Source: a bacterium (lineage in GTDB: Bacteria > Vulcanimicrobiota > Xenobia > Xenobiales > JADMJV01). Taken from it: DNA of 54,309 bases. This document shows positions 1 through 54,309 of this stretch, piece by piece. The notes beneath the pieces were generated by a model, which had not been told where the DNA came from, did no database searches, and worked only from the letters and a program-made list of their open reading frames with translations. The position numbers were made by a program, and so were the translations under genes. Position 1 is the stretch's first letter. Each line of letters starts with the position of its first letter. Location: NCBI GenBank assembly GCA_030149525.1, contig JASBRJ010000008.1:1-54309 (forward strand), read 5' to 3'.

Positions 1-2
1 AC

Positions 3-170
3 GGAGGGCGACTCACTCTTCAGGCTGTGTCGGGAGCCAGGATCACGGTGGAGGGTCAAGCTGCTGCGGTGGTGGCCAAGGCGGAGAGTGGTGGGACGGT
101 CAATATCGGTCATCTCTCCTCTTCCAATGTCCAGTCGCAAACGGTTTCCGGTGGGCGCGTTATAGCCTAG
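3..170 (+). CDS. C-terminal end of a GIN-domain (DUF2807-like) surface protein, partial
   Basis: The first bases hold an open reading frame that enters from outside the window and stops with TAG at 168-170. The 55 visible residues show the alternating beta-strand and Ser-Gly pattern of the head-GIN (DUF2807, putative auto-transporter adhesin) fold: repeats such as LTLQAVSGARITVEGQA and VQSQTVSGGRVIA with regularly spaced SGG/SGA turns. Proteins of this family are usually secreted or surface-anchored beta-solenoids of unknown ligand. Only the end is seen, so signal peptide and total length are unknown. The assignment rests on the repeat pattern alone. Confidence 0.5.
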   Translation, partial: GGRLTLQAVSGARITVEGQAAAVVAKAESGGTVNIGHLSSSNVQSQTVSGGRVIA

Positions 171-443
171 ACCCGGATTCCGCACTTCTCCCGAAAGCTG
201 GCCGATCGATGCACTAATCTGGGGTCAAACCGCCTCCCTTATGTACAATGGTACACCGCGCTCGACGTTTTAACCCCATATCAGCACCTCAATCAGCCAT
301 CTTCCGAGAGAAGTGCGAAACCCGGGCCTAGGGTTTTAACGAAAGTTTGACGATTCTGATTTAGAATGTAGGTGGAAGATTTCAGCTTCTTTTAAGCTTG
401 TTTGACTATAGTAGACCTAAGATTACACGATAAGAGGTCAATT
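171..443. other. Non-coding region with a candidate regulatory site
   Basis: There is no convincing reading frame between the end of the GIN-domain gene and the start of the glycine-zipper protein. The right half (335-370) holds two TTTAAC/TTTGAC half-sites with an 11-bp period followed by TTAGAATGTA. The same arrangement recurs upstream of the gene at 44528 (see findings). A short GC-rich palindrome, ACCCGGGCCTAGGG-like, lies near 320-332. I see no clear sigma-70 promoter with correct spacing. Confidence 0.5.
335..370 (+). promoter_or_regulatory. Candidate tandem TTTAAC-type operator/promoter
   Basis: TTTAAC (335-340) and TTTGAC (346-351) are spaced by 11 bp, the geometry expected for a tandem OmpR/PhoB-family binding site. 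They are followed by TTAGAATGTA (361-370), whose TAGAAT could act as a -10 element without a good -35. From 346 to 370 the sequence matches 44500-44524 at 19 of 25 positions with no gaps. This suggests shared control of the genes at 444 and 44528. The identity of the regulator is inference. Confidence 0.4.
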
Positions 444-1085
444 ATGGACATTTCACTCTCGCCTTCAATCACCCCAAAAACGCTTAAAGCCGCTGCCCCC
501 AAAGCGCCCACCGCACCCGCTGAAAAGTCGGAAGAGGCTGCTCCCCAACAGGGACAAAAAGATTCCGTCTCCCTCGGTTACAAGGTGGCTCGCGGAGCCG
601 TTTCGACAGTCGGCGGGACTATCGGTGGAGTGATCGGATCGGTGAAAGGCTCCGTGGTTGAGGCCGGAAGCGGTGAACACAAAGCCCGACCTCTCTTTCA
701 CAAGATTGCAAGATATACGGGCGCTGCCGCAGGCGTTGCCCTGGCAGGTCTGGCCGTGGCCGGAGGGGGTGGAATCGCCGCCGTAGGTACCCTGCTCCTG
801 GCTCCCATCGCCGGTGCTGCTTTAGGCGGCGCTGTGGTATCAGGGCTTGAAGCCGGCTCCGATTCGGCTTCAGGTGCCCTCAAGGGGCTGAAAGATGGAG
901 CCCAGCTAGGCTGGCAAATCGCCGGAGGTGCTGTGGATAAGGTCGCCGGTTGGTTTGCGCCAAAAGAGGCTCCGCCCGAAGGAGAGGCCAAGCCTACTCC
1001 TCCTGCGGACAACGGGTCGACTCCGCCCAAAGAAGCTCCGCCGGAACAGGGGCCTTCTAAGGACACTCCACCCACGCAAAGTTAG
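444..1085 (+). CDS. Glycine-zipper hydrophobic protein with Pro-rich tail
   Basis: Unknown function, 213 residues. An Ala/Pro/Lys-rich N-terminus starting MDISLSPSITPKT is followed by two glycine-zipper stretches: VSTVGGTIGGVIGSVKGSVV, then after a short polar linker a long hydrophobic segment containing GVALAGLAVAGGGG and APIAGAALGGAVVSG. The last 35 residues are Pro/Glu/Lys-rich and disordered-looking (PPKEAPPEQGPSK). Glycine zippers of this kind often insert into or associate with membranes. I place the start at ATG 444 because GAGG (434-437) sits six bases upstream; an upstream in-frame TTG at 402 lacks a binding site. The gene is monocistronic, with a terminator at 1120. The M(D/N)I start resembles those of the proteins at 21820 and 44528. 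Confidence 0.75.
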   Translation: MDISLSPSITPKTLKAAAPKAPTAPAEKSEEAAPQQGQKDSVSLGYKVARGAVSTVGGTIGGVIGSVKGSVVEAGSGEHKARPLFHKIARYTGAAAGVALAGLAVAGGGGIAAVGTLLLAPIAGAALGGAVVSGLEAGSDSASGALKGLKDGAQLGWQIAGGAVDKVAGWFAPKEAPPEGEAKPTPPADNGSTPPKEAPPEQGPSKDTPPTQS

Positions 1086-1119
1086 CTCTATTGTAGTCAA
1101 TCGAGAAGTGCCAGTGTAT

Positions 1120-1143
1120 GCCCCGTCGCGGGGCTTTTTTCGT
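1120..1143 (+). terminator. Intrinsic terminator
   Basis: A GCCCC/GGGGC stem (1120-1124 with 1130-1134, loop GTCGC) is followed by a run of T. It lies 35 bp after the glycine-zipper gene and just before the ABC transporter gene, separating the two units. Confidence 0.85.
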
Positions 1144-1194
1144 TTGTAGAGGAAGCCCCAGGGCTACCCCGCATCCGGGTTTAATCTACCGACC

Positions 1195-3015
1195 GTGGAT
1201 CAAGAAAAGTCCCTGACGAAATACGTTCGAAAGATCACCAGAGTGTTGCCGCCCTCGTGCCAGAGACTGGCTGTTGGAGTCGGTGTTATGATGCTCATCA
1301 ATGCGGTTTTAGAGTTGACCGGAGTAGCCGGTATTTGGCCGGTCATGTTGGCTGCAATCGATCCCGCCAAGGTGGCCACAAACCCTATTCTGAGTCGTCT
1401 TCAGGAGTTCTCCGGACTCACCCAACACGATCATTTCCTGATTTTTCTGATGGGTCTTTTCGTCGCTCTCATTCTGCTTTTGAACCTTGGAGGAGCGGCC
1501 ACTTTAGGGGCTTCTGTTTACTTCAGTGAGCAGGTTCGGCACCACCTTTCGCGGGATCTCCTCAGAACCTATCTTGAGAAACCCTACGTGTGGTATCTCA
1601 GCCGAAACACTTCGGCATTGGCCAAGGATGTTCTCACCGAGGTGGATCATCTCACCTTCTTCCTGGTGTTCCGAGTGGTGGAGCTTCTCACCAAGGGTCT
1701 TGCCTGTCTTCTCATCTTTCTCGGCCTGGTCATCCTTGAGCCCTATCTCGCCCTGGGAACAGTGGCCGTTCTCACCCTGCTCTACAGTCAGATTTTTCGC
1801 TTCTTCAGAGCTCGCCTGGCCAACGTCGGAACGGAGCGGCGAGAGGTTGCCGAAGGGCGCTTCAAGGTTGTCACCGAGGCCCTGGCAAGTATCAAGGAGG
1901 CCAAGGCTTTCGACCGCCGGGAGGGCTTTCTCAAGGTCTATGAAGAGTTGTCTTTGCGCCAACGAAACGTGACGGTCTCCCATCAACTCATCTCCGAGTT
2001 GCCCCGCTTCGTCACCGAAGCTATCGCCGTGATCACCATTCTCGGCGCCATCGTCTACCTGACTCTCAACTACGACAGCGCCGCTTTTCCCCTAACAGGG
2101 GTCTACATTATGGCCACTTTTCGATTGGTTCCGGCGGCACAGCGGGCCTACAAAAACGCGGTGGATATCAAGTATCACATCCCCACTCTGAACGCCATCT
2201 ACGAAGAGTTGATACAACCGGTCCATGAGGGCTGGCTGCTCGGTCCTACCGAAGAGCTTCCCTTCGAGGAAGAGATCTGCCTGGACAACGTTTCTTTCAC
2301 TTATCCCGGCGCGGAGACCCCCGCTCTAAAAGACGTGAACCTCACCATCGGAAAGAACACCTCGGTGGCTCTCATCGGGCGAACAGGCGACGGGAAAACG
2401 ACCCTGGCCGATCTGGTGGCCGGGCATTTCGAGCCCCAGCAGGGCGAGATTCGTGTGGACGGTAAGGTGCTCGACGAGAGCACTCTAGCCTCCTGGAGAA
2501 GCCTGGTGGGAGTGGTCCCCCAGGAGATCTTTTTGGCCGACGACTCCGTTCGCTTCAACATCGCTCTGGGAAGCGGAAACGATGAAGTGGACGAAGACGC
2601 TATGATCAATGCGGCCAAGAATGCGAGCATTCACCAGTTTATCGTTGACGATCTTCCTCAAGGTTATGAGACCCGGTTGGGAGAGCGAGGTGTTTCACTG
2701 AGCGGCGGCCAGCGCCAGAGGTTGGGCATCGCCCGGGCTCTCTACCATGACCCCCCGTTTCTTATCTTGGACGAGGCCACAAGCGCCTTGGACAATCTCA
2801 CCGAAAAGCATGTTCTCGACGCCATCGACAAGCTCTCCAAGAAGAAGACTCTGCTGGTGATCGCCCACCGCTTGAGTACGGTGAAGGCCTGCGATCAGGT
2901 CTGCTTTATCAATCAGGGTAAGATTCAGGCTATCGGGACCTATCAGGAGCTTGAGGATAGCCTTCCGGAGTTAAAGGCTCTGGTGGAAGCCGAGCAGCCG
3001 GCGGCTACGGCTTAA
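1195..3015 (+). CDS. PglK/MsbA-type ABC exporter or flippase (fused permease-ATPase)
   Basis: A 606-residue half-transporter with membrane domain and ATPase in one chain. About six hydrophobic segments fill residues 20-320. The ATPase domain has a Walker A variant GRTGDGKTT near 395, the signature LSGGQRQR near 502, Walker B LILDEATSALD near 524 and the H-loop AHRLSTV. The membrane domain (ELTGVAGIWPVM, LLRTYLEKPYVWYLSRNTS) recalls PglK-type lipid-linked oligosaccharide flippases more than peptide exporters. Two convergent glycosyltransferase genes immediately downstream support a glycoconjugate role, although they are on the opposite strand. The GTG start at 1195 is the first in frame; no strong ribosome-binding site is visible. 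The 3' end overlaps the convergent glycosyltransferase by 11 bp. Confidence 0.85.
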   Translation: MDQEKSLTKYVRKITRVLPPSCQRLAVGVGVMMLINAVLELTGVAGIWPVMLAAIDPAKVATNPILSRLQEFSGLTQHDHFLIFLMGLFVALILLLNLGGAATLGASVYFSEQVRHHLSRDLLRTYLEKPYVWYLSRNTSALAKDVLTEVDHLTFFLVFRVVELLTKGLACLLIFLGLVILEPYLALGTVAVLTLLYSQIFRFFRARLANVGTERREVAEGRFKVVTEALASIKEAKAFDRREGFLKVYEELSLRQRNVTVSHQLISELPRFVTEAIAVITILGAIVYLTLNYDSAAFPLTGVYIMATFRLVPAAQRAYKNAVDIKYHIPTLNAIYEELIQPVHEGWLLGPTEELPFEEEICLDNVSFTYPGAETPALKDVNLTIGKNTSVALIGRTGDGKTTLADLVAGHFEPQQGEIRVDGKVLDESTLASWRSLVGVVPQEIFLADDSVRFNIALGSGNDEVDEDAMINAAKNASIHQFIVDDLPQGYETRLGERGVSLSGGQRQRLGIARALYHDPPFLILDEATSALDNLTEKHVLDAIDKLSKKKTLLVIAHRLSTVKACDQVCFINQGKIQAIGTYQELEDSLPELKALVEAEQPAATA

Positions 3016-4129
3016 CGACGGAGCAAAGCAAAGCTTCGTATTGTCTGGTGATCTCTTGGACTGAGAACTCTTCGGCTCGTTGAACCGCCGCTTCACCCAG
3101 GCGTTGAGCCAGATCCTCATCATTGAGTATTCGCTTCAAGCCGTGGGTGAGAGCCTCCACTGAGGAGTGTTCCACTACCAGGCCGTTCACTTCATGACTC
3201 ACGATCTCCGGCGGGCCATAGTCGCAGTTGGTCACCACGACCGGGAGTCCGCACGCCATGGCCTCGATGACTACACAGCCGAAGCCCTCCCATCTTGAGG
3301 AGAGAACGAAAGCGGTGGCCTTGCGGAAATATTGGGACACGTCGTTACAGAAACCGGGCATCTCCACTCGGTCCTGCAGTCCCAGTTGTTGAATCTTTTG
3401 GGTGAGGGTTTCCCGCTCTTTGCCCTCACCGAGAATGACCAGCTTGGCGGTGGGGTGGTTCAATTGGGCGAAGGCCTCCAGGAGCAGATCGAAGCCCTTT
3501 TGGTAGACCAGGCGCCCCACCGATAAAAACATGGGAGGCTGAACCGGCGTGCGTTCCACCGGTTGAGTCTCTACAGGGTTGTAGATGACTTGAATTTTCG
3601 AGGGGTCGACCTGGAAGTTGTGGGCCAGACCTTCTCCCAAGCCTTGAGAAATAGCCAAAATCTTATCGGCTCCGCGATAGGTGACGCCCGTTATCCACTG
3701 GCGAAGTTTGGCAAGTATTGGGTTGGAGACGTCGTCTTTGAGCATTCGAAGAGTGTTGTTGCCCTCTCGGAGAATCCAGCCGGTCTGTTTTCGACCGTAG
3801 ATTGTCAGGGCAAAGTGGGCGGCGATATTCATGCTCACAGTGAGGCTGAGAACGACATCGGGCTGGAATTCCTTCAGCATCCGGTTGTGGGCCTTGAGGA
3901 TGTCCACAACCAGTCGAGGATAGGAGGTGGAGCCCAGTCTGGGAAGGTGAGCTTGCAGCAGATCATCGGGGTGAACTCTCTCTAAGAAGGGGCCTTCGCT
4001 CCAAAGGATACCAACTTTGGGCTGGAATCGCTCCCGGTCGATATTCTCCATCAGTCTCACCACGGTGCGCTCGGCACCGCCCCCGGCCAGATTGGCCAGA
4101 AGAATGAGGACTTTCACCGGTTTAGGCAT
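3005..4129 (-). CDS. GT4-family (GT-B fold) glycosyltransferase
   Basis: Transfers a sugar from a nucleotide-sugar donor, probably to a lipid-linked or surface glycan; the actual substrates are unknown. The 374-residue chain begins with the N-terminal Rossmann signature VKVLILLANLAGGGAERTV. The C-terminal donor domain shows FLSVGRLVYQKGFDLLLEAF, LVILGEGKE and the GT4 EX7E motif in SSRWEGFGCVVIEAMACGLP. Length and motif order are normal for the family. It starts at ATG 4129, five bases after the stop of the upstream glycosyltransferase gene, so the two are an operon. It is convergent with the ABC exporter. Confidence 0.92.
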   Translation of the reverse strand: MPKPVKVLILLANLAGGGAERTVVRLMENIDRERFQPKVGILWSEGPFLERVHPDDLLQAHLPRLGSTSYPRLVVDILKAHNRMLKEFQPDVVLSLTVSMNIAAHFALTIYGRKQTGWILREGNNTLRMLKDDVSNPILAKLRQWITGVTYRGADKILAISQGLGEGLAHNFQVDPSKIQVIYNPVETQPVERTPVQPPMFLSVGRLVYQKGFDLLLEAFAQLNHPTAKLVILGEGKERETLTQKIQQLGLQDRVEMPGFCNDVSQYFRKATAFVLSSRWEGFGCVVIEAMACGLPVVVTNCDYGPPEIVSHEVNGLVVEHSSVEALTHGLKRILNDEDLAQRLGEAAVQRAEEFSVQEITRQYEALLCSVVKP

Positions 4130-4134
4130 GTTAG

Positions 4135-5022
4135 TTAGTCCCGCAGCTTCCAGTGATCGCGGAAGTAGCGGTAGAGGGCGGCGTTGTTGTGTCCGTCTTT
4201 GTTCTCGCCGTGAACAAGGCTGGGGGTTCCCATGGCACTCAGAGAGCTGATTCTCACAAACTGAATCGCGCTGGGAGCGACGTAGCGAGAGATCCCTTGC
4301 TTGGCCAGAGTGCCGCTGACAAGGATGTCGTCAACGAAGAACGCTTCCGGTGGCGCGTCCGCGTCTACCAGGATGTTGTCGGGGAAGAAGCCCGGACGGA
4401 CCATAAAGCCCGAGGCCCCCTGGAGAATCGCCACCGGAGTCGGTTGCTCAATACCCGAGGCCTGAACGTAGATTCTGTCCTTGTGAACATCCCCCGGGGG
4501 AACTTTCCACCCTCGCATACACACCGCGCTGTGGGGAAACTGTTCGCCTGTTGTGGTGAGCGCCTCCACCATGGTTTTGGGGTAGATAGTGTCGTCGTCC
4601 ACGATGATGATACGAGCATCGGGAATCGACTCGAAGTCGCGAACGGTGGGGAGCAGTTTGGTGATAGGCCCGTGATCCTCAGGGCAACTCACAAGACTTA
4701 AAGGGGCGCAATTCTGCAGAAATGTCGGCACCGTATAACCGCACTTCTCCCGGCGACTTTCGCTGGGTAGATTGAAGCGGATCCCGTCCACCCGAACCGT
4801 CTGATCCAGCAGCGATTTGATGGTGGGAGCGGTCTTTTTTATACGGCTGGGCAAGGTGGTGAGAGAAATCCACACCGGCGTCTCCCCTGCAGCCCGGGGC
4901 AGATCATAATACCTGTCGGCAAGCGAGGAGAGGTCTTGAAAATGAAGCTTCAGGTATCGCAGCAGTTCGCTCACGGCCCTGAATGCGGTCTGGCTGAGGT
5001 CTCGCACGACCGCCTTTTTCAC
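4135..5022 (-). CDS. GT-A-like glycosyltransferase (family 2/DUF-type)
   Basis: About 295 residues if started at GTG 5022. The core resembles a GT-A fold glycosyltransferase: VWISLTTLPSRIKKTAPTI near the N-terminus, the metal-binding motif IIIVDDDTIYPKTMVEAL, and the acceptor-side motif FFVDDILVSGTLAKQGI. Proteins with this ISLTT.P.R pattern are annotated as uncharacterised family-2-like glycosyltransferases. The frame stays open upstream to 5199, but that part runs through the divergent TPR gene, so I choose the internal GTG, which has GAAGG about 16 bases upstream. It precedes the GT4 gene by five bases, and the two probably build one glycan. Confidence 0.75.
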   Translation of the reverse strand: MKKAVVRDLSQTAFRAVSELLRYLKLHFQDLSSLADRYYDLPRAAGETPVWISLTTLPSRIKKTAPTIKSLLDQTVRVDGIRFNLPSESRREKCGYTVPTFLQNCAPLSLVSCPEDHGPITKLLPTVRDFESIPDARIIIVDDDTIYPKTMVEALTTTGEQFPHSAVCMRGWKVPPGDVHKDRIYVQASGIEQPTPVAILQGASGFMVRPGFFPDNILVDADAPPEAFFVDDILVSGTLAKQGISRYVAPSAIQFVRISSLSAMGTPSLVHGENKDGHNNAALYRYFRDHWKLRD

Positions 5023-5064
5023 TGGGTTGGGGCTGATACCTTCGCAGGAACGACGAGAACGACG

Positions 5065-5922
5065 ATGCACATGGATTCTATGACCGCAAAAGCTTGGAAC
5101 AGTAGAGGCCAGGATGCTCTCGACCAAAACGACTATGCCGAAGCTATCGAGTGCTTCGGTAAGGCGATTGAGATGGAACCTGAGTGGTCGGTTCCTCACT
5201 ACAATCTGGGGCTAACTCACAAGTTTTGCAAGAACTGGGAAGAGTGCCGGGAGCACAATCAAAAGGCCCATCAACTGGACCCGGAGGATGAGGCGGCGAT
5301 TTGGAATCTGGCCATCTCATCGGTGGCTGTGGGCGATTGGGAAAGCGCTCGAACGGCCTTTGCGGGGATCGGGCTTGAGGTGCCTGACGAGCCAGGGCCG
5401 TGGACTTTCAACTTCGGAATCACCCCGATTCGAGTGAATCCCGAGGAGCATCCGGAAGTGGTGTGGGCCCGTCGATTGGATCCCGTGAGGGCCAGCCTGG
5501 TCAATGTTCCCCTGCCTGATTGCGGCAGGCGCTACGGAGATATCGTGCTTCATGACGGCGCTCCCAACGGGTATCGCCTGTTAGGAGATCGCGAAGTTCC
5601 GGTCTTCGACGAACTGAAGCTTCTGGAAGTTTCACCGCTCCACACCTTTGAGGTTATTTTGGAGTCCACCGAGTCGGTGGAGAGCCTTGTCGCTCTCATG
5701 GAAGAACATGAACTGCAGGCTGAGAACTGGTCTAAGTCGGTTCGATTCTTGTGTCGGGCGTGCAGTGAGGGGCGGCCTCACGAAAGTCACGACCACGACC
5801 TGGAGGAGCCGCCCGACGATCTCATTCGATTGGGCGTGGCCGCCACGGACCAGGCGCTCATCGAAGAGGTGGTGGGCCGATGGAAGGCGGGCTCGGTGAA
5901 AAGGCTAGAAAGGGTCCTTTAG
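5065..5922 (+). CDS. TPR-repeat protein
   Basis: About 285 residues. Residues 5-110 contain roughly three tetratricopeptide repeats (AWNSRGQDALDQNDYAEAIE, WSVPHYNLGLTHKF, EAAIWNLAISSVAVGDWESA). The C-terminal 170 residues form a beta-rich region of unknown family (GDIVLHDGAPNGYRLLGDRE) followed by a short segment with two cysteines and several histidines (FLCRACSEGRPHESHDHD). TPR parts usually mediate protein contacts. The start could be ATG 5065, 5071 or 5080; 5065 is used. The open frame continues further upstream but crosses the divergent glycosyltransferase gene. The last four bases overlap the convergent deacylase gene. Confidence 0.8.
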   Translation: MHMDSMTAKAWNSRGQDALDQNDYAEAIECFGKAIEMEPEWSVPHYNLGLTHKFCKNWEECREHNQKAHQLDPEDEAAIWNLAISSVAVGDWESARTAFAGIGLEVPDEPGPWTFNFGITPIRVNPEEHPEVVWARRLDPVRASLVNVPLPDCGRRYGDIVLHDGAPNGYRLLGDREVPVFDELKLLEVSPLHTFEVILESTESVESLVALMEEHELQAENWSKSVRFLCRACSEGRPHESHDHDLEEPPDDLIRLGVAATDQALIEEVVGRWKAGSVKRLERVL

Positions 5923-7022
5923 GTCAGATCGTAGACGAGTTGATCCACGATCCTGGAGTAGGTTTGGAGACTCTCTAGATCCAGCCGCTCGTCATGGGCG
6001 TGCATCCCTCCGCCGCAAGGGCCCCAGCAAATAGACGGAGTGCCGATAGCGCTGTAGTAGCGGGCGTCGGAGGCGAAGTGTTCGGAGAACAGTTCCGGTT
6101 CTTTGCCCAAAATTTTGGTGCCGGTGGCCAGGGCGCTTTGCAGCTTGGGGTTGGCCTCATCGGTGAAAAGCGGAACAGCCAGTTGAATCAGCTCCAGCTC
6201 GCTGTTGTGGAACGTCTTTTTTAACCAGTCCATGATTTCGTGGGGATCGTCCTGGGGGATATAGCGAATGTCGATTTTGCACTCCACCCTGCCGGGGACC
6301 CGATTGTGAGAGTTTTCACCCACGTCGATGCCTGTGGCCGTGGCGGTGGTTTGCCAAACCGGTTGAGCCGGCACGGGAAATCTGCCGGTGAGGGTGTGGA
6401 GGCCGCGAACCAGGGCGTTGAGCGGGTTTTGGCAGAGCCACGGACGGGCCGAGTGGCCGGGGTTGCCTTCCAGGCGCATCTTGACCCACAAGACCCCTTT
6501 GGCCTGATTGCAGACCTGGAGGTCGGTGGGCTCACCGGCCACGAAAAGATCGGTGTCGAAGCCCTGATGAACCATAACCTCAACACCGCGGTGGCCGCCG
6601 ATCTCTTCATCGCTCACGAACTGCACCTGAAAGTGAGGGCGCTCCTCCACAGGTAGCTGAGCCACTTTCCTGAGAAGCTCGACGTAGACCGCAACGGACC
6701 CTTTCATGTCGTAGGTGCCCCGGCCCCACATGAGTCCGTCGTCTCGGATTTCCGGCGTAAACTGTCCGGGAGTCGCCGTCACCACATCCACATGTCCGTT
6801 AAGGATGAGAGGGGCCGCCCGACCTTCCCGAGTACCGATGATGAGGCTCTGATAGCCTTCGTGTTCGAAGATTTCCGAGTGGAAGGTCTCCCAGTTAGGG
6901 ATCATCTCTCGAATAACCTGAAGCACCTGATGGCAGGTTTCCCGGTCTTTGGAGACCGAGGGGATTTTGACAAGCTTTTCGGTTGTGGCCCGGAGATCTT
7001 CCAGGGGCGTGGTAGAAAGCAA
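5919..7022 (-). CDS. M20-family deacylase (ArgE/DapE type)
   Basis: A zinc-dependent amidohydrolase that probably cleaves an N-acyl amino acid or small peptide; substrate unknown. The 367 residues carry the co-catalytic metal motifs: NGHVDVVT, then GRGTYDMKGSVAV, then the catalytic acid in FVSDEEIGGHRG, GEPTDL, and a C-terminal HAHDERLDLESL. The start is TTG 7022, one base after the stop of the tubulin-like gene, with TAGGAT in the preceding stop region as ribosome-binding site. That makes it the last gene of the five-gene zinc-ribbon/vWA/tubulin operon. A metabolic hydrolase in such an operon is unexpected. The 3' end overlaps the TPR gene by 4 bp. Confidence 0.88.
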   Translation of the reverse strand: MLSTTPLEDLRATTEKLVKIPSVSKDRETCHQVLQVIREMIPNWETFHSEIFEHEGYQSLIIGTREGRAAPLILNGHVDVVTATPGQFTPEIRDDGLMWGRGTYDMKGSVAVYVELLRKVAQLPVEERPHFQVQFVSDEEIGGHRGVEVMVHQGFDTDLFVAGEPTDLQVCNQAKGVLWVKMRLEGNPGHSARPWLCQNPLNALVRGLHTLTGRFPVPAQPVWQTTATATGIDVGENSHNRVPGRVECKIDIRYIPQDDPHEIMDWLKKTFHNSELELIQLAVPLFTDEANPKLQSALATGTKILGKEPELFSEHFASDARYYSAIGTPSICWGPCGGGMHAHDERLDLESLQTYSRIVDQLVYDLT

Positions 7023-7023
7023 A

Positions 7024-10000
7024 TTACATCCTATCCAAAAGCTCGCGCTTTTTCGTCTCAAATTCTTGTTCGGTCAGAATGCCTTCGTCGCGAAGTTGAC
7101 CCAGCTTCTTGATCTGATCCGGAATCGAGGCCGTGCCGTTTCCGCTTTCTTTGGCCGGTGCGGCTGCTGGAGGCGGACCTGCCGATGCAGGCGGAGCCGC
7201 CGCAGCAGGCTTGGCTGCGGTAGGCGCGGCATCGGCTGAGGTGGCGGCGTTACGGGCTTCGGTGAGTCCCCGGTCCGAACCCAGGTAAGTATCGATGAGA
7301 CCCAGGCGATAATCGAGGGCTTCCTGGTCCAGATTCTGATCGTAAAGGCTGTTGCGGTAAGCGAGAATGGCCTGGGTGAAATCCTGGTCGCCTAGACTTG
7401 AGCGCTGCTTGGCGATCTGTTTCTCCACGTAGTCGGGGACCCCGTCCGGCTCGGCTTCGTAGAGTTGACCGGCGATGGTCTCCAGGTTTCCGGAGAAGCG
7501 AATCACCCGACGCAAACCTCCTTGAGTGAAGTCCAGGCGATACCCCGAAGAGTCGGCCTCGGGCTCGAAGACTCCGATAGTGGGAATGATGCCCAGAAGG
7601 TAGCGGGTGGCCAACCGGTCGATGTCTTCCTTGGCCGCTTTAACGATGGGGAGGTAGTGCTCCGACTTTCCACCCAGGTGGATGGGAAGGCGTGACTTTT
7701 CCAGCTGTCGCTCGTAGGCTTGCTGAAGAGCCTTGAGGTGGGTCCAAAGGCGAATGGGGAAGGCTCCGTACTCGCGATAAAAGATCACCTGATAGCTGTT
7801 GGAGAGGGGGATGAGCCGCTCGTCGTGGTGGCCTTCAATCCCCTCGATGTACTTGTCGCAAAGCTCGGTGAAGCGAGCCTGAGCGGCCTTGCCCTCGGTG
7901 AGAGCACCGGCGAACCCAACCATGGTCTGTTCTTTGCCGGGGTTGTCTTCGAACTTAGAGTCGCTTCGGTCGAGTTCTAAGAACGGTGTGGACAGACGGG
8001 CCACCTGTTGGAAGGTCTCAGACGCTTGCTGTTCTTGCATGAACGCTTTGACCACGTCGGTGTCTTCCAGTCGCCCATGTTGGGTGACGGTTCGGGTAGC
8101 CAGATTCCAAAGCTCTTTTTTCATGCTGGCGTAGGACACGCCTCGACGTTCAAGACTCATGAGTCCGCTCTCGCCGCTTGTGGATTCGTCCACGCTTGAA
8201 GTGAGATAGTCTTTGATCTCACGATCGATAAAGCGGTTGGAGAGCTGTCGGAGCTCACTGCCCATAATCGATTTATAAGCCGTCGCCACCGGGTCTTGAT
8301 TGGCCTCTTCGTTGCCGGTGAGGGTGTTGATCCATTTCCCATTGATGGGGATGGAGGTTCTGGCTGCGGTTTCGGCGTCGGCTTTCAGTTCATCTTCCAG
8401 GCCGCTCAAGAAGAGATCGAAATTGGTGGTTCGGTCCACCAGTTCTTTAAGTTTGCTTAAGAGAGCGTCCATGACAGCCACCAGAGCGTCGTCGGCGGTG
8501 AGTTGCTCTTCGAACATCAACTCCCAGAGAGTGCGGGCGTCGCGGGCATAACGTCCGTTGAACGCCTCCTTGAAGGCGGTGCCTCCCCAGAACGACAACT
8601 TCAGGAGGGGATCACCGGCAATCGTCTCCAGCTCGCGACGATGGCGCTTGAGTGCCGCGGTGCCCTTTCGGATCCGACCGGACAGCTCTTCATGGCGAGC
8701 TGCTAACTGGTCTCGTTGCTTTTGTAGAGTGTTGCGAAGGCTCTCCACCACGGCCTGGGTGGCCAGAAGCCGCTTGCTGGGGTCAGAGAGGAGCTTCTCC
8801 ACCAATTCCACCAGGATGGGCAGAGCTCTTGATTGGAGCTTTCGAGAGTTGAAACGGATCTGGGCAGCCGCAGGGCCGCTTTTACCGCCTTCCCCCTGAG
8901 CCACGACTAGAGTCTGCTCCACTTCCTTTTCCAACTTGCGGATGCGGTCTAAGACGGGTCGACCGCTCAGTTCCTTGAGGTCGTCGAGTTGGGAAGTGAA
9001 CTGTTCTACCAGAGACAGACGACCGTCGGCGGGCTCCAGAAGTCGTTTCTTGAGCCCGGCTTCGTCTAACTTCTGCTCTTTTAAAAAGTCCTTGAGATAA
9101 GCCGGGTCCAGGTTAAAGTCTTGCGGATTGTCCCGATATTTTCCAAAGCGAAGCTCGGCGATGGTGTCGGAGAGAAATCTCGCACCACATGAGGTGGAGA
9201 AGTTTCTCAACGGAATCTCGATGGAGGAGAGTCCGAAAGTGAAGAAGTTCTGGTTGCAACCCCGTTCGTCGGTTGCGGCCAGATGCTTTCGAATATTGTC
9301 TCGGTTGGAAGCGATCTTCTGAGAGAATTCCGAGGTGGCCTCGAGCATGATGCGCCGCCCTACCATGGACACTAGAGCACGAGGTCCGTCCAGGGTGCTT
9401 CGGCCGCTCTGGGTGGAGACCAGGAAGGTGAAGTCATAGGGTGGCTCATGGGATTCGAAGCTTCGACCGTCGGGGTATTCCACTTTGTAGCGACTGCTGT
9501 TGTCGCTGTAGTGATTCAACTCTCGCAAAGCTGCATAGGCACTAGCACGCGTGTCCACACCGGAGCGCGTCCGACCGGCCAGAGGCACAGCGAAAATTCC
9601 GGTGGAAATGGGGCGCTGCCCGGCCATCATGGCCCTCACCGTATCTTCCCTGAACAGGTAGCCCATGTCGATAAACATTCCGGAACCGGTTCCACCGATG
9701 AGAGAGCCCACAGTGAAGATTCGAAAAGGCTTTTCTCGGATTTCCACGCCCTCGGCTCCGATGGATTTTAGGTATTCCAAGGTGGAGCGGCGAGAGTCGG
9801 CGGAGGTGATGCTATTCACCGCGTCGTTGATGGCAGGGACCACTTTGTCGATGTTGGCCAGTAAAGCCAGCCGACCGATCTGACGGATCTGGCCGGCCCC
9901 GGCTACCACGCTCGGATGGACCAGCGACTCTTTCTCAAGCCAGGTGGCAAGAGATGGGTGATGAGTGTGAAGATTCTCCCGGATATCGGCCATTTTGGTG

Positions 10001-10236
10001 TCGGAGACGGTGAGGTGCACATGCTCTGCAGCACTGAAGGCGAGAGCCTCACTCAGAGGATCCCGAGAGGCCGACTCTTCGTCTATGGCGTCGTCGGTAT
10101 CGAAGGCGAGAAAGCCGATGGTTTTCAGTTCACGATAATTGCCGAAGCGGGCCGAGAGTCGCTGGCGTACATCGAGCATGATCGATTTGCCGGTTCCCCC
10201 GATCCCCACCACCAGTGTGGGAAAAAATGCGGTCAA
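7024..10236 (-). CDS. Tubulin-like GTPase-fold protein (Tubulin_2 type) with SHOCT tail
   Basis: A 1070-residue protein with a FtsZ/tubulin-like N-terminal domain. The first glycine-rich nucleotide loop is LVVGIGGTGKS (residues 9-18), and the tubulin signature loop appears as VGSLIGGTGSGMFIDMGYLF around 181-186, a form typical of the large PF13809-like tubulin homologues. Residues about 460-545 look coiled-coil (LRNTLQKQRDQLAARHEEL). A long alpha-rich region follows, then an Ala/Pro-rich linker and a C-terminal SHOCT motif (IKKLGQLRDEGILTEQEF). It starts at TTG 10236, overlapping the upstream stop as TTGA, with GGAGG eight bases upstream. It probably binds GTP and may polymerise; its partners are likely the membrane proteins encoded upstream. 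Confidence 0.85.
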   Translation of the reverse strand: MTAFFPTLVVGIGGTGKSIMLDVRQRLSARFGNYRELKTIGFLAFDTDDAIDEESASRDPLSEALAFSAAEHVHLTVSDTKMADIRENLHTHHPSLATWLEKESLVHPSVVAGAGQIRQIGRLALLANIDKVVPAINDAVNSITSADSRRSTLEYLKSIGAEGVEIREKPFRIFTVGSLIGGTGSGMFIDMGYLFREDTVRAMMAGQRPISTGIFAVPLAGRTRSGVDTRASAYAALRELNHYSDNSSRYKVEYPDGRSFESHEPPYDFTFLVSTQSGRSTLDGPRALVSMVGRRIMLEATSEFSQKIASNRDNIRKHLAATDERGCNQNFFTFGLSSIEIPLRNFSTSCGARFLSDTIAELRFGKYRDNPQDFNLDPAYLKDFLKEQKLDEAGLKKRLLEPADGRLSLVEQFTSQLDDLKELSGRPVLDRIRKLEKEVEQTLVVAQGEGGKSGPAAAQIRFNSRKLQSRALPILVELVEKLLSDPSKRLLATQAVVESLRNTLQKQRDQLAARHEELSGRIRKGTAALKRHRRELETIAGDPLLKLSFWGGTAFKEAFNGRYARDARTLWELMFEEQLTADDALVAVMDALLSKLKELVDRTTNFDLFLSGLEDELKADAETAARTSIPINGKWINTLTGNEEANQDPVATAYKSIMGSELRQLSNRFIDREIKDYLTSSVDESTSGESGLMSLERRGVSYASMKKELWNLATRTVTQHGRLEDTDVVKAFMQEQQASETFQQVARLSTPFLELDRSDSKFEDNPGKEQTMVGFAGALTEGKAAQARFTELCDKYIEGIEGHHDERLIPLSNSYQVIFYREYGAFPIRLWTHLKALQQAYERQLEKSRLPIHLGGKSEHYLPIVKAAKEDIDRLATRYLLGIIPTIGVFEPEADSSGYRLDFTQGGLRRVIRFSGNLETIAGQLYEAEPDGVPDYVEKQIAKQRSSLGDQDFTQAILAYRNSLYDQNLDQEALDYRLGLIDTYLGSDRGLTEARNAATSADAAPTAAKPAAAAPPASAGPPPAAAPAKESGNGTASIPDQIKKLGQLRDEGILTEQEFETKKRELLDRM

Positions 10237-10595
10237 GACTCAAGCCTCCTCTTGGGTGTCCAAAAGACCATGGCGCCCCACAGCAAGAAGAACAGTCCCC
10301 AGGCCAACCAGACCCAGTAGTTCTTAGTGAGAGCCACAAAAATCACTTGCCAGAGCCACCAGTGAAACACGATGAAGGCGACCAGCAGACTGCTCAGGTA
10401 GGCCAGTCGCATAGCGCCGGGCGCTTGTTGCTTCAGGCCGCGATAATACATGGGGAAGAAGATCAGTTGGGTGCCTAGGATGAAGACACAAACGATGGTG
10501 ATAATAAGCCACCAGACCGAGCTGTCGTAGTGGTCGAGGACGACTTTGATCTTGTCCCAATCGAAGGCCCAGCCCGACATTTCCTCTAGTTTCAT
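10233..10595 (-). CDS. Small three-TM membrane protein
   Basis: About 120 residues, with three hydrophobic helices rich in Trp and Phe: WWLIITIVCVFILGTQLIFF, then LSSLLVAFIVFHWWLWQVIF, then VWLAWGLFFLLWGAMVFW. A short basic C-terminus (TPKRRLES) suggests a cytoplasmic tail. No known family is recognised. ATG 10595 is chosen because GGTGG precedes it by about seven bases; an upstream in-frame start at 10625 would overlap the vWA gene. The stop overlaps the TTG start of the tubulin-like gene by 4 bp, so the two are probably translated together. It may anchor the tubulin-like protein. Confidence 0.8.
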   Translation of the reverse strand: MKLEEMSGWAFDWDKIKVVLDHYDSSVWWLIITIVCVFILGTQLIFFPMYYRGLKQQAPGAMRLAYLSSLLVAFIVFHWWLWQVIFVALTKNYWVWLAWGLFFLLWGAMVFWTPKRRLES

Positions 10596-10612
10596 GCTTT
10601 CACCACCCGTTT

Positions 10613-12178
10613 CTAAGACCGCCAATCTCCGCCGGAAGAATCGCCTCCTGAGTCGATGCCGGAGCCGAAGTGTTCCGCCTCTTCTGCGCCGGGGCCCGAA
10701 GCGTCCTCTTTGACGAAGGTAAAGACCTGTTTGCGATTGCGCTCGTCGATGAAGGTACAGGTGGCCGAGGTGATCAGAGGCTCACCAGTTTCTCCTACGC
10801 TGTATCCCTCGTCCGTTTCCACTTCCACAGTCCCTTCTCTAAGGTTACTGTTGACGAAAATTTTAGCCTTCCCAAAGGGTAAACATCGAACCGAAGCTAT
10901 CGTTTCTTTCAGCTCACCGGAAGTGAAAAGAAGATCGTTCTCCACTCTGGCTTTGCCTCCCAGTCGGACCGATTTGCCCTTTGGCAGGAGAAAGCTCTCT
11001 TCAGAGTCGGGGCCGATCACGCGGATCTTGATCGACTTCATACTGGCAAAATAGAGCGCTGCTCCGACGACCAGGAGAATGATGAAGGGGATGATGGGGA
11101 AGGAGCCGCTCTCTTTTTCCTCCGGCTCGGGAGTTGGAGTTGCCACGGGCTTCGGTGTCTGGGCGGGGGCCGCTTGAGTGGGAGTTGGGGTCGGAGCTTG
11201 AGTGGCGGCGAAGGTCACTTCCTTTTCCGCCGTTCTCACCTTCCCGTCGGCAAGTTCGGCCTGGGCGAAAAGAAGATGAGACCCGGGTTGGATGTCCTTG
11301 AGCGACCAGCTGGCTCGGCCGTCTTGAAAGCTCGTTTTCTGAGAGTCTTTGCCGTCTACCGTGAGGGTGGCCGAGCGAGGCTCCGAGGAACCCAGGAACT
11401 GCACAGTCACCTCGGTGGAGTCCCCTTCTACCCGGCTTGAGGAGGGGGCGATAAACTCCAGCGTCTGGCTCCCCACTCGTCGGGCGGCCCAGGCCAAGCG
11501 AGGATTGTCCAGATCGATGGCGCCGTCGGGTCCGGCAAGCGGGCTGGGGTTGGGGAAGCTGTTGGTGTAGAGGGTGAGCCACAGATGAGCCACCCCCTTG
11601 GATTGAAGCGGGATGGTCTCGGCGGTGGAAGCCACCTGGGCTTCCAGGTTTTTCAGGCGCTCTCGTTCGTCGGTACCCATCTCGATTTCGGAATTGTTGT
11701 CGGAGAAGAGCATGACCACGGTGTTCTGTGAGGTGCCCACTTCCTGAGCTTTCTCCAGGCTGAACAGCTTGGCCCGGCCAAACACGGTGCCCTTTGCGCT
11801 TGACCGGGGCAAGCTCAAAAGGCCTTCGTTGAGAGAGGCGATCTGCTTATCGATCTCGGCAACTTGAAGCTGCTGGGGTGTTTGGGTGTTGGCCAAAACC
11901 GAAGGTTTGTCGGCAAAACCGAAGATGTACACCGAGTCTCCCGGTGCGGCGTATCGGCTCAGAATAGTCTGGGTGAGCTTTTTAGAACGGTCGAACTCCA
12001 CCGACATGCTCTTGCTGGTGTCGAAGCCGATGATGAAAAGCACAGGACGGTCGGAGAAGTGCTGAATGGAAGTGAGCTTATCCAGCACTCTGGTATAGGC
12101 TTCATCCTCCTGGCAAATCCCAACGGTGCTGAGCGACAAGAGAAGCAGAAGGTATGCAAAAATTCGATAGATTCTCAT
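10613..12178 (-). CDS. Secreted-then-anchored vWA-domain protein
   Basis: 521 residues. A signal peptide (RIFAYLLLLLSLSTVGICQ) is followed by a von Willebrand A domain. Its metal-ion-dependent adhesion site is DTSKSMS at 53-59, with later VMLFSDNNSE and the TPQ/SS turns typical of the fold. Next come a beta-sandwich region, a Pro/Thr-rich linker (TPTPTQAAPAQTPKPVATP), one transmembrane helix (PIIPFIILLVVGAALYF) near 360 and a C-terminal beta-rich domain. The predicted topology puts vWA in the periplasm and the C-terminal domain in the cytoplasm. It begins at ATG 12178 with a 4-bp ATGA overlap with the upstream gene. It could transmit an external signal to the tubulin-like protein; that is inference. 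Confidence 0.85.
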   Translation of the reverse strand: MRIYRIFAYLLLLLSLSTVGICQEDEAYTRVLDKLTSIQHFSDRPVLFIIGFDTSKSMSVEFDRSKKLTQTILSRYAAPGDSVYIFGFADKPSVLANTQTPQQLQVAEIDKQIASLNEGLLSLPRSSAKGTVFGRAKLFSLEKAQEVGTSQNTVVMLFSDNNSEIEMGTDERERLKNLEAQVASTAETIPLQSKGVAHLWLTLYTNSFPNPSPLAGPDGAIDLDNPRLAWAARRVGSQTLEFIAPSSSRVEGDSTEVTVQFLGSSEPRSATLTVDGKDSQKTSFQDGRASWSLKDIQPGSHLLFAQAELADGKVRTAEKEVTFAATQAPTPTPTQAAPAQTPKPVATPTPEPEEKESGSFPIIPFIILLVVGAALYFASMKSIKIRVIGPDSEESFLLPKGKSVRLGGKARVENDLLFTSGELKETIASVRCLPFGKAKIFVNSNLREGTVEVETDEGYSVGETGEPLITSATCTFIDERNRKQVFTFVKEDASGPGAEEAEHFGSGIDSGGDSSGGDWRS

Positions 12179-13527
12179 AATTCAAAACAAAACATGCTGC
12201 CGTCGCGGGAGGTTCCGAAAACGCGATTGTTTGCGTAGCTGAGAGCCCCCATAGGCGACGAACTGAGCCGCGGTCGAATAGCCTCTTCGTCGCAACATAA
12301 GTAGCGCCCCTCCGTGCCGTAAAATAGACGCTCTCCAAGCTTCAGGGGGCGAGTTGTGGGCGTTCCGGCGAGATCGCAAACAAAAGAGAATTTGTCGCCC
12401 GTGGTGGAGCAGCTTCTGGCAGAACCGTCGTTGAGAAAGAGAAAGATGCGCTGATCCTGAGCCGAGTAGAGAGGGGGGGCGATCACCGTGGCGGGAAGTT
12501 CACTCACTACGAACCGGTTGTCCTCAAGATAGGCGAACTTGTTGCCCGAGATCAGAATGAAGCGGTCGGCGTAGAGGCCGTAGTCCAGGCTCTCCTTGAG
12601 ACCGATGTCTTCCATCATCCGGACTTCGTTTTCGTTTCCGATGGTCATCAGGTAAGCTTCTCCGGCGTCGGCGGAAGCTAAGAGAGCCTGGTTGGAGCCG
12701 TCGGAGAGAAGTAGAGTGTCGTCTCCCTTGAGAACCTGAGGATTGGGCTGATCTTCGGGATCGTCGGGGTTCAGGGTGGTAACGAATCCGTCTTCGGCGA
12801 CGCGCACCACGCCTTTATCACCCCAGGCGAAGAGACACTTTCTCAGGGGAGCAAACCCGCGAGGGCGGCCTACTTCGTTGACAGGAATCCGTTTCCCGAT
12901 GGAGGGGCTTGAGGTCATGTCCAATTCTGAGATGGAGGTACTCCCGGCGATGAAGAACTTTTTTTGCCAACTGAAGGGGGCACAGGGAGACTCTTCTCCC
13001 AGGTCCAGTCGAGTGAGACAGACGCTGGTTTCTCCGAAGTCTCCGGCGTCGCCCGCTTGAGGAGCCCCCCGTTCGGCCCATAGTTCCACCACGCCCGACT
13101 CCTGGACGGAGAGGATGAGGCCCAGAGTATGGAGATGAGGCCAACGAATATCCGAGCCTGCGGTGGCGCCGCCTGTCCAACCCGGCCGGGGGATCTGATC
13201 GGTTGAGACCACATTCCGGCAGAACTCCAACTCCTGCTGATGAAACTCGTCGGCACCGAAGCGGGTGGTCCAGAACCTGCCCTTGTCCGGGCAGTAGTTG
13301 TTCACACAGGAGGTTCGGTCCAGATGGTAGAGGCGCCCGCAGGCGCGACACGACCAGAAATCATGATCGCAGGCCCGGCATGTCATAAACGGATCCCGGG
13401 GCGTTTCCAGCTGAGCTGAACAGTGAGGACACGGCTGTTTCAGAGCCAGTCCGCACCGTGTACAAAAATTGTGGGCAGAATCTCGCCCGGGTTCCTGACA
13501 CTGAGGGCAGACCAGACCGTTCGACAT
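12175..13527 (-). CDS. Triple zinc-ribbon protein with propeller-like body
   Basis: 450 residues and first gene of the operon. The first 80 residues hold paired cysteines C7-C10/C22-C25, C33-C36/C50-C53 and C60-C63/C74-C79, which form three consecutive zinc ribbons. The rest alternates beta strands in blocks such as GLILSVQESGVVELWAERG, FFIAGSTSISELDM, LFAWGDKGVVRVAEDGFVTT and NRVFGTSRDGSMFCFEL, resembling a PQQ/WD-like beta-propeller. No catalytic residues are evident, so it is likely a scaffold. ATG 13527 has GGAG eight bases upstream. The stop overlaps the vWA start (ATGA). Confidence 0.78.
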   Translation of the reverse strand: MSNGLVCPQCQEPGRDSAHNFCTRCGLALKQPCPHCSAQLETPRDPFMTCRACDHDFWSCRACGRLYHLDRTSCVNNYCPDKGRFWTTRFGADEFHQQELEFCRNVVSTDQIPRPGWTGGATAGSDIRWPHLHTLGLILSVQESGVVELWAERGAPQAGDAGDFGETSVCLTRLDLGEESPCAPFSWQKKFFIAGSTSISELDMTSSPSIGKRIPVNEVGRPRGFAPLRKCLFAWGDKGVVRVAEDGFVTTLNPDDPEDQPNPQVLKGDDTLLLSDGSNQALLASADAGEAYLMTIGNENEVRMMEDIGLKESLDYGLYADRFILISGNKFAYLEDNRFVVSELPATVIAPPLYSAQDQRIFLFLNDGSARSCSTTGDKFSFVCDLAGTPTTRPLKLGERLFYGTEGRYLCCDEEAIRPRLSSSPMGALSYANNRVFGTSRDGSMFCFEL

Positions 13528-13672
13528 AGGGGAACTCCGTTCGGGCGGGGGGGAGGTCTGCCCTGTTTTCGGTGGGTGGTCGGGGCTGGTGCATCGGTCG
13601 GAGTTCTAGGGAAGGTTGGTCTGATGAGTCAGGGAAGCTGTCGGGATTAACACCCATGGAAGAATAGCGACC

Positions 13673-14698
13673 TTGATAGGCTTCTTCACCCTTTTTCTGG
13701 TGTCGTCGGGTCTTGCCGGGACTGGTGAGATTCGGGACAGAAAGTGTCCGGTTTGCGAGGAAAGTCTGAGCGTCACGGTTCTGTTCTCTTCTAACAACGC
13801 GGGTGGAGCCGACCCGGATCTCATGAGGCGGGCCGGTGGGGCGTTCCCTTTGATCGTTGAGCCAATTCTTTGTTCTAAGTGTCATTTTGCTACCTGGTCG
13901 GTGTCAAGCTTGGATGAGCCGGTGCCGGAGAAGCTGAAGACGGCCTTGTTAGCCCAGGAGTCTCCTTTCGTCGTTCCTGAATTCGTGCCCATCGTTCCCA
14001 GCGGACCGTTGCGGGGTCCCTACACCGAAGGGTTGGATTCAAAGCAAACGTCACCGGCCTGGGTTCGGTATGATCTCCTCGCTCAGCAGCTTTCCTTTAC
14101 AGGCGAGTCCGCCTGGCTGAGGTATCAGGCGGCCCATAATGCGGCCTGGGCAGTTCGATTGCGGGAGAACCCTCTGCAGGAATTCCTTTTCGATATGACG
14201 CGAGAGCAGTTCACCGAAGCTCTCAAAGGTATCGACAGTAAGAAAGAACGTGACAATCCCGCCGCCGATCAGATAGATGCTGCCAGAAAAATCCTTAAGA
14301 ACGACGCTCTGACCAAAGACCAGGCCGTGGTGGCAGGATTCCTGTTACGGACTCACGGCGAGTTGACGGATCTGGAAGAGGCCTGGCCCCGGATTGTGAA
14401 AGCTATTGGTGAGGAGCATCTGACCTCGAAGGTTCAGAAATCGATCGCTCTGGAAAGGGTTTATCTCGGCAAGGCTCTGGCCTGTGTCGAGGAACTGCTG
14501 TTGGACCCACCGGAACAAGTCCAACCGGGCGTACTTCACTATCTGAAAGGCGAGTTCCACCGTAGACTCAACCAACCGGCGGAAGCCCGGGAGGCCTACG
14601 CCAAAGCGCTTGAAGGCGAACTTCCCGACTGGTTAAAAGACTGGGCTAAGGGACAACCGGAACTGCTCTCTGTGGTCAAACCCGGCCCCCCCGAATAA
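13673..14698 (+). CDS. DUF2225-like exported zinc-finger/TPR-like protein
   Basis: 341 residues, divergent from the zinc-ribbon operon. It starts with a likely signal sequence (MIGFFTLFLVSSGLAG). Next comes a DUF2225-like cysteine module: RKCPVCEESLSV, a conserved DPDLMRRAGG stretch and ILCSKCHFATW. The C-terminal half is helical and ends with a TPR-like hairpin (YLKGEFHRRLNQPAEAREAY). The function of the family is not known. The frame starts at TTG 13673 with GGAAGA about ten bases upstream; no better ATG lies nearby. It lies next to the other multi-cysteine protein of the divergent operon. Confidence 0.7.
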   Translation: MIGFFTLFLVSSGLAGTGEIRDRKCPVCEESLSVTVLFSSNNAGGADPDLMRRAGGAFPLIVEPILCSKCHFATWSVSSLDEPVPEKLKTALLAQESPFVVPEFVPIVPSGPLRGPYTEGLDSKQTSPAWVRYDLLAQQLSFTGESAWLRYQAAHNAAWAVRLRENPLQEFLFDMTREQFTEALKGIDSKKERDNPAADQIDAARKILKNDALTKDQAVVAGFLLRTHGELTDLEEAWPRIVKAIGEEHLTSKVQKSIALERVYLGKALACVEELLLDPPEQVQPGVLHYLKGEFHRRLNQPAEAREAYAKALEGELPDWLKDWAKGQPELLSVVKPGPPE

Positions 14699-14703
14699 CC
14701 GAC

Positions 14704-16467
14704 TCATCCCGCAAATAGCGTCCAATCCACCCCGCATCGATGCTTGTAGGAGTCTTCGGGGCCGCCCTTCCAGCCTATCTCAAAGTCCAGCCAGTAAGCC
14801 ATTTCGAGGTCGACCTGCTGATCCAGACGATTGCCGAGCTTATCGAAGAAGAGATGGGTGCCGTTTGGTTGGCGTTGGATGATGAGGTAGCCGTCGTGAA
14901 CGTTTTGGTGACAGGCGGTGCAGAGGCCGATGAGGTTCTTGGGCTCGGTTTTACCGCCTTTCGCGAACGGTTCCAGATGATGGACGTGGAGCCAAATTCT
15001 GTTGGGGCACCCCGGAGTGGAGCAGCACCAGCAGTCGCGGCGTAGGATTTCCTTTCGCTGGTGCTTGGTGAGGTATCGGGCGTCGATATTGAAGCGGACT
15101 CGGGTGCTCGCCCACGGATTTTTGGGTTGGCGGTATTGGCTCCGGTTCCGAGTCCGGGCTCTGGCCGTGGCGGCGGCGGTGGCCGTTTCCGTGGCAGTGG
15201 CTGTGCCCGTGGTGGCGGCGATGGCCGTTTCCGGATTTGGTTCCGTTAGGAGGTCTATGTCGAAATTGGCCATTTTAAGCGCTTCGGCAAAGCAATCGGC
15301 ATTCTGAATCCTCTGGGCTCGGTCGGGGTCCGATTCTGCGAAATGGATCTTACTCGGGCCCGTCTTGTCGGTGGAGGCGCCGCCCGGGTCTATTTCGACT
15401 GCGGGGAGCCGGTCCAGGTCCGCATTGACATCGGAGCCCCGGCCAGCGTTCCAAGTTTCGATGGCAGCCGAGTTTTCGGGGCAACTCTGAGAGGCGGACC
15501 GTGCCGAGGTCAGGTCTAATACTTGGACCCCGTCCGGGTCCATTTCGTCAGTGTAGGCCTTGCCTGGCTGTACTTCGTCCACGGAGGCCTCAAACGAGTC
15601 CGATTTCCGGAAACCGGTTCGCAGACCCAACCCGGAAACCTCAAAGCCGAGAGCCTCAAGGTCCGGTTCCCCTTCGTGTTCCTCGCCCCACTCAGCATCA
15701 TCTGCTTCATCCGCACCGAGCAACCCCATCTCCACAGCGAGTTCCCGGCATTCGGCCGCCATCAATATCACCCGAGCCCTCTCCGCCTCGAGATCCTTCT
15801 GCATCTCCAGGTCAACTTTCTCAGAGACATTTTCATCAATCGGGTTATGAGAAAGATAGGTCTTCATTGACTCCAACATCAGCTCGCGCAGCGTCACAGC
15901 TTGACCTTTCCTGATGGAGCAGGCTCGCTGAGCCCGAAGATAGGTCTGATAATCCGTCGGCTCTAATTTGCAACGGATCTCACTTCGAGAATAGATCGCC
16001 TTTTCAAGAGCGGCTTCACCCGGAACGGAACCCCGCGGACTCTTGCTCACAAGAAACTGAATCTGATCACCGGTATACTTTTCGGCAAGCTTCATCCAGT
16101 AATCTTCGGTCTCAGGAGTAGCAACGCGAACAATCTCTCTCAATTTGCACCAGGTGATCCGGCCCTCCTCAGCAGCCATCGACAACTCGGGTAAACGCAA
16201 CAACTCGCGTGCCACTCGCTTGCTTTCATTGGCTTCTTTCTTGCTCACTCCCAGCTTTGACATGGCGTAATGGGTCGAACCGGAACACCCGTGGTTCCTA
16301 TAATCTCGTGTTTCCTGAATGGCCAATAGACAACGGCCCAAAGTCAGTTTACAAGAGGCCACCGTCCCGGCCGCTCGCAAAGCCAATTCGTGGCGGGCGC
16401 GGTCACCCATAGAAACCAGAGTGGAAAGACGAAAACGCTTGGGATCGACGGCTAAGGCACTAAGCAT
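14704..16467 (-). CDS. DUF222-like HNH endonuclease with repeat-filled linker
   Basis: 587 residues from ATG 16467 (GGAG nine bases upstream; an in-frame start at 16587 lacks a site). The N-terminal 230 residues are helical and resemble DUF222/13E12-type repeat proteins (YAMSKLGVSKKEANESKRVA). The C-terminus is an HNH nuclease domain: zinc-type cysteines in CWCCSTPGC, then WLHVHHLEPFAKGG and NLIGLCTACHQNVHDG. Between them, about residues 290-510, lies an acidic, poorly conserved-looking linker with recurrent DPDG/DPGG/DPDR units and an Ala/Thr run (TGTATATETATAAATA). The DNA encoding the DP units resembles palindromes found in nearby intergenic DNA (see findings). Such genes are often numerous per genome and behave like accessory or selfish genes; the target is unknown. 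Confidence 0.85.
   Translation of the reverse strand: MLSALAVDPKRFRLSTLVSMGDRARHELALRAAGTVASCKLTLGRCLLAIQETRDYRNHGCSGSTHYAMSKLGVSKKEANESKRVARELLRLPELSMAAEEGRITWCKLREIVRVATPETEDYWMKLAEKYTGDQIQFLVSKSPRGSVPGEAALEKAIYSRSEIRCKLEPTDYQTYLRAQRACSIRKGQAVTLRELMLESMKTYLSHNPIDENVSEKVDLEMQKDLEAERARVILMAAECRELAVEMGLLGADEADDAEWGEEHEGEPDLEALGFEVSGLGLRTGFRKSDSFEASVDEVQPGKAYTDEMDPDGVQVLDLTSARSASQSCPENSAAIETWNAGRGSDVNADLDRLPAVEIDPGGASTDKTGPSKIHFAESDPDRAQRIQNADCFAEALKMANFDIDLLTEPNPETAIAATTGTATATETATAAATARARTRNRSQYRQPKNPWASTRVRFNIDARYLTKHQRKEILRRDCWCCSTPGCPNRIWLHVHHLEPFAKGGKTEPKNLIGLCTACHQNVHDGYLIIQRQPNGTHLFFDKLGNRLDQQVDLEMAYWLDFEIGWKGGPEDSYKHRCGVDWTLFAG
15524..15542. repeat. GC palindromic repeat inside the HNH gene
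   Basis: TGGACCCCGTCCGGGTCCA forms a perfect 7-bp stem with a five-base loop. The same core GACCCCG(C/T)CCGGGTC occurs at 16808-16826 and 17459-17473. Here it encodes DPDG in the linker of the nuclease. Confidence 0.6.
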
Positions 16468-16998
16468 AAATAAAGGCTCCAGACACGAGAAAGAAGCCCG
16501 TCCCCGGCCTATCTCTTTAGGGCCGAGAAAGACGCGGAAGCTCCCCCTCGATGAATTTCTTCTACGGCTAATTTCTGCGATATACAATCAAAAACCTTCA
16601 GAATTAGTGAAAAAATGTTCACTATTTTAACTTTGCAGAATACAAGACCTAGGAGCCGTCCCCATCGACCTCGGTTCGAAACCCCGGCCCAGGAGTTCAA
16701 CCGGAAAACCCATCATCGCAAGAGGCGGCAGAGTTGATTTTTTGACTCGTAGCGCGTTGCTTACAGTGGAGTTTCCGGTTGCGCTTCTGAGGATTCGACC
16801 GTGGACTCGGACCCCGCCCGGGTCCGATTTCCTAAGCCGATGGTCCGTTGGACGTTGAGTTCGACTCCAAAGTCATTACGCAGTCACACGCAACCTGCTA
16901 ACCCCATCCCTGAAGCGCTCGACTTTCACTTTCGTGCGACTCCTCGCAGCATGAGTCCGTTGCCGTCAAGAATCTTTAAATGGTATCGTTAGCCGGTA
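16468..16998. other. Non-coding stretch with one palindromic repeat
   Basis: No supported gene lies between the HNH nuclease start and the small ORF at 16999. The short frames present lack ribosome-binding sites and plausible protein composition. The stretch contains the palindrome at 16808-16826. A GGTTCGAAACC sequence near 16673 resembles a tRNA T-arm but has no matching cloverleaf. Confidence 0.5.
16808..16826. repeat. GC palindromic repeat, intergenic copy 1
   Basis: CGGACCCCGCCCGGGTCCG has a 7-bp perfect stem and a CGCCC loop. Flanking bases (ACT before, ATTTC after) are shared with the copy at 15524, so the repeat unit is longer than the palindrome. Confidence 0.6.
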
Positions 16999-17277
16999 AT
17001 GGTTAACTGCGTTGTACGTCAGGACGAAGAAACCACTGTACCCGAAGTTTGCGGGATTCCGATTTCCGAGCTTAAGGTCTACTTTCACTCGGAGAGCCCC
17101 ATCGAGGTCGGAGTTCTTTTTCTTAAACTCGGTGATAACTGGCACCGTTTCTTTTTAGACGCGGGATTGCTTTTCTGGAAGAATGCCGCCCCAGATCCTG
17201 AAAATGATCTCGATGATGGACAAGATTACATTAACTGGGGAGTGGGGATTTTGTCCGTGAAGTGGAGACTCGGATAA
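16999..17277 (+). CDS. Small hypothetical protein
   Basis: 92 residues, not recognised. The composition is protein-like, with alternating hydrophobic and charged stretches (GIPISELKVYFHSESPIEV, VLFLKLGDNWHRFFLDAG) and an acidic patch (DPENDLDDGQD). It has no signal peptide or membrane segment. No clear ribosome-binding site precedes ATG 16999, and it is flanked by non-coding repeat-bearing DNA, so it may be an accessory gene or remnant. Confidence 0.5.
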   Translation: MVNCVVRQDEETTVPEVCGIPISELKVYFHSESPIEVGVLFLKLGDNWHRFFLDAGLLFWKNAAPDPENDLDDGQDYINWGVGILSVKWRLG

Positions 17278-17592
17278 AGCTCTTTAGGCCAGGGGAGCCG
17301 ACCTCCTCAGAGTCCCTTGGAAGAAGTGTCAATGAGGACCGTTTTTAAGAATCGGAAGAACTCCGCATGCGGTGCCTCTCTGCACTGGTCACTAAAGCCG
17401 TCGCGCATCGACTCGTACACGAATTCCGCCTAGACCGAGTTCTTCGACCGCGTACCCAGACCCCGCCCGGGTCAAGCCATACCAGGCTCTAAAAGCTCTT
17501 CAAGAAGTATCGCGCTGTCATAGAGTCAGAGCTTTCCCGAAAGCGTCATCCAACTGAAGGCCGCCACCGGTCTCCCGAAAAATCAGCACCAT
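17278..17592. other. Non-coding stretch with one palindromic repeat
   Basis: No gene is supported here. The palindrome GACCCCGCCCGGGTC at 17459-17473 is the third copy of the local repeat. The rest shows no promoter or terminator that I can defend. Confidence 0.5.
17459..17473. repeat. GC palindromic repeat, intergenic copy 2
   Basis: GACCCCGCCCGGGTC has a 5-bp stem and the same CGCCC loop as the copy at 16808. Confidence 0.55.
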
Positions 17593-18375
17593 CTACCCAG
17601 AGCAACTCCCACAAAGCCGCCGACAAGTCTGATGCAACCCCTCCAGAAACACCCGATTCTGCTCCTCGTTAACCTCTCTTAACGCCCCGGCGAGGATCTT
17701 CAGCGGGTCGAGCAAGGGCACTCCGTTGAGTTCGGCTTCCGGTAAGAGAATGGGAAGTTCAGTGCAGCCCAGGAGAACAGCCTCGGCACCCTGCGCGATT
17801 AACTCCGAGGCGGCGGAACGCACCACGGCGGCTGCCGAGTCAAACCGTCCGAACTGGCTGCTCTTCAAAGAATAGATGGCCTGATGAACCTGTTCACGCG
17901 TGGCTCGATCGCAAAAGACCGGTCGGCAGGTGTGATCTCGAAAAAGGTCTTGGAACAGCCGAACCTGGTAGGTGCCTTTGGTGGAAAGTACACCCAAACG
18001 CTTGATTCCCATCGATTCGACCACGCGTTTGATCTCATCAGTTAAAGAGAGAAGTTGGGGGGGCTCCTCAGCGTGGGCGCGGATATCGGCGAAGATCGGT
18101 TCGGCGTGAGCGGTGACGCAGGCGATGCCGGCCACGGTAGCGCCACCTGCCTTTAGGTCACGCAAGACCCGGCGCAGGCCGACCGACGGATTGGTGTCGC
18201 TTCCGCCTAACAGGAAAGTGGTTCGGTCGGGGATCTCGGAAGGGTAGGAGGCCAGGAGAACTCGAGGCTGGGCCTGATCGGAGCACGCTCCGCTGTCTTC
18301 ATAAATTTTTTGTACCAGGGTGGCTCCGGCCAGGGGGCCGACTCCGCCCACAACACCGATTGTAGGAAGTTTCAT
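17593..18375 (-). CDS. Aspartate/glutamate racemase-family enzyme
   Basis: 260 residues of the cofactor-independent amino-acid racemase family. It begins with IGVVGGVGPLAGATLVQKIY, typical of aspartate racemases, and carries the two catalytic cysteines at C86 (IACVTAH) and C204 (LLGCTELP). The usual Asn after the first cysteine (CNTAH) is Val here, which may alter substrate choice. It would interconvert L- and D-acidic amino acids or a related substrate. It starts at ATG 18375, with only 24 bp separating it from the divergent PLP-enzyme gene. Confidence 0.87.
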   Translation of the reverse strand: MKLPTIGVVGGVGPLAGATLVQKIYEDSGACSDQAQPRVLLASYPSEIPDRTTFLLGGSDTNPSVGLRRVLRDLKAGGATVAGIACVTAHAEPIFADIRAHAEEPPQLLSLTDEIKRVVESMGIKRLGVLSTKGTYQVRLFQDLFRDHTCRPVFCDRATREQVHQAIYSLKSSQFGRFDSAAAVVRSAASELIAQGAEAVLLGCTELPILLPEAELNGVPLLDPLKILAGALREVNEEQNRVFLEGLHQTCRRLCGSCSG

Positions 18376-18399
18376 CTTCGTTTTAAACCCTTCAAACCC

Positions 18400-19623
18400 A
18401 TGTGTTGGTCATTCCGAACAGCTTATAGTCCCCTCACTTCTCTCACTGTTAAACAGTTACTCCGCCAGGGGTATCTCACCGACGACCTGCACACCAGCGT
18501 CATAGTTCATAATCTCGACCTTTTGCAAAAGCGAATCGGTTATCTGGTCGAGGCTTTCCCCCAAGACACGCTCCACACTCTGGCGGTGAAAGCCAATCCC
18601 TTGCCTCCCATTCTTCAACACGCCGTCAACCATGGAATGGGCCTCGAAACAGCGTCGTCGGGTGAGATCGCTCTGGCTGAGGCGGTGGGATGTCCGGTTG
18701 AGAATATCGTCTTCGATTCCCCGGCCAAAACCCGGGCCGAGATAGAGTGGGCCCTTCGACTTGGTCTAACCGTGAATGTGAATTCCAGTTCCGAGTTGGA
18801 GCGTGTGGCCCAGGTGGGATTCCATAACCGTGTGGGTCTCAGGGTGAACCCGGTGGTGGCCGAGGCTTCCAGGGAATCGACCACCATGGTAGCCACGGCG
18901 AGATCAAAATTTGGCGTCCCCATTAGCCGCTGCAAAGAGCTTCTACAACAATATCCCCAACTCACAGGCCTTCATGTACATGTCGGCTCCCAGGTCGCCA
19001 CCAAGGATGATCTGGTAGAAGCTTCCCGTAGAGTGGTGGAGCTTGCCGACCAGTTTCCCAACATTCAGTGGCTCGATATCGGAGGGGGTCTTCCCACCCA
19101 ATATCGCTCCGACGACCCAGGTCTCGACCCCGAGGTTTACTTTCAAGCTCTCAAAGAGGCGGCTCCCACTATCGCCAACTACCGTTTGATCACAGAAATG
19201 GGTCGAGCCCTTCAGTCTAACTGCGGATTTGCCGTCTCCAAAGTGGAGTATGTCACCGACGACCGTCTCATCGTTCACCTGGGAGCGGATTTTGCCCTCA
19301 GAGAGTGCTATCAACCCGACTCCTGGTATCACGATCTGGAGATTTTGGACCCCCAGGGGAACCCCAAAGCCGGCCCACGGAAACGGTACGACATCTTCGG
19401 ACCCCTCTGTTTCTCCGGCGACCGACTGGGCAAAGAGCGAGAATTACCTGAAGTAGAAGAGGGCGATCTCCTCGTTATTCACGACTGCGGAGGCTACACT
19501 TTGGGTATGTGGTCTCGCTACTGTAGCCGTCTGATGCCCGAGGTCGTGGGATTAGAATCGGGAAAATTGAAGGTGATCAAGTCTAGGGAAACTGAGGCCG
19601 ACCTGGTCGGTTCCTGGGCCTGA
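18400..19623 (+). CDS. PLP-dependent decarboxylase (DAPDC/ornithine decarboxylase fold)
   Basis: About 407 residues of the fold-type III PLP family (diaminopimelate, ornithine and carboxynorspermidine decarboxylases). The Schiff-base lysine is K64 in LAVKANPLPP. A glycine-rich phosphate loop appears in WLDIGGGLPTQY, EMGRALQ gives the second phosphate contact, and CFSGDRLGK and HDCGGYTLGMWSRY match the C-terminal CESGD and DAGAY regions. The exact substrate cannot be read. ATG 18400 fits the usual N-terminus; the frame is open from 18310, but that part lies inside the divergent racemase. No strong ribosome-binding site is seen. Confidence 0.85.
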   Translation: MCWSFRTAYSPLTSLTVKQLLRQGYLTDDLHTSVIVHNLDLLQKRIGYLVEAFPQDTLHTLAVKANPLPPILQHAVNHGMGLETASSGEIALAEAVGCPVENIVFDSPAKTRAEIEWALRLGLTVNVNSSSELERVAQVGFHNRVGLRVNPVVAEASRESTTMVATARSKFGVPISRCKELLQQYPQLTGLHVHVGSQVATKDDLVEASRRVVELADQFPNIQWLDIGGGLPTQYRSDDPGLDPEVYFQALKEAAPTIANYRLITEMGRALQSNCGFAVSKVEYVTDDRLIVHLGADFALRECYQPDSWYHDLEILDPQGNPKAGPRKRYDIFGPLCFSGDRLGKERELPEVEEGDLLVIHDCGGYTLGMWSRYCSRLMPEVVGLESGKLKVIKSRETEADLVGSWA

Positions 19624-19631
19624 GTCTCACA

Positions 19632-19660
19632 TTGACAGTGGGAGGGCGGGGTGTTACCGT
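19632..19660 (+). promoter_or_regulatory. Sigma-70-type promoter of the cys leader
   Basis: TTGACA (19632-19637) and TACCGT (19655-19660) are separated by 17 bp. The -10 keeps the critical first T, second A and last T. The expected start of transcription, about seven bases downstream, falls at 19667-19668, on the ATG of the poly-Cys leader, so the transcript would be leaderless. Confidence 0.65.
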
Positions 19661-19667
19661 TGGATTT

Positions 19668-19790
19668 ATGACATTAGGGATTGTTCATAACTCCTTTCTG
19701 AGTGCCGTCGGCGACGGCCTTCGACGGGTCATCCCCATGTGTTGTTGCTGTTGTCCTCATGGCCCTATTGGAGGCTCATCCTCGGGATAA
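19668..19790 (+). CDS. Poly-cysteine leader peptide of the cys operon
   Basis: A 40-codon frame, MTLGIVHNSFLS... to a TAA at 19788, containing five consecutive cysteine codons (TGT TGT TGC TGT TGT, 19740-19754) right after a Met. It lies between a sigma-70-like promoter and an intrinsic terminator, 100 bp before cysK. This is the layout of a ribosome-mediated attenuator. There is no ribosome-binding site, and the predicted transcription start coincides with the ATG, so translation is probably leaderless. Leaderless poly-Cys leaders that attenuate sulfur genes have been described in mycobacteria. The peptide itself probably has no function beyond sensing charged tRNA-Cys. Confidence 0.8.
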   Translation: MTLGIVHNSFLSAVGDGLRRVIPMCCCCCPHGPIGGSSSG

Positions 19791-19821
19791 CTAGACCGTA
19801 CAGAAGACCGGTAGAAAGAAA

Positions 19822-19845
19822 CCTCGAGAGCCTCGGGGTTTTTTT
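19822..19845 (+). terminator. Attenuator terminator before cysK
   Basis: The arms CCTCGAG (19822-19828) and CTCGGGG (19832-19838) pair over seven positions (one G-U) around an AGC loop, followed by seven T. An upstream CTCGGG (19781-19786), near the stop of the leader peptide, can instead pair with CTCGAG (19823-19828) and would break the terminator. A GAGG/CCTC pair (19771-19774 with 19755-19758 or 19780-19783) offers further alternatives. Confidence 0.8.
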
Positions 19846-19889
19846 GCTACTTTGATGAATGATTCAAGAACGCAGAAAGGCTATACACT

Positions 19890-20834
19890 ATGAAAGTTAT
19901 CGAAGGAAAAATTTACGACGACATCACTCAGCTTGTGGGCAACACGCCACTAGTGCGCTTAAAGCGGGTGGGCAAGGAGCTTCCCGGCCAAGTGCTTGTG
20001 AAACTAGAGTCCTTCAACCCGCTCTCAAGCGTCAAGGATCGAATCGGCCTGAATATGATCGCTGCCGCCGAAGCCTCGGGCAGAATCACTCCTGAGACTG
20101 TTCTGGTCGAACCCACCAGCGGAAACACCGGAATCGCTCTGGCTTTCGTCTGTGCCTCCCGAGGCTATAAATTAGTGCTGACCATGCCGGAATCCATGAG
20201 CTTGGAGCGCCGCAAGTTGCTCAAGAGTTTAGGGGCCGAACTGATTCTGACTCCGGCTTCAGGCGGCATGGGGGCAGCCATCAGTAAGGCTCAGGAGCTT
20301 GCCGATGAGAACGAGAATTATCTCATGCTTCAGCAGTTCAAGAATCCCGCCAATCCTGAGATTCACCGTAATACCACCGCAGAGGAGATCTGGGCCGACA
20401 CCGGTGGTGCCGTAGATATTTTCGTTGCCGGTGTGGGGACTGGTGGAACTGTCACCGGCGTGGCTCAGGTGCTAAAAAAACGCAAGCCTGGATTTCAGGC
20501 GATTGCGGTTGAACCCGTCGACTCGCCTGTTCTTTCCGGCGGAAGTCCCGGTCCCCACAAAATTCAGGGGATCGGTGCCGGATTTGTGCCCGACGTTCTG
20601 GAGCCCGAGCTGCTCGATGAGATCGTGAAGGTGAAGTTTGAGGATGCTGTGGAGACGGCTCGGAAGCTAGGAGTCGAGGAAGGTCTCCTGGGCGGGATTT
20701 CTGCCGGCGCTAACGTTTGGGCCGCTCTTCAAATAGCCGCTCGCGAGGAGAACAAAGATAAGGTGATCGTCACGGTCTTGTGTGATACCGGTGAGCGCTA
20801 CCTCTCCACCTCCCTTTTCGGTGAAGAGTCTTGA
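19890..20834 (+). CDS. cysK: Cysteine synthase A (O-acetylserine sulfhydrylase)
   Basis: Makes L-cysteine from O-acetylserine and sulfide with pyridoxal phosphate, in the cytoplasm. The 314 residues match the family throughout: VGNTPLVRL at 16-24, the PLP lysine K49 in SSVKDR, the substrate loop PTSGNTG at 75-81, the phosphate-binding GTGGTVTG loop, and [12 protein letters not shown] near the end. It starts at ATG 19890, behind the poly-Cys attenuator, and overlaps cysE by four bases, so both enzymes of cysteine synthesis are made from one message. Confidence 0.96.
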
Positions 20835-21736
20835 GCCAAGCTTTTTCTCTAGACCGTCTGGTGGAGGAGTTGGAGAGTCAGGAGTTGCCTTGCTTTATGC
20901 AACTCCCTTCAGTGAATCCCCGGCCGTCGCGAGACGCCGTCTTCGAGTTGACAAGCCAGTTGCGAAGCCTTCTCTTCCCCGGCTACTTCGATGAAGGGGA
21001 TTTGGGGCGAGAGGGGCTCCGCTATCACACCGGACACACCCTCTCACAGGTGCGGAAAGGCCTGACAGAACAGGTCATGCGAGCTATCTGTTTCCGCTGT
21101 ACCGATCCTACCCGAATGAGACGGTGCGAAGGGGAGGCAGCGGAGAAAGTCGACCAATTTCTGCAAAGTCTTCCGGAGATTCGAGCCAGCTTGGTTGAGG
21201 ACGTCAAGGCGGCTTATCGGGGCGACCCGGCGGCCAACAGCGAGGAAGAAACGGTGTTCTCTTATCCCGGGCTCACGGCCGTGACCTATCATCGGATGGC
21301 CCATCGGCTCTATCAACTGGAAGTACCGCTGTTAGCTCGAATCGTGGCTGAAAGATCGCACTCTCTTACCGGGATCGATATTCACCCGGGGGCGTCAGTT
21401 GGTCCCGGGTTGTTCATCGACCATGGTACAGGCGTGGTGATCGGAGAGACGGCGGTGATTGGGCGAAATGTGCGGATTTATCAGGGGGTGACTCTGGGAG
21501 CTCGGAGTTTCCCTTTGGATGCGGAGGGAAATCCCATCAAAGGGCAACCTCGTCATCCTATCGTGGAAGACGATGTCGTCATCTATTCCGGCGCCACGGT
21601 TCTGGGTCGCATCACCGTAGGTCGTGGCTCGGTTATCGGCGGTAACGTTTGGCTGACCGAGAGCGTTCCTCCCAGGAGTCGAGTCTCTCAGGGGCGTCCG
21701 GTGCAAGAGAGATTCGAAGCGGGAGCAGGGATATAA
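20831..21736 (+). CDS. cysE: Serine O-acetyltransferase
   Basis: Acetylates serine from acetyl-CoA to give O-acetylserine for CysK. The C-terminal 110 residues form the left-handed beta-helix of hexapeptide transferases, with [40 protein letters not shown] and [18 protein letters not shown]. The N-terminal 180 residues are helical and longer than in the short bacterial CysE, as in SrpH/EpsC-type or plant-like forms. It ends EAGAGI; a C-terminal Ile is the residue that commonly docks into CysK to form the cysteine synthase complex. It starts at TTG 20831 through a TTGA overlap with cysK. Confidence 0.93.
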
Positions 21737-21756
21737 ACCAGGACTGGAGAGCCATC

Positions 21757-21784
21757 TGTTAACAATCGTGACACAACTGTAAGC
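21757..21784 (+). promoter_or_regulatory. Candidate GTTAAC-type operator
   Basis: CTGTTAACAATCGTGACACA lies 36 bp before the hydrolase gene and ends in ACTGTAAG. It shares the GTTAAC/TGAC pattern and ACTGTA with the sites at 335-370 and 44489-44524, although the second half-site is shifted by one base. Low confidence as a regulatory site. Confidence 0.3.
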
Positions 21785-21819
21785 ATGCTTTCAGGACGGC
21801 CCGATAGGTTGGGGTTAAG

Positions 21820-23013
21820 ATGAATATCAAGCTCAACCTCACTCCATCACAGAATCTCGGGCGCCATGCGCTCCCCAAAGAGGCGCATAAAGCGTCCGCC
21901 CAAGGTCTCCCCCAAGACAAATTTGTCCCCTCAGAAACACGAGGGTATGCGCCTGAAAACAGGCTGCTCTGGGACAGCTGGTTCATGCAGGACAAGGACG
22001 GCTACCGCCTCTATCATCTGGACGCTCCCATGGATCCGGATCCTGAAACTCGACACGAACGAGCTCAGATCCGCACGGCCTTCTCCAAGGACCTGGTCAA
22101 CTGGAAAGACGACGGCTTCGCTCTAAAGTCAGGCCCCCGAGGAAGCTGGGACGACGGCCCTATCTGGACTGGAAGCACCTACAAAGAAGACGGCACCTAC
22201 TACAAGTTTTACACCGGTCGAAATCATCGCGACGGCCAGACCCAAAGAATCGGGCTGGCAAAATCCACCGACGGAATCAACTGGGAGCGAGGAGAGAAGC
22301 CTCTTCTGGAAGCTGACTCCCGCTGGTATGAAACCGATGAAGAGAGCCCTGTTTATCGAGCTTTTCGAGATCCTTTCATCGTCAAGAACCCGGAAGACGG
22401 CAAGTATTTGATGTATTTCACCGCTAAGACCAAAGGCGGTGATCCCACCTATCGAGGTTGTGTCGGCCTTGCCACGGCCGACTCCATGGAAGGGCCCTGG
22501 GAGCAGAAGCCGCCTGTTTTAGCGCCGGGTTCGATCGCCGAGATGGAATGCCCTCAGGTGCTCAAGAAGAACGACAAATGGTACCTGTTCATCACCACCA
22601 AGGGTTCCAACTATTCACCGGAACGAACCAAGGAGGTGGGAAGTCGGCAGACCGGTCTCCACGGTTGGGTCAGCGATTCTCCCACCGGCCCGTTCGAGCC
22701 GGTACGCGGCGACGGAGTTATCTCCGGTAACGATTCGAATATGTTCTCCACTCGACTGGTGGAAGACAAAGATCGACCGGGCGAATACAACGCTCTGGGT
22801 TGGTATATGGGCGACCGAGAAGTCTTAGTGGATGAGTCCAGGAGGGAAGCGGCCCGCGAAACCGGTCGAGCCGCTGCCGGTGCTGCCATCGGTGGGGTCG
22901 GCGGAGCGTTGATTCGGGTTCTGGAAAAGGGCTACACCTTGAGTGAACCACATCCCGTTGTTTGGGACGAGAGCGGACCGCGTATTGAGACGGGTCGGGT
23001 GTTGGACCACTAA
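21820..23013 (+). CDS. Clan GH-J (GH32/68-like) or GH43-like glycoside hydrolase
   Basis: 397 residues with a five-bladed beta-propeller signature. LWDSWFMQDKDGYRLYHLD near 50 supplies the candidate nucleophile Asp, AFRDPFIVK near 180 is the RDP transition-state motif, and AEMECPQVL near 240 holds the EC acid/base motif of GH32/GH68. WTGSTY and YMYFTAKT-like strands fit the fold. The likely substrate is fructan or sucrose-type sugar, but it cannot be decided by eye. There is no signal peptide; the N-terminus is MNIKLNLTPSQNLG. Unusually, a glycine-zipper helix (GRAAAGAAIGGVGGALI) is inserted near 350. ATG 21820 has GGGG five bases upstream. The 3' end overlaps the convergent adenine deaminase gene by 4 bp. 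Confidence 0.75.
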   Translation: MNIKLNLTPSQNLGRHALPKEAHKASAQGLPQDKFVPSETRGYAPENRLLWDSWFMQDKDGYRLYHLDAPMDPDPETRHERAQIRTAFSKDLVNWKDDGFALKSGPRGSWDDGPIWTGSTYKEDGTYYKFYTGRNHRDGQTQRIGLAKSTDGINWERGEKPLLEADSRWYETDEESPVYRAFRDPFIVKNPEDGKYLMYFTAKTKGGDPTYRGCVGLATADSMEGPWEQKPPVLAPGSIAEMECPQVLKKNDKWYLFITTKGSNYSPERTKEVGSRQTGLHGWVSDSPTGPFEPVRGDGVISGNDSNMFSTRLVEDKDRPGEYNALGWYMGDREVLVDESRREAARETGRAAAGAAIGGVGGALIRVLEKGYTLSEPHPVVWDESGPRIETGRVLDH

Positions 23014-24719
23014 TGGCAAAATAGGGGAACCACCCGAAATTTGTCCACGTCCACCAAACCGTGATCGGAAAGTTTGAGGCTGGGTATCACCGGAAGGGCC
23101 AGAAATGAGAGAATCATGAAAGGATTCTCCACTCGACAGCCCAGAGATGCAGCGGCCTGACTCACGTCGTAATTCTCTTTTCTCACTTGCTCAAGCGGTT
23201 TGTCCGACATCAACCCGGCGATGGGCAAGGGAAGAGTGGCCAGCACTTTTCCATGGTTGACCACGGCCAATCCTCCGTCGATCTCCTTTAGGTGACGCGC
23301 GGCGCAGAGCATGTCGGCATCGTTGGTTCCCACCACAATCAGGTTGTGACTGTCGTGTCCCACGGTGGTGGCAAGCGCTCCCTCTTGCAAGCCGAAGCCG
23401 TGAACCAGGCCCAGCCCAATCTGGCCGGTGGCATGATGGCGTTCCACGACGGCTAGTTTGAGGTTGTCGTTATCCGTGTCGGAAACAACGAAGCCGTTTT
23501 CCGACTTCACTTCGCAAACGAGATTCTCGGTCACCAGTTGGTGGGGGATAAGTCCTATGACATGGGCATGAGTGCCCGCTGCGGGAATCTCAAAACTCGA
23601 CGATTCCAGTGGAGCGAAGTGAACGGTTCCGGTGACGGCACTCGTGTCGGCCCCGCCCGCTTGCCAAAGCGCTTCTCCATTCAGAGCCACCAGTTTTCCA
23701 TTTTTGAACACTCTCTCGGCGGAAAACTCTTTGAGGTCGGGTGTGGCTACGAGATCGGCTCGGTAGCCGGGCGCGACAGCACCTTTTCGGGAGAGTCCGA
23801 AGTAAGTGGCCGGATTGAGACACGCCATGACCAGGGCGTCTATGGGATCGAGACCGTGTCGAATCGCTTTTCGCACAGCGAAATCGATATGTCCCTCGTC
23901 GATAAGATCTCTGGGTTCCCGGTCGTCGGTGCAGAGAAGGCAGCGGGAGAGTGTGCGGTGATTGACGGCCGGCAGCAAATTCACCAGATCTTTGGTGATG
24001 GAACCCTCTCTTATCATCAAGTAGAGACCCACACTCAGTTTTTCCAGAGCCTCTTCCGGTGTGGTGCACTCATGATCGGATTCGATACCAGCGACGGTGT
24101 AGGCGAAGAGATCTTTGCCGCTCACTTTTGGAGCGTGTCCATCTAAACGACCGATGGCGGATTCGAGTTTTGCCAAGACTCTGGGATCGCCGTGGATCAC
24201 CCCGGGAAAGTTCATCATCTCAGCCAGGCCGATCACTCTGGGATGGCTCAGTTTGGCCAATTGTTCAGCTTCCAAGACGGCCCCCGAGGTCTCCATGTCG
24301 GTGGCGGGAACGCAAGACGGCGCCATCACCAGCATGTCGAGAGGTGTGTCCTCAGAGTCCGCCAGCATGAACTCGACGCCCTTCAGGCCGCAGACGTTGG
24401 CGATTTCGTGAGGGTCGGTGATGATGGTAGTGGTTCCTCGAGGGACCACGGCCCGAGCATACTGAGAGGGAGTGACAAGGGAGGACTCCACATGCATGTG
24501 AGAGTCTATGAGGCCCGGGACAAGGTATCGCCCCTCGAGATCGATAGCTTCCCGAGCCTTGTAATCACCAAACCCCACGATGTGGCCTTGAGAAATGGCG
24601 ACAGGCTCGGTGTGGATTCGACCGGTGAAAAGATCGACCACGCGACCGTTAGTGAGAAGAGTCTCCACCGGGCCGCCGCGAGCCGCTTTCAAGAGTTCGG
24701 AAATGTTGAAATTCGCCAT
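23010..24719 (-). CDS. ade: Adenine deaminase
   Basis: Deaminates adenine to hypoxanthine in purine salvage. The 569-residue chain has the amidohydrolase order of the Ade family: LEGRYLVPGLIDSHMHVESS (metal-binding His pair near 74-76), TTTIITDPHEIANVCG, MAPSCVPA, HAPKVSGKDL, CTDDREP with the late metal-binding Asp, and the C-terminal VGHDSHNLIVVGTNDADM region characteristic of Ade. Length is normal. ATG 24719 is preferred to the in-frame GTG at 24728; neither has a clear Shine-Dalgarno. It is preceded on the same strand by the TpsB gene with a 55-bp gap. Confidence 0.94.
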   Translation of the reverse strand: MANFNISELLKAARGGPVETLLTNGRVVDLFTGRIHTEPVAISQGHIVGFGDYKAREAIDLEGRYLVPGLIDSHMHVESSLVTPSQYARAVVPRGTTTIITDPHEIANVCGLKGVEFMLADSEDTPLDMLVMAPSCVPATDMETSGAVLEAEQLAKLSHPRVIGLAEMMNFPGVIHGDPRVLAKLESAIGRLDGHAPKVSGKDLFAYTVAGIESDHECTTPEEALEKLSVGLYLMIREGSITKDLVNLLPAVNHRTLSRCLLCTDDREPRDLIDEGHIDFAVRKAIRHGLDPIDALVMACLNPATYFGLSRKGAVAPGYRADLVATPDLKEFSAERVFKNGKLVALNGEALWQAGGADTSAVTGTVHFAPLESSSFEIPAAGTHAHVIGLIPHQLVTENLVCEVKSENGFVVSDTDNDNLKLAVVERHHATGQIGLGLVHGFGLQEGALATTVGHDSHNLIVVGTNDADMLCAARHLKEIDGGLAVVNHGKVLATLPLPIAGLMSDKPLEQVRKENYDVSQAAASLGCRVENPFMILSFLALPVIPSLKLSDHGLVDVDKFRVVPLFCH

Positions 24720-24774
24720 CAGGTGCACTTCGTGGAAGTGCTTGGGCGACCTGGTAACGGAGAGGAAGGCTGCG

Positions 24775-26367
24775 CTAGAAACGCTTGTTGAATATCAAGT
24801 AGGGAACGACACCCGATCCGTCTCGGTCGGTGATCTCATTTCGCCCGATAGGCAGGCCCACTTCCGCCCGGATGTTGTAATCCTGGGGCAGTTTGAGATG
24901 AACACCCATACCGGCGCCGGTTACGGAAACATGGTTGAGTTCACCGGGGAAGGGGCGTTTCACACTGGCGGCCCCATGATCGAGAAAGAATCCGATCTCA
25001 AGCATTTCGCGATGCTTTTCTAAAGGTGCCCAACGAAGCTCGGCGTTCACGTTGTAGCCCGCATCCCCTAAGAAAGCCGACTGCACGTAGCCACGCACAG
25101 TGGAGATTCCGCCCAGACCGTACTGTTCAGCGAACGGGAGCGGAGCGAAAGCGGCCTGATGATGACCTCGAACGATGGCGTAGAGTTCTTCGTTGAAGCG
25201 TTGAACTCGACCCAGATCGAAGGTCATTTTGGTGAAACCGCCACCGGCCTGGCGGCTGGACGTTGGGTCGTTGGGGGATTTGCCGCCCAAAGCCGTCCCG
25301 AGATCCTGAGTGATCTGCAGAGCGCCGTAGTTACGCCCGTGGCCTGACGTCCAATCACCCTGGAGTCCGAAAGTAAACTCTCTCAGGCGGTCCTGGGACA
25401 ATCGGGTTCCCAAAATGGTGTTTTCAATGTCCTGAAAGATGAACCCACCGTTGACCGTGAGGTTGGCGTTGGGGCCACGCAGGATGGCGTGATCCACAAT
25501 GAGCGAGAACACATCGGCATCGCCACGGATATCCAGAATTTGCAGCTCTTGGCCGGCTTGGAAAGCCGAGTTGGCATAGCTGAAATTGAAGTTTGTCCCC
25601 ACGTTGTTGAGCGGGCTTCGGTAAGCCAGAGAAAAGAGATCCACACCCTTTGTGTCGGCGTTGAGAAGATCGGATTCCACATATCGCAAAGTGAGGCTGT
25701 CGGCCCGATTGGTGAAGTTCCCCCACTCGAAGGTGGCGCCCAGGCGGTTTCGACCGCTGGAACGTGCCCCCAGGTTGTTGTAGTCGAAGGAGAAATGAAC
25801 GGGGTGTTCGTCTTCAATCTCGATGACCAGGTCGACCTTATCGCTCCCTTCGGCCTTGCGAACATAGGAGCGTGCGGTGAGATCGGTGTTGTCGTTCAGG
25901 AGCAACAGTTGGCGTTGAACGATACTTCGGAGGGGGAGGCCGTCGGCGCGTTCGGCTTCGATTCGGATAGGGTCGAGCATCCAGTCGATGTAGCCCGTAT
26001 CGTAGTGTTTGTTGCCCTCAATCTTCACTTCGTTGATGGTGGACTCCACCACTTTGATGGTGACCGACCCGTCTTGTAACTCTTGCTTGGGGAGATAGGA
26101 ACTGACGGTGAAGAAATCGTGCTCTCGGTAGAGCTCGGACACGGCTTGGGCGGCTCTCTCCAATTCCGCGAAGGTGAGGGGCCGGCCACGGTAAGCCTCC
26201 AGAACCTGCTGGGCGAGCTCCGGGCGAAGAGACTTCATGCCTTCCAGGCGGAAGGTGTCCACCGTGATCGTCTCGGCGGGTTGGGGCTGTGCGACCGCTC
26301 CTGTGGAGAGAAGGGCGGCTACAGCAAGAGCGGCCGTAGCTTTGACCAGTCGTCGAACAACCTTCAT
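24775..26367 (-). CDS. Two-partner-secretion / Omp85-family outer-membrane protein (ShlB/FhaC-like)
   Basis: 530 residues. A signal peptide (VKATAALAVAALLSTGAVAQ) is followed by POTRA domains (ITVDTFRLEGMKSLRPELAQ; TINEVKIEGNKHYDTGYID) and a 16-strand-type barrel with alternating residues. The L6-loop motif STVRGY is present and the chain ends in Phe, as outer-membrane proteins do. It would translocate a partner exoprotein (TpsA), but no large hemagglutinin-like gene lies nearby. ATG 26367 starts directly at the signal peptide; a TTG at 26379 is an alternative. It is direct evidence for an outer membrane. Confidence 0.88.
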   Translation of the reverse strand: MKVVRRLVKATAALAVAALLSTGAVAQPQPAETITVDTFRLEGMKSLRPELAQQVLEAYRGRPLTFAELERAAQAVSELYREHDFFTVSSYLPKQELQDGSVTIKVVESTINEVKIEGNKHYDTGYIDWMLDPIRIEAERADGLPLRSIVQRQLLLLNDNTDLTARSYVRKAEGSDKVDLVIEIEDEHPVHFSFDYNNLGARSSGRNRLGATFEWGNFTNRADSLTLRYVESDLLNADTKGVDLFSLAYRSPLNNVGTNFNFSYANSAFQAGQELQILDIRGDADVFSLIVDHAILRGPNANLTVNGGFIFQDIENTILGTRLSQDRLREFTFGLQGDWTSGHGRNYGALQITQDLGTALGGKSPNDPTSSRQAGGGFTKMTFDLGRVQRFNEELYAIVRGHHQAAFAPLPFAEQYGLGGISTVRGYVQSAFLGDAGYNVNAELRWAPLEKHREMLEIGFFLDHGAASVKRPFPGELNHVSVTGAGMGVHLKLPQDYNIRAEVGLPIGRNEITDRDGSGVVPYLIFNKRF

Positions 26368-26556
26368 AGCGAGAACCAACTCTTACAAACTCTCACAACA
26401 ATCACACCCAACGGGACTTCCCCCACATCTTAAATTGTTCAGCAAGCAAGCTTACCTCGCGTCTCCCAGACTCCTCCTTTTTGAGGCCAACACCTTCACC
26501 GGTTAAGACCGCTAAGTTGTAGGTCGGACGGATTCGGGCGAGAAGACTGGCCCCAC

Positions 26557-27930
26557 TTGAGAAGGACGGTTTTCAAAAAGAGCGTGACCAGGCTGTTGGC
26601 TTTGATCCTGATGTTGTTGAGCGGCGTGGGATTGACGACCTCCGAACCTGAGAGCCGTGAATTGGAAGGCGAAAATCGGGCTTATGTTTTGGACCGTGAG
26701 GCGGCCTTGGGTACGGTTCTGGTGGTGCATTCCGTATTTCAGGATCATCAGACGAGCCTTCCCCTGGCCCGCGCCCTTTGGAGGTCCGGATTTCGTGCCG
26801 TTGTGGTGGAGCTTCAACCTGGGAGTCCGTTCTCTGACTACGTTGAGAGAGTGAAAGAGCTTGCGAGTCGCTTCAAAAAGCAAGGCAAAGTCTATGCCGT
26901 AGGGCATTCCATGGGAGCCGACCTCATTTGCACCGCCGCCTCTCAAGAAGCTCTCTTTGACGGCCTTGTTGCTCTTGGTTTTCCGGTTGACCGAAGCTCT
27001 GTTAGGAGCCCCTTGCTCTTGGGAGCGGGCGCATGGGACCAAGTTCATACGCGAGATTCCCTCACGGATGCGGCCCAGGGGGCGAAGTTCGTCATGTCCC
27101 CTTTCTCCGATCATTCCCAGGAGACGCTGGACCCTTATCTCCAGTGCGCCGCGGTGCAGTTTTTAGGTGGGGAGATGAAGGGGCCTTGGTGGAGCAAGGT
27201 TTTGGCTCAGGGAGTCTTCTTTCTCAGTTTGACATTTCTAGGAGTCAGGCTTGTGCCCCGAAGCCGGACCAGAGTACTGTTTGGAATGAGCCTGGGAAGC
27301 CTTGTCTTGAACGCCGTTCGGCCTCACTTCATCTGGTCGACACTCGCCGTCTCTCTGTTGGTTTCTTCGGCCTGGAAGAGTTCCGGCGAGTCCGGCAAGG
27401 ACAGTTTTAAAGCCTTTCTCTTTCTGATGACAGGCATCGGACTCTCTTGGCTTCTTCACGGTTACCAAAGCGTGCTTGCCGAACCTGCCTCATTGCTTGG
27501 CCTGCCGGTCGCTCTCCTCAGTTGGCTTCCCGTTCTAGCCTGTCGCCTGGTGAACATGCTTACAGACCCTGTGCATGGCCGAATCCTTCCCCTCATGGTG
27601 CTGCTTCTCGGTTCTGAGGCTGTAAGGCCCGGGCTTCTTCTGGGCGCGCTCAGGCGAGGGATGTCGTCGTTTCTCAAAAGAGTCGGCACTCTTGAGTTCC
27701 AATTGACGCAGAAGCCGGGTCCCGCTCAGTTGGGCCTTTTCCTGTTTCTTCTATTAGGGGGAACGTTGGCCTGGAAGAATGTGCTCAGTGCGGGCTATGC
27801 ATTAGGGACCAACGACTTAGGCAGGCTTGCCTGGAAAATGACGGCGCTCATTCTCTTTCCCCTGCTCACCTGGCTGATGCTAGTGGGGCTTTTCAGTCGA
27901 TCGCCTTCTTCGAGAGATCCTCTTTCTTGA
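26557..27930 (+). CDS. Alpha/beta-hydrolase fused to a multi-spanning membrane domain
   Basis: 457 residues. A first hydrophobic segment (LLALILMLLSGVGLTTS) precedes an alpha/beta-hydrolase domain with GTVLVVHSVFQD and the nucleophile elbow VGHSMGADL. A candidate acid/His pair follows in SPFSDHSQETL. From about residue 215 the chain has six to eight hydrophobic helices (VFFLSLTFLGVRLV, FLFLMTGIGLSWLLHG, LLGLPVALLSWLPVLA). The substrate is unknown; a lipid or cell-envelope ester is possible. The start is uncertain: TTG 26557 opens the frame, and GTG 26584 is an alternative. The 3' end overlaps the convergent PH-like gene by 38 bp. Confidence 0.7.
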   Translation: MRRTVFKKSVTRLLALILMLLSGVGLTTSEPESRELEGENRAYVLDREAALGTVLVVHSVFQDHQTSLPLARALWRSGFRAVVVELQPGSPFSDYVERVKELASRFKKQGKVYAVGHSMGADLICTAASQEALFDGLVALGFPVDRSSVRSPLLLGAGAWDQVHTRDSLTDAAQGAKFVMSPFSDHSQETLDPYLQCAAVQFLGGEMKGPWWSKVLAQGVFFLSLTFLGVRLVPRSRTRVLFGMSLGSLVLNAVRPHFIWSTLAVSLLVSSAWKSSGESGKDSFKAFLFLMTGIGLSWLLHGYQSVLAEPASLLGLPVALLSWLPVLACRLVNMLTDPVHGRILPLMVLLLGSEAVRPGLLLGALRRGMSSFLKRVGTLEFQLTQKPGPAQLGLFLFLLLGGTLAWKNVLSAGYALGTNDLGRLAWKMTALILFPLLTWLMLVGLFSRSPSSRDPLS

Positions 27931-28363
27931 ACAAGAACAACCGCTCGTTGAGGTTCCGAGCCCATTCCTCGGCCTCTTCTCGACTTCTGGTGTAGCAGAG
28001 ATTCTCAAAGCTGTTGTCCACGAAGCGGATCCGAACACCGTCCGAGGTGAATCGCCCCTCGTAGATTTTATCGGCTCGAAACTCTTCGCAGTCGCGGAGG
28101 CGATAAGCGCAGCCTCGCCAGGGAAGGGGGCCGTGGCGAACAGTGACCAGTTCGTCTTCGATATCGATTTCGGTGGAATTGAGCAAATGGGCCAGGGAAA
28201 AATAAGAGAGCATGAAGCTCAATATGAGCACGGGGACCGAGCCAAGAATCCTTCCCGGGTGTTCCACGTAAGCTTCCACGAAGAGCATTCCTATAATGAT
28301 GAACGGGCTGATCAGAAGAGGCAAAGTAAGCAAGGTCCACCATTTGAACCAGCGATAAGTCAA
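27893..28363 (-). CDS. Two-TM membrane protein with PH-like domain
   Basis: 156 residues. Two N-terminal hydrophobic helices (LLTLPLLISPFIIIGMLFV and SVPVLILSFMLSYFSLAHLL) are followed by a beta-rich domain (STEIDIEDELVTVRHGPLPW, CEEFRADKIYEGRF) and a final helix (EEAEEWARNLNERLFLF), the pattern of bacterial PH-like (bPH) domains. It starts at TTG 28363, overlapping the Hsp70 gene stop (TTGA), so it is its translational partner. Function unknown. Confidence 0.75.
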   Translation of the reverse strand: MTYRWFKWWTLLTLPLLISPFIIIGMLFVEAYVEHPGRILGSVPVLILSFMLSYFSLAHLLNSTEIDIEDELVTVRHGPLPWRGCAYRLRDCEEFRADKIYEGRFTSDGVRIRFVDNSFENLCYTRSREEAEEWARNLNERLFLFKKEDLSKKAID

Positions 28364-30726
28364 GACTCGGCTCCGTCGCCCGGACGCAGGTAGTGCATGG
28401 GAAAGTTTTCGACGCTGGTGGAATCTCGGTAGTGGGCGGAAACGCTCAGATCTCCGTACTCGTCTACTTGATAAGAGAGAGTCACCTCCCGGGAGGGACC
28501 GAAGTCCACCCTGACAGGGACTGTTCCCAGTAGAGACTCTTTTTCTTCCGAGTTTCCAAGCACGGCCGAGGGTCTTCGGAAAACTTCAAAGTGAAGAAGG
28601 AACGGAGGGTGAGTCGGGGCGAGAAAGACTCTGGTTCGACGGGCCGTGGGGTAGATAGCACCGGCTTCAACCAGAGTTTGCTCCGGCAGTCCCGGAACTC
28701 GAAGAACGTAGTCGACGGTGAGAACGCGGCGGATTCTGGTGCTCGCCGAGGCAACAGCACCGCGGGATATGGAGGTGAGTCGTGCATTGTCGGTGACCAC
28801 TCTGTCGGAGCCGAACATTCTGGTGAGTAGGCTCTTTACAGGCGGCAAAAACGAGCTTCCTCCCACCAGATAGACCCGATCAATATCGTCGTCTTCCAAT
28901 TGCGCTTCGCGAATCACTCGAGCGCAGAGACCTTCCAGTTTGTCGAAGAAGTGACGCAGGGTCTTGGCTAGTTCGGCGCGGCTCAGAGTGAGGTTCTCCG
29001 CATCATCGAGGGCTTCGGGGCAATGGACCTTGAAGTCCGGTTGAGGCTCGGACCATTTCCTGGAAAGCTCCTCCTTGGTCTGTTTAATGGCTTCGAGCAA
29101 ATGCTGGGAGCGGAGCTTTCTTTTGCCCGGAAACTCCGGCGGCGGCACGGTGCCCCCGCCCGAACCCTGTTGCTGAGTCCACAGAAGTCTACGTAGTTTG
29201 GCCTGCGACTTATCGCTGAGTTTTGAGACCAGTTTGTCGTAAAGGGCCACATCGAAGAGATTGCCTCCAATGCTGAGTCCGGCTTCACCCAGGTTGGTGA
29301 ACTGTCGAAAAAAGTAGCCCTCTTCCGCATCCTGGTCCAGGCGGACCCTCAAGAGAGAAACATCGGTGGTCCCCGCTCCACAATCGAAGACCAGAATCCG
29401 TTTGCCCTCGATCATCTCCGGGTCCTCGGCAGCGTAGAGAAAGGAGACGGCTGTGGGCTCGACTAGAATCCGCACTTCGGCGAAGCCTAGTCGCTCCAGA
29501 ATGCGGGTCATGACCTGCTCGGTTTCGCGACGGGCCTCGCTTGAGGTGCCCGCCGGAATGGTCAGAACAAGGCGGATGTCGGCAGCCGACACCCCTTTGC
29601 CCACAAATCTCTCAAAGTCCGCGCTCTCTCGAACTTTGCGGAAGAGGCGGCGCAAAAAGCCCGCCACCAAAGCATGGAGGTCGTGCTTGATTCGATCTCC
29701 TGTGTTGGGATCGAGAACTTCTACCCAGGCCAGATTGTCGGCCAGAAGCGACTTTAAGTTCCGCAGGTAATTGGGTTCGCCCCGATATTCCGTGGCTTCT
29801 TCGCCGATGACCATGCGGCCGTCGGCGTGTAGGTAGATGTGGGAGGGAAATAAATCTTTGCCGTCCAGTCGGACTTGCTGGATGTCGCCTTCTCCTAGAA
29901 GTGCAACTTTGGAGCTTGAGGTACCGAAGTCGACCCCGAGAACAGGCAGTTCCACTCGAGGATGTTGAAGAAAAAACTTGACCGTGAATCGAAATTCCCT
30001 GTTGTCTTCTTCCGAACGGATGGTCAAGGCAAGTTCGTGTTCCTGGCCCACTGTGAGATCGAGAAGGTGGAGTTCGGCGGCCAGGGGCAAGGTTTCCAGA
30101 GGCGCGAGAGTCATCTTGGACTGAGAGAGGCGCAGATGGTGGCTGGAACTTGTTAAACTCAGATGGAGGTCGGCATGGCCACCATTGCCCAGCCGGAAGA
30201 GTTGGGGGACGGGAAGAAAAGCGACCTGGGCAATCCGACCGAGGTCTCTGAGGGTGCGATCGGCTACCAGATAAGCGGGACTTTGTCGCAACACCTCTAG
30301 AGTCACTCTGGAGGTATCCCAGCACCAGCGGTCCCATAGGCGCTCGTTGTTCAGGCGAGAGCCTTGCTTGGTGGTGTGATGAAGGCGCAGGTGGGCGATA
30401 TGAGAGCTTCCCTCCGGCAGACGCCCTCCGTAGACGATGATTCGCTGTTGGGAGTCCCGGTTCACCGGTAATATGTCCTCGGTGGTTGGGATGCGAAGCC
30501 AGGGAGCGCCGGCGGAGTCGCGGTCCAACTCCCAGCGGATGTGGACCTCACCCTGACCGGTGGGGTGCAGGCGGATGTATCGGTCTTTCACCTCTTCAGG
30601 GAAAACCTTGATCTCATGCTTTCCCAGGCGACCGGTTTGCATCTTGATTCGGCGCTGGGGAGAGCCACACCAGCCGCAAAACTGGTCACCCGCCTCAATC
30701 CCCCTAGTGCAGATAGCACACTTCAC
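28360..30726 (-). CDS. Zinc-ribbon Hsp70/DnaK-like ATPase
   Basis: 788 residues. The N-terminus is a zinc ribbon with C3-C6/C17-C20. Residues 25-260 form beta-rich regions of unknown family. An actin-fold Hsp70 ATPase begins at about 262: phosphate-1 VLGVDFGTSSSKVALL, phosphate-2 VFDCGAGTTDVSLL, and adenosine motif YLVGGSSFLPPVKSLL. The C-terminal substrate domain is short (about 120 residues), so this is not canonical DnaK but one of the fused bacterial Hsp70 homologues. GTG 30726 has TAGGAG six bases upstream. It is coupled to the PH-like membrane protein, suggesting action at the membrane. Confidence 0.88.
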   Translation of the reverse strand: MKCAICTRGIEAGDQFCGWCGSPQRRIKMQTGRLGKHEIKVFPEEVKDRYIRLHPTGQGEVHIRWELDRDSAGAPWLRIPTTEDILPVNRDSQQRIIVYGGRLPEGSSHIAHLRLHHTTKQGSRLNNERLWDRWCWDTSRVTLEVLRQSPAYLVADRTLRDLGRIAQVAFLPVPQLFRLGNGGHADLHLSLTSSSHHLRLSQSKMTLAPLETLPLAAELHLLDLTVGQEHELALTIRSEEDNREFRFTVKFFLQHPRVELPVLGVDFGTSSSKVALLGEGDIQQVRLDGKDLFPSHIYLHADGRMVIGEEATEYRGEPNYLRNLKSLLADNLAWVEVLDPNTGDRIKHDLHALVAGFLRRLFRKVRESADFERFVGKGVSAADIRLVLTIPAGTSSEARRETEQVMTRILERLGFAEVRILVEPTAVSFLYAAEDPEMIEGKRILVFDCGAGTTDVSLLRVRLDQDAEEGYFFRQFTNLGEAGLSIGGNLFDVALYDKLVSKLSDKSQAKLRRLLWTQQQGSGGGTVPPPEFPGKRKLRSQHLLEAIKQTKEELSRKWSEPQPDFKVHCPEALDDAENLTLSRAELAKTLRHFFDKLEGLCARVIREAQLEDDDIDRVYLVGGSSFLPPVKSLLTRMFGSDRVVTDNARLTSISRGAVASASTRIRRVLTVDYVLRVPGLPEQTLVEAGAIYPTARRTRVFLAPTHPPFLLHFEVFRRPSAVLGNSEEKESLLGTVPVRVDFGPSREVTLSYQVDEYGDLSVSAHYRDSTSVENFPMHYLRPGDGAES

Positions 30727-30896
30727 ATCATACTCCTACGGATGAGGTGGTTTTGCTCGCCGCCTACACAGTCCCTTTCTCAGGGCTGAAGTAGGAGCTT
30801 TTTTCCGAGTGCTTAAAGATGTTGTGAAAATTTTTGCCCTTTTTTGGGGTCAGAGGCAGGCTGACCGACAGGCCATTCTGCCGGAAGGGACCAGAC

Positions 30897-32159
30897 ATGA
30901 CATTGGCCGAAAGCGCCGACCGCGTTATCGCGGAACTCAAAGAACTCGCCGAACTTACCTCCACACCCGAGGGAGCCCAACGCGTCGCCTGGGGGCCGGT
31001 GTGGCGGAAAGCCAGAGACTGGTTTGAGGCTAAAGTGAAGGACCTCGGCCTTACCATGGAGCGCGACAGCGCCGGCAACGCCTGGGTCACCCTGCCCGGC
31101 AAGAGCGAAGAGGTGGTCATCATCGGCGGTCACCTCGACAGCGTTCCCAATGGAGGGTGGCTGGACGGATGTCTGGGAACTCTTTCGGCTTTGGAAGGAA
31201 TTCGCCGAGCCCAGGCGTCCGGTGATATTCCTTGCACCATAAAGCTGGTGGATTGGGCCGATGAGGAAGGTGCCCGGTTCGGTCGAAGCCTTATAGGCTC
31301 CGCAGCGGCCGGTGGAACCCTGGAAATTGAAGATATTCGGAATCTCACCGATACGGAAGGGGTCACTGCTGAAAAACGATTGGCCGAGAACGGCGTGGTT
31401 CTCGACAACATGCTAAAAGCTCACGACGAGCTGCTAGCTATCGGTTCCAAAGCGTATCTGGAACTCCACATCGAACAGGGCCCCGTTTTGGAGGCCATGG
31501 ATAAATCGGTGGGCGTCGTGATCGGCACCTTCGGCGTGGAGCGCCATCGAATGACCTTCACGGGTCAAGCGGCTCACTCGGGTTCCACACCGATTCCTCA
31601 CCGTCGCGATGCTTTTCTGGCTGCTGCTTCCACCGCGTTGGAAATCCGGGAAATCGGTCTCCGCCACAGCACTGAGGACGTGAACGCTGTATGTACAGTG
31701 GGTGAGGTTTCCGTGCATCCCTGTATTGTCACCGCCGTCCCCGGTTCATGTACCATCAGTATTGATCAGCGATCGCTCTATGCCGACAAACTGGCGAGCA
31801 TGTACAAGCAGGCTCAGGAGGCCTCCCACAAGTTCGCCAAGGAGAATAACGTGACGGTGGAATGGAGTAAGTTGTGGCAGATCCCGCCTCGCCCGTTCGA
31901 TGAAGAGCTGATCAAATTGGCTGAAGAATCGGCCATCGAGGTCACCGGAGAAGCTCCCAAACTGCCCTCCGGGCCGCTTCACGATGCCGCCGAGATGGTG
32001 CCTCACATGCCGACGGTTATGATGTTTGCCTACAGTTCCAACGGGCTGTCTCACTGCAAAGAAGAGGACACCCCCATTCCTCACCTGCAAAAGACCCTTC
32101 AGGCGTTCCTGCTTCTCATCGAGAAGACGGTCCATCACGTGGCGGCCGCTAAGGTCTAG
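30897..32159 (+). CDS. Zn-dependent hydantoinase/carbamoylase-family amidase
   Basis: Hydrolyses an N-carbamoyl amino acid, ureidoglycolate/allantoate-type compound or related amide. The 420 residues belong to the M20 AllC/HyuC group: IIGGHLDSVPNGGWLDG, the catalytic pair in DWADEEGARFG, ELHIEQGPVLE, GQAAHSGSTPIPHRRDA, SGPLHDAAEMV and the closing SHCKEEDT. ATG 30897 has GGAAGGGA six bases upstream, better than the earlier in-frame start at 30834. A strong terminator follows at 32184. Adenine deaminase elsewhere in the window also feeds purine breakdown, but nothing links the two directly. Confidence 0.9.
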   Translation: MTLAESADRVIAELKELAELTSTPEGAQRVAWGPVWRKARDWFEAKVKDLGLTMERDSAGNAWVTLPGKSEEVVIIGGHLDSVPNGGWLDGCLGTLSALEGIRRAQASGDIPCTIKLVDWADEEGARFGRSLIGSAAAGGTLEIEDIRNLTDTEGVTAEKRLAENGVVLDNMLKAHDELLAIGSKAYLELHIEQGPVLEAMDKSVGVVIGTFGVERHRMTFTGQAAHSGSTPIPHRRDAFLAAASTALEIREIGLRHSTEDVNAVCTVGEVSVHPCIVTAVPGSCTISIDQRSLYADKLASMYKQAQEASHKFAKENNVTVEWSKLWQIPPRPFDEELIKLAEESAIEVTGEAPKLPSGPLHDAAEMVPHMPTVMMFAYSSNGLSHCKEEDTPIPHLQKTLQAFLLLIEKTVHHVAAAKV

Positions 32160-32183
32160 TTTCAGAAAGCCAAAGAGAGAAAG

Positions 32184-32213
32184 AAAGACCATCGTTTGCG
32201 ATGGTCTTTTTTT
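32184..32213 (+). terminator. Intrinsic terminator
   Basis: AAGACCATCG (32185-32194) pairs perfectly with CGATGGTCTT (32199-32208) around TTTG and is followed by T. It closes the carbamoylase transcript. The open frame of the next gene extends back through this hairpin, which argues for a later start of that gene. Confidence 0.92.
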
Positions 32214-32225
32214 CATAAATGGATT

Positions 32226-33284
32226 GTGAGGCAGACGGAGAAGTTAAGGGCTGTGGAACAGGGGATCGAACAAAAGGTGAAAGAGTTGATTCGTCTCTCT
32301 CTAGACAGTTCTCAGCTCAGAGTTTCTTTTGTGGTCGCTCTTCTGCGAGAAGGGCTCTTTGATCACGCGCTGGATCAATCTCTTCCCCTCATCGGCACCA
32401 AGCACGAGCCCTGGTTTCTCTATGTCCAAGCTTGGAACTGTTTGGCCCGGGGCTCTATTCAGGAAGCCCGCCGTGTTTTGGGGGATGCCTACCGGCTGCT
32501 GGAGGACGACGACCGGCAGTGGGAGTTGAGTGAGTTTTCTTTCACCGAGAGAGGTCACCCCAAGCTTGTCCCGCCCTTCAATTCTCCTCTAACATACGGA
32601 GACTCTACTCGGGCAACGCTCCCCGATGATACCGACTTTCTGGGCTTTTCCACAGCGATGTTCCGTGAAGACTGGCTGGATTTGGCCAGAGACATCGGGC
32701 AGAATATCCGAGAGTATAAGACCGTCTTTCAAGCGGTTGCAGGGTGCATCGAGCGGGTGCTCCATCACGATGCCGACACTATCGGAGCCGCTGTCGGCGC
32801 TGCAGAGATTGATGACATGGTCTCGGCTCGCGGAAACTCTTTCTTGCTTCTTACTCTGCTTTCCGAGGAGCATCTCCAGATGGTCGCGGATACGCTCTGG
32901 CGAGTGGCCGCCGACTGGAATTACCCCCTCAGTCTTTGTGAGATTAACTGCTTTCTCCAATACCTTCTGGAGTCCGACGAGACGGCTCTCGAGTTGGCAG
33001 AGCGTGGGCTCAAGATCTCCCCTCAAAGTCTCATTTGCGGTAACGTGCGCGCCCTATTGCTCAATCGGGCCGGCCAGGTCTATCACGCCGATGAGCAGTG
33101 GCGGCAAACTCTGCTGGCTAACCCCTCTTCCAGCGCGACTTACATGGTGCTCGGCCACCAGTCGATCTGTGGCGGGAGCCTCGATGTCGCTCTGCGATAT
33201 TTTCAGGAAGCATGCGTGCTGGGAGACAACCCCGTGGAAGCTGAGCGGTTTCTGGCCGCTGCATTGGAGTGTTTGGAAGAGTAG
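32226..33284 (+). CDS. TPR-like helical repeat protein
   Basis: About 352 residues, almost entirely helical with TPR-like helix pairs (FVVALLREGLFDHALDQSLP, EPWFLYVQAWNCLARGSIQEA, ALELAERGLKISPQSL, VLGHQSICGGSLDVALRYFQ). There is no signal peptide or membrane segment. Function is not recognised; it is likely an adaptor. The start is uncertain: GTG 32226 is used, and GTG 32253 with GGAG/AAGG upstream is equally possible. The frame is open to 32196, but that part lies inside a terminator hairpin. It is followed by a membrane protein gene 63 bp downstream. Confidence 0.72.
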   Translation: MRQTEKLRAVEQGIEQKVKELIRLSLDSSQLRVSFVVALLREGLFDHALDQSLPLIGTKHEPWFLYVQAWNCLARGSIQEARRVLGDAYRLLEDDDRQWELSEFSFTERGHPKLVPPFNSPLTYGDSTRATLPDDTDFLGFSTAMFREDWLDLARDIGQNIREYKTVFQAVAGCIERVLHHDADTIGAAVGAAEIDDMVSARGNSFLLLTLLSEEHLQMVADTLWRVAADWNYPLSLCEINCFLQYLLESDETALELAERGLKISPQSLICGNVRALLLNRAGQVYHADEQWRQTLLANPSSSATYMVLGHQSICGGSLDVALRYFQEACVLGDNPVEAERFLAAALECLEE

Positions 33285-33347
33285 GGAAGAATTTCCCACG
33301 CCTGGCGACTCACGAGAAGTTGCTTTATTAAATGTCGAGGGGGACTC

Positions 33348-34256
33348 ATGAGTTCACAATATTACAAGCTGTCCGGGCGGTTTAGCCCTGCCGGTTTGGC
33401 CATAGCGCTTGGCCTGGGAGTTACGGGAGCGGTTATGAGTTCGGCGGTATACGCCTACGTTATGGCCTGGATTCCGCTGGTCTACTTTTTGATTCTTTTT
33501 GTTTTTGGATACTCCATGTTAATGGGTATGCTGGCTTCACTGGCTCTTAGAATAGGGAAAGTGAGAAACTCTGCGGTTGGAGCCCTGGTGGGTCTTATCA
33601 TAGGAGTCGCAGCGTTGTACTGGTCCTGGGTCTTCTGGATCCTGGCGGAATCGAGTCAGGAGGTTTTCATTTGGGCTCCTGATCAACTTTGGGCCGCCAT
33701 TCAATATCTGGGCGATAAGGGCGTCTGGAGCATAAAGGGCGCCACGCCGACAGGGGTCGTGCTCTTCGCTTTCTGGGCCGTCGAAGCAGCGGCGATTGTG
33801 GGAATGTCGGCTTGGTCCGGTTTTAAAGCTGCGTCAAATAACGCTTTTTGCGAGAAGTGCGACTGTTGGATGGAAGACGGCGTTCCCCTTGGGTTCTTCA
33901 GTGTCTCGCCCGACGCTAACGGTCTCAAAGGGGATCTGGAGGCCGGTCGACTTGATAGGCTGAAGGCTCTTTCCGGAGTTACGCCGGACGAGTCGCATCA
34001 CACCATCGTGTCGCTGGAAGACTGCGCCAAGTGTCAGGGACACAAGTTGTTGACTCTGACGGAGCGAGTGATCACCTTTGATGACAAGGGGAATCAGCAG
34101 AACAAGGATACTGTTCTCGTCAATCGGTTGCTGGTTGAAGAGCAGCTTGCCGGGCAGATCACAGACTTCTGGAAAGCCAGTTTGGAAGAGGCGGCCAAGA
34201 GCGAAGAGCAAGCCGCACAGGTTCCGGTCACGAGTGATGACACCGAAGAGTCATGA
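33348..34256 (+). CDS. Four-TM membrane protein with cytosolic zinc-finger tail
   Basis: 302 residues. Four hydrophobic helices (LAIALGLGVTGAVMSSAVY, WIPLVYFLILFVFGYSML, GALVGLIIGVAALYWSWVFW, VVLFAFWAVEAAAIVGMSAW) fill residues 15-160. A soluble domain with FCEKCDCWM and later DCAKCQGHKL follows, a probable zinc site. The acidic C-terminus is disordered-looking. No family recognised. ATG 33348 has GAGGGGG six to ten bases upstream. The 3' end overlaps the convergent methyltransferase gene by 6 bp. Confidence 0.8.
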   Translation: MSSQYYKLSGRFSPAGLAIALGLGVTGAVMSSAVYAYVMAWIPLVYFLILFVFGYSMLMGMLASLALRIGKVRNSAVGALVGLIIGVAALYWSWVFWILAESSQEVFIWAPDQLWAAIQYLGDKGVWSIKGATPTGVVLFAFWAVEAAAIVGMSAWSGFKAASNNAFCEKCDCWMEDGVPLGFFSVSPDANGLKGDLEAGRLDRLKALSGVTPDESHHTIVSLEDCAKCQGHKLLTLTERVITFDDKGNQQNKDTVLVNRLLVEEQLAGQITDFWKASLEEAAKSEEQAAQVPVTSDDTEES

Positions 34257-35009
34257 CTTTTGAGCCACCAAAATCTGCCGATTGAGGCGAAGGGATCGTT
34301 GGCCTTTTGAGTCGACTTTTGGCTTGAGATAGTTTCGGACGTTTTCAGGGGAGTGCATGAGTTCTTCCCAGAGGGCGTCTTTTTCGCCGGCTTCCTTGCT
34401 CATTCGTTCCATCCAGGGGTCGTATTGGAGCGTTTTGGGGAAGGCCGTGCTGGAGACCAGGGTTAACCCCGCTTCTCCCAAGGCTGATTTCCAGTCCTGG
34501 GGGGACAAACACTTTTCATGGGTTTCGTCGCGCCGGGTCTCGTAGCTATTGATCCATTCGGCCGCCTCTGTGTCTCCATCGGGGACCACGTTGTCGATGA
34601 GAAGGAGGTGTCCGCCTTTCCTCAAGACCCGGTGTGCCTCGGAGAGAAAATTCAGAGGGGACGGAAAATGATGCGCGGCCAACCGGCAGGTAACGAGGTC
34701 AAACTTCTCGTCGTCGAACACCAGGTCTTCCACCGGACACTTCAAGAATCGCACCGACAGAGATTTGGAATCGGATTCTTCTTGGGCGACTCTTAGCATC
34801 TCCTCGTTGATGTCGACACCGAACACATGAGCTTGCTTTCGGGCAAAGAAAAATGCGGTGTGGCCCGTCCCTGTGGCCACATCGAGAACTTCCAGTCCAG
34901 TCACGGCCGGGAGATGTTCCAGGCTCTGTTCTAGATCCTCGAGCTCCGAGTGGGCCCGGCTGGTGCGATAGAGGTCGGCGTTCTTGGAAAAACCGTTCGT
35001 GTGCGACAT
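34251..35009 (-). CDS. Class I SAM-dependent methyltransferase
   Basis: 252 residues of the UbiE/YcgJ-like methyltransferase group. SAM-binding motif I is VLDVATGTGHTAFFFA, the acidic ribose contact lies in VFGVDINEEML, motif II-III is FDLVTCRLAAHHFPSP, and the post-motif strand is VLRKGGHLLLIDNV. The acceptor is unknown. It begins at ATG 35009. It is convergent with the membrane-protein gene; upstream on the same strand lie a terminator and the glycine-zipper protein gene. Confidence 0.92.
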   Translation of the reverse strand: MSHTNGFSKNADLYRTSRAHSELEDLEQSLEHLPAVTGLEVLDVATGTGHTAFFFARKQAHVFGVDINEEMLRVAQEESDSKSLSVRFLKCPVEDLVFDDEKFDLVTCRLAAHHFPSPLNFLSEAHRVLRKGGHLLLIDNVVPDGDTEAAEWINSYETRRDETHEKCLSPQDWKSALGEAGLTLVSSTAFPKTLQYDPWMERMSKEAGEKDALWEELMHSPENVRNYLKPKVDSKGQRSLRLNRQILVAQKS

Positions 35010-35030
35010 AGGGCTAGGGCTTTGGGGAAA

Positions 35031-35061
35031 TTAAAAAAGCCACCTTCTTTGAAGGTGGCTT
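35031..35061 (-). terminator. Intrinsic terminator (minus strand)
   Basis: AAGCCACCTTC and GAAGGTGGCTT form an 11-bp perfect stem around TTT. The run of A at 35033-35038 gives the U-tract for transcripts moving leftward from the glycine-zipper gene at 35704. Confidence 0.88.
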
Positions 35062-35080
35062 CTTTGAGAGTCCGGGTCTA

Positions 35081-35704
35081 TTAGTACATCGGAGGAAACA
35101 TAGGGCAGGGCATCTGACCAACATTGATGTTGATGGTGGGAGCTCCGCCGAAGTAGTTTCCGCCGGGGAAGCTGGGCATGCCGCCTGCCATCTGGTTGAG
35201 CTGCATCACCTGCTGCATCATCATCATGGTTTGCATCATCTGTTGCATCTGCATCATTTGCTGCATTTGCATCTGTTGAGCCATCATCTGCTGCTGATAC
35301 TGTTGGGAGCAGCAACCGTTGTTCGGTCCATACTGCTGCATGTTGTGTTGGCAGCACTGTTGACCCTGGTTCGGTCTAGGATTGTTTCCGATGAGACCAC
35401 CTACGGTTGCACCGATAAGTCCGCCCGCCAGGAGGCTGAGTCCGCCGGTGAAAGGGGCGAGAGCCAGGCCGGCCAGTCCGCCGACGATGGCGCCGGTACG
35501 TCCGCCGGGGTTTCCGAGGACTTCTTTAGCTTTGCCTACAACCGCTTCGCCGAAGCTACCGATTTTGTCGCCCAGCCATTTACCGGCCGAGGCGCCGATA
35601 CCGGCTCCGATGGCGGAGGTGATGGGTCCGCCGCCGGCCAGGAAACCTACAGCTCCTCCAGCAATTGCTCCGCCCCATTTGAATACGCTTCTGATGAATC
35701 CCAT
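35081..35704 (-). CDS. Glycine-zipper protein with Gln/Met-rich tail
   Basis: 207 residues, not recognised. The N-terminal half has repeated glycine zippers (GGAIAGGAVGFLAGGG, AIGAGIGASAGKWLGD, GAIVGGLAGLALAPFTGGLS, GGLIGATVGGLIGN) able to pack in membranes. The C-terminal half changes abruptly to QQCCQHN and CCSQQYQQQ, then a nearly pure Gln/Met stretch built of QMQQMM units, ending in a Gly/Pro-rich segment and MPCPMFPPMY. The paired cysteines could bind metal; the Gln/Met tract resembles prion-like or copper-binding low-complexity sequence. ATG 35704 has GGAGG eight bases upstream. It has its own terminator and a divergent control region. Confidence 0.8.
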   Translation of the reverse strand: MGFIRSVFKWGGAIAGGAVGFLAGGGPITSAIGAGIGASAGKWLGDKIGSFGEAVVGKAKEVLGNPGGRTGAIVGGLAGLALAPFTGGLSLLAGGLIGATVGGLIGNNPRPNQGQQCCQHNMQQYGPNNGCCSQQYQQQMMAQQMQMQQMMQMQQMMQTMMMMQQVMQLNQMAGGMPSFPGGNYFGGAPTININVGQMPCPMFPPMY

Positions 35705-35916
35705 TTTATCGTCCTCCGATGACCAATTTAAACTTTCTGAGTGTATTCTCTCACAGCTGGGTCGCTCGTCTAGGGGGAAAAGCCAAGTTTACAATCTGTT
35801 AACAAACTCGATGTTTTCCAGAACATGTTTAGACCATGGGGAAATGCGTGTAAACGGCGTAACATAGGGGTGCAGTCTCTGTTTCTCAACGATTGCCGTT
35901 GAGACCAGGAGTTCTC

Positions 35917-35970
35917 ATGCCGGCTAAGAAGCCAAGCGCTCCCCATTGGAGAATTTTCAAGAAGAGGTGA
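35917..35970 (+). CDS. Possible 17-residue leader peptide
   Basis: A very small frame, MPAKKPSAPHWRIFKKR, with AGGAG six bases before its ATG. Its stop (35968-35970) lies six bases before the ATG of the TPR membrane protein, and its last codons contain the ribosome-binding site of that gene. A CTCAACG/CGTTGAG hairpin (35884-35902) lies just upstream. It could be a translational-coupling leader or a small basic peptide. Confidence 0.45.
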   Translation: MPAKKPSAPHWRIFKKR

Positions 35971-35976
35971 GATCGG

Positions 35977-36879
35977 ATGTCAAATCGCCCGGTAAAGAAA
36001 CAAAAGGTCGTTGAAATTACGCAGGAGGACTTTGATGTCGAGTGGACTCCGCCCAAGCGTGGTGCCCGCGATCGCCTCATTCAAATAGGCGTGATGATCC
36101 TCATCATCGCTTTTCTGCTCCCGGCCGTCACCTGTGCCGTGATACCGGACGCCGACCCTGCTCAGGAGCAGCAACAGGAAGCTCTCCAGCAGAACCCTAT
36201 TGAGCAGCAGATTCAGCTCTATTCCAAGCAGTTGCAGAGCGACCCCAACAATTCAGCTGCTCTTGCCAATCTCGGCTACTATACCACCTTCAAGGCCCTT
36301 ACAATGGCGCCCGACGGTGAAGAAAACAAACGCAAGACCACTCTGGTTACCGCCGAGAAGTACTTTCGAGATGCTCTCAAGCAAGATCCTGACTACACGT
36401 TCGCCACGGCGGAGCTAGCCCGTAACCTCATGCTTCAAGACAAGAACGAGGACGCTCAGAAGCTTCTCGATGAGGCTCTGGAAAAGGTCGAGCCCCGACT
36501 GAATTCGAGCGATGATGCCGAGTTGAACGAGGCCAAGAGTGATAAGATAAACCTGCTGACCATGGCGGCGGAATTGGATGTCCGTGGCAAGAAGGTTGAG
36601 GATGCTCTAGCCAAGATGACTCAGGCCATCGAACTCAAGCCTGGAGACGCCAAGCTCTATCTCGCTCGCGCTCAAGTGCACATGACCGCCGGAGACAAAG
36701 ACGCCGCCCGCGCCGACCTGGAAAAGGGAGTGGATATCGGGCAGAAGATCGGCGACCGGGAAGCTGTTCAGCAGGGGCAGAGCATGATTGAAGCTCTCGA
36801 CGCACCTCCTAAGCTTGAGGTGGTCGACATCAAAGAGACGGAACTGAACGCTACTCCTGCGCCTACTCCGGCCGAGTAA
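35977..36879 (+). CDS. Membrane-anchored TPR protein
   Basis: 300 residues. A basic cytosolic N-terminus (RPVKKQKVVEITQEDFDVEW) is followed by one transmembrane helix (IGVMILIIAFLLPAVTCAVI) and a TPR-rich region (NSAALANLGYYTTFKALTMA, AEKYFRDALKQDPDYTFATA, ALAKMTQAIELKPGDAKLYL). The tail is Pro/Thr/Ala-rich. The helix end LPAVTC could be a lipobox-like site but is far from the N-terminus. ATG 35977 has GAGGTGA six bases upstream. A terminator follows at 36899. Confidence 0.82.
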   Translation: MSNRPVKKQKVVEITQEDFDVEWTPPKRGARDRLIQIGVMILIIAFLLPAVTCAVIPDADPAQEQQQEALQQNPIEQQIQLYSKQLQSDPNNSAALANLGYYTTFKALTMAPDGEENKRKTTLVTAEKYFRDALKQDPDYTFATAELARNLMLQDKNEDAQKLLDEALEKVEPRLNSSDDAELNEAKSDKINLLTMAAELDVRGKKVEDALAKMTQAIELKPGDAKLYLARAQVHMTAGDKDAARADLEKGVDIGQKIGDREAVQQGQSMIEALDAPPKLEVVDIKETELNATPAPTPAE

Positions 36880-36898
36880 GGCAAAGAAGCGAAACAAA

Positions 36899-36927
36899 AA
36901 AGCCGGTACATCGTACCGGCTTTTTTG
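36899..36927 (+). terminator. Intrinsic terminator
   Basis: AGCCGGTAC (36901-36909) pairs perfectly with GTACCGGCT (36913-36921) around ATC and is followed by six T. A preceding run of A makes it usable in both directions. It ends the TPR-protein transcript. Confidence 0.92.
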
Positions 36928-36948
36928 TTGAAGGAGACAGTCGAGTCG

Positions 36949-37117
36949 ACTAGTGGTTTGTCAATGAAGTTTTTTGGAGTTGAGGTTGTCTGAGAGCGGT
37001 TGTGGGCTCGCCGATTTTTCTGCGGCGTGCCGGGCCGCACGTGAGGAAAAAGCGGTGAACCCACGGCCGCTCTCAGGCGGCCTCAATCCGACAAAACTTT
37101 GTTGACAGACCACTAGT
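36949..37117. mobile_element. IS630/Tc1-like MITE
   Basis: A 169-bp imperfect inverted repeat. Both ends begin ACTAGTGGTYTGTCAA, and the arms remain alignable without gaps for about 70 bp at roughly 80 percent identity. Most differences are C/T transitions that still pair as G-U in RNA. The ends sit in CTAG, with TA at 36951-36952 and 37114-37115 as probable target duplication, the hallmark of IS630-family insertion. No transposase is present. The element lies between the TPR-protein terminator and the PilC-like gene. Confidence 0.82.
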
Positions 37118-37189
37118 GTGAGCTCGGTAGGCCTGCTGTTCGCTATCCAAGCAGGCTTTCGCACACTTGTGTCAGATGATAGGAGTCGA

Positions 37190-38272
37190 ATGTCGAGAGG
37201 TCCCAGCGAACAAACGACAGCTTTTAGGCATCTGAGAGAGTCCCGCTTTCAGTCTTTGTTTTTTCGTAGTCTCTCCACCATGTTCGGCTCCGGAATTCCC
37301 CTGGTTTCCTGCTTAGACCAACTGAGCGAGCAGTGGGAAACCGACGATGGGCGACAGTTAGCGGAGCAGATAGCTGCTCGCCTTCGGGAGGGGCAACCGA
37401 TCCATCGCGCCATGGGGATGGACAACGCCGCCTTTTCCGATCTTCAGCTTCATCTGATGAAAATCGGCACAGAAACAGGCATGCTCGAGCTTATCTTTCG
37501 ACAGTTGGCCAGTTATGAAGAACAGCGTCGAGCCCTCATTCTGAAGCTGAGGTCCACCCTCACCTATCCTTGCGTGGTCTTCGGGTTGAGTCTGGTGATC
37601 CTCATGTTTTTGCCCGCTTTTGCCATGGATGGCCTGTTCTCGATCCTTGAGAACTCGGGGCTAGAACTCCCTCTCCTGACCAAGGTGATCATCAAGTGGG
37701 GCGATCTCCTAGGGAGCTTCTGGCTTTACCTCCTCATTCTGATGGGTGTTTTTATTTTTAAAGCGTCCGTCAAGGGAGCCTGGCAAGCCGATGCACTGAG
37801 AGAGCGTGTCCATGAGGCCATGATTTCAGTTCCGGTGATTTCTTCTTTTCTGCGACTTCTGACCACTCTTCAGTTCGCACGCTGCCTTCACATCCAGTTG
37901 TTGGCCGGGGTCAACGTCCTTATCGCCGTCCCTTTGGCCTGTCAGGCGACCAGCTGGGAGCCCACTCGGCGCTGTGGCGATCAGATCATCGATTACCTGA
38001 AGGAAGGCCTCTGTTTATCCGAAGCTCTGGCCCGGCAATCGCTCTTCGATTCTCTCTTGATCGAGATGATCCGCGCGGGAGAAGAGACCGGGAAGCTTCC
38101 TTATACGTTGGAGAGGTCGGTTCATCTCTATGAGCAGGAAGTGGACTACATCTTGAGCGTTGCCGTAGGCCTTCTAGAGCCTGTTATGATGGGAATTCTT
38201 GGGGTTATTTGCGCGACCTTCGTTCTCGGTGTGGCTCTGCCGCTGGTTCAGTTGCTACAGGTTTTGGCCTGA
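37190..38272 (+). CDS. Type II secretion / type IV pilus inner-membrane protein (GspF/PilC family)
   Basis: 360 residues with two T2SSF domains. The first (FFRSLSTMFGSGIPLVSCLD, HLMKIGTETGMLELIFRQLA) is followed by hydrophobic helices (CVVFGLSLVILMFLPAFAM, FWLYLLILMGVFIF). The second (FARCLHIQLLAGVNVLIAVP, EMIRAGEETGKLPYTLERSV) is followed by a final helix. It is the platform protein of a pilus or secretion machine, but no other pilus gene is in the window. ATG 37190 has AGGAG four bases upstream. The MITE lies 73 bp upstream and may influence its promoter. Confidence 0.9.
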   Translation: MSRGPSEQTTAFRHLRESRFQSLFFRSLSTMFGSGIPLVSCLDQLSEQWETDDGRQLAEQIAARLREGQPIHRAMGMDNAAFSDLQLHLMKIGTETGMLELIFRQLASYEEQRRALILKLRSTLTYPCVVFGLSLVILMFLPAFAMDGLFSILENSGLELPLLTKVIIKWGDLLGSFWLYLLILMGVFIFKASVKGAWQADALRERVHEAMISVPVISSFLRLLTTLQFARCLHIQLLAGVNVLIAVPLACQATSWEPTRRCGDQIIDYLKEGLCLSEALARQSLFDSLLIEMIRAGEETGKLPYTLERSVHLYEQEVDYILSVAVGLLEPVMMGILGVICATFVLGVALPLVQLLQVLA

Positions 38273-38284
38273 TCGCACTTCTGC

Positions 38285-38313
38285 AAAAAAAAAAGACCCG
38301 GTTGAGACCGGGC
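38285..38313 (-). terminator. Intrinsic terminator (minus strand)
   Basis: CCCGGT (38297-38302) pairs with ACCGGG (38307-38312). A run of ten A at 38285-38294 supplies the U-tract for leftward transcripts from the nucleotidyltransferase gene. Confidence 0.8.
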
Positions 38314-38421
38314 GCGTGCAAATCAATTCAAACAAAGAGAAAGTGTCAATTTCCAACCTCAGACTACCATCCGGTTCGACGATCCGACGACGATCGGGGC
38401 ATGGGATTGTAAAAAGGTGGG

Positions 38422-39477
38422 TCAACCGCTCGCCGTTCGCACCATCTTCTTCCAGCAACGAGTTGCGAAGTCCACAGGCCCTGTGATTTTCAACCGATGT
38501 TGAAAGTAGGAAAGCAGGTTCAGTGGGTTTTCTCTTCTCCCGGCGTAGTGGAGAGCGTAGTCGAGGAAGGGGAAGACACCGAAGAGAAGCTCTCCTGAAC
38601 CGTCGTGTATGCATCGGCTACACCAACTCCAGCAACGATCGAGAAGAGTCGGTCGGCTCTTTGAGAAGAGATGCCCATATCCGATTTCTTCCAGAGGGAG
38701 ATAGCTGAGGCGATGGAGCAGACGGCGGTTTCTCAACTGCTCTTCCACCAGAGAAATGTCGAGCCGATGCTCATATTTTCTCAAAAACATGGTGAGGTCG
38801 ATGAGAAATCGATAGCAATGTTCCAGTTCTCGAGTGCCGTTGACGAGGAGATGAAGCAGTTGGTGTTCCGGGCAGAGCATGAGAGTCTCCACATCGCCCA
38901 CTTTGAACGGCACCGCAGCCTCCCAAAGGGGATGATCGAAAACAACATCCCTGGCCTCTCGCAGGGCAAACCAGTGGAGGTCGAATTCGCTCTGCCCCTT
39001 GGTTAGAGTCTCTCCATGCTCGAGCTTGAGCGAAGGCTGGTAGTTTTCGACTCTGCTCCAGCCTTCCCGACGAGCGACTTCGAACGCTTCATCCGCTTGG
39101 TGGAAAGGCACCAAAAGATCGAAATCGTGGGCCGGACGAGCTCCCAAATCTTGATAGACATCGATATTCAGGGTCACGCCCTTCAACACGATGACAGGAA
39201 CACCCGAGTTCTGCAGCGCCGAAATGATCTGTTCACAGCTTTTCTGTCGACCGAGATTGGTTAGCCGGGTGTGGCGGTAGATATTGCTGAGCTTGTCGGA
39301 GGCGGGGATGTCTTCGTTCAAATGGCGTAGATTTTTCCATACCGCTGGAAGAAGTCGCTGGTGGTCGAAAGTCAGATCAGCAAGAGAGCGTGTCTTCACG
39401 AAGTCACGCCATAGAAGGGCTGCTCGTGGGGGCTCGCTGACGGCACAGTGAAACAATTTTTCGGCCACCGTATCCAA
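38422..39477 (-). CDS. Nucleotidyltransferase-fold protein (NTP_transf_5 type)
   Basis: About 351 residues from TTG 39477. The core is GVPVIVLKGVTLNIDVYQDL followed by RPAHDFDLLVPFHQ, the LKG...R..DxDLLV pattern of the uncharacterised PF14907 nucleotidyltransferase family. The C-terminal half is helical (EHQLLHLLVNGTRELEHCYR). The open frame extends to 40446 but is only the antisense of the glycosyltransferase gene; GGGGC six bases before the TTG supports the shorter form. It is divergent from, and probably functions with, the GT2/PqqD/HprK-like operon. Confidence 0.78.
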   Translation of the reverse strand: MDTVAEKLFHCAVSEPPRAALLWRDFVKTRSLADLTFDHQRLLPAVWKNLRHLNEDIPASDKLSNIYRHTRLTNLGRQKSCEQIISALQNSGVPVIVLKGVTLNIDVYQDLGARPAHDFDLLVPFHQADEAFEVARREGWSRVENYQPSLKLEHGETLTKGQSEFDLHWFALREARDVVFDHPLWEAAVPFKVGDVETLMLCPEHQLLHLLVNGTRELEHCYRFLIDLTMFLRKYEHRLDISLVEEQLRNRRLLHRLSYLPLEEIGYGHLFSKSRPTLLDRCWSWCSRCIHDGSGELLFGVFPFLDYALHYAGRRENPLNLLSYFQHRLKITGPVDFATRCWKKMVRTASG

Positions 39478-39549
39478 GATAAGCCCCACTTCCCTGTCGT
39501 TATGATGAAAACCCCCAGGTTTTTGCTGAAGAAGAAAAAAGACTCTGTC

Positions 39550-40287
39550 ATGCAAACCATTTCCGTCATCATGCCGGTCTACAATGCCGAGCGTTATCTT
39601 CCGGAGACGCTGGAGAGCTTTCGAAGCAATCTTCTTCCGGGCGTGGAACTGATAGCGGTGAACGACGGCTGCACCGACAGAAGTATGGAACTCATTCGTG
39701 AGGCCGTCCCCGAAGCTCGGATTCTGACTCAGAACAGTGGTGGTCCTTCCAAGGCGCGGAACCTTGGTCTTCAACAATCCGAGAGCGAATATGTGGCTTT
39801 CTTGGATTCCGACGATCTCTGGCCGGAGGACACTCTCTCTCGCATGCTTTCGATTCTTCGTGGGAGCGGTGGTGCTATCGTTCAGGGGAAGATCGAGACC
39901 TTCGCCGATGGAGAGGTGGCCGAGAATCTGAAGCACCGGATGCGCTCGGCACCGTTCTATGGAGTCAATCTGGGGAGTTTTCTTATCAAGCGTGAGGTGG
40001 TGGAGAAGCTCAACGGGTTTGATGAGTCGCTTCGATTCGGGGAAGACACCGACTTCTGGATTCGGTGTTGGGAAGAAGGACTGGACAAGTCGACCATCTC
40101 CGAAGTGACCCTCAAGTATCGACTTCACTCCCATAACATGAGCGTGGAGGCGGCCTCCGACGCCAAAATGCTTCTCCCGCTTTTGAAGCGACATCGTGAC
40201 AGAATGGCCGGTCGCAAGCCCCAAAGTTCCACATCCCTCAGCAGCTATCTTGGATGGAGAGAGTCGCAAAATAAAGAAAGGACTTAA
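39550..40287 (+). CDS. GT2-family glycosyltransferase
   Basis: 245 residues of a GT-A family-2 enzyme: ISVIMPVYNAERYLPETLES at the N-terminus, LIAVNDGCTDRSMELI, SKARNLGLQQSESEYVAFLD with the metal-binding DSDDLW, and FGEDTDFWIRCWEEG as the acceptor-side ED motif. Donor and acceptor are unknown. ATG 39550 is the start that fits the family; the frame is open from 39448. It is the first gene of an operon with pqqD-like, HPr-kinase-like, nucleotidyltransferase and second GT2 genes. Confidence 0.9.
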   Translation: MQTISVIMPVYNAERYLPETLESFRSNLLPGVELIAVNDGCTDRSMELIREAVPEARILTQNSGGPSKARNLGLQQSESEYVAFLDSDDLWPEDTLSRMLSILRGSGGAIVQGKIETFADGEVAENLKHRMRSAPFYGVNLGSFLIKREVVEKLNGFDESLRFGEDTDFWIRCWEEGLDKSTISEVTLKYRLHSHNMSVEAASDAKMLLPLLKRHRDRMAGRKPQSSTSLSSYLGWRESQNKERT

Positions 40288-40311
40288 TCTTTCTGTTGCA
40301 AAGCTTCGACG

Positions 40312-40719
40312 ATGCCTTTCAAAGAGAACAGCCAAAAAGTCGTTAGTGATCTCATCGACGGTGAGATGATGCTTCTGAATATGGAAGCCGGTCATTACTA
40401 CAGTTTGGTAGGCGCGGGGGCGCCACTCTGGAGTCTGATCTGTCAAGGTACCACCCGAGAAGCGCTCCTGGAGTCTCTCAACACCGCTTATCCTGAAAAC
40501 GATTCCAAATCGCTGGAAGCCGATCTAGACCAATTCTTAGAATCGTTGCGAGCAGAAGAACTCATTTCGGAATGCGCCGAAGCTCAATCGAGCAAGGTGG
40601 AGTTCGAGAAGGACTACACTGCCCCCAAACTTGCCACCTACTCCGATCTGCAAGATTTACTCCTGCTTGATCCGATCCACGATGTCGACGAAACAGGCTG
40701 GCCCGCTGCCGCTTCCTGA
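40312..40719 (+). CDS. PqqD-like peptide-binding protein with precursor-like tail
   Basis: 135 residues. Residues 1-90 form a PqqD/RRE fold: EMMLLNMEAGHYYSLVGAG, PLWSLICQGTTREALLESL and LDQFLESLRAEELI, which bind leader peptides in RiPP pathways. The last 35 residues leave the fold and read YTAPKLATYSDLQDLLLLD, then PIHDVDETGWPAAAS. The YxxPxL pattern is the recognition motif of many RiPP leaders, so the tail could be a built-in substrate or docking peptide. It is followed by, and overlaps by 38 bp, the HPr-kinase-like gene. It resembles proteins of the NCBI-named HPr-rel-A system. Confidence 0.8.
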   Translation: MPFKENSQKVVSDLIDGEMMLLNMEAGHYYSLVGAGAPLWSLICQGTTREALLESLNTAYPENDSKSLEADLDQFLESLRAEELISECAEAQSSKVEFEKDYTAPKLATYSDLQDLLLLDPIHDVDETGWPAAAS

Positions 40720-41719
40720 GGAAGCCCTCGAAGATTTCTTTGAGCAGGCTCTGGCTGCGGCAAGCAAAGCAGAGCTTTCTACTCGTCGCGCCAAGCTGGG
40801 CGCCATAACCCTCGATCTTCACATCGGGTCCGGTTTTCAAGAGAAGAACTGGACTGCTCCCTTGGCCATCTCGTCGACAGAGAATGAGGCGGAGGTCAGT
40901 CTCTACGTGTGGGAAGAGAGTCGAAGAAGCACGGGATTTCCTCCACCGCCCTGGGGAAATCGTTATGTCTACAGTCATCGAGGCGATATACAAGGCTACA
41001 ACCACCCCGAGATCCAGGTGGCTTTCAGTCAGCATTCCAGGGTTCTAAGCCTCTACCACCGGACTCGTCGGCTCGGGATCTTTTGGACCCCGAGCCTTGC
41101 AAGTCTTCCAGGTTACGAGTGGGCAGCGCCCATGCGATGGCTCATCAACTGGATCGGCCTTGAGAAGGGATTCCAGTTAACTCACGCGGGGGCGGTGGGT
41201 CTTCAGGGAAGAGGGCTTCTTCTGGCCGGCAAGGGAGGTTCCGGAAAGTCGACCACGTCGCTCGCCTGCTGGAGCGCCGGATGGGACTTCGTGTCCGACG
41301 ACTATTGCTGGCTCAGCTCCCACGATCATGTTGAGGCGCATGCCGTCTACAAGACGGCAAAGCTCATCCCCGACCAGCCGGTCGATCTGCCGGATTGGGA
41401 CAGAGTGGCAAGGCTCAGCGATGAGAAGTCGGTGTTCCAACTCGATGAGTTGACAGGTGGGAGGCTGACGAATGTTCTTCGGATTGAGGCGTTGCTTTTG
41501 CCGGCGATTCGACAGGTCGACCGCCCGAGACTTCGAGAAGCTTCTCCTCGCGACGCCCTGGCCGCACTTTCCCTCTCCACTCTGGCCCAACTGCCCGGCA
41601 CCGGAGCAGAATCCATGAGTATCCTCAAAAAGGCGGTGGAGACGCTGCCCGCCTATCATCTCGATCTCTGTCATCCTGTTTCAGCGGTACCGTCGGTTCT
41701 CAAGGAGTTGCTGTCGTGA
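40682..41719 (+). CDS. HPr-kinase-related P-loop kinase
   Basis: 345 residues. The C-terminal kinase half has THAGAVGLQGRGLLLAGKG with P-loop GKGGSGKST at 183-191, followed by FVSDDYCWL (the acidic metal site), as in HPr kinase-related proteins. The N-terminal 160 residues are beta-rich and unlike HPrK/P. Related kinases phosphorylate peptides or small molecules beside PqqD proteins. ATG 40682 (MSTKQAGPLP) overlaps the PqqD gene end by 38 bp; no later start gives a full domain. The end is coupled to the next gene by GTGA. Confidence 0.82.
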   Translation: MSTKQAGPLPLPEEALEDFFEQALAAASKAELSTRRAKLGAITLDLHIGSGFQEKNWTAPLAISSTENEAEVSLYVWEESRRSTGFPPPPWGNRYVYSHRGDIQGYNHPEIQVAFSQHSRVLSLYHRTRRLGIFWTPSLASLPGYEWAAPMRWLINWIGLEKGFQLTHAGAVGLQGRGLLLAGKGGSGKSTTSLACWSAGWDFVSDDYCWLSSHDHVEAHAVYKTAKLIPDQPVDLPDWDRVARLSDEKSVFQLDELTGGRLTNVLRIEALLLPAIRQVDRPRLREASPRDALAALSLSTLAQLPGTGAESMSILKKAVETLPAYHLDLCHPVSAVPSVLKELLS

Positions 41720-42654
41720 CCCCCTCTCTACGAGGGTTAATACGACAGGCTGTGGGACAGGAGCCGCCTGCTGAACAAGCCTGGGAAGACCTGGGGCCTC
41801 CGGAGAGCGAGTTGCTCCCCTCCATCGCTTCCTTAATTCCCCGAGACCGTATCTCAGCCAAGGCCAGGGGGCTGAAGAAGTATACCTGGCTGCGTTATCA
41901 ACTCTGCGTGAGTGAAGCCAGAAAGATCTATGAGAGCGCTCCGGAGAGCCTGCTACTCATCGACGATCTCAATCTCATCTTGAGTTGTTATCCGGGGCCG
42001 TCCTATCGAGCGATCACCGGCATCGACTTTCTCGTCAGGCCGGATAGCCTCATCGATTGGAACTCCAAACTGACGGCCCTAGGTTGGCAAAAGCCGCCCT
42101 GGGGCGACCCGGTGGGAACAGCCTGTTGGGTAGGAAAAGAGTCTTTGATGCTGCGACTTCACGAAAGATGGCTCGAGCACTGGTGTGGCTCATGGGATTT
42201 CGTCTTTCGGGAGTCGGTGATTCGGGATGGAATGGCGTCGATGGCGGATTCTCATCAACTGTGTCGAGTTTTTCTACAAGGTCAGCCTCATCTTCAGTTT
42301 CTTGATGCCCACTATTTGCTCGCCAAGTCTCTCGATTTCGCTCTAGCTCTTCCCCGACCGTTCGACATGTTGTGCGGTCGTTGGAGCCAGAGGTTCGAAC
42401 AGGCCACAGGTGTCTCAACCGGCCTCTGTTGGAGGTCGCCTGCCACCCTGGCGGAGTGGGCCTTGAAGTGCACCGACGGCCATCTGGATCTCTATCGAAA
42501 AATGATTGGAGAGTTGGCCTTGGAGCTTTCGAGTTGTGGGGAAGCCGGATGGCCGGGGCAGTGGACTCAAGCCGTCTGCAGGCGGTGGAGTTTGAGCAGT
42601 CCAAGGGAGATTCCACGGGAGCTATGGCAAAGGTTGAGAGGAGACAGAGCATGA
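41716..42654 (+). CDS. Degenerate nucleotidyltransferase-like protein
   Basis: 312 residues, similar in layout to the NTP_transf_5 protein at 38422. It has a helical N-terminus, then SLLLIDDLNLILSCYPGPSY and ITGIDFLVRPDSL in place of LKG...DxDLLV, so the first catalytic Asp and the Lys-Gly appear lost. A helical C-terminus follows (FLDAHYLLAKSLDFALALPR). It may be a binding rather than a catalytic partner. GTG 41716 overlaps the kinase stop by 4 bp, and the end overlaps the next gene by ATGA. Confidence 0.65.
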   Translation: MTPSLRGLIRQAVGQEPPAEQAWEDLGPPESELLPSIASLIPRDRISAKARGLKKYTWLRYQLCVSEARKIYESAPESLLLIDDLNLILSCYPGPSYRAITGIDFLVRPDSLIDWNSKLTALGWQKPPWGDPVGTACWVGKESLMLRLHERWLEHWCGSWDFVFRESVIRDGMASMADSHQLCRVFLQGQPHLQFLDAHYLLAKSLDFALALPRPFDMLCGRWSQRFEQATGVSTGLCWRSPATLAEWALKCTDGHLDLYRKMIGELALELSSCGEAGWPGQWTQAVCRRWSLSSPREIPRELWQRLRGDRA

Positions 42655-43313
42655 CGAAATTGACGGTGATGATGCCCTGTTACAACGCCGCCCCCTACCT
42701 GCCCGAAACTTTGAGAAGCCTGAAAGAGCAGGATGTTGAGTTTCAACTGGTGGTGGTGGACGATAAGTCGACCGACAAGAGCATGGACGTTCTTTGTTCC
42801 CATTGGCCTCAGGCGGTGGTCGTGGAGGGGGAGAAGCGAGGTATCGGGCGCGCCTTGAACCTTGCTTTACCCCACGCCGAAGGGGAGTTTCTTGCCTGGA
42901 TCGACGCCGACGATCTCTGGCACCCCGAGAAGTTGAAAGTCCAGTTCCAAGCGCTGGAAGCCAACCCCGATTGGGATGGCTGTTTTGTGGCCGTGGAACA
43001 GTTTTTCCACACTCCCAGGCCCGGTCTTTCTCCGCCCCAGGCACAAGGTCGTCACCGGGGTGCCCTTTTGCTAAAGCGGCAGGCCTTTGAGAGGGTGGGG
43101 CCGTTCTGTGAAGACACCAAGATAGGTGAGTTTATCGATTGGTGTGCACGGGCAGGGGAGGCCCGAGTTGTGTTGGGAGAACTCTCTCAGAAGCTTTACC
43201 GTCGCCGAATCCACGAAACCAACACCATGAAAGATCCGCAGGTTGACAAAAGAGAGTATCTCAAAATTCTCAAAGCTCACCTCGATCGCAAGCGGGCCGC
43301 TCAAGACCAATAG
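42651..43313 (+). CDS. GT2-family glycosyltransferase (second)
   Basis: 220 residues, a compact GT-A family-2 enzyme: LTVMMPCYNAAPYLPETLRS, LVVVDDKSTDKSMDVL, GIGRALNLALPHAEGEFLAW with the metal motif DADDLWHPEKL, and EFIDWCARAG. It is shorter than the first GT2 but has the same order of motifs. ATG 42651 overlaps the preceding stop (ATGA). Two GT2 enzymes in one operon suggest successive sugars added to one acceptor. Confidence 0.9.
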   Translation: MTKLTVMMPCYNAAPYLPETLRSLKEQDVEFQLVVVDDKSTDKSMDVLCSHWPQAVVVEGEKRGIGRALNLALPHAEGEFLAWIDADDLWHPEKLKVQFQALEANPDWDGCFVAVEQFFHTPRPGLSPPQAQGRHRGALLLKRQAFERVGPFCEDTKIGEFIDWCARAGEARVVLGELSQKLYRRRIHETNTMKDPQVDKREYLKILKAHLDRKRAAQDQ

Positions 43314-43352
43314 AAATCAAGGTTTTCACACTCTTCGTCGGAAGATGTCCGG

Positions 43353-44504
43353 ATGGACCAAATTCAAAGAAAACAATCTGCCATCCTCGGCGCCTTCGTG
43401 GCCGACGCTGCTTCGCTGGGCTTCCACTGGCTTTACGATTCCGAGAGAATCCGCCGGTTGGGAGGGGAGCATCCGGAGTTCCGAGAGCCCAACGAGGCCG
43501 ACTATGAGAACGCTGCCGGATACTTTGCCGCCGACGGAAAGACGGCCGGTGACAGCAGTCACTACGGGGCTCAGTTGAAAGTGGCTTTGATGTCTCTCTA
43601 CGATTGCGAGGGTGATTGGAACCCGTTCCACTACCAGTCGGCCTTCTGCCAGGCTTTCGATTGTGGAGGCTGGTTCTCAGGCTACATCGACGGCGCCACC
43701 TCGGGCACGCTTCAGCGGGTTAAGCAGTCCAACGAAGAGCTTTTGGAAGGAGCCCTTCAGGCGGCGGGCGATTTAACCGACTCACAACGGAGTTTCTTTA
43801 AAAAGTATCTGGTCAAAAAGGGTGTTTTGCATCGGGGAAAAGCTCTGGAAGAGGCCGTGGTGGGTATGGCGACACTCGTCTACAAGGATGATGATATTCA
43901 AGAAAAGGCGAGGACCGTCGTCCGCTACTACGACGAGAAGAGAACCTCGCGAAACGGTGCCGACGACAATCAACTTCCCGCAGCCGCCAAGCTCCCGGTT
44001 GTGGTTTCAAAGTTCGCTGGTTCCAACGATTTCTCGGCCCGGGTAGAGGAAGCGATCCGGGTCACCAACGATAATCAGGATGCGGTCAACTACGGACTCT
44101 ATGCCGCCCGAGTTTTGGAAAGAGTGCTCCTTGGCGACGGTGTGAAAGAGGCGTTGCATTCGGCCCTAGCGGAGGTGAGCGACGAAAAAGCGCTGGAAAA
44201 GTTGAAGGAGGCTCTGGAGACCGACGTGAGCGATCTCCACGGCCTAGGTCGAAGGTTTGGGCCTGCCTGCCCAATGCCCTCGGCTATCCCGGTGGCTGTT
44301 GCCCTGCTCAAGGAAGAGCCCGATTTTAAGACTGGTGTGCGGCAGAATATTCTGGTCAGCGGCGACAATGCCGGACGATCCATCTGGCTAGGGGCCGTTT
44401 TGGCGGCAGCCCACGGATTGGGAGGCGCTGCGGGTGTCCCTTTCGACTGGATGTCTCAGATGAAGGGGCTAAAAGAAATTCACAGGTTTCTAACAGTTTT
44501 TTAA
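43353..44504 (+). CDS. ADP-ribosylglycohydrolase-family protein
   Basis: 383 residues, all-helical. It has the N-terminal GAFVADAASLGFHWLYD, a central AGDSSHYGAQLKVALMSL where the family usually has a T-D-D-T motif, and a C-terminal SGDNAGRSIWLGAVLAAAHG where the family has GGDTDT. Two of the magnesium-binding Asp/Thr positions are therefore changed, as in a divergent subfamily. It may remove ADP-ribose or have lost activity. ATG 43353 has GGAAGATG upstream. Confidence 0.82.
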   Translation: MDQIQRKQSAILGAFVADAASLGFHWLYDSERIRRLGGEHPEFREPNEADYENAAGYFAADGKTAGDSSHYGAQLKVALMSLYDCEGDWNPFHYQSAFCQAFDCGGWFSGYIDGATSGTLQRVKQSNEELLEGALQAAGDLTDSQRSFFKKYLVKKGVLHRGKALEEAVVGMATLVYKDDDIQEKARTVVRYYDEKRTSRNGADDNQLPAAAKLPVVVSKFAGSNDFSARVEEAIRVTNDNQDAVNYGLYAARVLERVLLGDGVKEALHSALAEVSDEKALEKLKEALETDVSDLHGLGRRFGPACPMPSAIPVAVALLKEEPDFKTGVRQNILVSGDNAGRSIWLGAVLAAAHGLGGAAGVPFDWMSQMKGLKEIHRFLTVF

Positions 44505-44524
44505 CGCTACCGACTTAGACTGTA
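44489..44524 (+). promoter_or_regulatory. Candidate tandem operator and leaderless promoter
   Basis: TCTAAC (44489-44494) and TTTAAC (44500-44505) are spaced by 11 bp, followed by TTAGACTGTA (44515-44524). The site is nearly the same as at 335-370. The TAGACT would place transcription start at about 44527-44528, exactly on the ATG of the next gene, so its transcript may be leaderless. It overlaps the end of the upstream gene. Confidence 0.45.
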
Positions 44525-44527
44525 CCT

Positions 44528-44941
44528 ATGAATATTCCATCAGGTGCTCAGCCGGTAGTTGCGTCGAAGCCGAGGCAGCTAGCTCAAAAGACGAAAGAAG
44601 TGACCTACACGCCAGCGAAGTCTGATTCTTCCTTGTTGGAAGACGGATGGGTGGGAACAAGTCTGTCTCTTGCCGGAGGCGCTGCCGCCCTGTTCGGTGC
44701 CGTCACCGATAATCCGGCGTTGGCCATCGGTGGAATGTTGACAAGCTCCGCAGGCATGACCGTCACGGCTTACCGGACTCAAATGAACGGGGCTCTGGAT
44801 CAGGCTGCCAAGCTTTCCTTTGTGGGCGGCCTGGGTGCAACAGCAGCAAGCGCCTTGCTACTGAGCTTGCCCGCCGCCACACCCAAACCCACTGGAATGG
44901 TGCCTCAGTTGATCGAACGTCTCGGCCTGCACGGCCTCTAA
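44528..44941 (+). CDS. Small hydrophobic protein with glycine-rich helices
   Basis: 137 residues, not recognised. A polar N-terminus (MNIPSGAQPVVASKPRQLAQ) is followed by two hydrophobic helical stretches (LSLAGGAAALFGAVTDNPAL and AAKLSFVGGLGATAASALLL), and it ends with IERLGLHGL. No ribosome-binding site precedes the ATG, consistent with a leaderless message. The N-terminus and promoter resemble those of the glycine-zipper protein at 444. It is convergent with the lipoprotein gene, nine bases away. Confidence 0.72.
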   Translation: MNIPSGAQPVVASKPRQLAQKTKEVTYTPAKSDSSLLEDGWVGTSLSLAGGAAALFGAVTDNPALAIGGMLTSSAGMTVTAYRTQMNGALDQAAKLSFVGGLGATAASALLLSLPAATPKPTGMVPQLIERLGLHGL

Positions 44942-44950
44942 TAGCTCCGT

Positions 44951-45469
44951 TTACTTGAGTTTCAGAGTGTCTTCAATCATTTTGAAAGCGGGGAGAACGA
45001 TATCTCTGTCCTCGCTTGCCACCTGAGAGACGAAAACAACCCTCGATGGTCCTGGGCGTGTCACTTTGTATTCTCGTATATGGGGAACAAACTCACCCAT
45101 AAAGTCGATCCGAAAAAGCTCCCGCCAACGGGTGTCGTCCACCGCCTTGAGACTGGTTGTGGTCGTCGTGAAACCTTCAGGTAAGCTGTCTTTAAAAATC
45201 TCTACGTAGTCTTTGGCGATCTGTTCTAAATCCCGCTCATCCTCATCGTTGAGGATGAAGACGGTGATGATAGCGTTGTCGGGTGACTCCAAGAGGAGAA
45301 CCCGGCCGCCCTCCAGGTTTTCGTCGCTATCGACTTTCCAGTTGCCCGGATAGGTAAGAGTCAAGCCGTTCTTGCTGTACTTTTGAGGTCGGTCGACCTG
45401 AGGAGCTGTTTCCGCGCAAGAGGGTAGAGCTAGAAGAAAAAGGCAAATGAGAAGGAGAAATTTCTGCAT
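44951..45469 (-). CDS. Lipoprotein with PsbP/DcrB-like domain
   Basis: 172 residues. The signal peptide LLLICLFLLALPSCAETAPQ ends in a lipobox (LPSC), so it is probably a lipoprotein. The mature part (LTLTYPGNWKVDSDENLEGG, AIITVFILNDEDERDLEQIA, DDTRWRELFRIDFMG) has the pattern of small PsbP/DcrB-like alpha-beta domains, which have no common known activity. It starts at ATG 45469 with AGGAGG upstream. Confidence 0.82.
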   Translation of the reverse strand: MQKFLLLICLFLLALPSCAETAPQVDRPQKYSKNGLTLTYPGNWKVDSDENLEGGRVLLLESPDNAIITVFILNDEDERDLEQIAKDYVEIFKDSLPEGFTTTTTSLKAVDDTRWRELFRIDFMGEFVPHIREYKVTRPGPSRVVFVSQVASEDRDIVLPAFKMIEDTLKLK

Positions 45470-45506
45470 CCTCCTGGGTTCACGAAGCGAGAGAGTTCCG
45501 CCTTTG

Positions 45507-46682
45507 TTACCAGCGATATTCGGTGTTGATCAACTCGCCCGCCTCTTCCACTGAGACGGCCTCGGAGAAGAGAAAGCCTTGAGCTTCGGTGCAGCCGAGA
45601 TTCCGAAGTTCTTCCAATTGAGCGTGAGTGACTACGCCTTCGGCGATGGTTTTCATTCCCATACGCTTGGCGATGCGCAAAACGGCAACGATAAGCTCGG
45701 CGTTGACCTCGTCTTCCATCTGCTGGATGAGGGCTCGGTCGATTTTCAGAGAGTTGAATGCGAAACTCCCCAAGCAGTGAAACGACTCCGAGTCCACTCC
45801 GAAGTCATCGAGGTTGAATCCGATGTCCAACATGTCCAAGGTTTTGAGAGATTCGATTCCGTCTTTTTCAAACAGGACTTGCTCACTGACGTCGATCCGC
45901 AACAGATTGAGAGAGTATGGATGGGTGTTGAGGGTTTTGATCAGATGGGTCAGATGATCTTCTTTGAGAAAGTGATCGGAGGCGAGGTTAGCACAGACGT
46001 AGATGGAGCGTTCGCATTGAGCGTTCCAAATGGGGATCTGGGTGAGGGCCTGCTGTAGCACGAACTCGTCGATCTTCAGGAGTTGTCCTTGAGCCTCGGC
46101 GATATCCAAGAACGCTCCCGGCAAAAGAAGACCCCTCTCGGGATGATTCCAACGTACCAGCGCCTCGAAACCGGTCAGAGTGCCATGTTTGAGATTGAAG
46201 ATCGGCTGGTAGTACGTCGTGAGTTCTCTGTTTTTGAGAGCGTTATCCAGATCGGCTTCCAGCTTGAGGCGAGCGTAAGACTCGCTGCCCGCTTCCTCAT
46301 CAGCGTAGCAAATTTCGCCGGAATCACCGGCTCGGGTCATGGCCTCACGACAGGCTTTGATAAGTTCCTCGGCGTTTTCGTAGTCTTGCGGACTTGTAAC
46401 GACGCCGATCCCCGCTACAGCATCGGGGTTGGTCTCTCGCAGTCGTTGAGCTACGCGCAGAGGGTCGCTCAGGTGAGTAAAGTCTTCGAGAATCACACCC
46501 ACCAAATTTTTCTCCATCTCGGAGAGGGTGTCCTCACAACGAATCAAGGGCTGAAAGTTGGGCAAGATCTGCTTCGATTTGATCTTGTTTTTAAGCCCGA
46601 CCATGAGAAAAGCTACTCTGATCTGCTTGTGGCGGCGTGCGCGAGCCTGTGCCTGGCGGAGTCGGTGGAGAAAGATTTCCAT
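45507..46682 (-). CDS. EAL-domain protein (c-di-GMP phosphodiesterase type)
   Basis: 391 residues. The N-terminal 130 residues resemble a degenerate GGDEF domain with no GGDEF motif (FLMVGLKNKIKSKQILPNFQ). The EAL domain begins about 145: YYQPIFNLKHGTLTGFEALV with EALVRW near 172, then IDVSEQ, FNLDDFGVDSES (DDFG kept; the usual TGYS altered), LKIDRALI and TIAEGVVTHAQ. The main metal and catalytic residues appear present, so hydrolysis of c-di-GMP is likely but unproven. It follows the cNMP-phosphodiesterase gene by three bases, forming an operon. Confidence 0.88.
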   Translation of the reverse strand: MEIFLHRLRQAQARARRHKQIRVAFLMVGLKNKIKSKQILPNFQPLIRCEDTLSEMEKNLVGVILEDFTHLSDPLRVAQRLRETNPDAVAGIGVVTSPQDYENAEELIKACREAMTRAGDSGEICYADEEAGSESYARLKLEADLDNALKNRELTTYYQPIFNLKHGTLTGFEALVRWNHPERGLLLPGAFLDIAEAQGQLLKIDEFVLQQALTQIPIWNAQCERSIYVCANLASDHFLKEDHLTHLIKTLNTHPYSLNLLRIDVSEQVLFEKDGIESLKTLDMLDIGFNLDDFGVDSESFHCLGSFAFNSLKIDRALIQQMEDEVNAELIVAVLRIAKRMGMKTIAEGVVTHAQLEELRNLGCTEAQGFLFSEAVSVEEAGELINTEYRW

Positions 46683-46685
46683 AAT

Positions 46686-48860
46686 CTAAAGGGTCTCCGT
46701 GATCTGACCACGCTCGGCTGCCAAAAAGCGCACGTGGGTCCCAGGATTTTCGCGGAAGAAGATCTTCAAATCGGACATGGAGATGACGTAGACCACCGTT
46801 GTGGATTCCGTAATGGCCGACACCGTATGGCGCTCTCCGTCGCTCTTGACTCGGCCCACCAGAGCGCCCCGATAGCCCCGGCTCTCATGGCCGTTGTCGC
46901 GAGTGAGGCGAACCTGCCCCTCTTTGATGAGATAAAGGCAGCGCACCCGGTCGCCGGCGCGAAAGAGTAGGCGCTCGGAGGGGATGGTCCGCTGGCGCAT
47001 GTAGGGGATGAGTTGAGTCTTCTGTTTGACGGACAGTTTCGCCAGGAGATTGTTCTCATTCATAAGAGGCCAGCCCTCATGCAAGCGACTCTCTGCTACC
47101 AGCCTCAGCGTACGGGCGATCTCCGTGCCTTCCACAAAGCGCAGGAAGTCGCGGGCCGTAACGGTGAGAACCTCCATCTCAGTGTAGGCCAAAATGTCGG
47201 CGGTTCGGTTTGAGCCCAGCAAGACCGCGATCTCACCGAAGTAATCGTAGCGACCGAGCCGGGTGAGAAACTCTCCCTTTTGGATCACTTCCGCTTGGCC
47301 GGACAAAATGAGGAAGAACTCGTTGCCGGGCTCGCCTGTACGGACTAGAGCTTCCCCACCGTGATATTTGCGATAGCGGGCGATTCGCAGGAACTCAGCG
47401 ACTTTGAGCACGGGAAGAGTCCAGAAAAGGTCGACCCCGCTAAAGAGATCCAGCATCCGTTGGGCCAGCCACAATTCCGGTGGCGTGACCTCAAGCTTGA
47501 GAGTGTCGCGGACGCCTGGTTGAGCCAGTTTCAGGCCGCTACCGTGGGGGATCTTGTCGGCGCTGATGTGGTTGACGTAAAGGCGAGACTTGGTGTCGTC
47601 GTCCAGGGCTAAGAGCGTGTCCACCGGCGTGTGGACCGGTGGTATTCCGGCCTCGTGGAGAATCAGGTCGGCCTTCCAATTGAAATCGAGAAGGTCCTTG
47701 AGCCGAGCTTCATTGATAAGACCTTCCTGATGAAGGTTTTCTAAGTAGGTGGCGTCGTTGAGGTGATCGCCGGAGTAGGCAAAAGTCTTACCTTGAAAAG
47801 TGGTGGAAAAGCCGAGGGTGGGAATGGGATGGAAATTGTAGCGGAAGAAAAAATTGGCTCCCGCTATGTTCACCGGTTCGTTGACCGTGACCGGAACAAA
47901 ATCGAAGAGCGCTCGAAGTTGTGCTCCGTTGAGCCCCAACAGACCTCGATATTTTCTCACGAAGCTGTTGATGATTGTGGGCGTGGTGTGAAGGCGAATA
48001 CGCCCTTCCTCAAGGAGCTTTTGAAGGGTTCCGGCATCATGGTCGGCATGACAGTGGGTGAGAACCAGATCGGAGATCAGCCGTGAGTCGACTCCGTTAC
48101 TGCGCATCCATTGGGTGGTGTCTACCGGGGGATCGACCAGGATGCCCCGACTGTTGACCCAGATGATAAAACCGGAGGTATCGGCGGAGGGATCGAAACC
48201 GTGTCCGCTCCCTATGACCGTCACGCCGTAGAAGGGAGGGTGATAACGGCGGGTGGAGGAGACGGGCAACGGTGCCTTGGGCGGCGCCCGGAAGCTCAGT
48301 TCACGAAGCTTGCCGTTCTGTTTGAAACGGTAGCGGTCGAGCCCGATGAGCTCGATTTCCACCTCGCCTATCTGGACCTTGCCGTCGTCGTCGAAGACAT
48401 GGAATTCCACCAGATCTCGAATGCGCAGTTTGCCGCCCGGCTTCTTTGGATCTTTTTTGAAGAAGGCCATTTCCGAAGTCAGGTCCGCGGGCTCTACTCC
48501 CGGAGCGTAATCGGGCTCGAGATTGAGCGATGAGGGGCCGAAGATGGCTTCCCGCAGGACCCTGGCTATCGGGCGCAACTGATGTCGGCGACAAACCAGT
48601 TGAGTCTTGCGCTGATTGAGATAAAAATTGAAGTAGATGGGAAACTCGATCTCGGCTCGACTCACACCGAGAGTAATATCAAAAAGACGCTCAGGAAGAA
48701 TATAGATTTGAGGAACACCGTGGCTCTGGCCCATGGTGTCCTTGATCGTTTCAGGGTAAGAGGCAATTTGGCAAACAAACTGCCCCCAAACCACAACTTG
48801 ACCTCCCCTGGGGAGGTCGTGAACTTCGAAAGTCTCTTCTGAGGATTCAGGAAGAAGCAC
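46686..48860 (-). CDS. MBL-fold cyclic-nucleotide phosphodiesterase with two CNB domains
   Basis: 724 residues. Residues 1-210 are a conserved-looking N-terminal region. A metallo-beta-lactamase-fold hydrolase follows with SDLVLTHCHADHDAGTL (HxHxDH near 270), FAYSGDHLND, LILHEAG and a late YVNHIS. Two cyclic-nucleotide-binding domains come next: GGEALVRTGEPGNEFFLILS with YFGEIAVLLGSNRTADI, then LLFRAGDRVRCLYLIKEGQV. This layout matches the class III-like cAMP/cGMP-dependent 3',5'-cyclic nucleotide phosphodiesterases. It is the first gene of the EAL operon, suggesting cross-talk between cAMP/cGMP and c-di-GMP. Confidence 0.87.
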   Translation of the reverse strand: MLLPESSEETFEVHDLPRGGQVVVWGQFVCQIASYPETIKDTMGQSHGVPQIYILPERLFDITLGVSRAEIEFPIYFNFYLNQRKTQLVCRRHQLRPIARVLREAIFGPSSLNLEPDYAPGVEPADLTSEMAFFKKDPKKPGGKLRIRDLVEFHVFDDDGKVQIGEVEIELIGLDRYRFKQNGKLRELSFRAPPKAPLPVSSTRRYHPPFYGVTVIGSGHGFDPSADTSGFIIWVNSRGILVDPPVDTTQWMRSNGVDSRLISDLVLTHCHADHDAGTLQKLLEEGRIRLHTTPTIINSFVRKYRGLLGLNGAQLRALFDFVPVTVNEPVNIAGANFFFRYNFHPIPTLGFSTTFQGKTFAYSGDHLNDATYLENLHQEGLINEARLKDLLDFNWKADLILHEAGIPPVHTPVDTLLALDDDTKSRLYVNHISADKIPHGSGLKLAQPGVRDTLKLEVTPPELWLAQRMLDLFSGVDLFWTLPVLKVAEFLRIARYRKYHGGEALVRTGEPGNEFFLILSGQAEVIQKGEFLTRLGRYDYFGEIAVLLGSNRTADILAYTEMEVLTVTARDFLRFVEGTEIARTLRLVAESRLHEGWPLMNENNLLAKLSVKQKTQLIPYMRQRTIPSERLLFRAGDRVRCLYLIKEGQVRLTRDNGHESRGYRGALVGRVKSDGERHTVSAITESTTVVYVISMSDLKIFFRENPGTHVRFLAAERGQITETL

Positions 48861-48999
48861 CGTGACTCAGCATGTTTGATAAGCCAAAGCTCTCCCCTGC
48901 CGACGGATTATCCTTGAAAGATAAGAAGTGATAAAAGGTTGCAAAGACGAAGGGCCGTCCCCCTGAGTTGACCAGGGATAGAAGGGAAGGACAACACTC

Positions 49000-49593
49000 T
49001 TGGAAGGCCATAACACGAAGATCGATCTGGAGAAATTAGAGAAGGCTCAGCGCATGATCGCGGAGGCCATGGGGGAAGATTGTGAAGAGGCGCTGTCTCA
49101 CTCGGCAGACCGCTTTGCTCGGTGGCAGAAGGCCGCTCTCGTGGACCCCAGGACTCTCTACGATCCGGACAACGTCAAGCTTTATCCTGTCCCCGAGAAG
49201 AGCTGCGTGGATCTCGTGACTATCAAAGCCACGGCTTTCTCCGCTTGCGAGCATCACTACGCCCCCGCCTGGCTTAAGGCCACCATCGGCTATATCCCCG
49301 ACCAACACTACGTGGGTTATTCTAAGTTGGTGAAGATGTTTAAATACTTTGCTTGCAAGTACACCATGGACGAGAGGATTTGTAACGATTTCCTGGCCGA
49401 GTTGGTTGAAAAGGTCAAGCCCAAGGGGGCGGGCATCATCCTACGAGGGAAGCACTTTTGTGTGATTTCTCGGGGAGGCACTGAAACAGACTTCCCCATG
49501 ATGAACGCATTCTGGGGCGATCTCAAGACCGACTCTGAGCGCAGACGAGAGTTCTATCAGCACGCCCTCACTTCTTGGAACGATGGAATCTAG
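49000..49593 (+). CDS. folE: GTP cyclohydrolase I
   Basis: Converts GTP to dihydroneopterin triphosphate, first step of folate, pterin or queuosine synthesis. The 197 residues carry the zinc ligands in FSACEHHYAPAWL and KHFCVISRGG, the GYIPDQHYVGYSKLVKMFKY region, and VKPKGAGIILRG. The usual QERLT segment is DERICNDFLAE here, so it is a divergent member. TTG 49000 has GGAAGG upstream. No pterin genes are adjacent. Confidence 0.88.
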   Translation: MEGHNTKIDLEKLEKAQRMIAEAMGEDCEEALSHSADRFARWQKAALVDPRTLYDPDNVKLYPVPEKSCVDLVTIKATAFSACEHHYAPAWLKATIGYIPDQHYVGYSKLVKMFKYFACKYTMDERICNDFLAELVEKVKPKGAGIILRGKHFCVISRGGTETDFPMMNAFWGDLKTDSERRREFYQHALTSWNDGI

Positions 49594-49630
49594 GGACAGA
49601 CTTCCCAATCGGATGAAAAGTCGGCAACAT

Positions 49631-50191
49631 CTAGGCAGGGCTTAAAACTTGACTAAGCTCCTGAAGGGTTTGTTCCCATTGGCCATCTCGGTTGAGGATC
49701 ACACGATCATAGAGGTGCCGCTTCTCCCAAACCCGTTCGGCGTTCTCCAGGCGCTCCCGGATCTGCGCTTCGGAATGAGAATGGCGGGCTTTGAGTCTTC
49801 GTTCCAGCTGCTCCAAAGGGGCGTAGAGGAGAACCCCTATGGCTTGGGGCCAGCATGATTTGGCCTCCTCGATGGTGCCCAAATCTATAAGGCATAAGAC
49901 TGAGCAGTTCTTCTGCAACGCCGCCTCCACCGGTTCCCTGGGAAGGCCGTAGCTCATCCCGAACTCAAAGTGGCGCCAAGCCGCCAGGCCGTTGCTCTTC
50001 TCCAGCCGTTGGAATTCCTCGGCCGTGATAAAGCGATAATCGGCGTCCGATTCGGCCTCTCGTCGCGGGCGGGTGGTCACTCGGTGACAGAAGACAAGCT
50101 CCGGATAGAGCCCCATGAGGGCCGACCGAGCTCCGCTTTTTCCTGAACAGGAAGGTCCGTCCAGGAGCACTATTTTGGAGGAGGATAGCAC
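49631..50191 (-). CDS. Guanylate-kinase-like nucleotide kinase
   Basis: About 186 residues. The P-loop is LLDGPSCSGKSGARSA; CHRVTTRPRREAESDADYRF and ITAEEFQRLE follow in the guanylate kinase order, then YGLPREPVEAAL, VLCLIDLG and RERLENAERVWEKRHLYDRV. The GMP-binding loop (WRHFEFGMSYGLP) differs from classical Gmk and recalls PhnN-type ribose-bisphosphate kinases, so the substrate may not be GMP. GTG 50191 is chosen; the frame is open to 50272, which would overlap the divergent STAND gene. Confidence 0.75.
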   Translation of the reverse strand: MLSSSKIVLLDGPSCSGKSGARSALMGLYPELVFCHRVTTRPRREAESDADYRFITAEEFQRLEKSNGLAAWRHFEFGMSYGLPREPVEAALQKNCSVLCLIDLGTIEEAKSCWPQAIGVLLYAPLEQLERRLKARHSHSEAQIRERLENAERVWEKRHLYDRVILNRDGQWEQTLQELSQVLSPA

Positions 50192-50265
50192 GGCCGATTC
50201 GGTTCTGGCAGGGCGGTCGTGCGGCCTGCAAAGGGGACCCACTTCGAGGCAAGAACACCCTCTTA

Positions 50266-52872
50266 ATGACACCTCTGAGGAGCCGTTCCAGACTTCGCAC
50301 TATCTTGAGTTTAGGCCGTTCCGGCGGGGTTTCAGAGGAAGAAAAGTCGGCCTTCGCGGCGGCCATCGAATCTCAAGGAGGATGGCTCTTTCGGGTGGAG
50401 ATTGAAGGGGTATGGGCGAGCTTCCCCGGGCATTTTGAGGCTCTCATGGCCACCTCGGAAATTCTCCACCGGCATCCCTACGCTCGAGCAGGGCTCCACC
50501 TGGGCGATGTCACGTTCACCGAGGACGGAGATCTTTTAGGACATACCCTCTCGGTAGCCAAGCGCCTTGAAGTCAAATGCCCCGAGGGGTCGGCCTTCCT
50601 TTCCCAGGCCGTCGTCGACAGAATCGACCAACCTTGTTATTTCGCCGCTTTTTCCGATTCCTTCGCTGCGGAACTCAAAGGGTTGGGGGAGTATCAGGCT
50701 GTCCAACTGGCACCCACCATTTTAGAGCGGGAGCGTCCTTTCAAGTTCCTGGACTCCTACTCCGAAGACGACACCGAGCTTTTCTTCGGTCGTGAGAAAG
50801 AGCTCGCCGACTGCAGCGATGTGTTGGAGCAGTCTCGCCGACTGGTCCTTTACGGGACTTCCGGAGTGGGTAAATCGTCGCTTCTGGGAGCCGGCCTTTA
50901 TCCACTCTATCAGGACGACGGATACGAGACGCACACTATCCGATGCCTGAGTGACCCACTGAGGATGCTGAGTGAAAAGTTAGAGCTGCCCAAGGGTGAA
51001 CTTGCCGAGTGTTTGGTGGACTATCTCCACCAGAACGGCGTAGAGGGCCTGCTCTTTTGTTTTGATCAGTTCGAGGAGTTTTTCCTTCGCGTCCCGTTCC
51101 ACGAACGAGCCGCCTTCTGGTCGACTCTAGGTGAGATGATGGACGATGTTCGCCTGGGGAATGTGCGTTGGGTTTTCTCCTTGCGGGAAGACTTTCTGGC
51201 CGAGCTGGGGGAGGCTGAAGACGATATCCCGGGCCTTCTGGACTGTCACTATCGACTCACTCCTCTCACTTCCCGGCAGGCCGAGCTCTGCATTATCGGA
51301 CCTGCGCAGCGTTGCGGGCGTTGGGTAGAGACGGAGCTGGTGGAGGCCATTGTGACCGATCTTTTCCACGAGGGGGTCAATCCTCCGGAGCTTCAAATTG
51401 TTCTGGATCGGCTGGACCAAACGCGGGATAAGAAGACATCCTGGCTGACGCTCGACTCATACCGTCGTCTGGGCGGTTTTCAAGAAATCCTGGTGGACTA
51501 TCTTTACGAGGTAATCGAGCGCTCGAAAGATAGCAAGCTCAGCCGAGAGATTCTGCTCCTTATGATGACCGAGCAGGGCACCAAACAAGCGATCTCCCGT
51601 GCTCAGATTCAAAAAGAGTTGGACCTGGACAAACCGTTGGTCGACATTTTGCTCTCAGAACTCATCGAGGCCAGACTGGTGCGTTCTTTGTCTGACTCGG
51701 AACTGATTGAGATGAGCCATGAGTATCTCATCGAAGAGATCCAGAGTTGGGCTGACGAGGCGGAGCTCGCCTTCCGTTACGCCAACCTCGCCCTGGAAAG
51801 CGAGGTGGACAGCTGGCAGCGCATGGGGAGTCTGATGGATGAGGGTCGACTTCAGTTTCTGGTGGGGCAAAGCGAGCGCTTGAGGCCGGACAGAGTGGAG
51901 CGAACTCTCCTCTTACGAGCTTCCGTCATTTATGGGTTTTCACCCAAAGTCTGGCTGGGCGGGGAAAAGGACGAAGAACTGCTTCTCGCCCTTCTAGACG
52001 AGTTGAGCGATAACGGAGTGGCCCAGCGACGCCTGATCGCGGAGCTTTTTCCCTACAACCTAGGTGAAGAGGCGTTTGAAAGAGTCCGTCAGGCCACTCT
52101 GCGATGGGGGAATCCCACCCTGCTTAAACAGCTGGGGTCTACCAGAGACAAGCGACGTGAAGCTCTTCGAGCCGCTGTCTCCGAGCGCTTCCTCGGCTCG
52201 GAGAGGATGGCTAAAATAGCGGCGGGGCCTTTCGTTTTCGGCTCCGACGAGAACAACAAGCTTCGCCGGAAAGCGGGCCTTCATCGCTATCTTCACAACA
52301 AGATCGAGAGTGAGCCGAATCTTACCGTCTGTGAACTGGAGGATTTCTGGATGGATCTCTGTCCGGTGACCAACGCTGAGTACGCCGAATTTATGCCCTC
52401 TCACTTTGAACGTTTCCCCGACCACGAAGCTGATCATCCTGTCGTTTCCCTAACTCTTTTTGAAGCGGAGAGCTATGCCGGGTGGCTGGGCAAGGAACTG
52501 CCTTCGGAGCAGGAGTGGGAGAAGGCCGCTCGGGGGCCTGACGGCCTGCTCTATCCCTGGGGGAACGACTATCACGCCCGTCACCTCAACTCCGGGGAAG
52601 ATAGTTTTAAGCAGACGACCCCGGTGCGGGCTTTCCCTTCCGGAAGAAGCGTTTATGGGTGCTGGGATATGGCCGGAAACGTCTGGGAGTGGACCACCAG
52701 CAAGTGGTCTGAGAGCGGTCCGTTCATTGTCCAGAAGGGTGGCAGTACCGTCTGCAGCTGGCCTCAGTTGCAATGCTCTTCTCGTATGGACGCATTTCCA
52801 GACTTTGTGCTCAGATGGACCGGCTTTCGGCTCAAGTCCGACTCGCCCGGTTATGGAGTGGGGGATCTGTGA
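50266..52872 (+). CDS. Cyclase-like / nSTAND ATPase / FGE-sulfatase fusion protein
   Basis: 868 residues in three parts. Residues about 25-165 resemble a class III nucleotide cyclase fold (ESQGGWLFRVEIEGVWASFP, ARAGLHLGDVTFTEDGDLLG, SVAKRLEVKCPEGSAFLS), but the metal-binding Asp of GDG is lost, so it is probably inactive. The nSTAND NTPase has Walker A LYGTSGVGKSSLL near 196, Walker B LLFCFDQFEEFFLR near 266 and sensor VFSLREDFLAEL, then winged-helix and helical parts. Residues 648-862 are an FGE-sulfatase/C-type-lectin-like domain (AAGPFVFGSDENNK, PVTNAEYAEFMP, WEKAARGPDGLLYPWGNDY, WDMAGNVWEWTT, GFRLKSD). It overlaps the next gene by GTGA. The layout is that of a regulated signalling or conflict switch. 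Confidence 0.85.
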   Translation: MTPLRSRSRLRTILSLGRSGGVSEEEKSAFAAAIESQGGWLFRVEIEGVWASFPGHFEALMATSEILHRHPYARAGLHLGDVTFTEDGDLLGHTLSVAKRLEVKCPEGSAFLSQAVVDRIDQPCYFAAFSDSFAAELKGLGEYQAVQLAPTILERERPFKFLDSYSEDDTELFFGREKELADCSDVLEQSRRLVLYGTSGVGKSSLLGAGLYPLYQDDGYETHTIRCLSDPLRMLSEKLELPKGELAECLVDYLHQNGVEGLLFCFDQFEEFFLRVPFHERAAFWSTLGEMMDDVRLGNVRWVFSLREDFLAELGEAEDDIPGLLDCHYRLTPLTSRQAELCIIGPAQRCGRWVETELVEAIVTDLFHEGVNPPELQIVLDRLDQTRDKKTSWLTLDSYRRLGGFQEILVDYLYEVIERSKDSKLSREILLLMMTEQGTKQAISRAQIQKELDLDKPLVDILLSELIEARLVRSLSDSELIEMSHEYLIEEIQSWADEAELAFRYANLALESEVDSWQRMGSLMDEGRLQFLVGQSERLRPDRVERTLLLRASVIYGFSPKVWLGGEKDEELLLALLDELSDNGVAQRRLIAELFPYNLGEEAFERVRQATLRWGNPTLLKQLGSTRDKRREALRAAVSERFLGSERMAKIAAGPFVFGSDENNKLRRKAGLHRYLHNKIESEPNLTVCELEDFWMDLCPVTNAEYAEFMPSHFERFPDHEADHPVVSLTLFEAESYAGWLGKELPSEQEWEKAARGPDGLLYPWGNDYHARHLNSGEDSFKQTTPVRAFPSGRSVYGCWDMAGNVWEWTTSKWSESGPFIVQKGGSTVCSWPQLQCSSRMDAFPDFVLRWTGFRLKSDSPGYGVGDL

Positions 52873-54309
52873 GTGTCGTTCTGACGGCGGATATGGAGGG
52901 CTTCTCCACCTGGATGCAGCGAGATGAGCAGGCGGTCATCGAACTGCTCACCGAAACCTATTATCGGTTTGCCGAAGAGATGGTGCGAGAGTTCGAAGGA
53001 GAGCTTTTTCAGAAGGAGGGTGACGCCATCTGGTGTCACTTCGAGGATGCGGACAGATCGCTTGAAGCCGCCCTTTGGCTGCTCAGGCAATTTATCGCCT
53101 ACAATCGAGGCCGATCCGCTCAAGAAGAGGTGCGATTGCGGGTAGGGCTGAGTTGGGGGGAGCGCAGCCATCAGGTGCTCCAGGAAGCCAAGAAGCTGGA
53201 AAGCAGCGCCACAGCGGGCGCGGTTCATTTCTCCCAGGAAGTGCATGATCGGCTCAGTCAGCCCGCTGGTCATCTCACCGGTCGGTTTCAAAGTCCCACC
53301 TATGAGGTCTTCTGTTTCGCGCCCGGTGAGGAGTCGCAATGCGGAGAACGCACCGTTCTGGTCGCAAAACTGAGCTATCTTGGGCCTTCCCAGAAGATCA
53401 AATTTCTGCGCGCCTGCTTTAAGGAATGCAAGAAGTTAGAGGGCGAATTCTACCTGGCGGGACAGGGCTTGGCCGTGCTTTCCTTCGCGGACTCGCGTCA
53501 TCTCGACGGCCTTCCCCTGAAATTGCCCTATCTCCAAACCCAGGTCTTTCGGGGGGTGACTCACGAGGGAGCCTGCTATCTCGCTTCGTTTCAATGGGAA
53601 GGCCCTTCGCCCCATCCCGTCAGTCTCGACGCCACGGAGATGACCGAGCCTGAAAGTTTAAAAGACTTCAGAATAGTCCTGGAGCCGGCTCCCCAAGCAC
53701 CCTACAAATTCCTGAGCTCCTACCGGTTGGCCGATTCGCTGATTTTCTTCGGACGCGACGAGGAGGTGGCCACCCTGCAGAAGCGGTTGGAGGGGCATAA
53801 CCTATTGCTCGTCTATGGAAAATCGGGAGTCGGCAAGACCTCGCTCCTGAGGGCCGGCCTTCAGGCTTACAGCGATCATGCCGATGCCGTCTTTTTGATG
53901 ACTCGTCTTCTTTCATCTCCCCGAAAAGTGCTGGAACAAGAGTTTCGAAAGAACTTTCCGGATCTCCGGGGGAGTCGGTGTGAAGAGATGTGGAAAGAAA
54001 TTTTGCTCAAGACGGAGCAACCGGTTTTTCTTATTATCGACGAATTTGAAGAACTCTTTCTCCGCTCGTCACCCGAGGAACAGGAAGACTTCCTCCATCT
54101 TTTGCGCGCCCTGTTTGAGGATTCTTCCCCCCGGGTCAAGTTGATCCTCAGTCTGCGGGAAGATTATCTAGCAGAACTGTTCGCCTTGGAACGATTCTGG
54201 GACGGATTGGCTCAAAACCGAATGCGACTCAGAACATTGGAGGCAGAGTCGGCCGTCCGCTCCATCGTTGGTCCGGCGGAGCTGTTTGGCTTGGAGGTGG
54301 AGAGCGAAC
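52869..54309 (+). CDS. Cyclase-like / nSTAND ATPase protein, truncated by window end
   Basis: The first 480 residues of a protein that continues beyond the window. It begins at GTG 52869 in a 4-bp overlap with the previous gene. Residues 1-140 are a cyclase-homology domain keeping both metal-site regions (VVLTADMEGFSTWM and FQKEGDAIWCHFED) but with AKKLE where active enzymes have an Arg. A second, more degenerate cyclase-like copy follows (TVLVAKLSYLGPSQKIKFL, EGEFYLAGQGLAVLSFADS). The nSTAND domain has FLSSYRLADSLIFFGRDEEV, Walker A VYGKSGVGKTSLLRA near 317, Walker B VFLIIDEFEELFLRS and ILSLREDYLAEL. It is a paralogue of the upstream gene; the C-terminal effector is not visible. Confidence 0.85.
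   Translation, partial: MSVVLTADMEGFSTWMQRDEQAVIELLTETYYRFAEEMVREFEGELFQKEGDAIWCHFEDADRSLEAALWLLRQFIAYNRGRSAQEEVRLRVGLSWGERSHQVLQEAKKLESSATAGAVHFSQEVHDRLSQPAGHLTGRFQSPTYEVFCFAPGEESQCGERTVLVAKLSYLGPSQKIKFLRACFKECKKLEGEFYLAGQGLAVLSFADSRHLDGLPLKLPYLQTQVFRGVTHEGACYLASFQWEGPSPHPVSLDATEMTEPESLKDFRIVLEPAPQAPYKFLSSYRLADSLIFFGRDEEVATLQKRLEGHNLLLVYGKSGVGKTSLLRAGLQAYSDHADAVFLMTRLLSSPRKVLEQEFRKNFPDLRGSRCEEMWKEILLKTEQPVFLIIDEFEELFLRSSPEEQEDFLHLLRALFEDSSPRVKLILSLREDYLAELFALERFWDGLAQNRMRLRTLEAESAVRSIVGPAELFGLEVESE

Follow-up and report, generated by a model that had tools for sequence, protein, structure and literature searches.

What kind of system is encoded by a run of five adjoining genes in an Eremiobacterota (Vulcanimicrobiota) bacterium, and does the gene for a zinc-ribbon Hsp70 about 15 kb away belong to it? 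The genes lie in the 54,309-nucleotide stretch of DNA that we analyzed, which we call the window, and the host genome is 8.27 Mb in 398 contigs. An initial annotation, made from the sequence of the window, recognized a tubulin-like protein, a vWA protein, and zinc ribbons in this locus and knew of no characterized system with this set. If that is taken to mean that nothing similar has been described, it is too strong. The core of the locus, a vWA protein with a Tubulin_2 (FtsZl1) protein, was already on record: Makarova and Koonin (2010; PMC2875224) reported FtsZl1 together with vWA and membrane proteins and predicted a role in membrane remodeling, and Kaur et al. (2020; PMC7159879) assigned tubulin, accompanied by vWA, and also Hsp70 to GAP1/DO-GTPase systems. 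We found no experimental study of an FtsZl1/Tubulin_2 protein, or of such a system, in the literature. What seems to be new is a family of lidless zinc-ribbon Hsp70s (ZnR-Hsp70s) that is tied to Tubulin_2.

A five-gene operon with a Tubulin_2 protein

The five genes run head to tail on the minus strand from 13527 to 5919, in the order triple-zinc-ribbon protein, vWA protein, three-TM protein, Tubulin_2 protein, and M20 hydrolase (Table 1). We read the open reading frames and their junctions from the sequence. The initial annotation had all five joined by stop-start overlaps or single-base gaps, and its place and approximate spacing were right. The zinc-ribbon and vWA genes overlap by 4 nt (ATGA), as do the three-TM and tubulin genes (TTGA, with AGGAGG preceding the TTG start of the tubulin gene), and a single base separates the tubulin gene from the TTG start of the M20 gene at 7022. 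The exception is the junction between the vWA and three-TM genes, which is a 13-nt overlap if the latter starts at the TTG at 10625 and a 17-nt gap if it starts at the ATG at 10595; the ATG is the more likely start. Third-codon-position GC is alike across all genes, and Rfam has no match anywhere in the window. Because the window also contains a TpsB/Omp85 gene, we take the envelope to have two membranes, one of them an outer membrane, and "periplasm" is a fair word for this bacterium.

Table 1. Positions and predicted properties of the features of the window discussed in the text.
Feature	Position	Strand	Properties
Zinc-ribbon protein	12175..13527	-	450 aa; three N-terminal zinc ribbons; body possibly a beta-propeller
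vWA protein	10613..12178	-	521 aa; signal peptide, extracytoplasmic vWA with MIDAS, TM 360-378, cytosolic beta-rich C-terminal part (topology predicted)
Three-TM membrane protein	10233..10595	-	120 aa from ATG 10595; 130 aa if TTG 10625
Tubulin_2/FtsZl1 protein	7024..10236	-	1070 aa; GTPase domain 1-357, long coiled coil, C-terminal domain, SHOCT 1040-1067
M20 ArgE/DapE-type hydrolase	5919..7022	-	99 bits, above Pfam cut-off; apparently co-transcribed
Small membrane protein	27893..28363	-	soluble C-terminal part after two TM helices; start codon overlaps the stop of the Hsp70 gene
Zinc-ribbon Hsp70-like ATPase	28360..30726	-	788 aa; ribbon 3-20, about 240 extra aa, Hsp70 nucleotide-binding domain, SBD-beta-like region, no helical lid
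nSTAND1-FGE protein	50266-52872		about 37 kb from the operon

The tubulin-like protein, with its coiled coil and SHOCT tail, is as first described. It matches Tubulin_2 (PF13809) with 226.8 bits (6.2e-67, versus a Pfam cut-off of 27 bits), and the SHOCT match (33.2 bits, 4e-8) is also above the Pfam cut-off. Two glycine-rich loops for GTP, GIGGTG at 11 and GGTGSG at 181, are kept among relatives (alignments A1 and A5). Structure prediction had been proposed as a check for a tubulin fold, and the AlphaFold2 model, from 40 sequences, has a mean pLDDT of 78.2. With this model as the Foldseek query, the matches with E ≤0.001 were tubulins, and FtsZ and CetZ followed closely (E values of about 1e-4 to 1e-3, probability 1.00). 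The TM-scores are low (TMt about 0.3–0.46), which reflects the divergence of the query and its several domains. Among viral structures, nothing matched at E ≤0.001, and the best matches were phage FtsZ-like proteins. The model has long helices at 455–627 and a C-terminal part that is mostly helical. In a sequence-profile search of the PDB with the tubulin alignment, matches were confined to the coiled-coil part. Pfam and the model with Foldseek support a tubulin/FtsZ fold for this protein. It is the product of the sole Tubulin_2 gene in the genome. Within its own family the Tubulin_2 copies are about 27% identical to it, while its nearest relatives (about 31–35% identity) come from different families of the phylum. 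In a tubulin tree it has no supported placement, and long branches meet.

The two membrane proteins also bore out the initial annotation, which had proposed a vWA protein that has a signal peptide and a single TM helix, and a second protein that has three TM helices, all of which we found. The VWA_2 match (1.2e-4, with a DTSKS motif) is just under the Pfam cut-off, and hhalign gives 98.8% against 79 vWA domains from Tubulin_2 loci, so that on profile comparison we regard the vWA assignment as firm. The MIDAS is intact, with D53, S55, S57, and D160 invariant in the alignment. An AlphaFold2 model of this protein was unusable (pLDDT 43.5) and did not give the fold of the C-terminal part. Our guess is that this cytosolic domain may be FHA-like; the only pointer in that direction is that the vWA protein of another locus, L117, matches FHA weakly (0.0033, below cut-off). 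The gene for the three-TM protein lies just upstream of the tubulin gene, a position that is common to other loci, and we detected no homology between this protein and the three-TM proteins of those loci.

The zinc-ribbon protein had been described as a triple zinc-ribbon propeller protein. The three ribbons are there, in the form of six CxxC-type motifs, with a DZR match (1.8e-5) just below the Pfam cut-off. A clear propeller is seen only in a relative, from locus L032, in which a zinc ribbon is fused to a PQQ_2 propeller (6.4e-59), and the zinc-ribbon protein of L039 has a weak propeller match (0.002). For the window protein, neither Pfam, nor a PDB profile search without L032, nor single-sequence hhalign found a propeller, and a BamB match of profile A3 came from an alignment that included L032. 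The body of the protein may nevertheless be a beta-propeller. Across 149 genomes, matches to a profile of the zinc-ribbon proteins were limited to the loci described below and one weak ribbon match; most of the matched proteins were rows of the profile itself, so the result bears on specificity only.

Gene order in relatives

We annotated the genomic surroundings of Tubulin_2 genes, both in relatives and at 80 named loci. The pairing of vWA with tubulin is widespread and includes cyanobacteria, which agrees with the published description, and within the phylum a zinc-ribbon protein often precedes the vWA protein. Among distant relatives, the order zinc ribbon, vWA, three-TM, tubulin is found in L037 and, followed by a ZnR-Hsp70, in L135; zinc ribbon, vWA, and tubulin adjoin in L032 and, again followed by a ZnR-Hsp70, in L039. 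In L136, L045, and L044 the order is ZnR-Hsp70, zinc ribbon, vWA-like protein, tubulin. The MIDAS is degenerate in the vWA-like proteins of these last three loci, so binding of a divalent-ion ligand is not universal. We found no close orthologs of the window vWA or zinc-ribbon protein in genomes of the same family. Similar orders recur in several families at about 20% protein identity, and thus the order is conserved beyond close relatives, a point on which the initial annotation had staked its proposal.

The M20 hydrolase, which had been counted as the fifth member of the set, is another matter. The gene is present and belongs to the M20 family, but we found no counterpart in the other Tubulin_2 neighborhoods that we searched, and so it is probably a passenger rather than a component.

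A zinc-ribbon Hsp70 family linked to Tubulin_2

The ZnR-Hsp70 of the window resembles DnaK in the phosphate motifs of its nucleotide-binding domain (VDFGTSSS and DCGAGTTD) and in its SBD-beta-like region (HSP70 match, 5.8e-28). It differs in its N-terminal zinc ribbon, in the long extra region of about 240 residues, and in falling into a separate profile class. The alignment with DnaK structures runs from 262 to about 761–769 of 788 and ends after SBD-beta; therefore, there is no helical lid. Most members of the family retain the Hsp70 nucleotide motifs. Pfam has no match to the small membrane protein encoded next to it.

We ran a profile of 13 ZnR-Hsp70 proteins, the window copy among them, on 149 genomes of the phylum. 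There were 16 full-length copies at 430–715 bits, with intermediates at 230–241 bits (four proteins) and 148 bits (one), and ordinary DnaKs scored at most 137 bits. The window copy scored 577 bits. Tubulin_2 adjoins 12 of the 16 full-length copies, a count to be read with the fact that most rows of the profile were found via Tubulin_2 loci, which favors linked copies. The four exceptions are the window copy and those of genomes G013, G015, and G016. In G013, the contig breaks after the gene order that is seen in G010. In G015 and G016, the ZnR-Hsp70 is on a short contig and the genome has no Tubulin_2 match; in G015 (L132), a zinc-ribbon protein and a vWA protein adjoin it. In a further genome (G009), a broken copy adjoins tubulin. 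Overall, Tubulin_2 is present in 14 of the 16 genomes with ZnR-Hsp70 versus 24 of all 149 (hypergeometric 1.3e-11, phylogeny ignored), and ZnR-Hsp70 is absent from 9 of those 24. Outside the phylum, the tubulin and ZnR-Hsp70 genes overlap in L129, from a Gemmatimonadetes MAG. This was the sole match in 395 Gemmatimonadetes genomes, with two candidates scored per genome, and it may reflect a rare transfer or a misbinned contig.

That the Hsp70 gene might belong to the same network as the operon had been suggested at the outset, and the adjoining relatives, together with L135, which holds all of the parts in order, agree with this. Going by these neighborhoods, the window ZnR-Hsp70 is probably a detached partner of the machine encoded by the operon.

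Comparison with described systems

The locus shares with the FtsZl1/vWA systems a tubulin-like protein (an N-terminal GTPase domain with glycine-rich loops, a coiled coil, and a helical C-terminal part), a vWA neighbor that is secreted or membrane-bound and has a MIDAS, and TM proteins in the operon. It differs in having a zinc-ribbon protein and a ZnR-Hsp70, neither of which is named in the main text of the 2010 paper; that main text makes no mention of Hsp70, DnaK, zinc, or propellers. A kinase, OmpA, or P-loop GTPase partner is frequent but not universal in FtsZl1 operons, and there is none among the operon and neighboring genes that we scanned. The 2010 analysis did not find the T6-H7 elements that are used by FtsZ in the FtsZl1 family, and therefore filaments are not assured.

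Kaur et al. describe tubulin, vWA, Hsp70, and zinc ribbons in GAP1-N2/DO-GTPase systems. They read these as conflict systems, in which tubulin and Hsp70 are proposed to form multimeric assemblies. The likenesses include tubulin with a C-terminal coiled coil, an extracellular vWA, zinc ribbons, Hsp70 in some members, and membrane proximity, and the combination of tubulin and/or Hsp70 with vWA is found here. However, in their account of these systems tubulin and Hsp70 are non-overlapping themes, whereas in the relatives considered here the two share operons. Furthermore, the genome has no match to GAP1-N2 (PF20013) or to DO-GTPase2 (PF19993, the only DO-GTPase model run genome-wide), while a control genome was positive for each, and with both absent we rejected membership in the GAP1 system. 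MoxR-vWA systems also have a vWA protein with a MIDAS as a central part, but there is no MoxR-type ATPase among the neighboring genes scanned. As for known defense systems, PADLOC gave only a partial match, to the Hsp70 nucleotide-binding domain, and we rejected this candidate as well.

Possible functions of the system

The reading that we prefer, tentatively, is that the locus may encode a vWA/FtsZl1 membrane machine of a variant kind that lacks GAP1, a membrane-anchored and nucleotide-driven assembly with a role in the envelope. From the gene set, the topology signals, the nucleotide-binding motifs, the tubulin fold, the conserved order, and the linkage of ZnR-Hsp70 to Tubulin_2, we infer how it might work, including the contacts among its products. 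The vWA protein would be anchored in the inner membrane and expose its MIDAS domain on the far side from the cytoplasm, where it would bind a ligand of the cell envelope. Its state would be passed through the single TM helix, together with the three-TM protein, to the cytosolic C-terminal part, which would recruit the tubulin-like GTPase for GTP-dependent assembly, perhaps into filaments, on the membrane. The zinc-ribbon protein would be an adaptor or scaffold, and the lidless ZnR-Hsp70 could be an ATP-driven loader or remodeler of the tubulin assembly. The outcome might be envelope remodeling or a response to envelope stress.

The main rival, which we consider somewhat unlikely, is an immune function of the type that Kaur et al. 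propose, in which sensing of an invader leads to NTP-driven assembly of tubulin and Hsp70 at the membrane and then to growth restriction or death. Their paper ties all four kinds of protein to GTPase-centered conflict systems, the distribution of the loci is patchy and their divergence is strong, and the window encodes an nSTAND1-FGE protein, and proteins of this type occur in such systems. However, that gene is far from the operon, GAP1-N2 and DO-GTPase2 are missing, the operon has no recognizable effector, the PADLOC match is only partial, and the order of the core is fairly constant rather than effector-variable.

CCT serves tubulin as a chaperone, and the Hsp70 could likewise be dedicated to folding or assembling the tubulin-like protein instead of having a working role in the machine, with the vWA/tubulin core acting alone. 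The ZnR-Hsp70 gene directly follows or overlaps the tubulin gene in L048, L129, L143, L144, and L135, the nucleotide motifs are mostly retained, and 9 of the 24 genomes with Tubulin_2 have no ZnR-Hsp70. We nevertheless find this improbable: the zinc ribbon, the extra region, and the missing lid are unusual for a folding chaperone, and in L045, L044, and L136 the Hsp70 precedes the zinc-ribbon and vWA-like genes and is away from tubulin. It is very unlikely that the operon and the Hsp70 at 28 kb have nothing to do with each other and that the system is the vWA/tubulin core only, since, even with many ordinary metabolic genes in between and only about 15–23% identity to the Tubulin_2-linked copies, its score (with the window copy as 1 of the 13 profile rows) is well inside the linked group and far from DnaK, and most of its family lies beside Tubulin_2.

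If the locus does encode a membrane machine of the vWA/FtsZl1 kind, then it could go further than the published core: a vWA receptor, a tubulin-fold GTPase, and an actin-fold Hsp70-type ATPase might work in one GAP1-independent complex with zinc-ribbon adaptors. We regard this version as doubtful. The widespread FtsZl1/Tubulin_2 proteins count among the tubulin superfamily's most diverged members, and the locus and its relatives offer a short list of candidate parts, four or five proteins that lend themselves to joint expression. That list includes the lidless ZnR-Hsp70, for which we found no tie to Tubulin_2 operons in the portions of the literature that we consulted. If the single complex is real, it would be a bacterial assembly in which both of the great cytoskeletal folds work together.

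Tubulin_2 neighbourhoods and Hsp70-like genes in other genomes

The gene directly upstream of the tubulin gene in six loci from other genomes encodes a protein with three transmembrane helices, a signal peptide, and roughly 130 or more residues outside the cytoplasm (see Table). Homology among these six proteins spans three families of genomes. At locus L044, a tandem run of at least three Tubulin_2 genes follows the genes for a zinc-ribbon Hsp70, a zinc-ribbon protein, and a vWA-like protein.

Genomes of the window's own family also carry a second, long Hsp70-like family (1010–1289 amino acids; contigs G001:C35, G002:C173, G003:C75, and G005:C207), whose members score 230–241 bits with the zinc-ribbon Hsp70 profile and have no match to the ribbon. 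In three cyanobacteria, canonical DnaK genes have a Tubulin_2 gene within about 7 kb.

Genes near the two modules in the window

Of the genes flanking the operon start, the HNH endonuclease gene is possibly mobile. An M20/M28-type gene lies beside the zinc-ribbon Hsp70, so both modules (the operon and the Hsp70) have an M20 neighbour, which is probably due to chance. About 37 kb from the operon is a fused nSTAND1-FGE gene; nSTAND1/FGE-sulfatase-like fusions are a type of combination found in predicted bacterial conflict systems.

Table. Genes in the window and at Tubulin_2 loci of other genomes (L numbers; own coordinates).
Feature	Sequence	Position	Strand	Context
DUF2225 protein, CxxC pairs and a TPR	window	13673-14698	+	divergent from operon start
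HNH endonuclease protein, 627 aa	window	14704-16587	-	beside operon
Second M20/M28-type peptidase	window	30834-32159	+	divergent from zinc-ribbon Hsp70
nSTAND1 NTPase fused to FGE-sulfatase-like domain	window	50266-52872	+	
Signal-peptide/three-TM protein	L037	4276-5220		
Signal-peptide/three-TM protein	L135	7020-7793		
Signal-peptide/three-TM protein	L038	2473-3291		
Signal-peptide/three-TM protein	L041	10828-11580		
Signal-peptide/three-TM protein	L042	6179-6934		
Signal-peptide/three-TM protein	L043	10209-10961		
Tubulin_2 array	L044	3918-13029		
Canonical DnaK	L054	4248-6293		cyanobacterium
Canonical DnaK	L064	4283-6343		cyanobacterium
Canonical DnaK	L076	1386-3656		cyanobacterium
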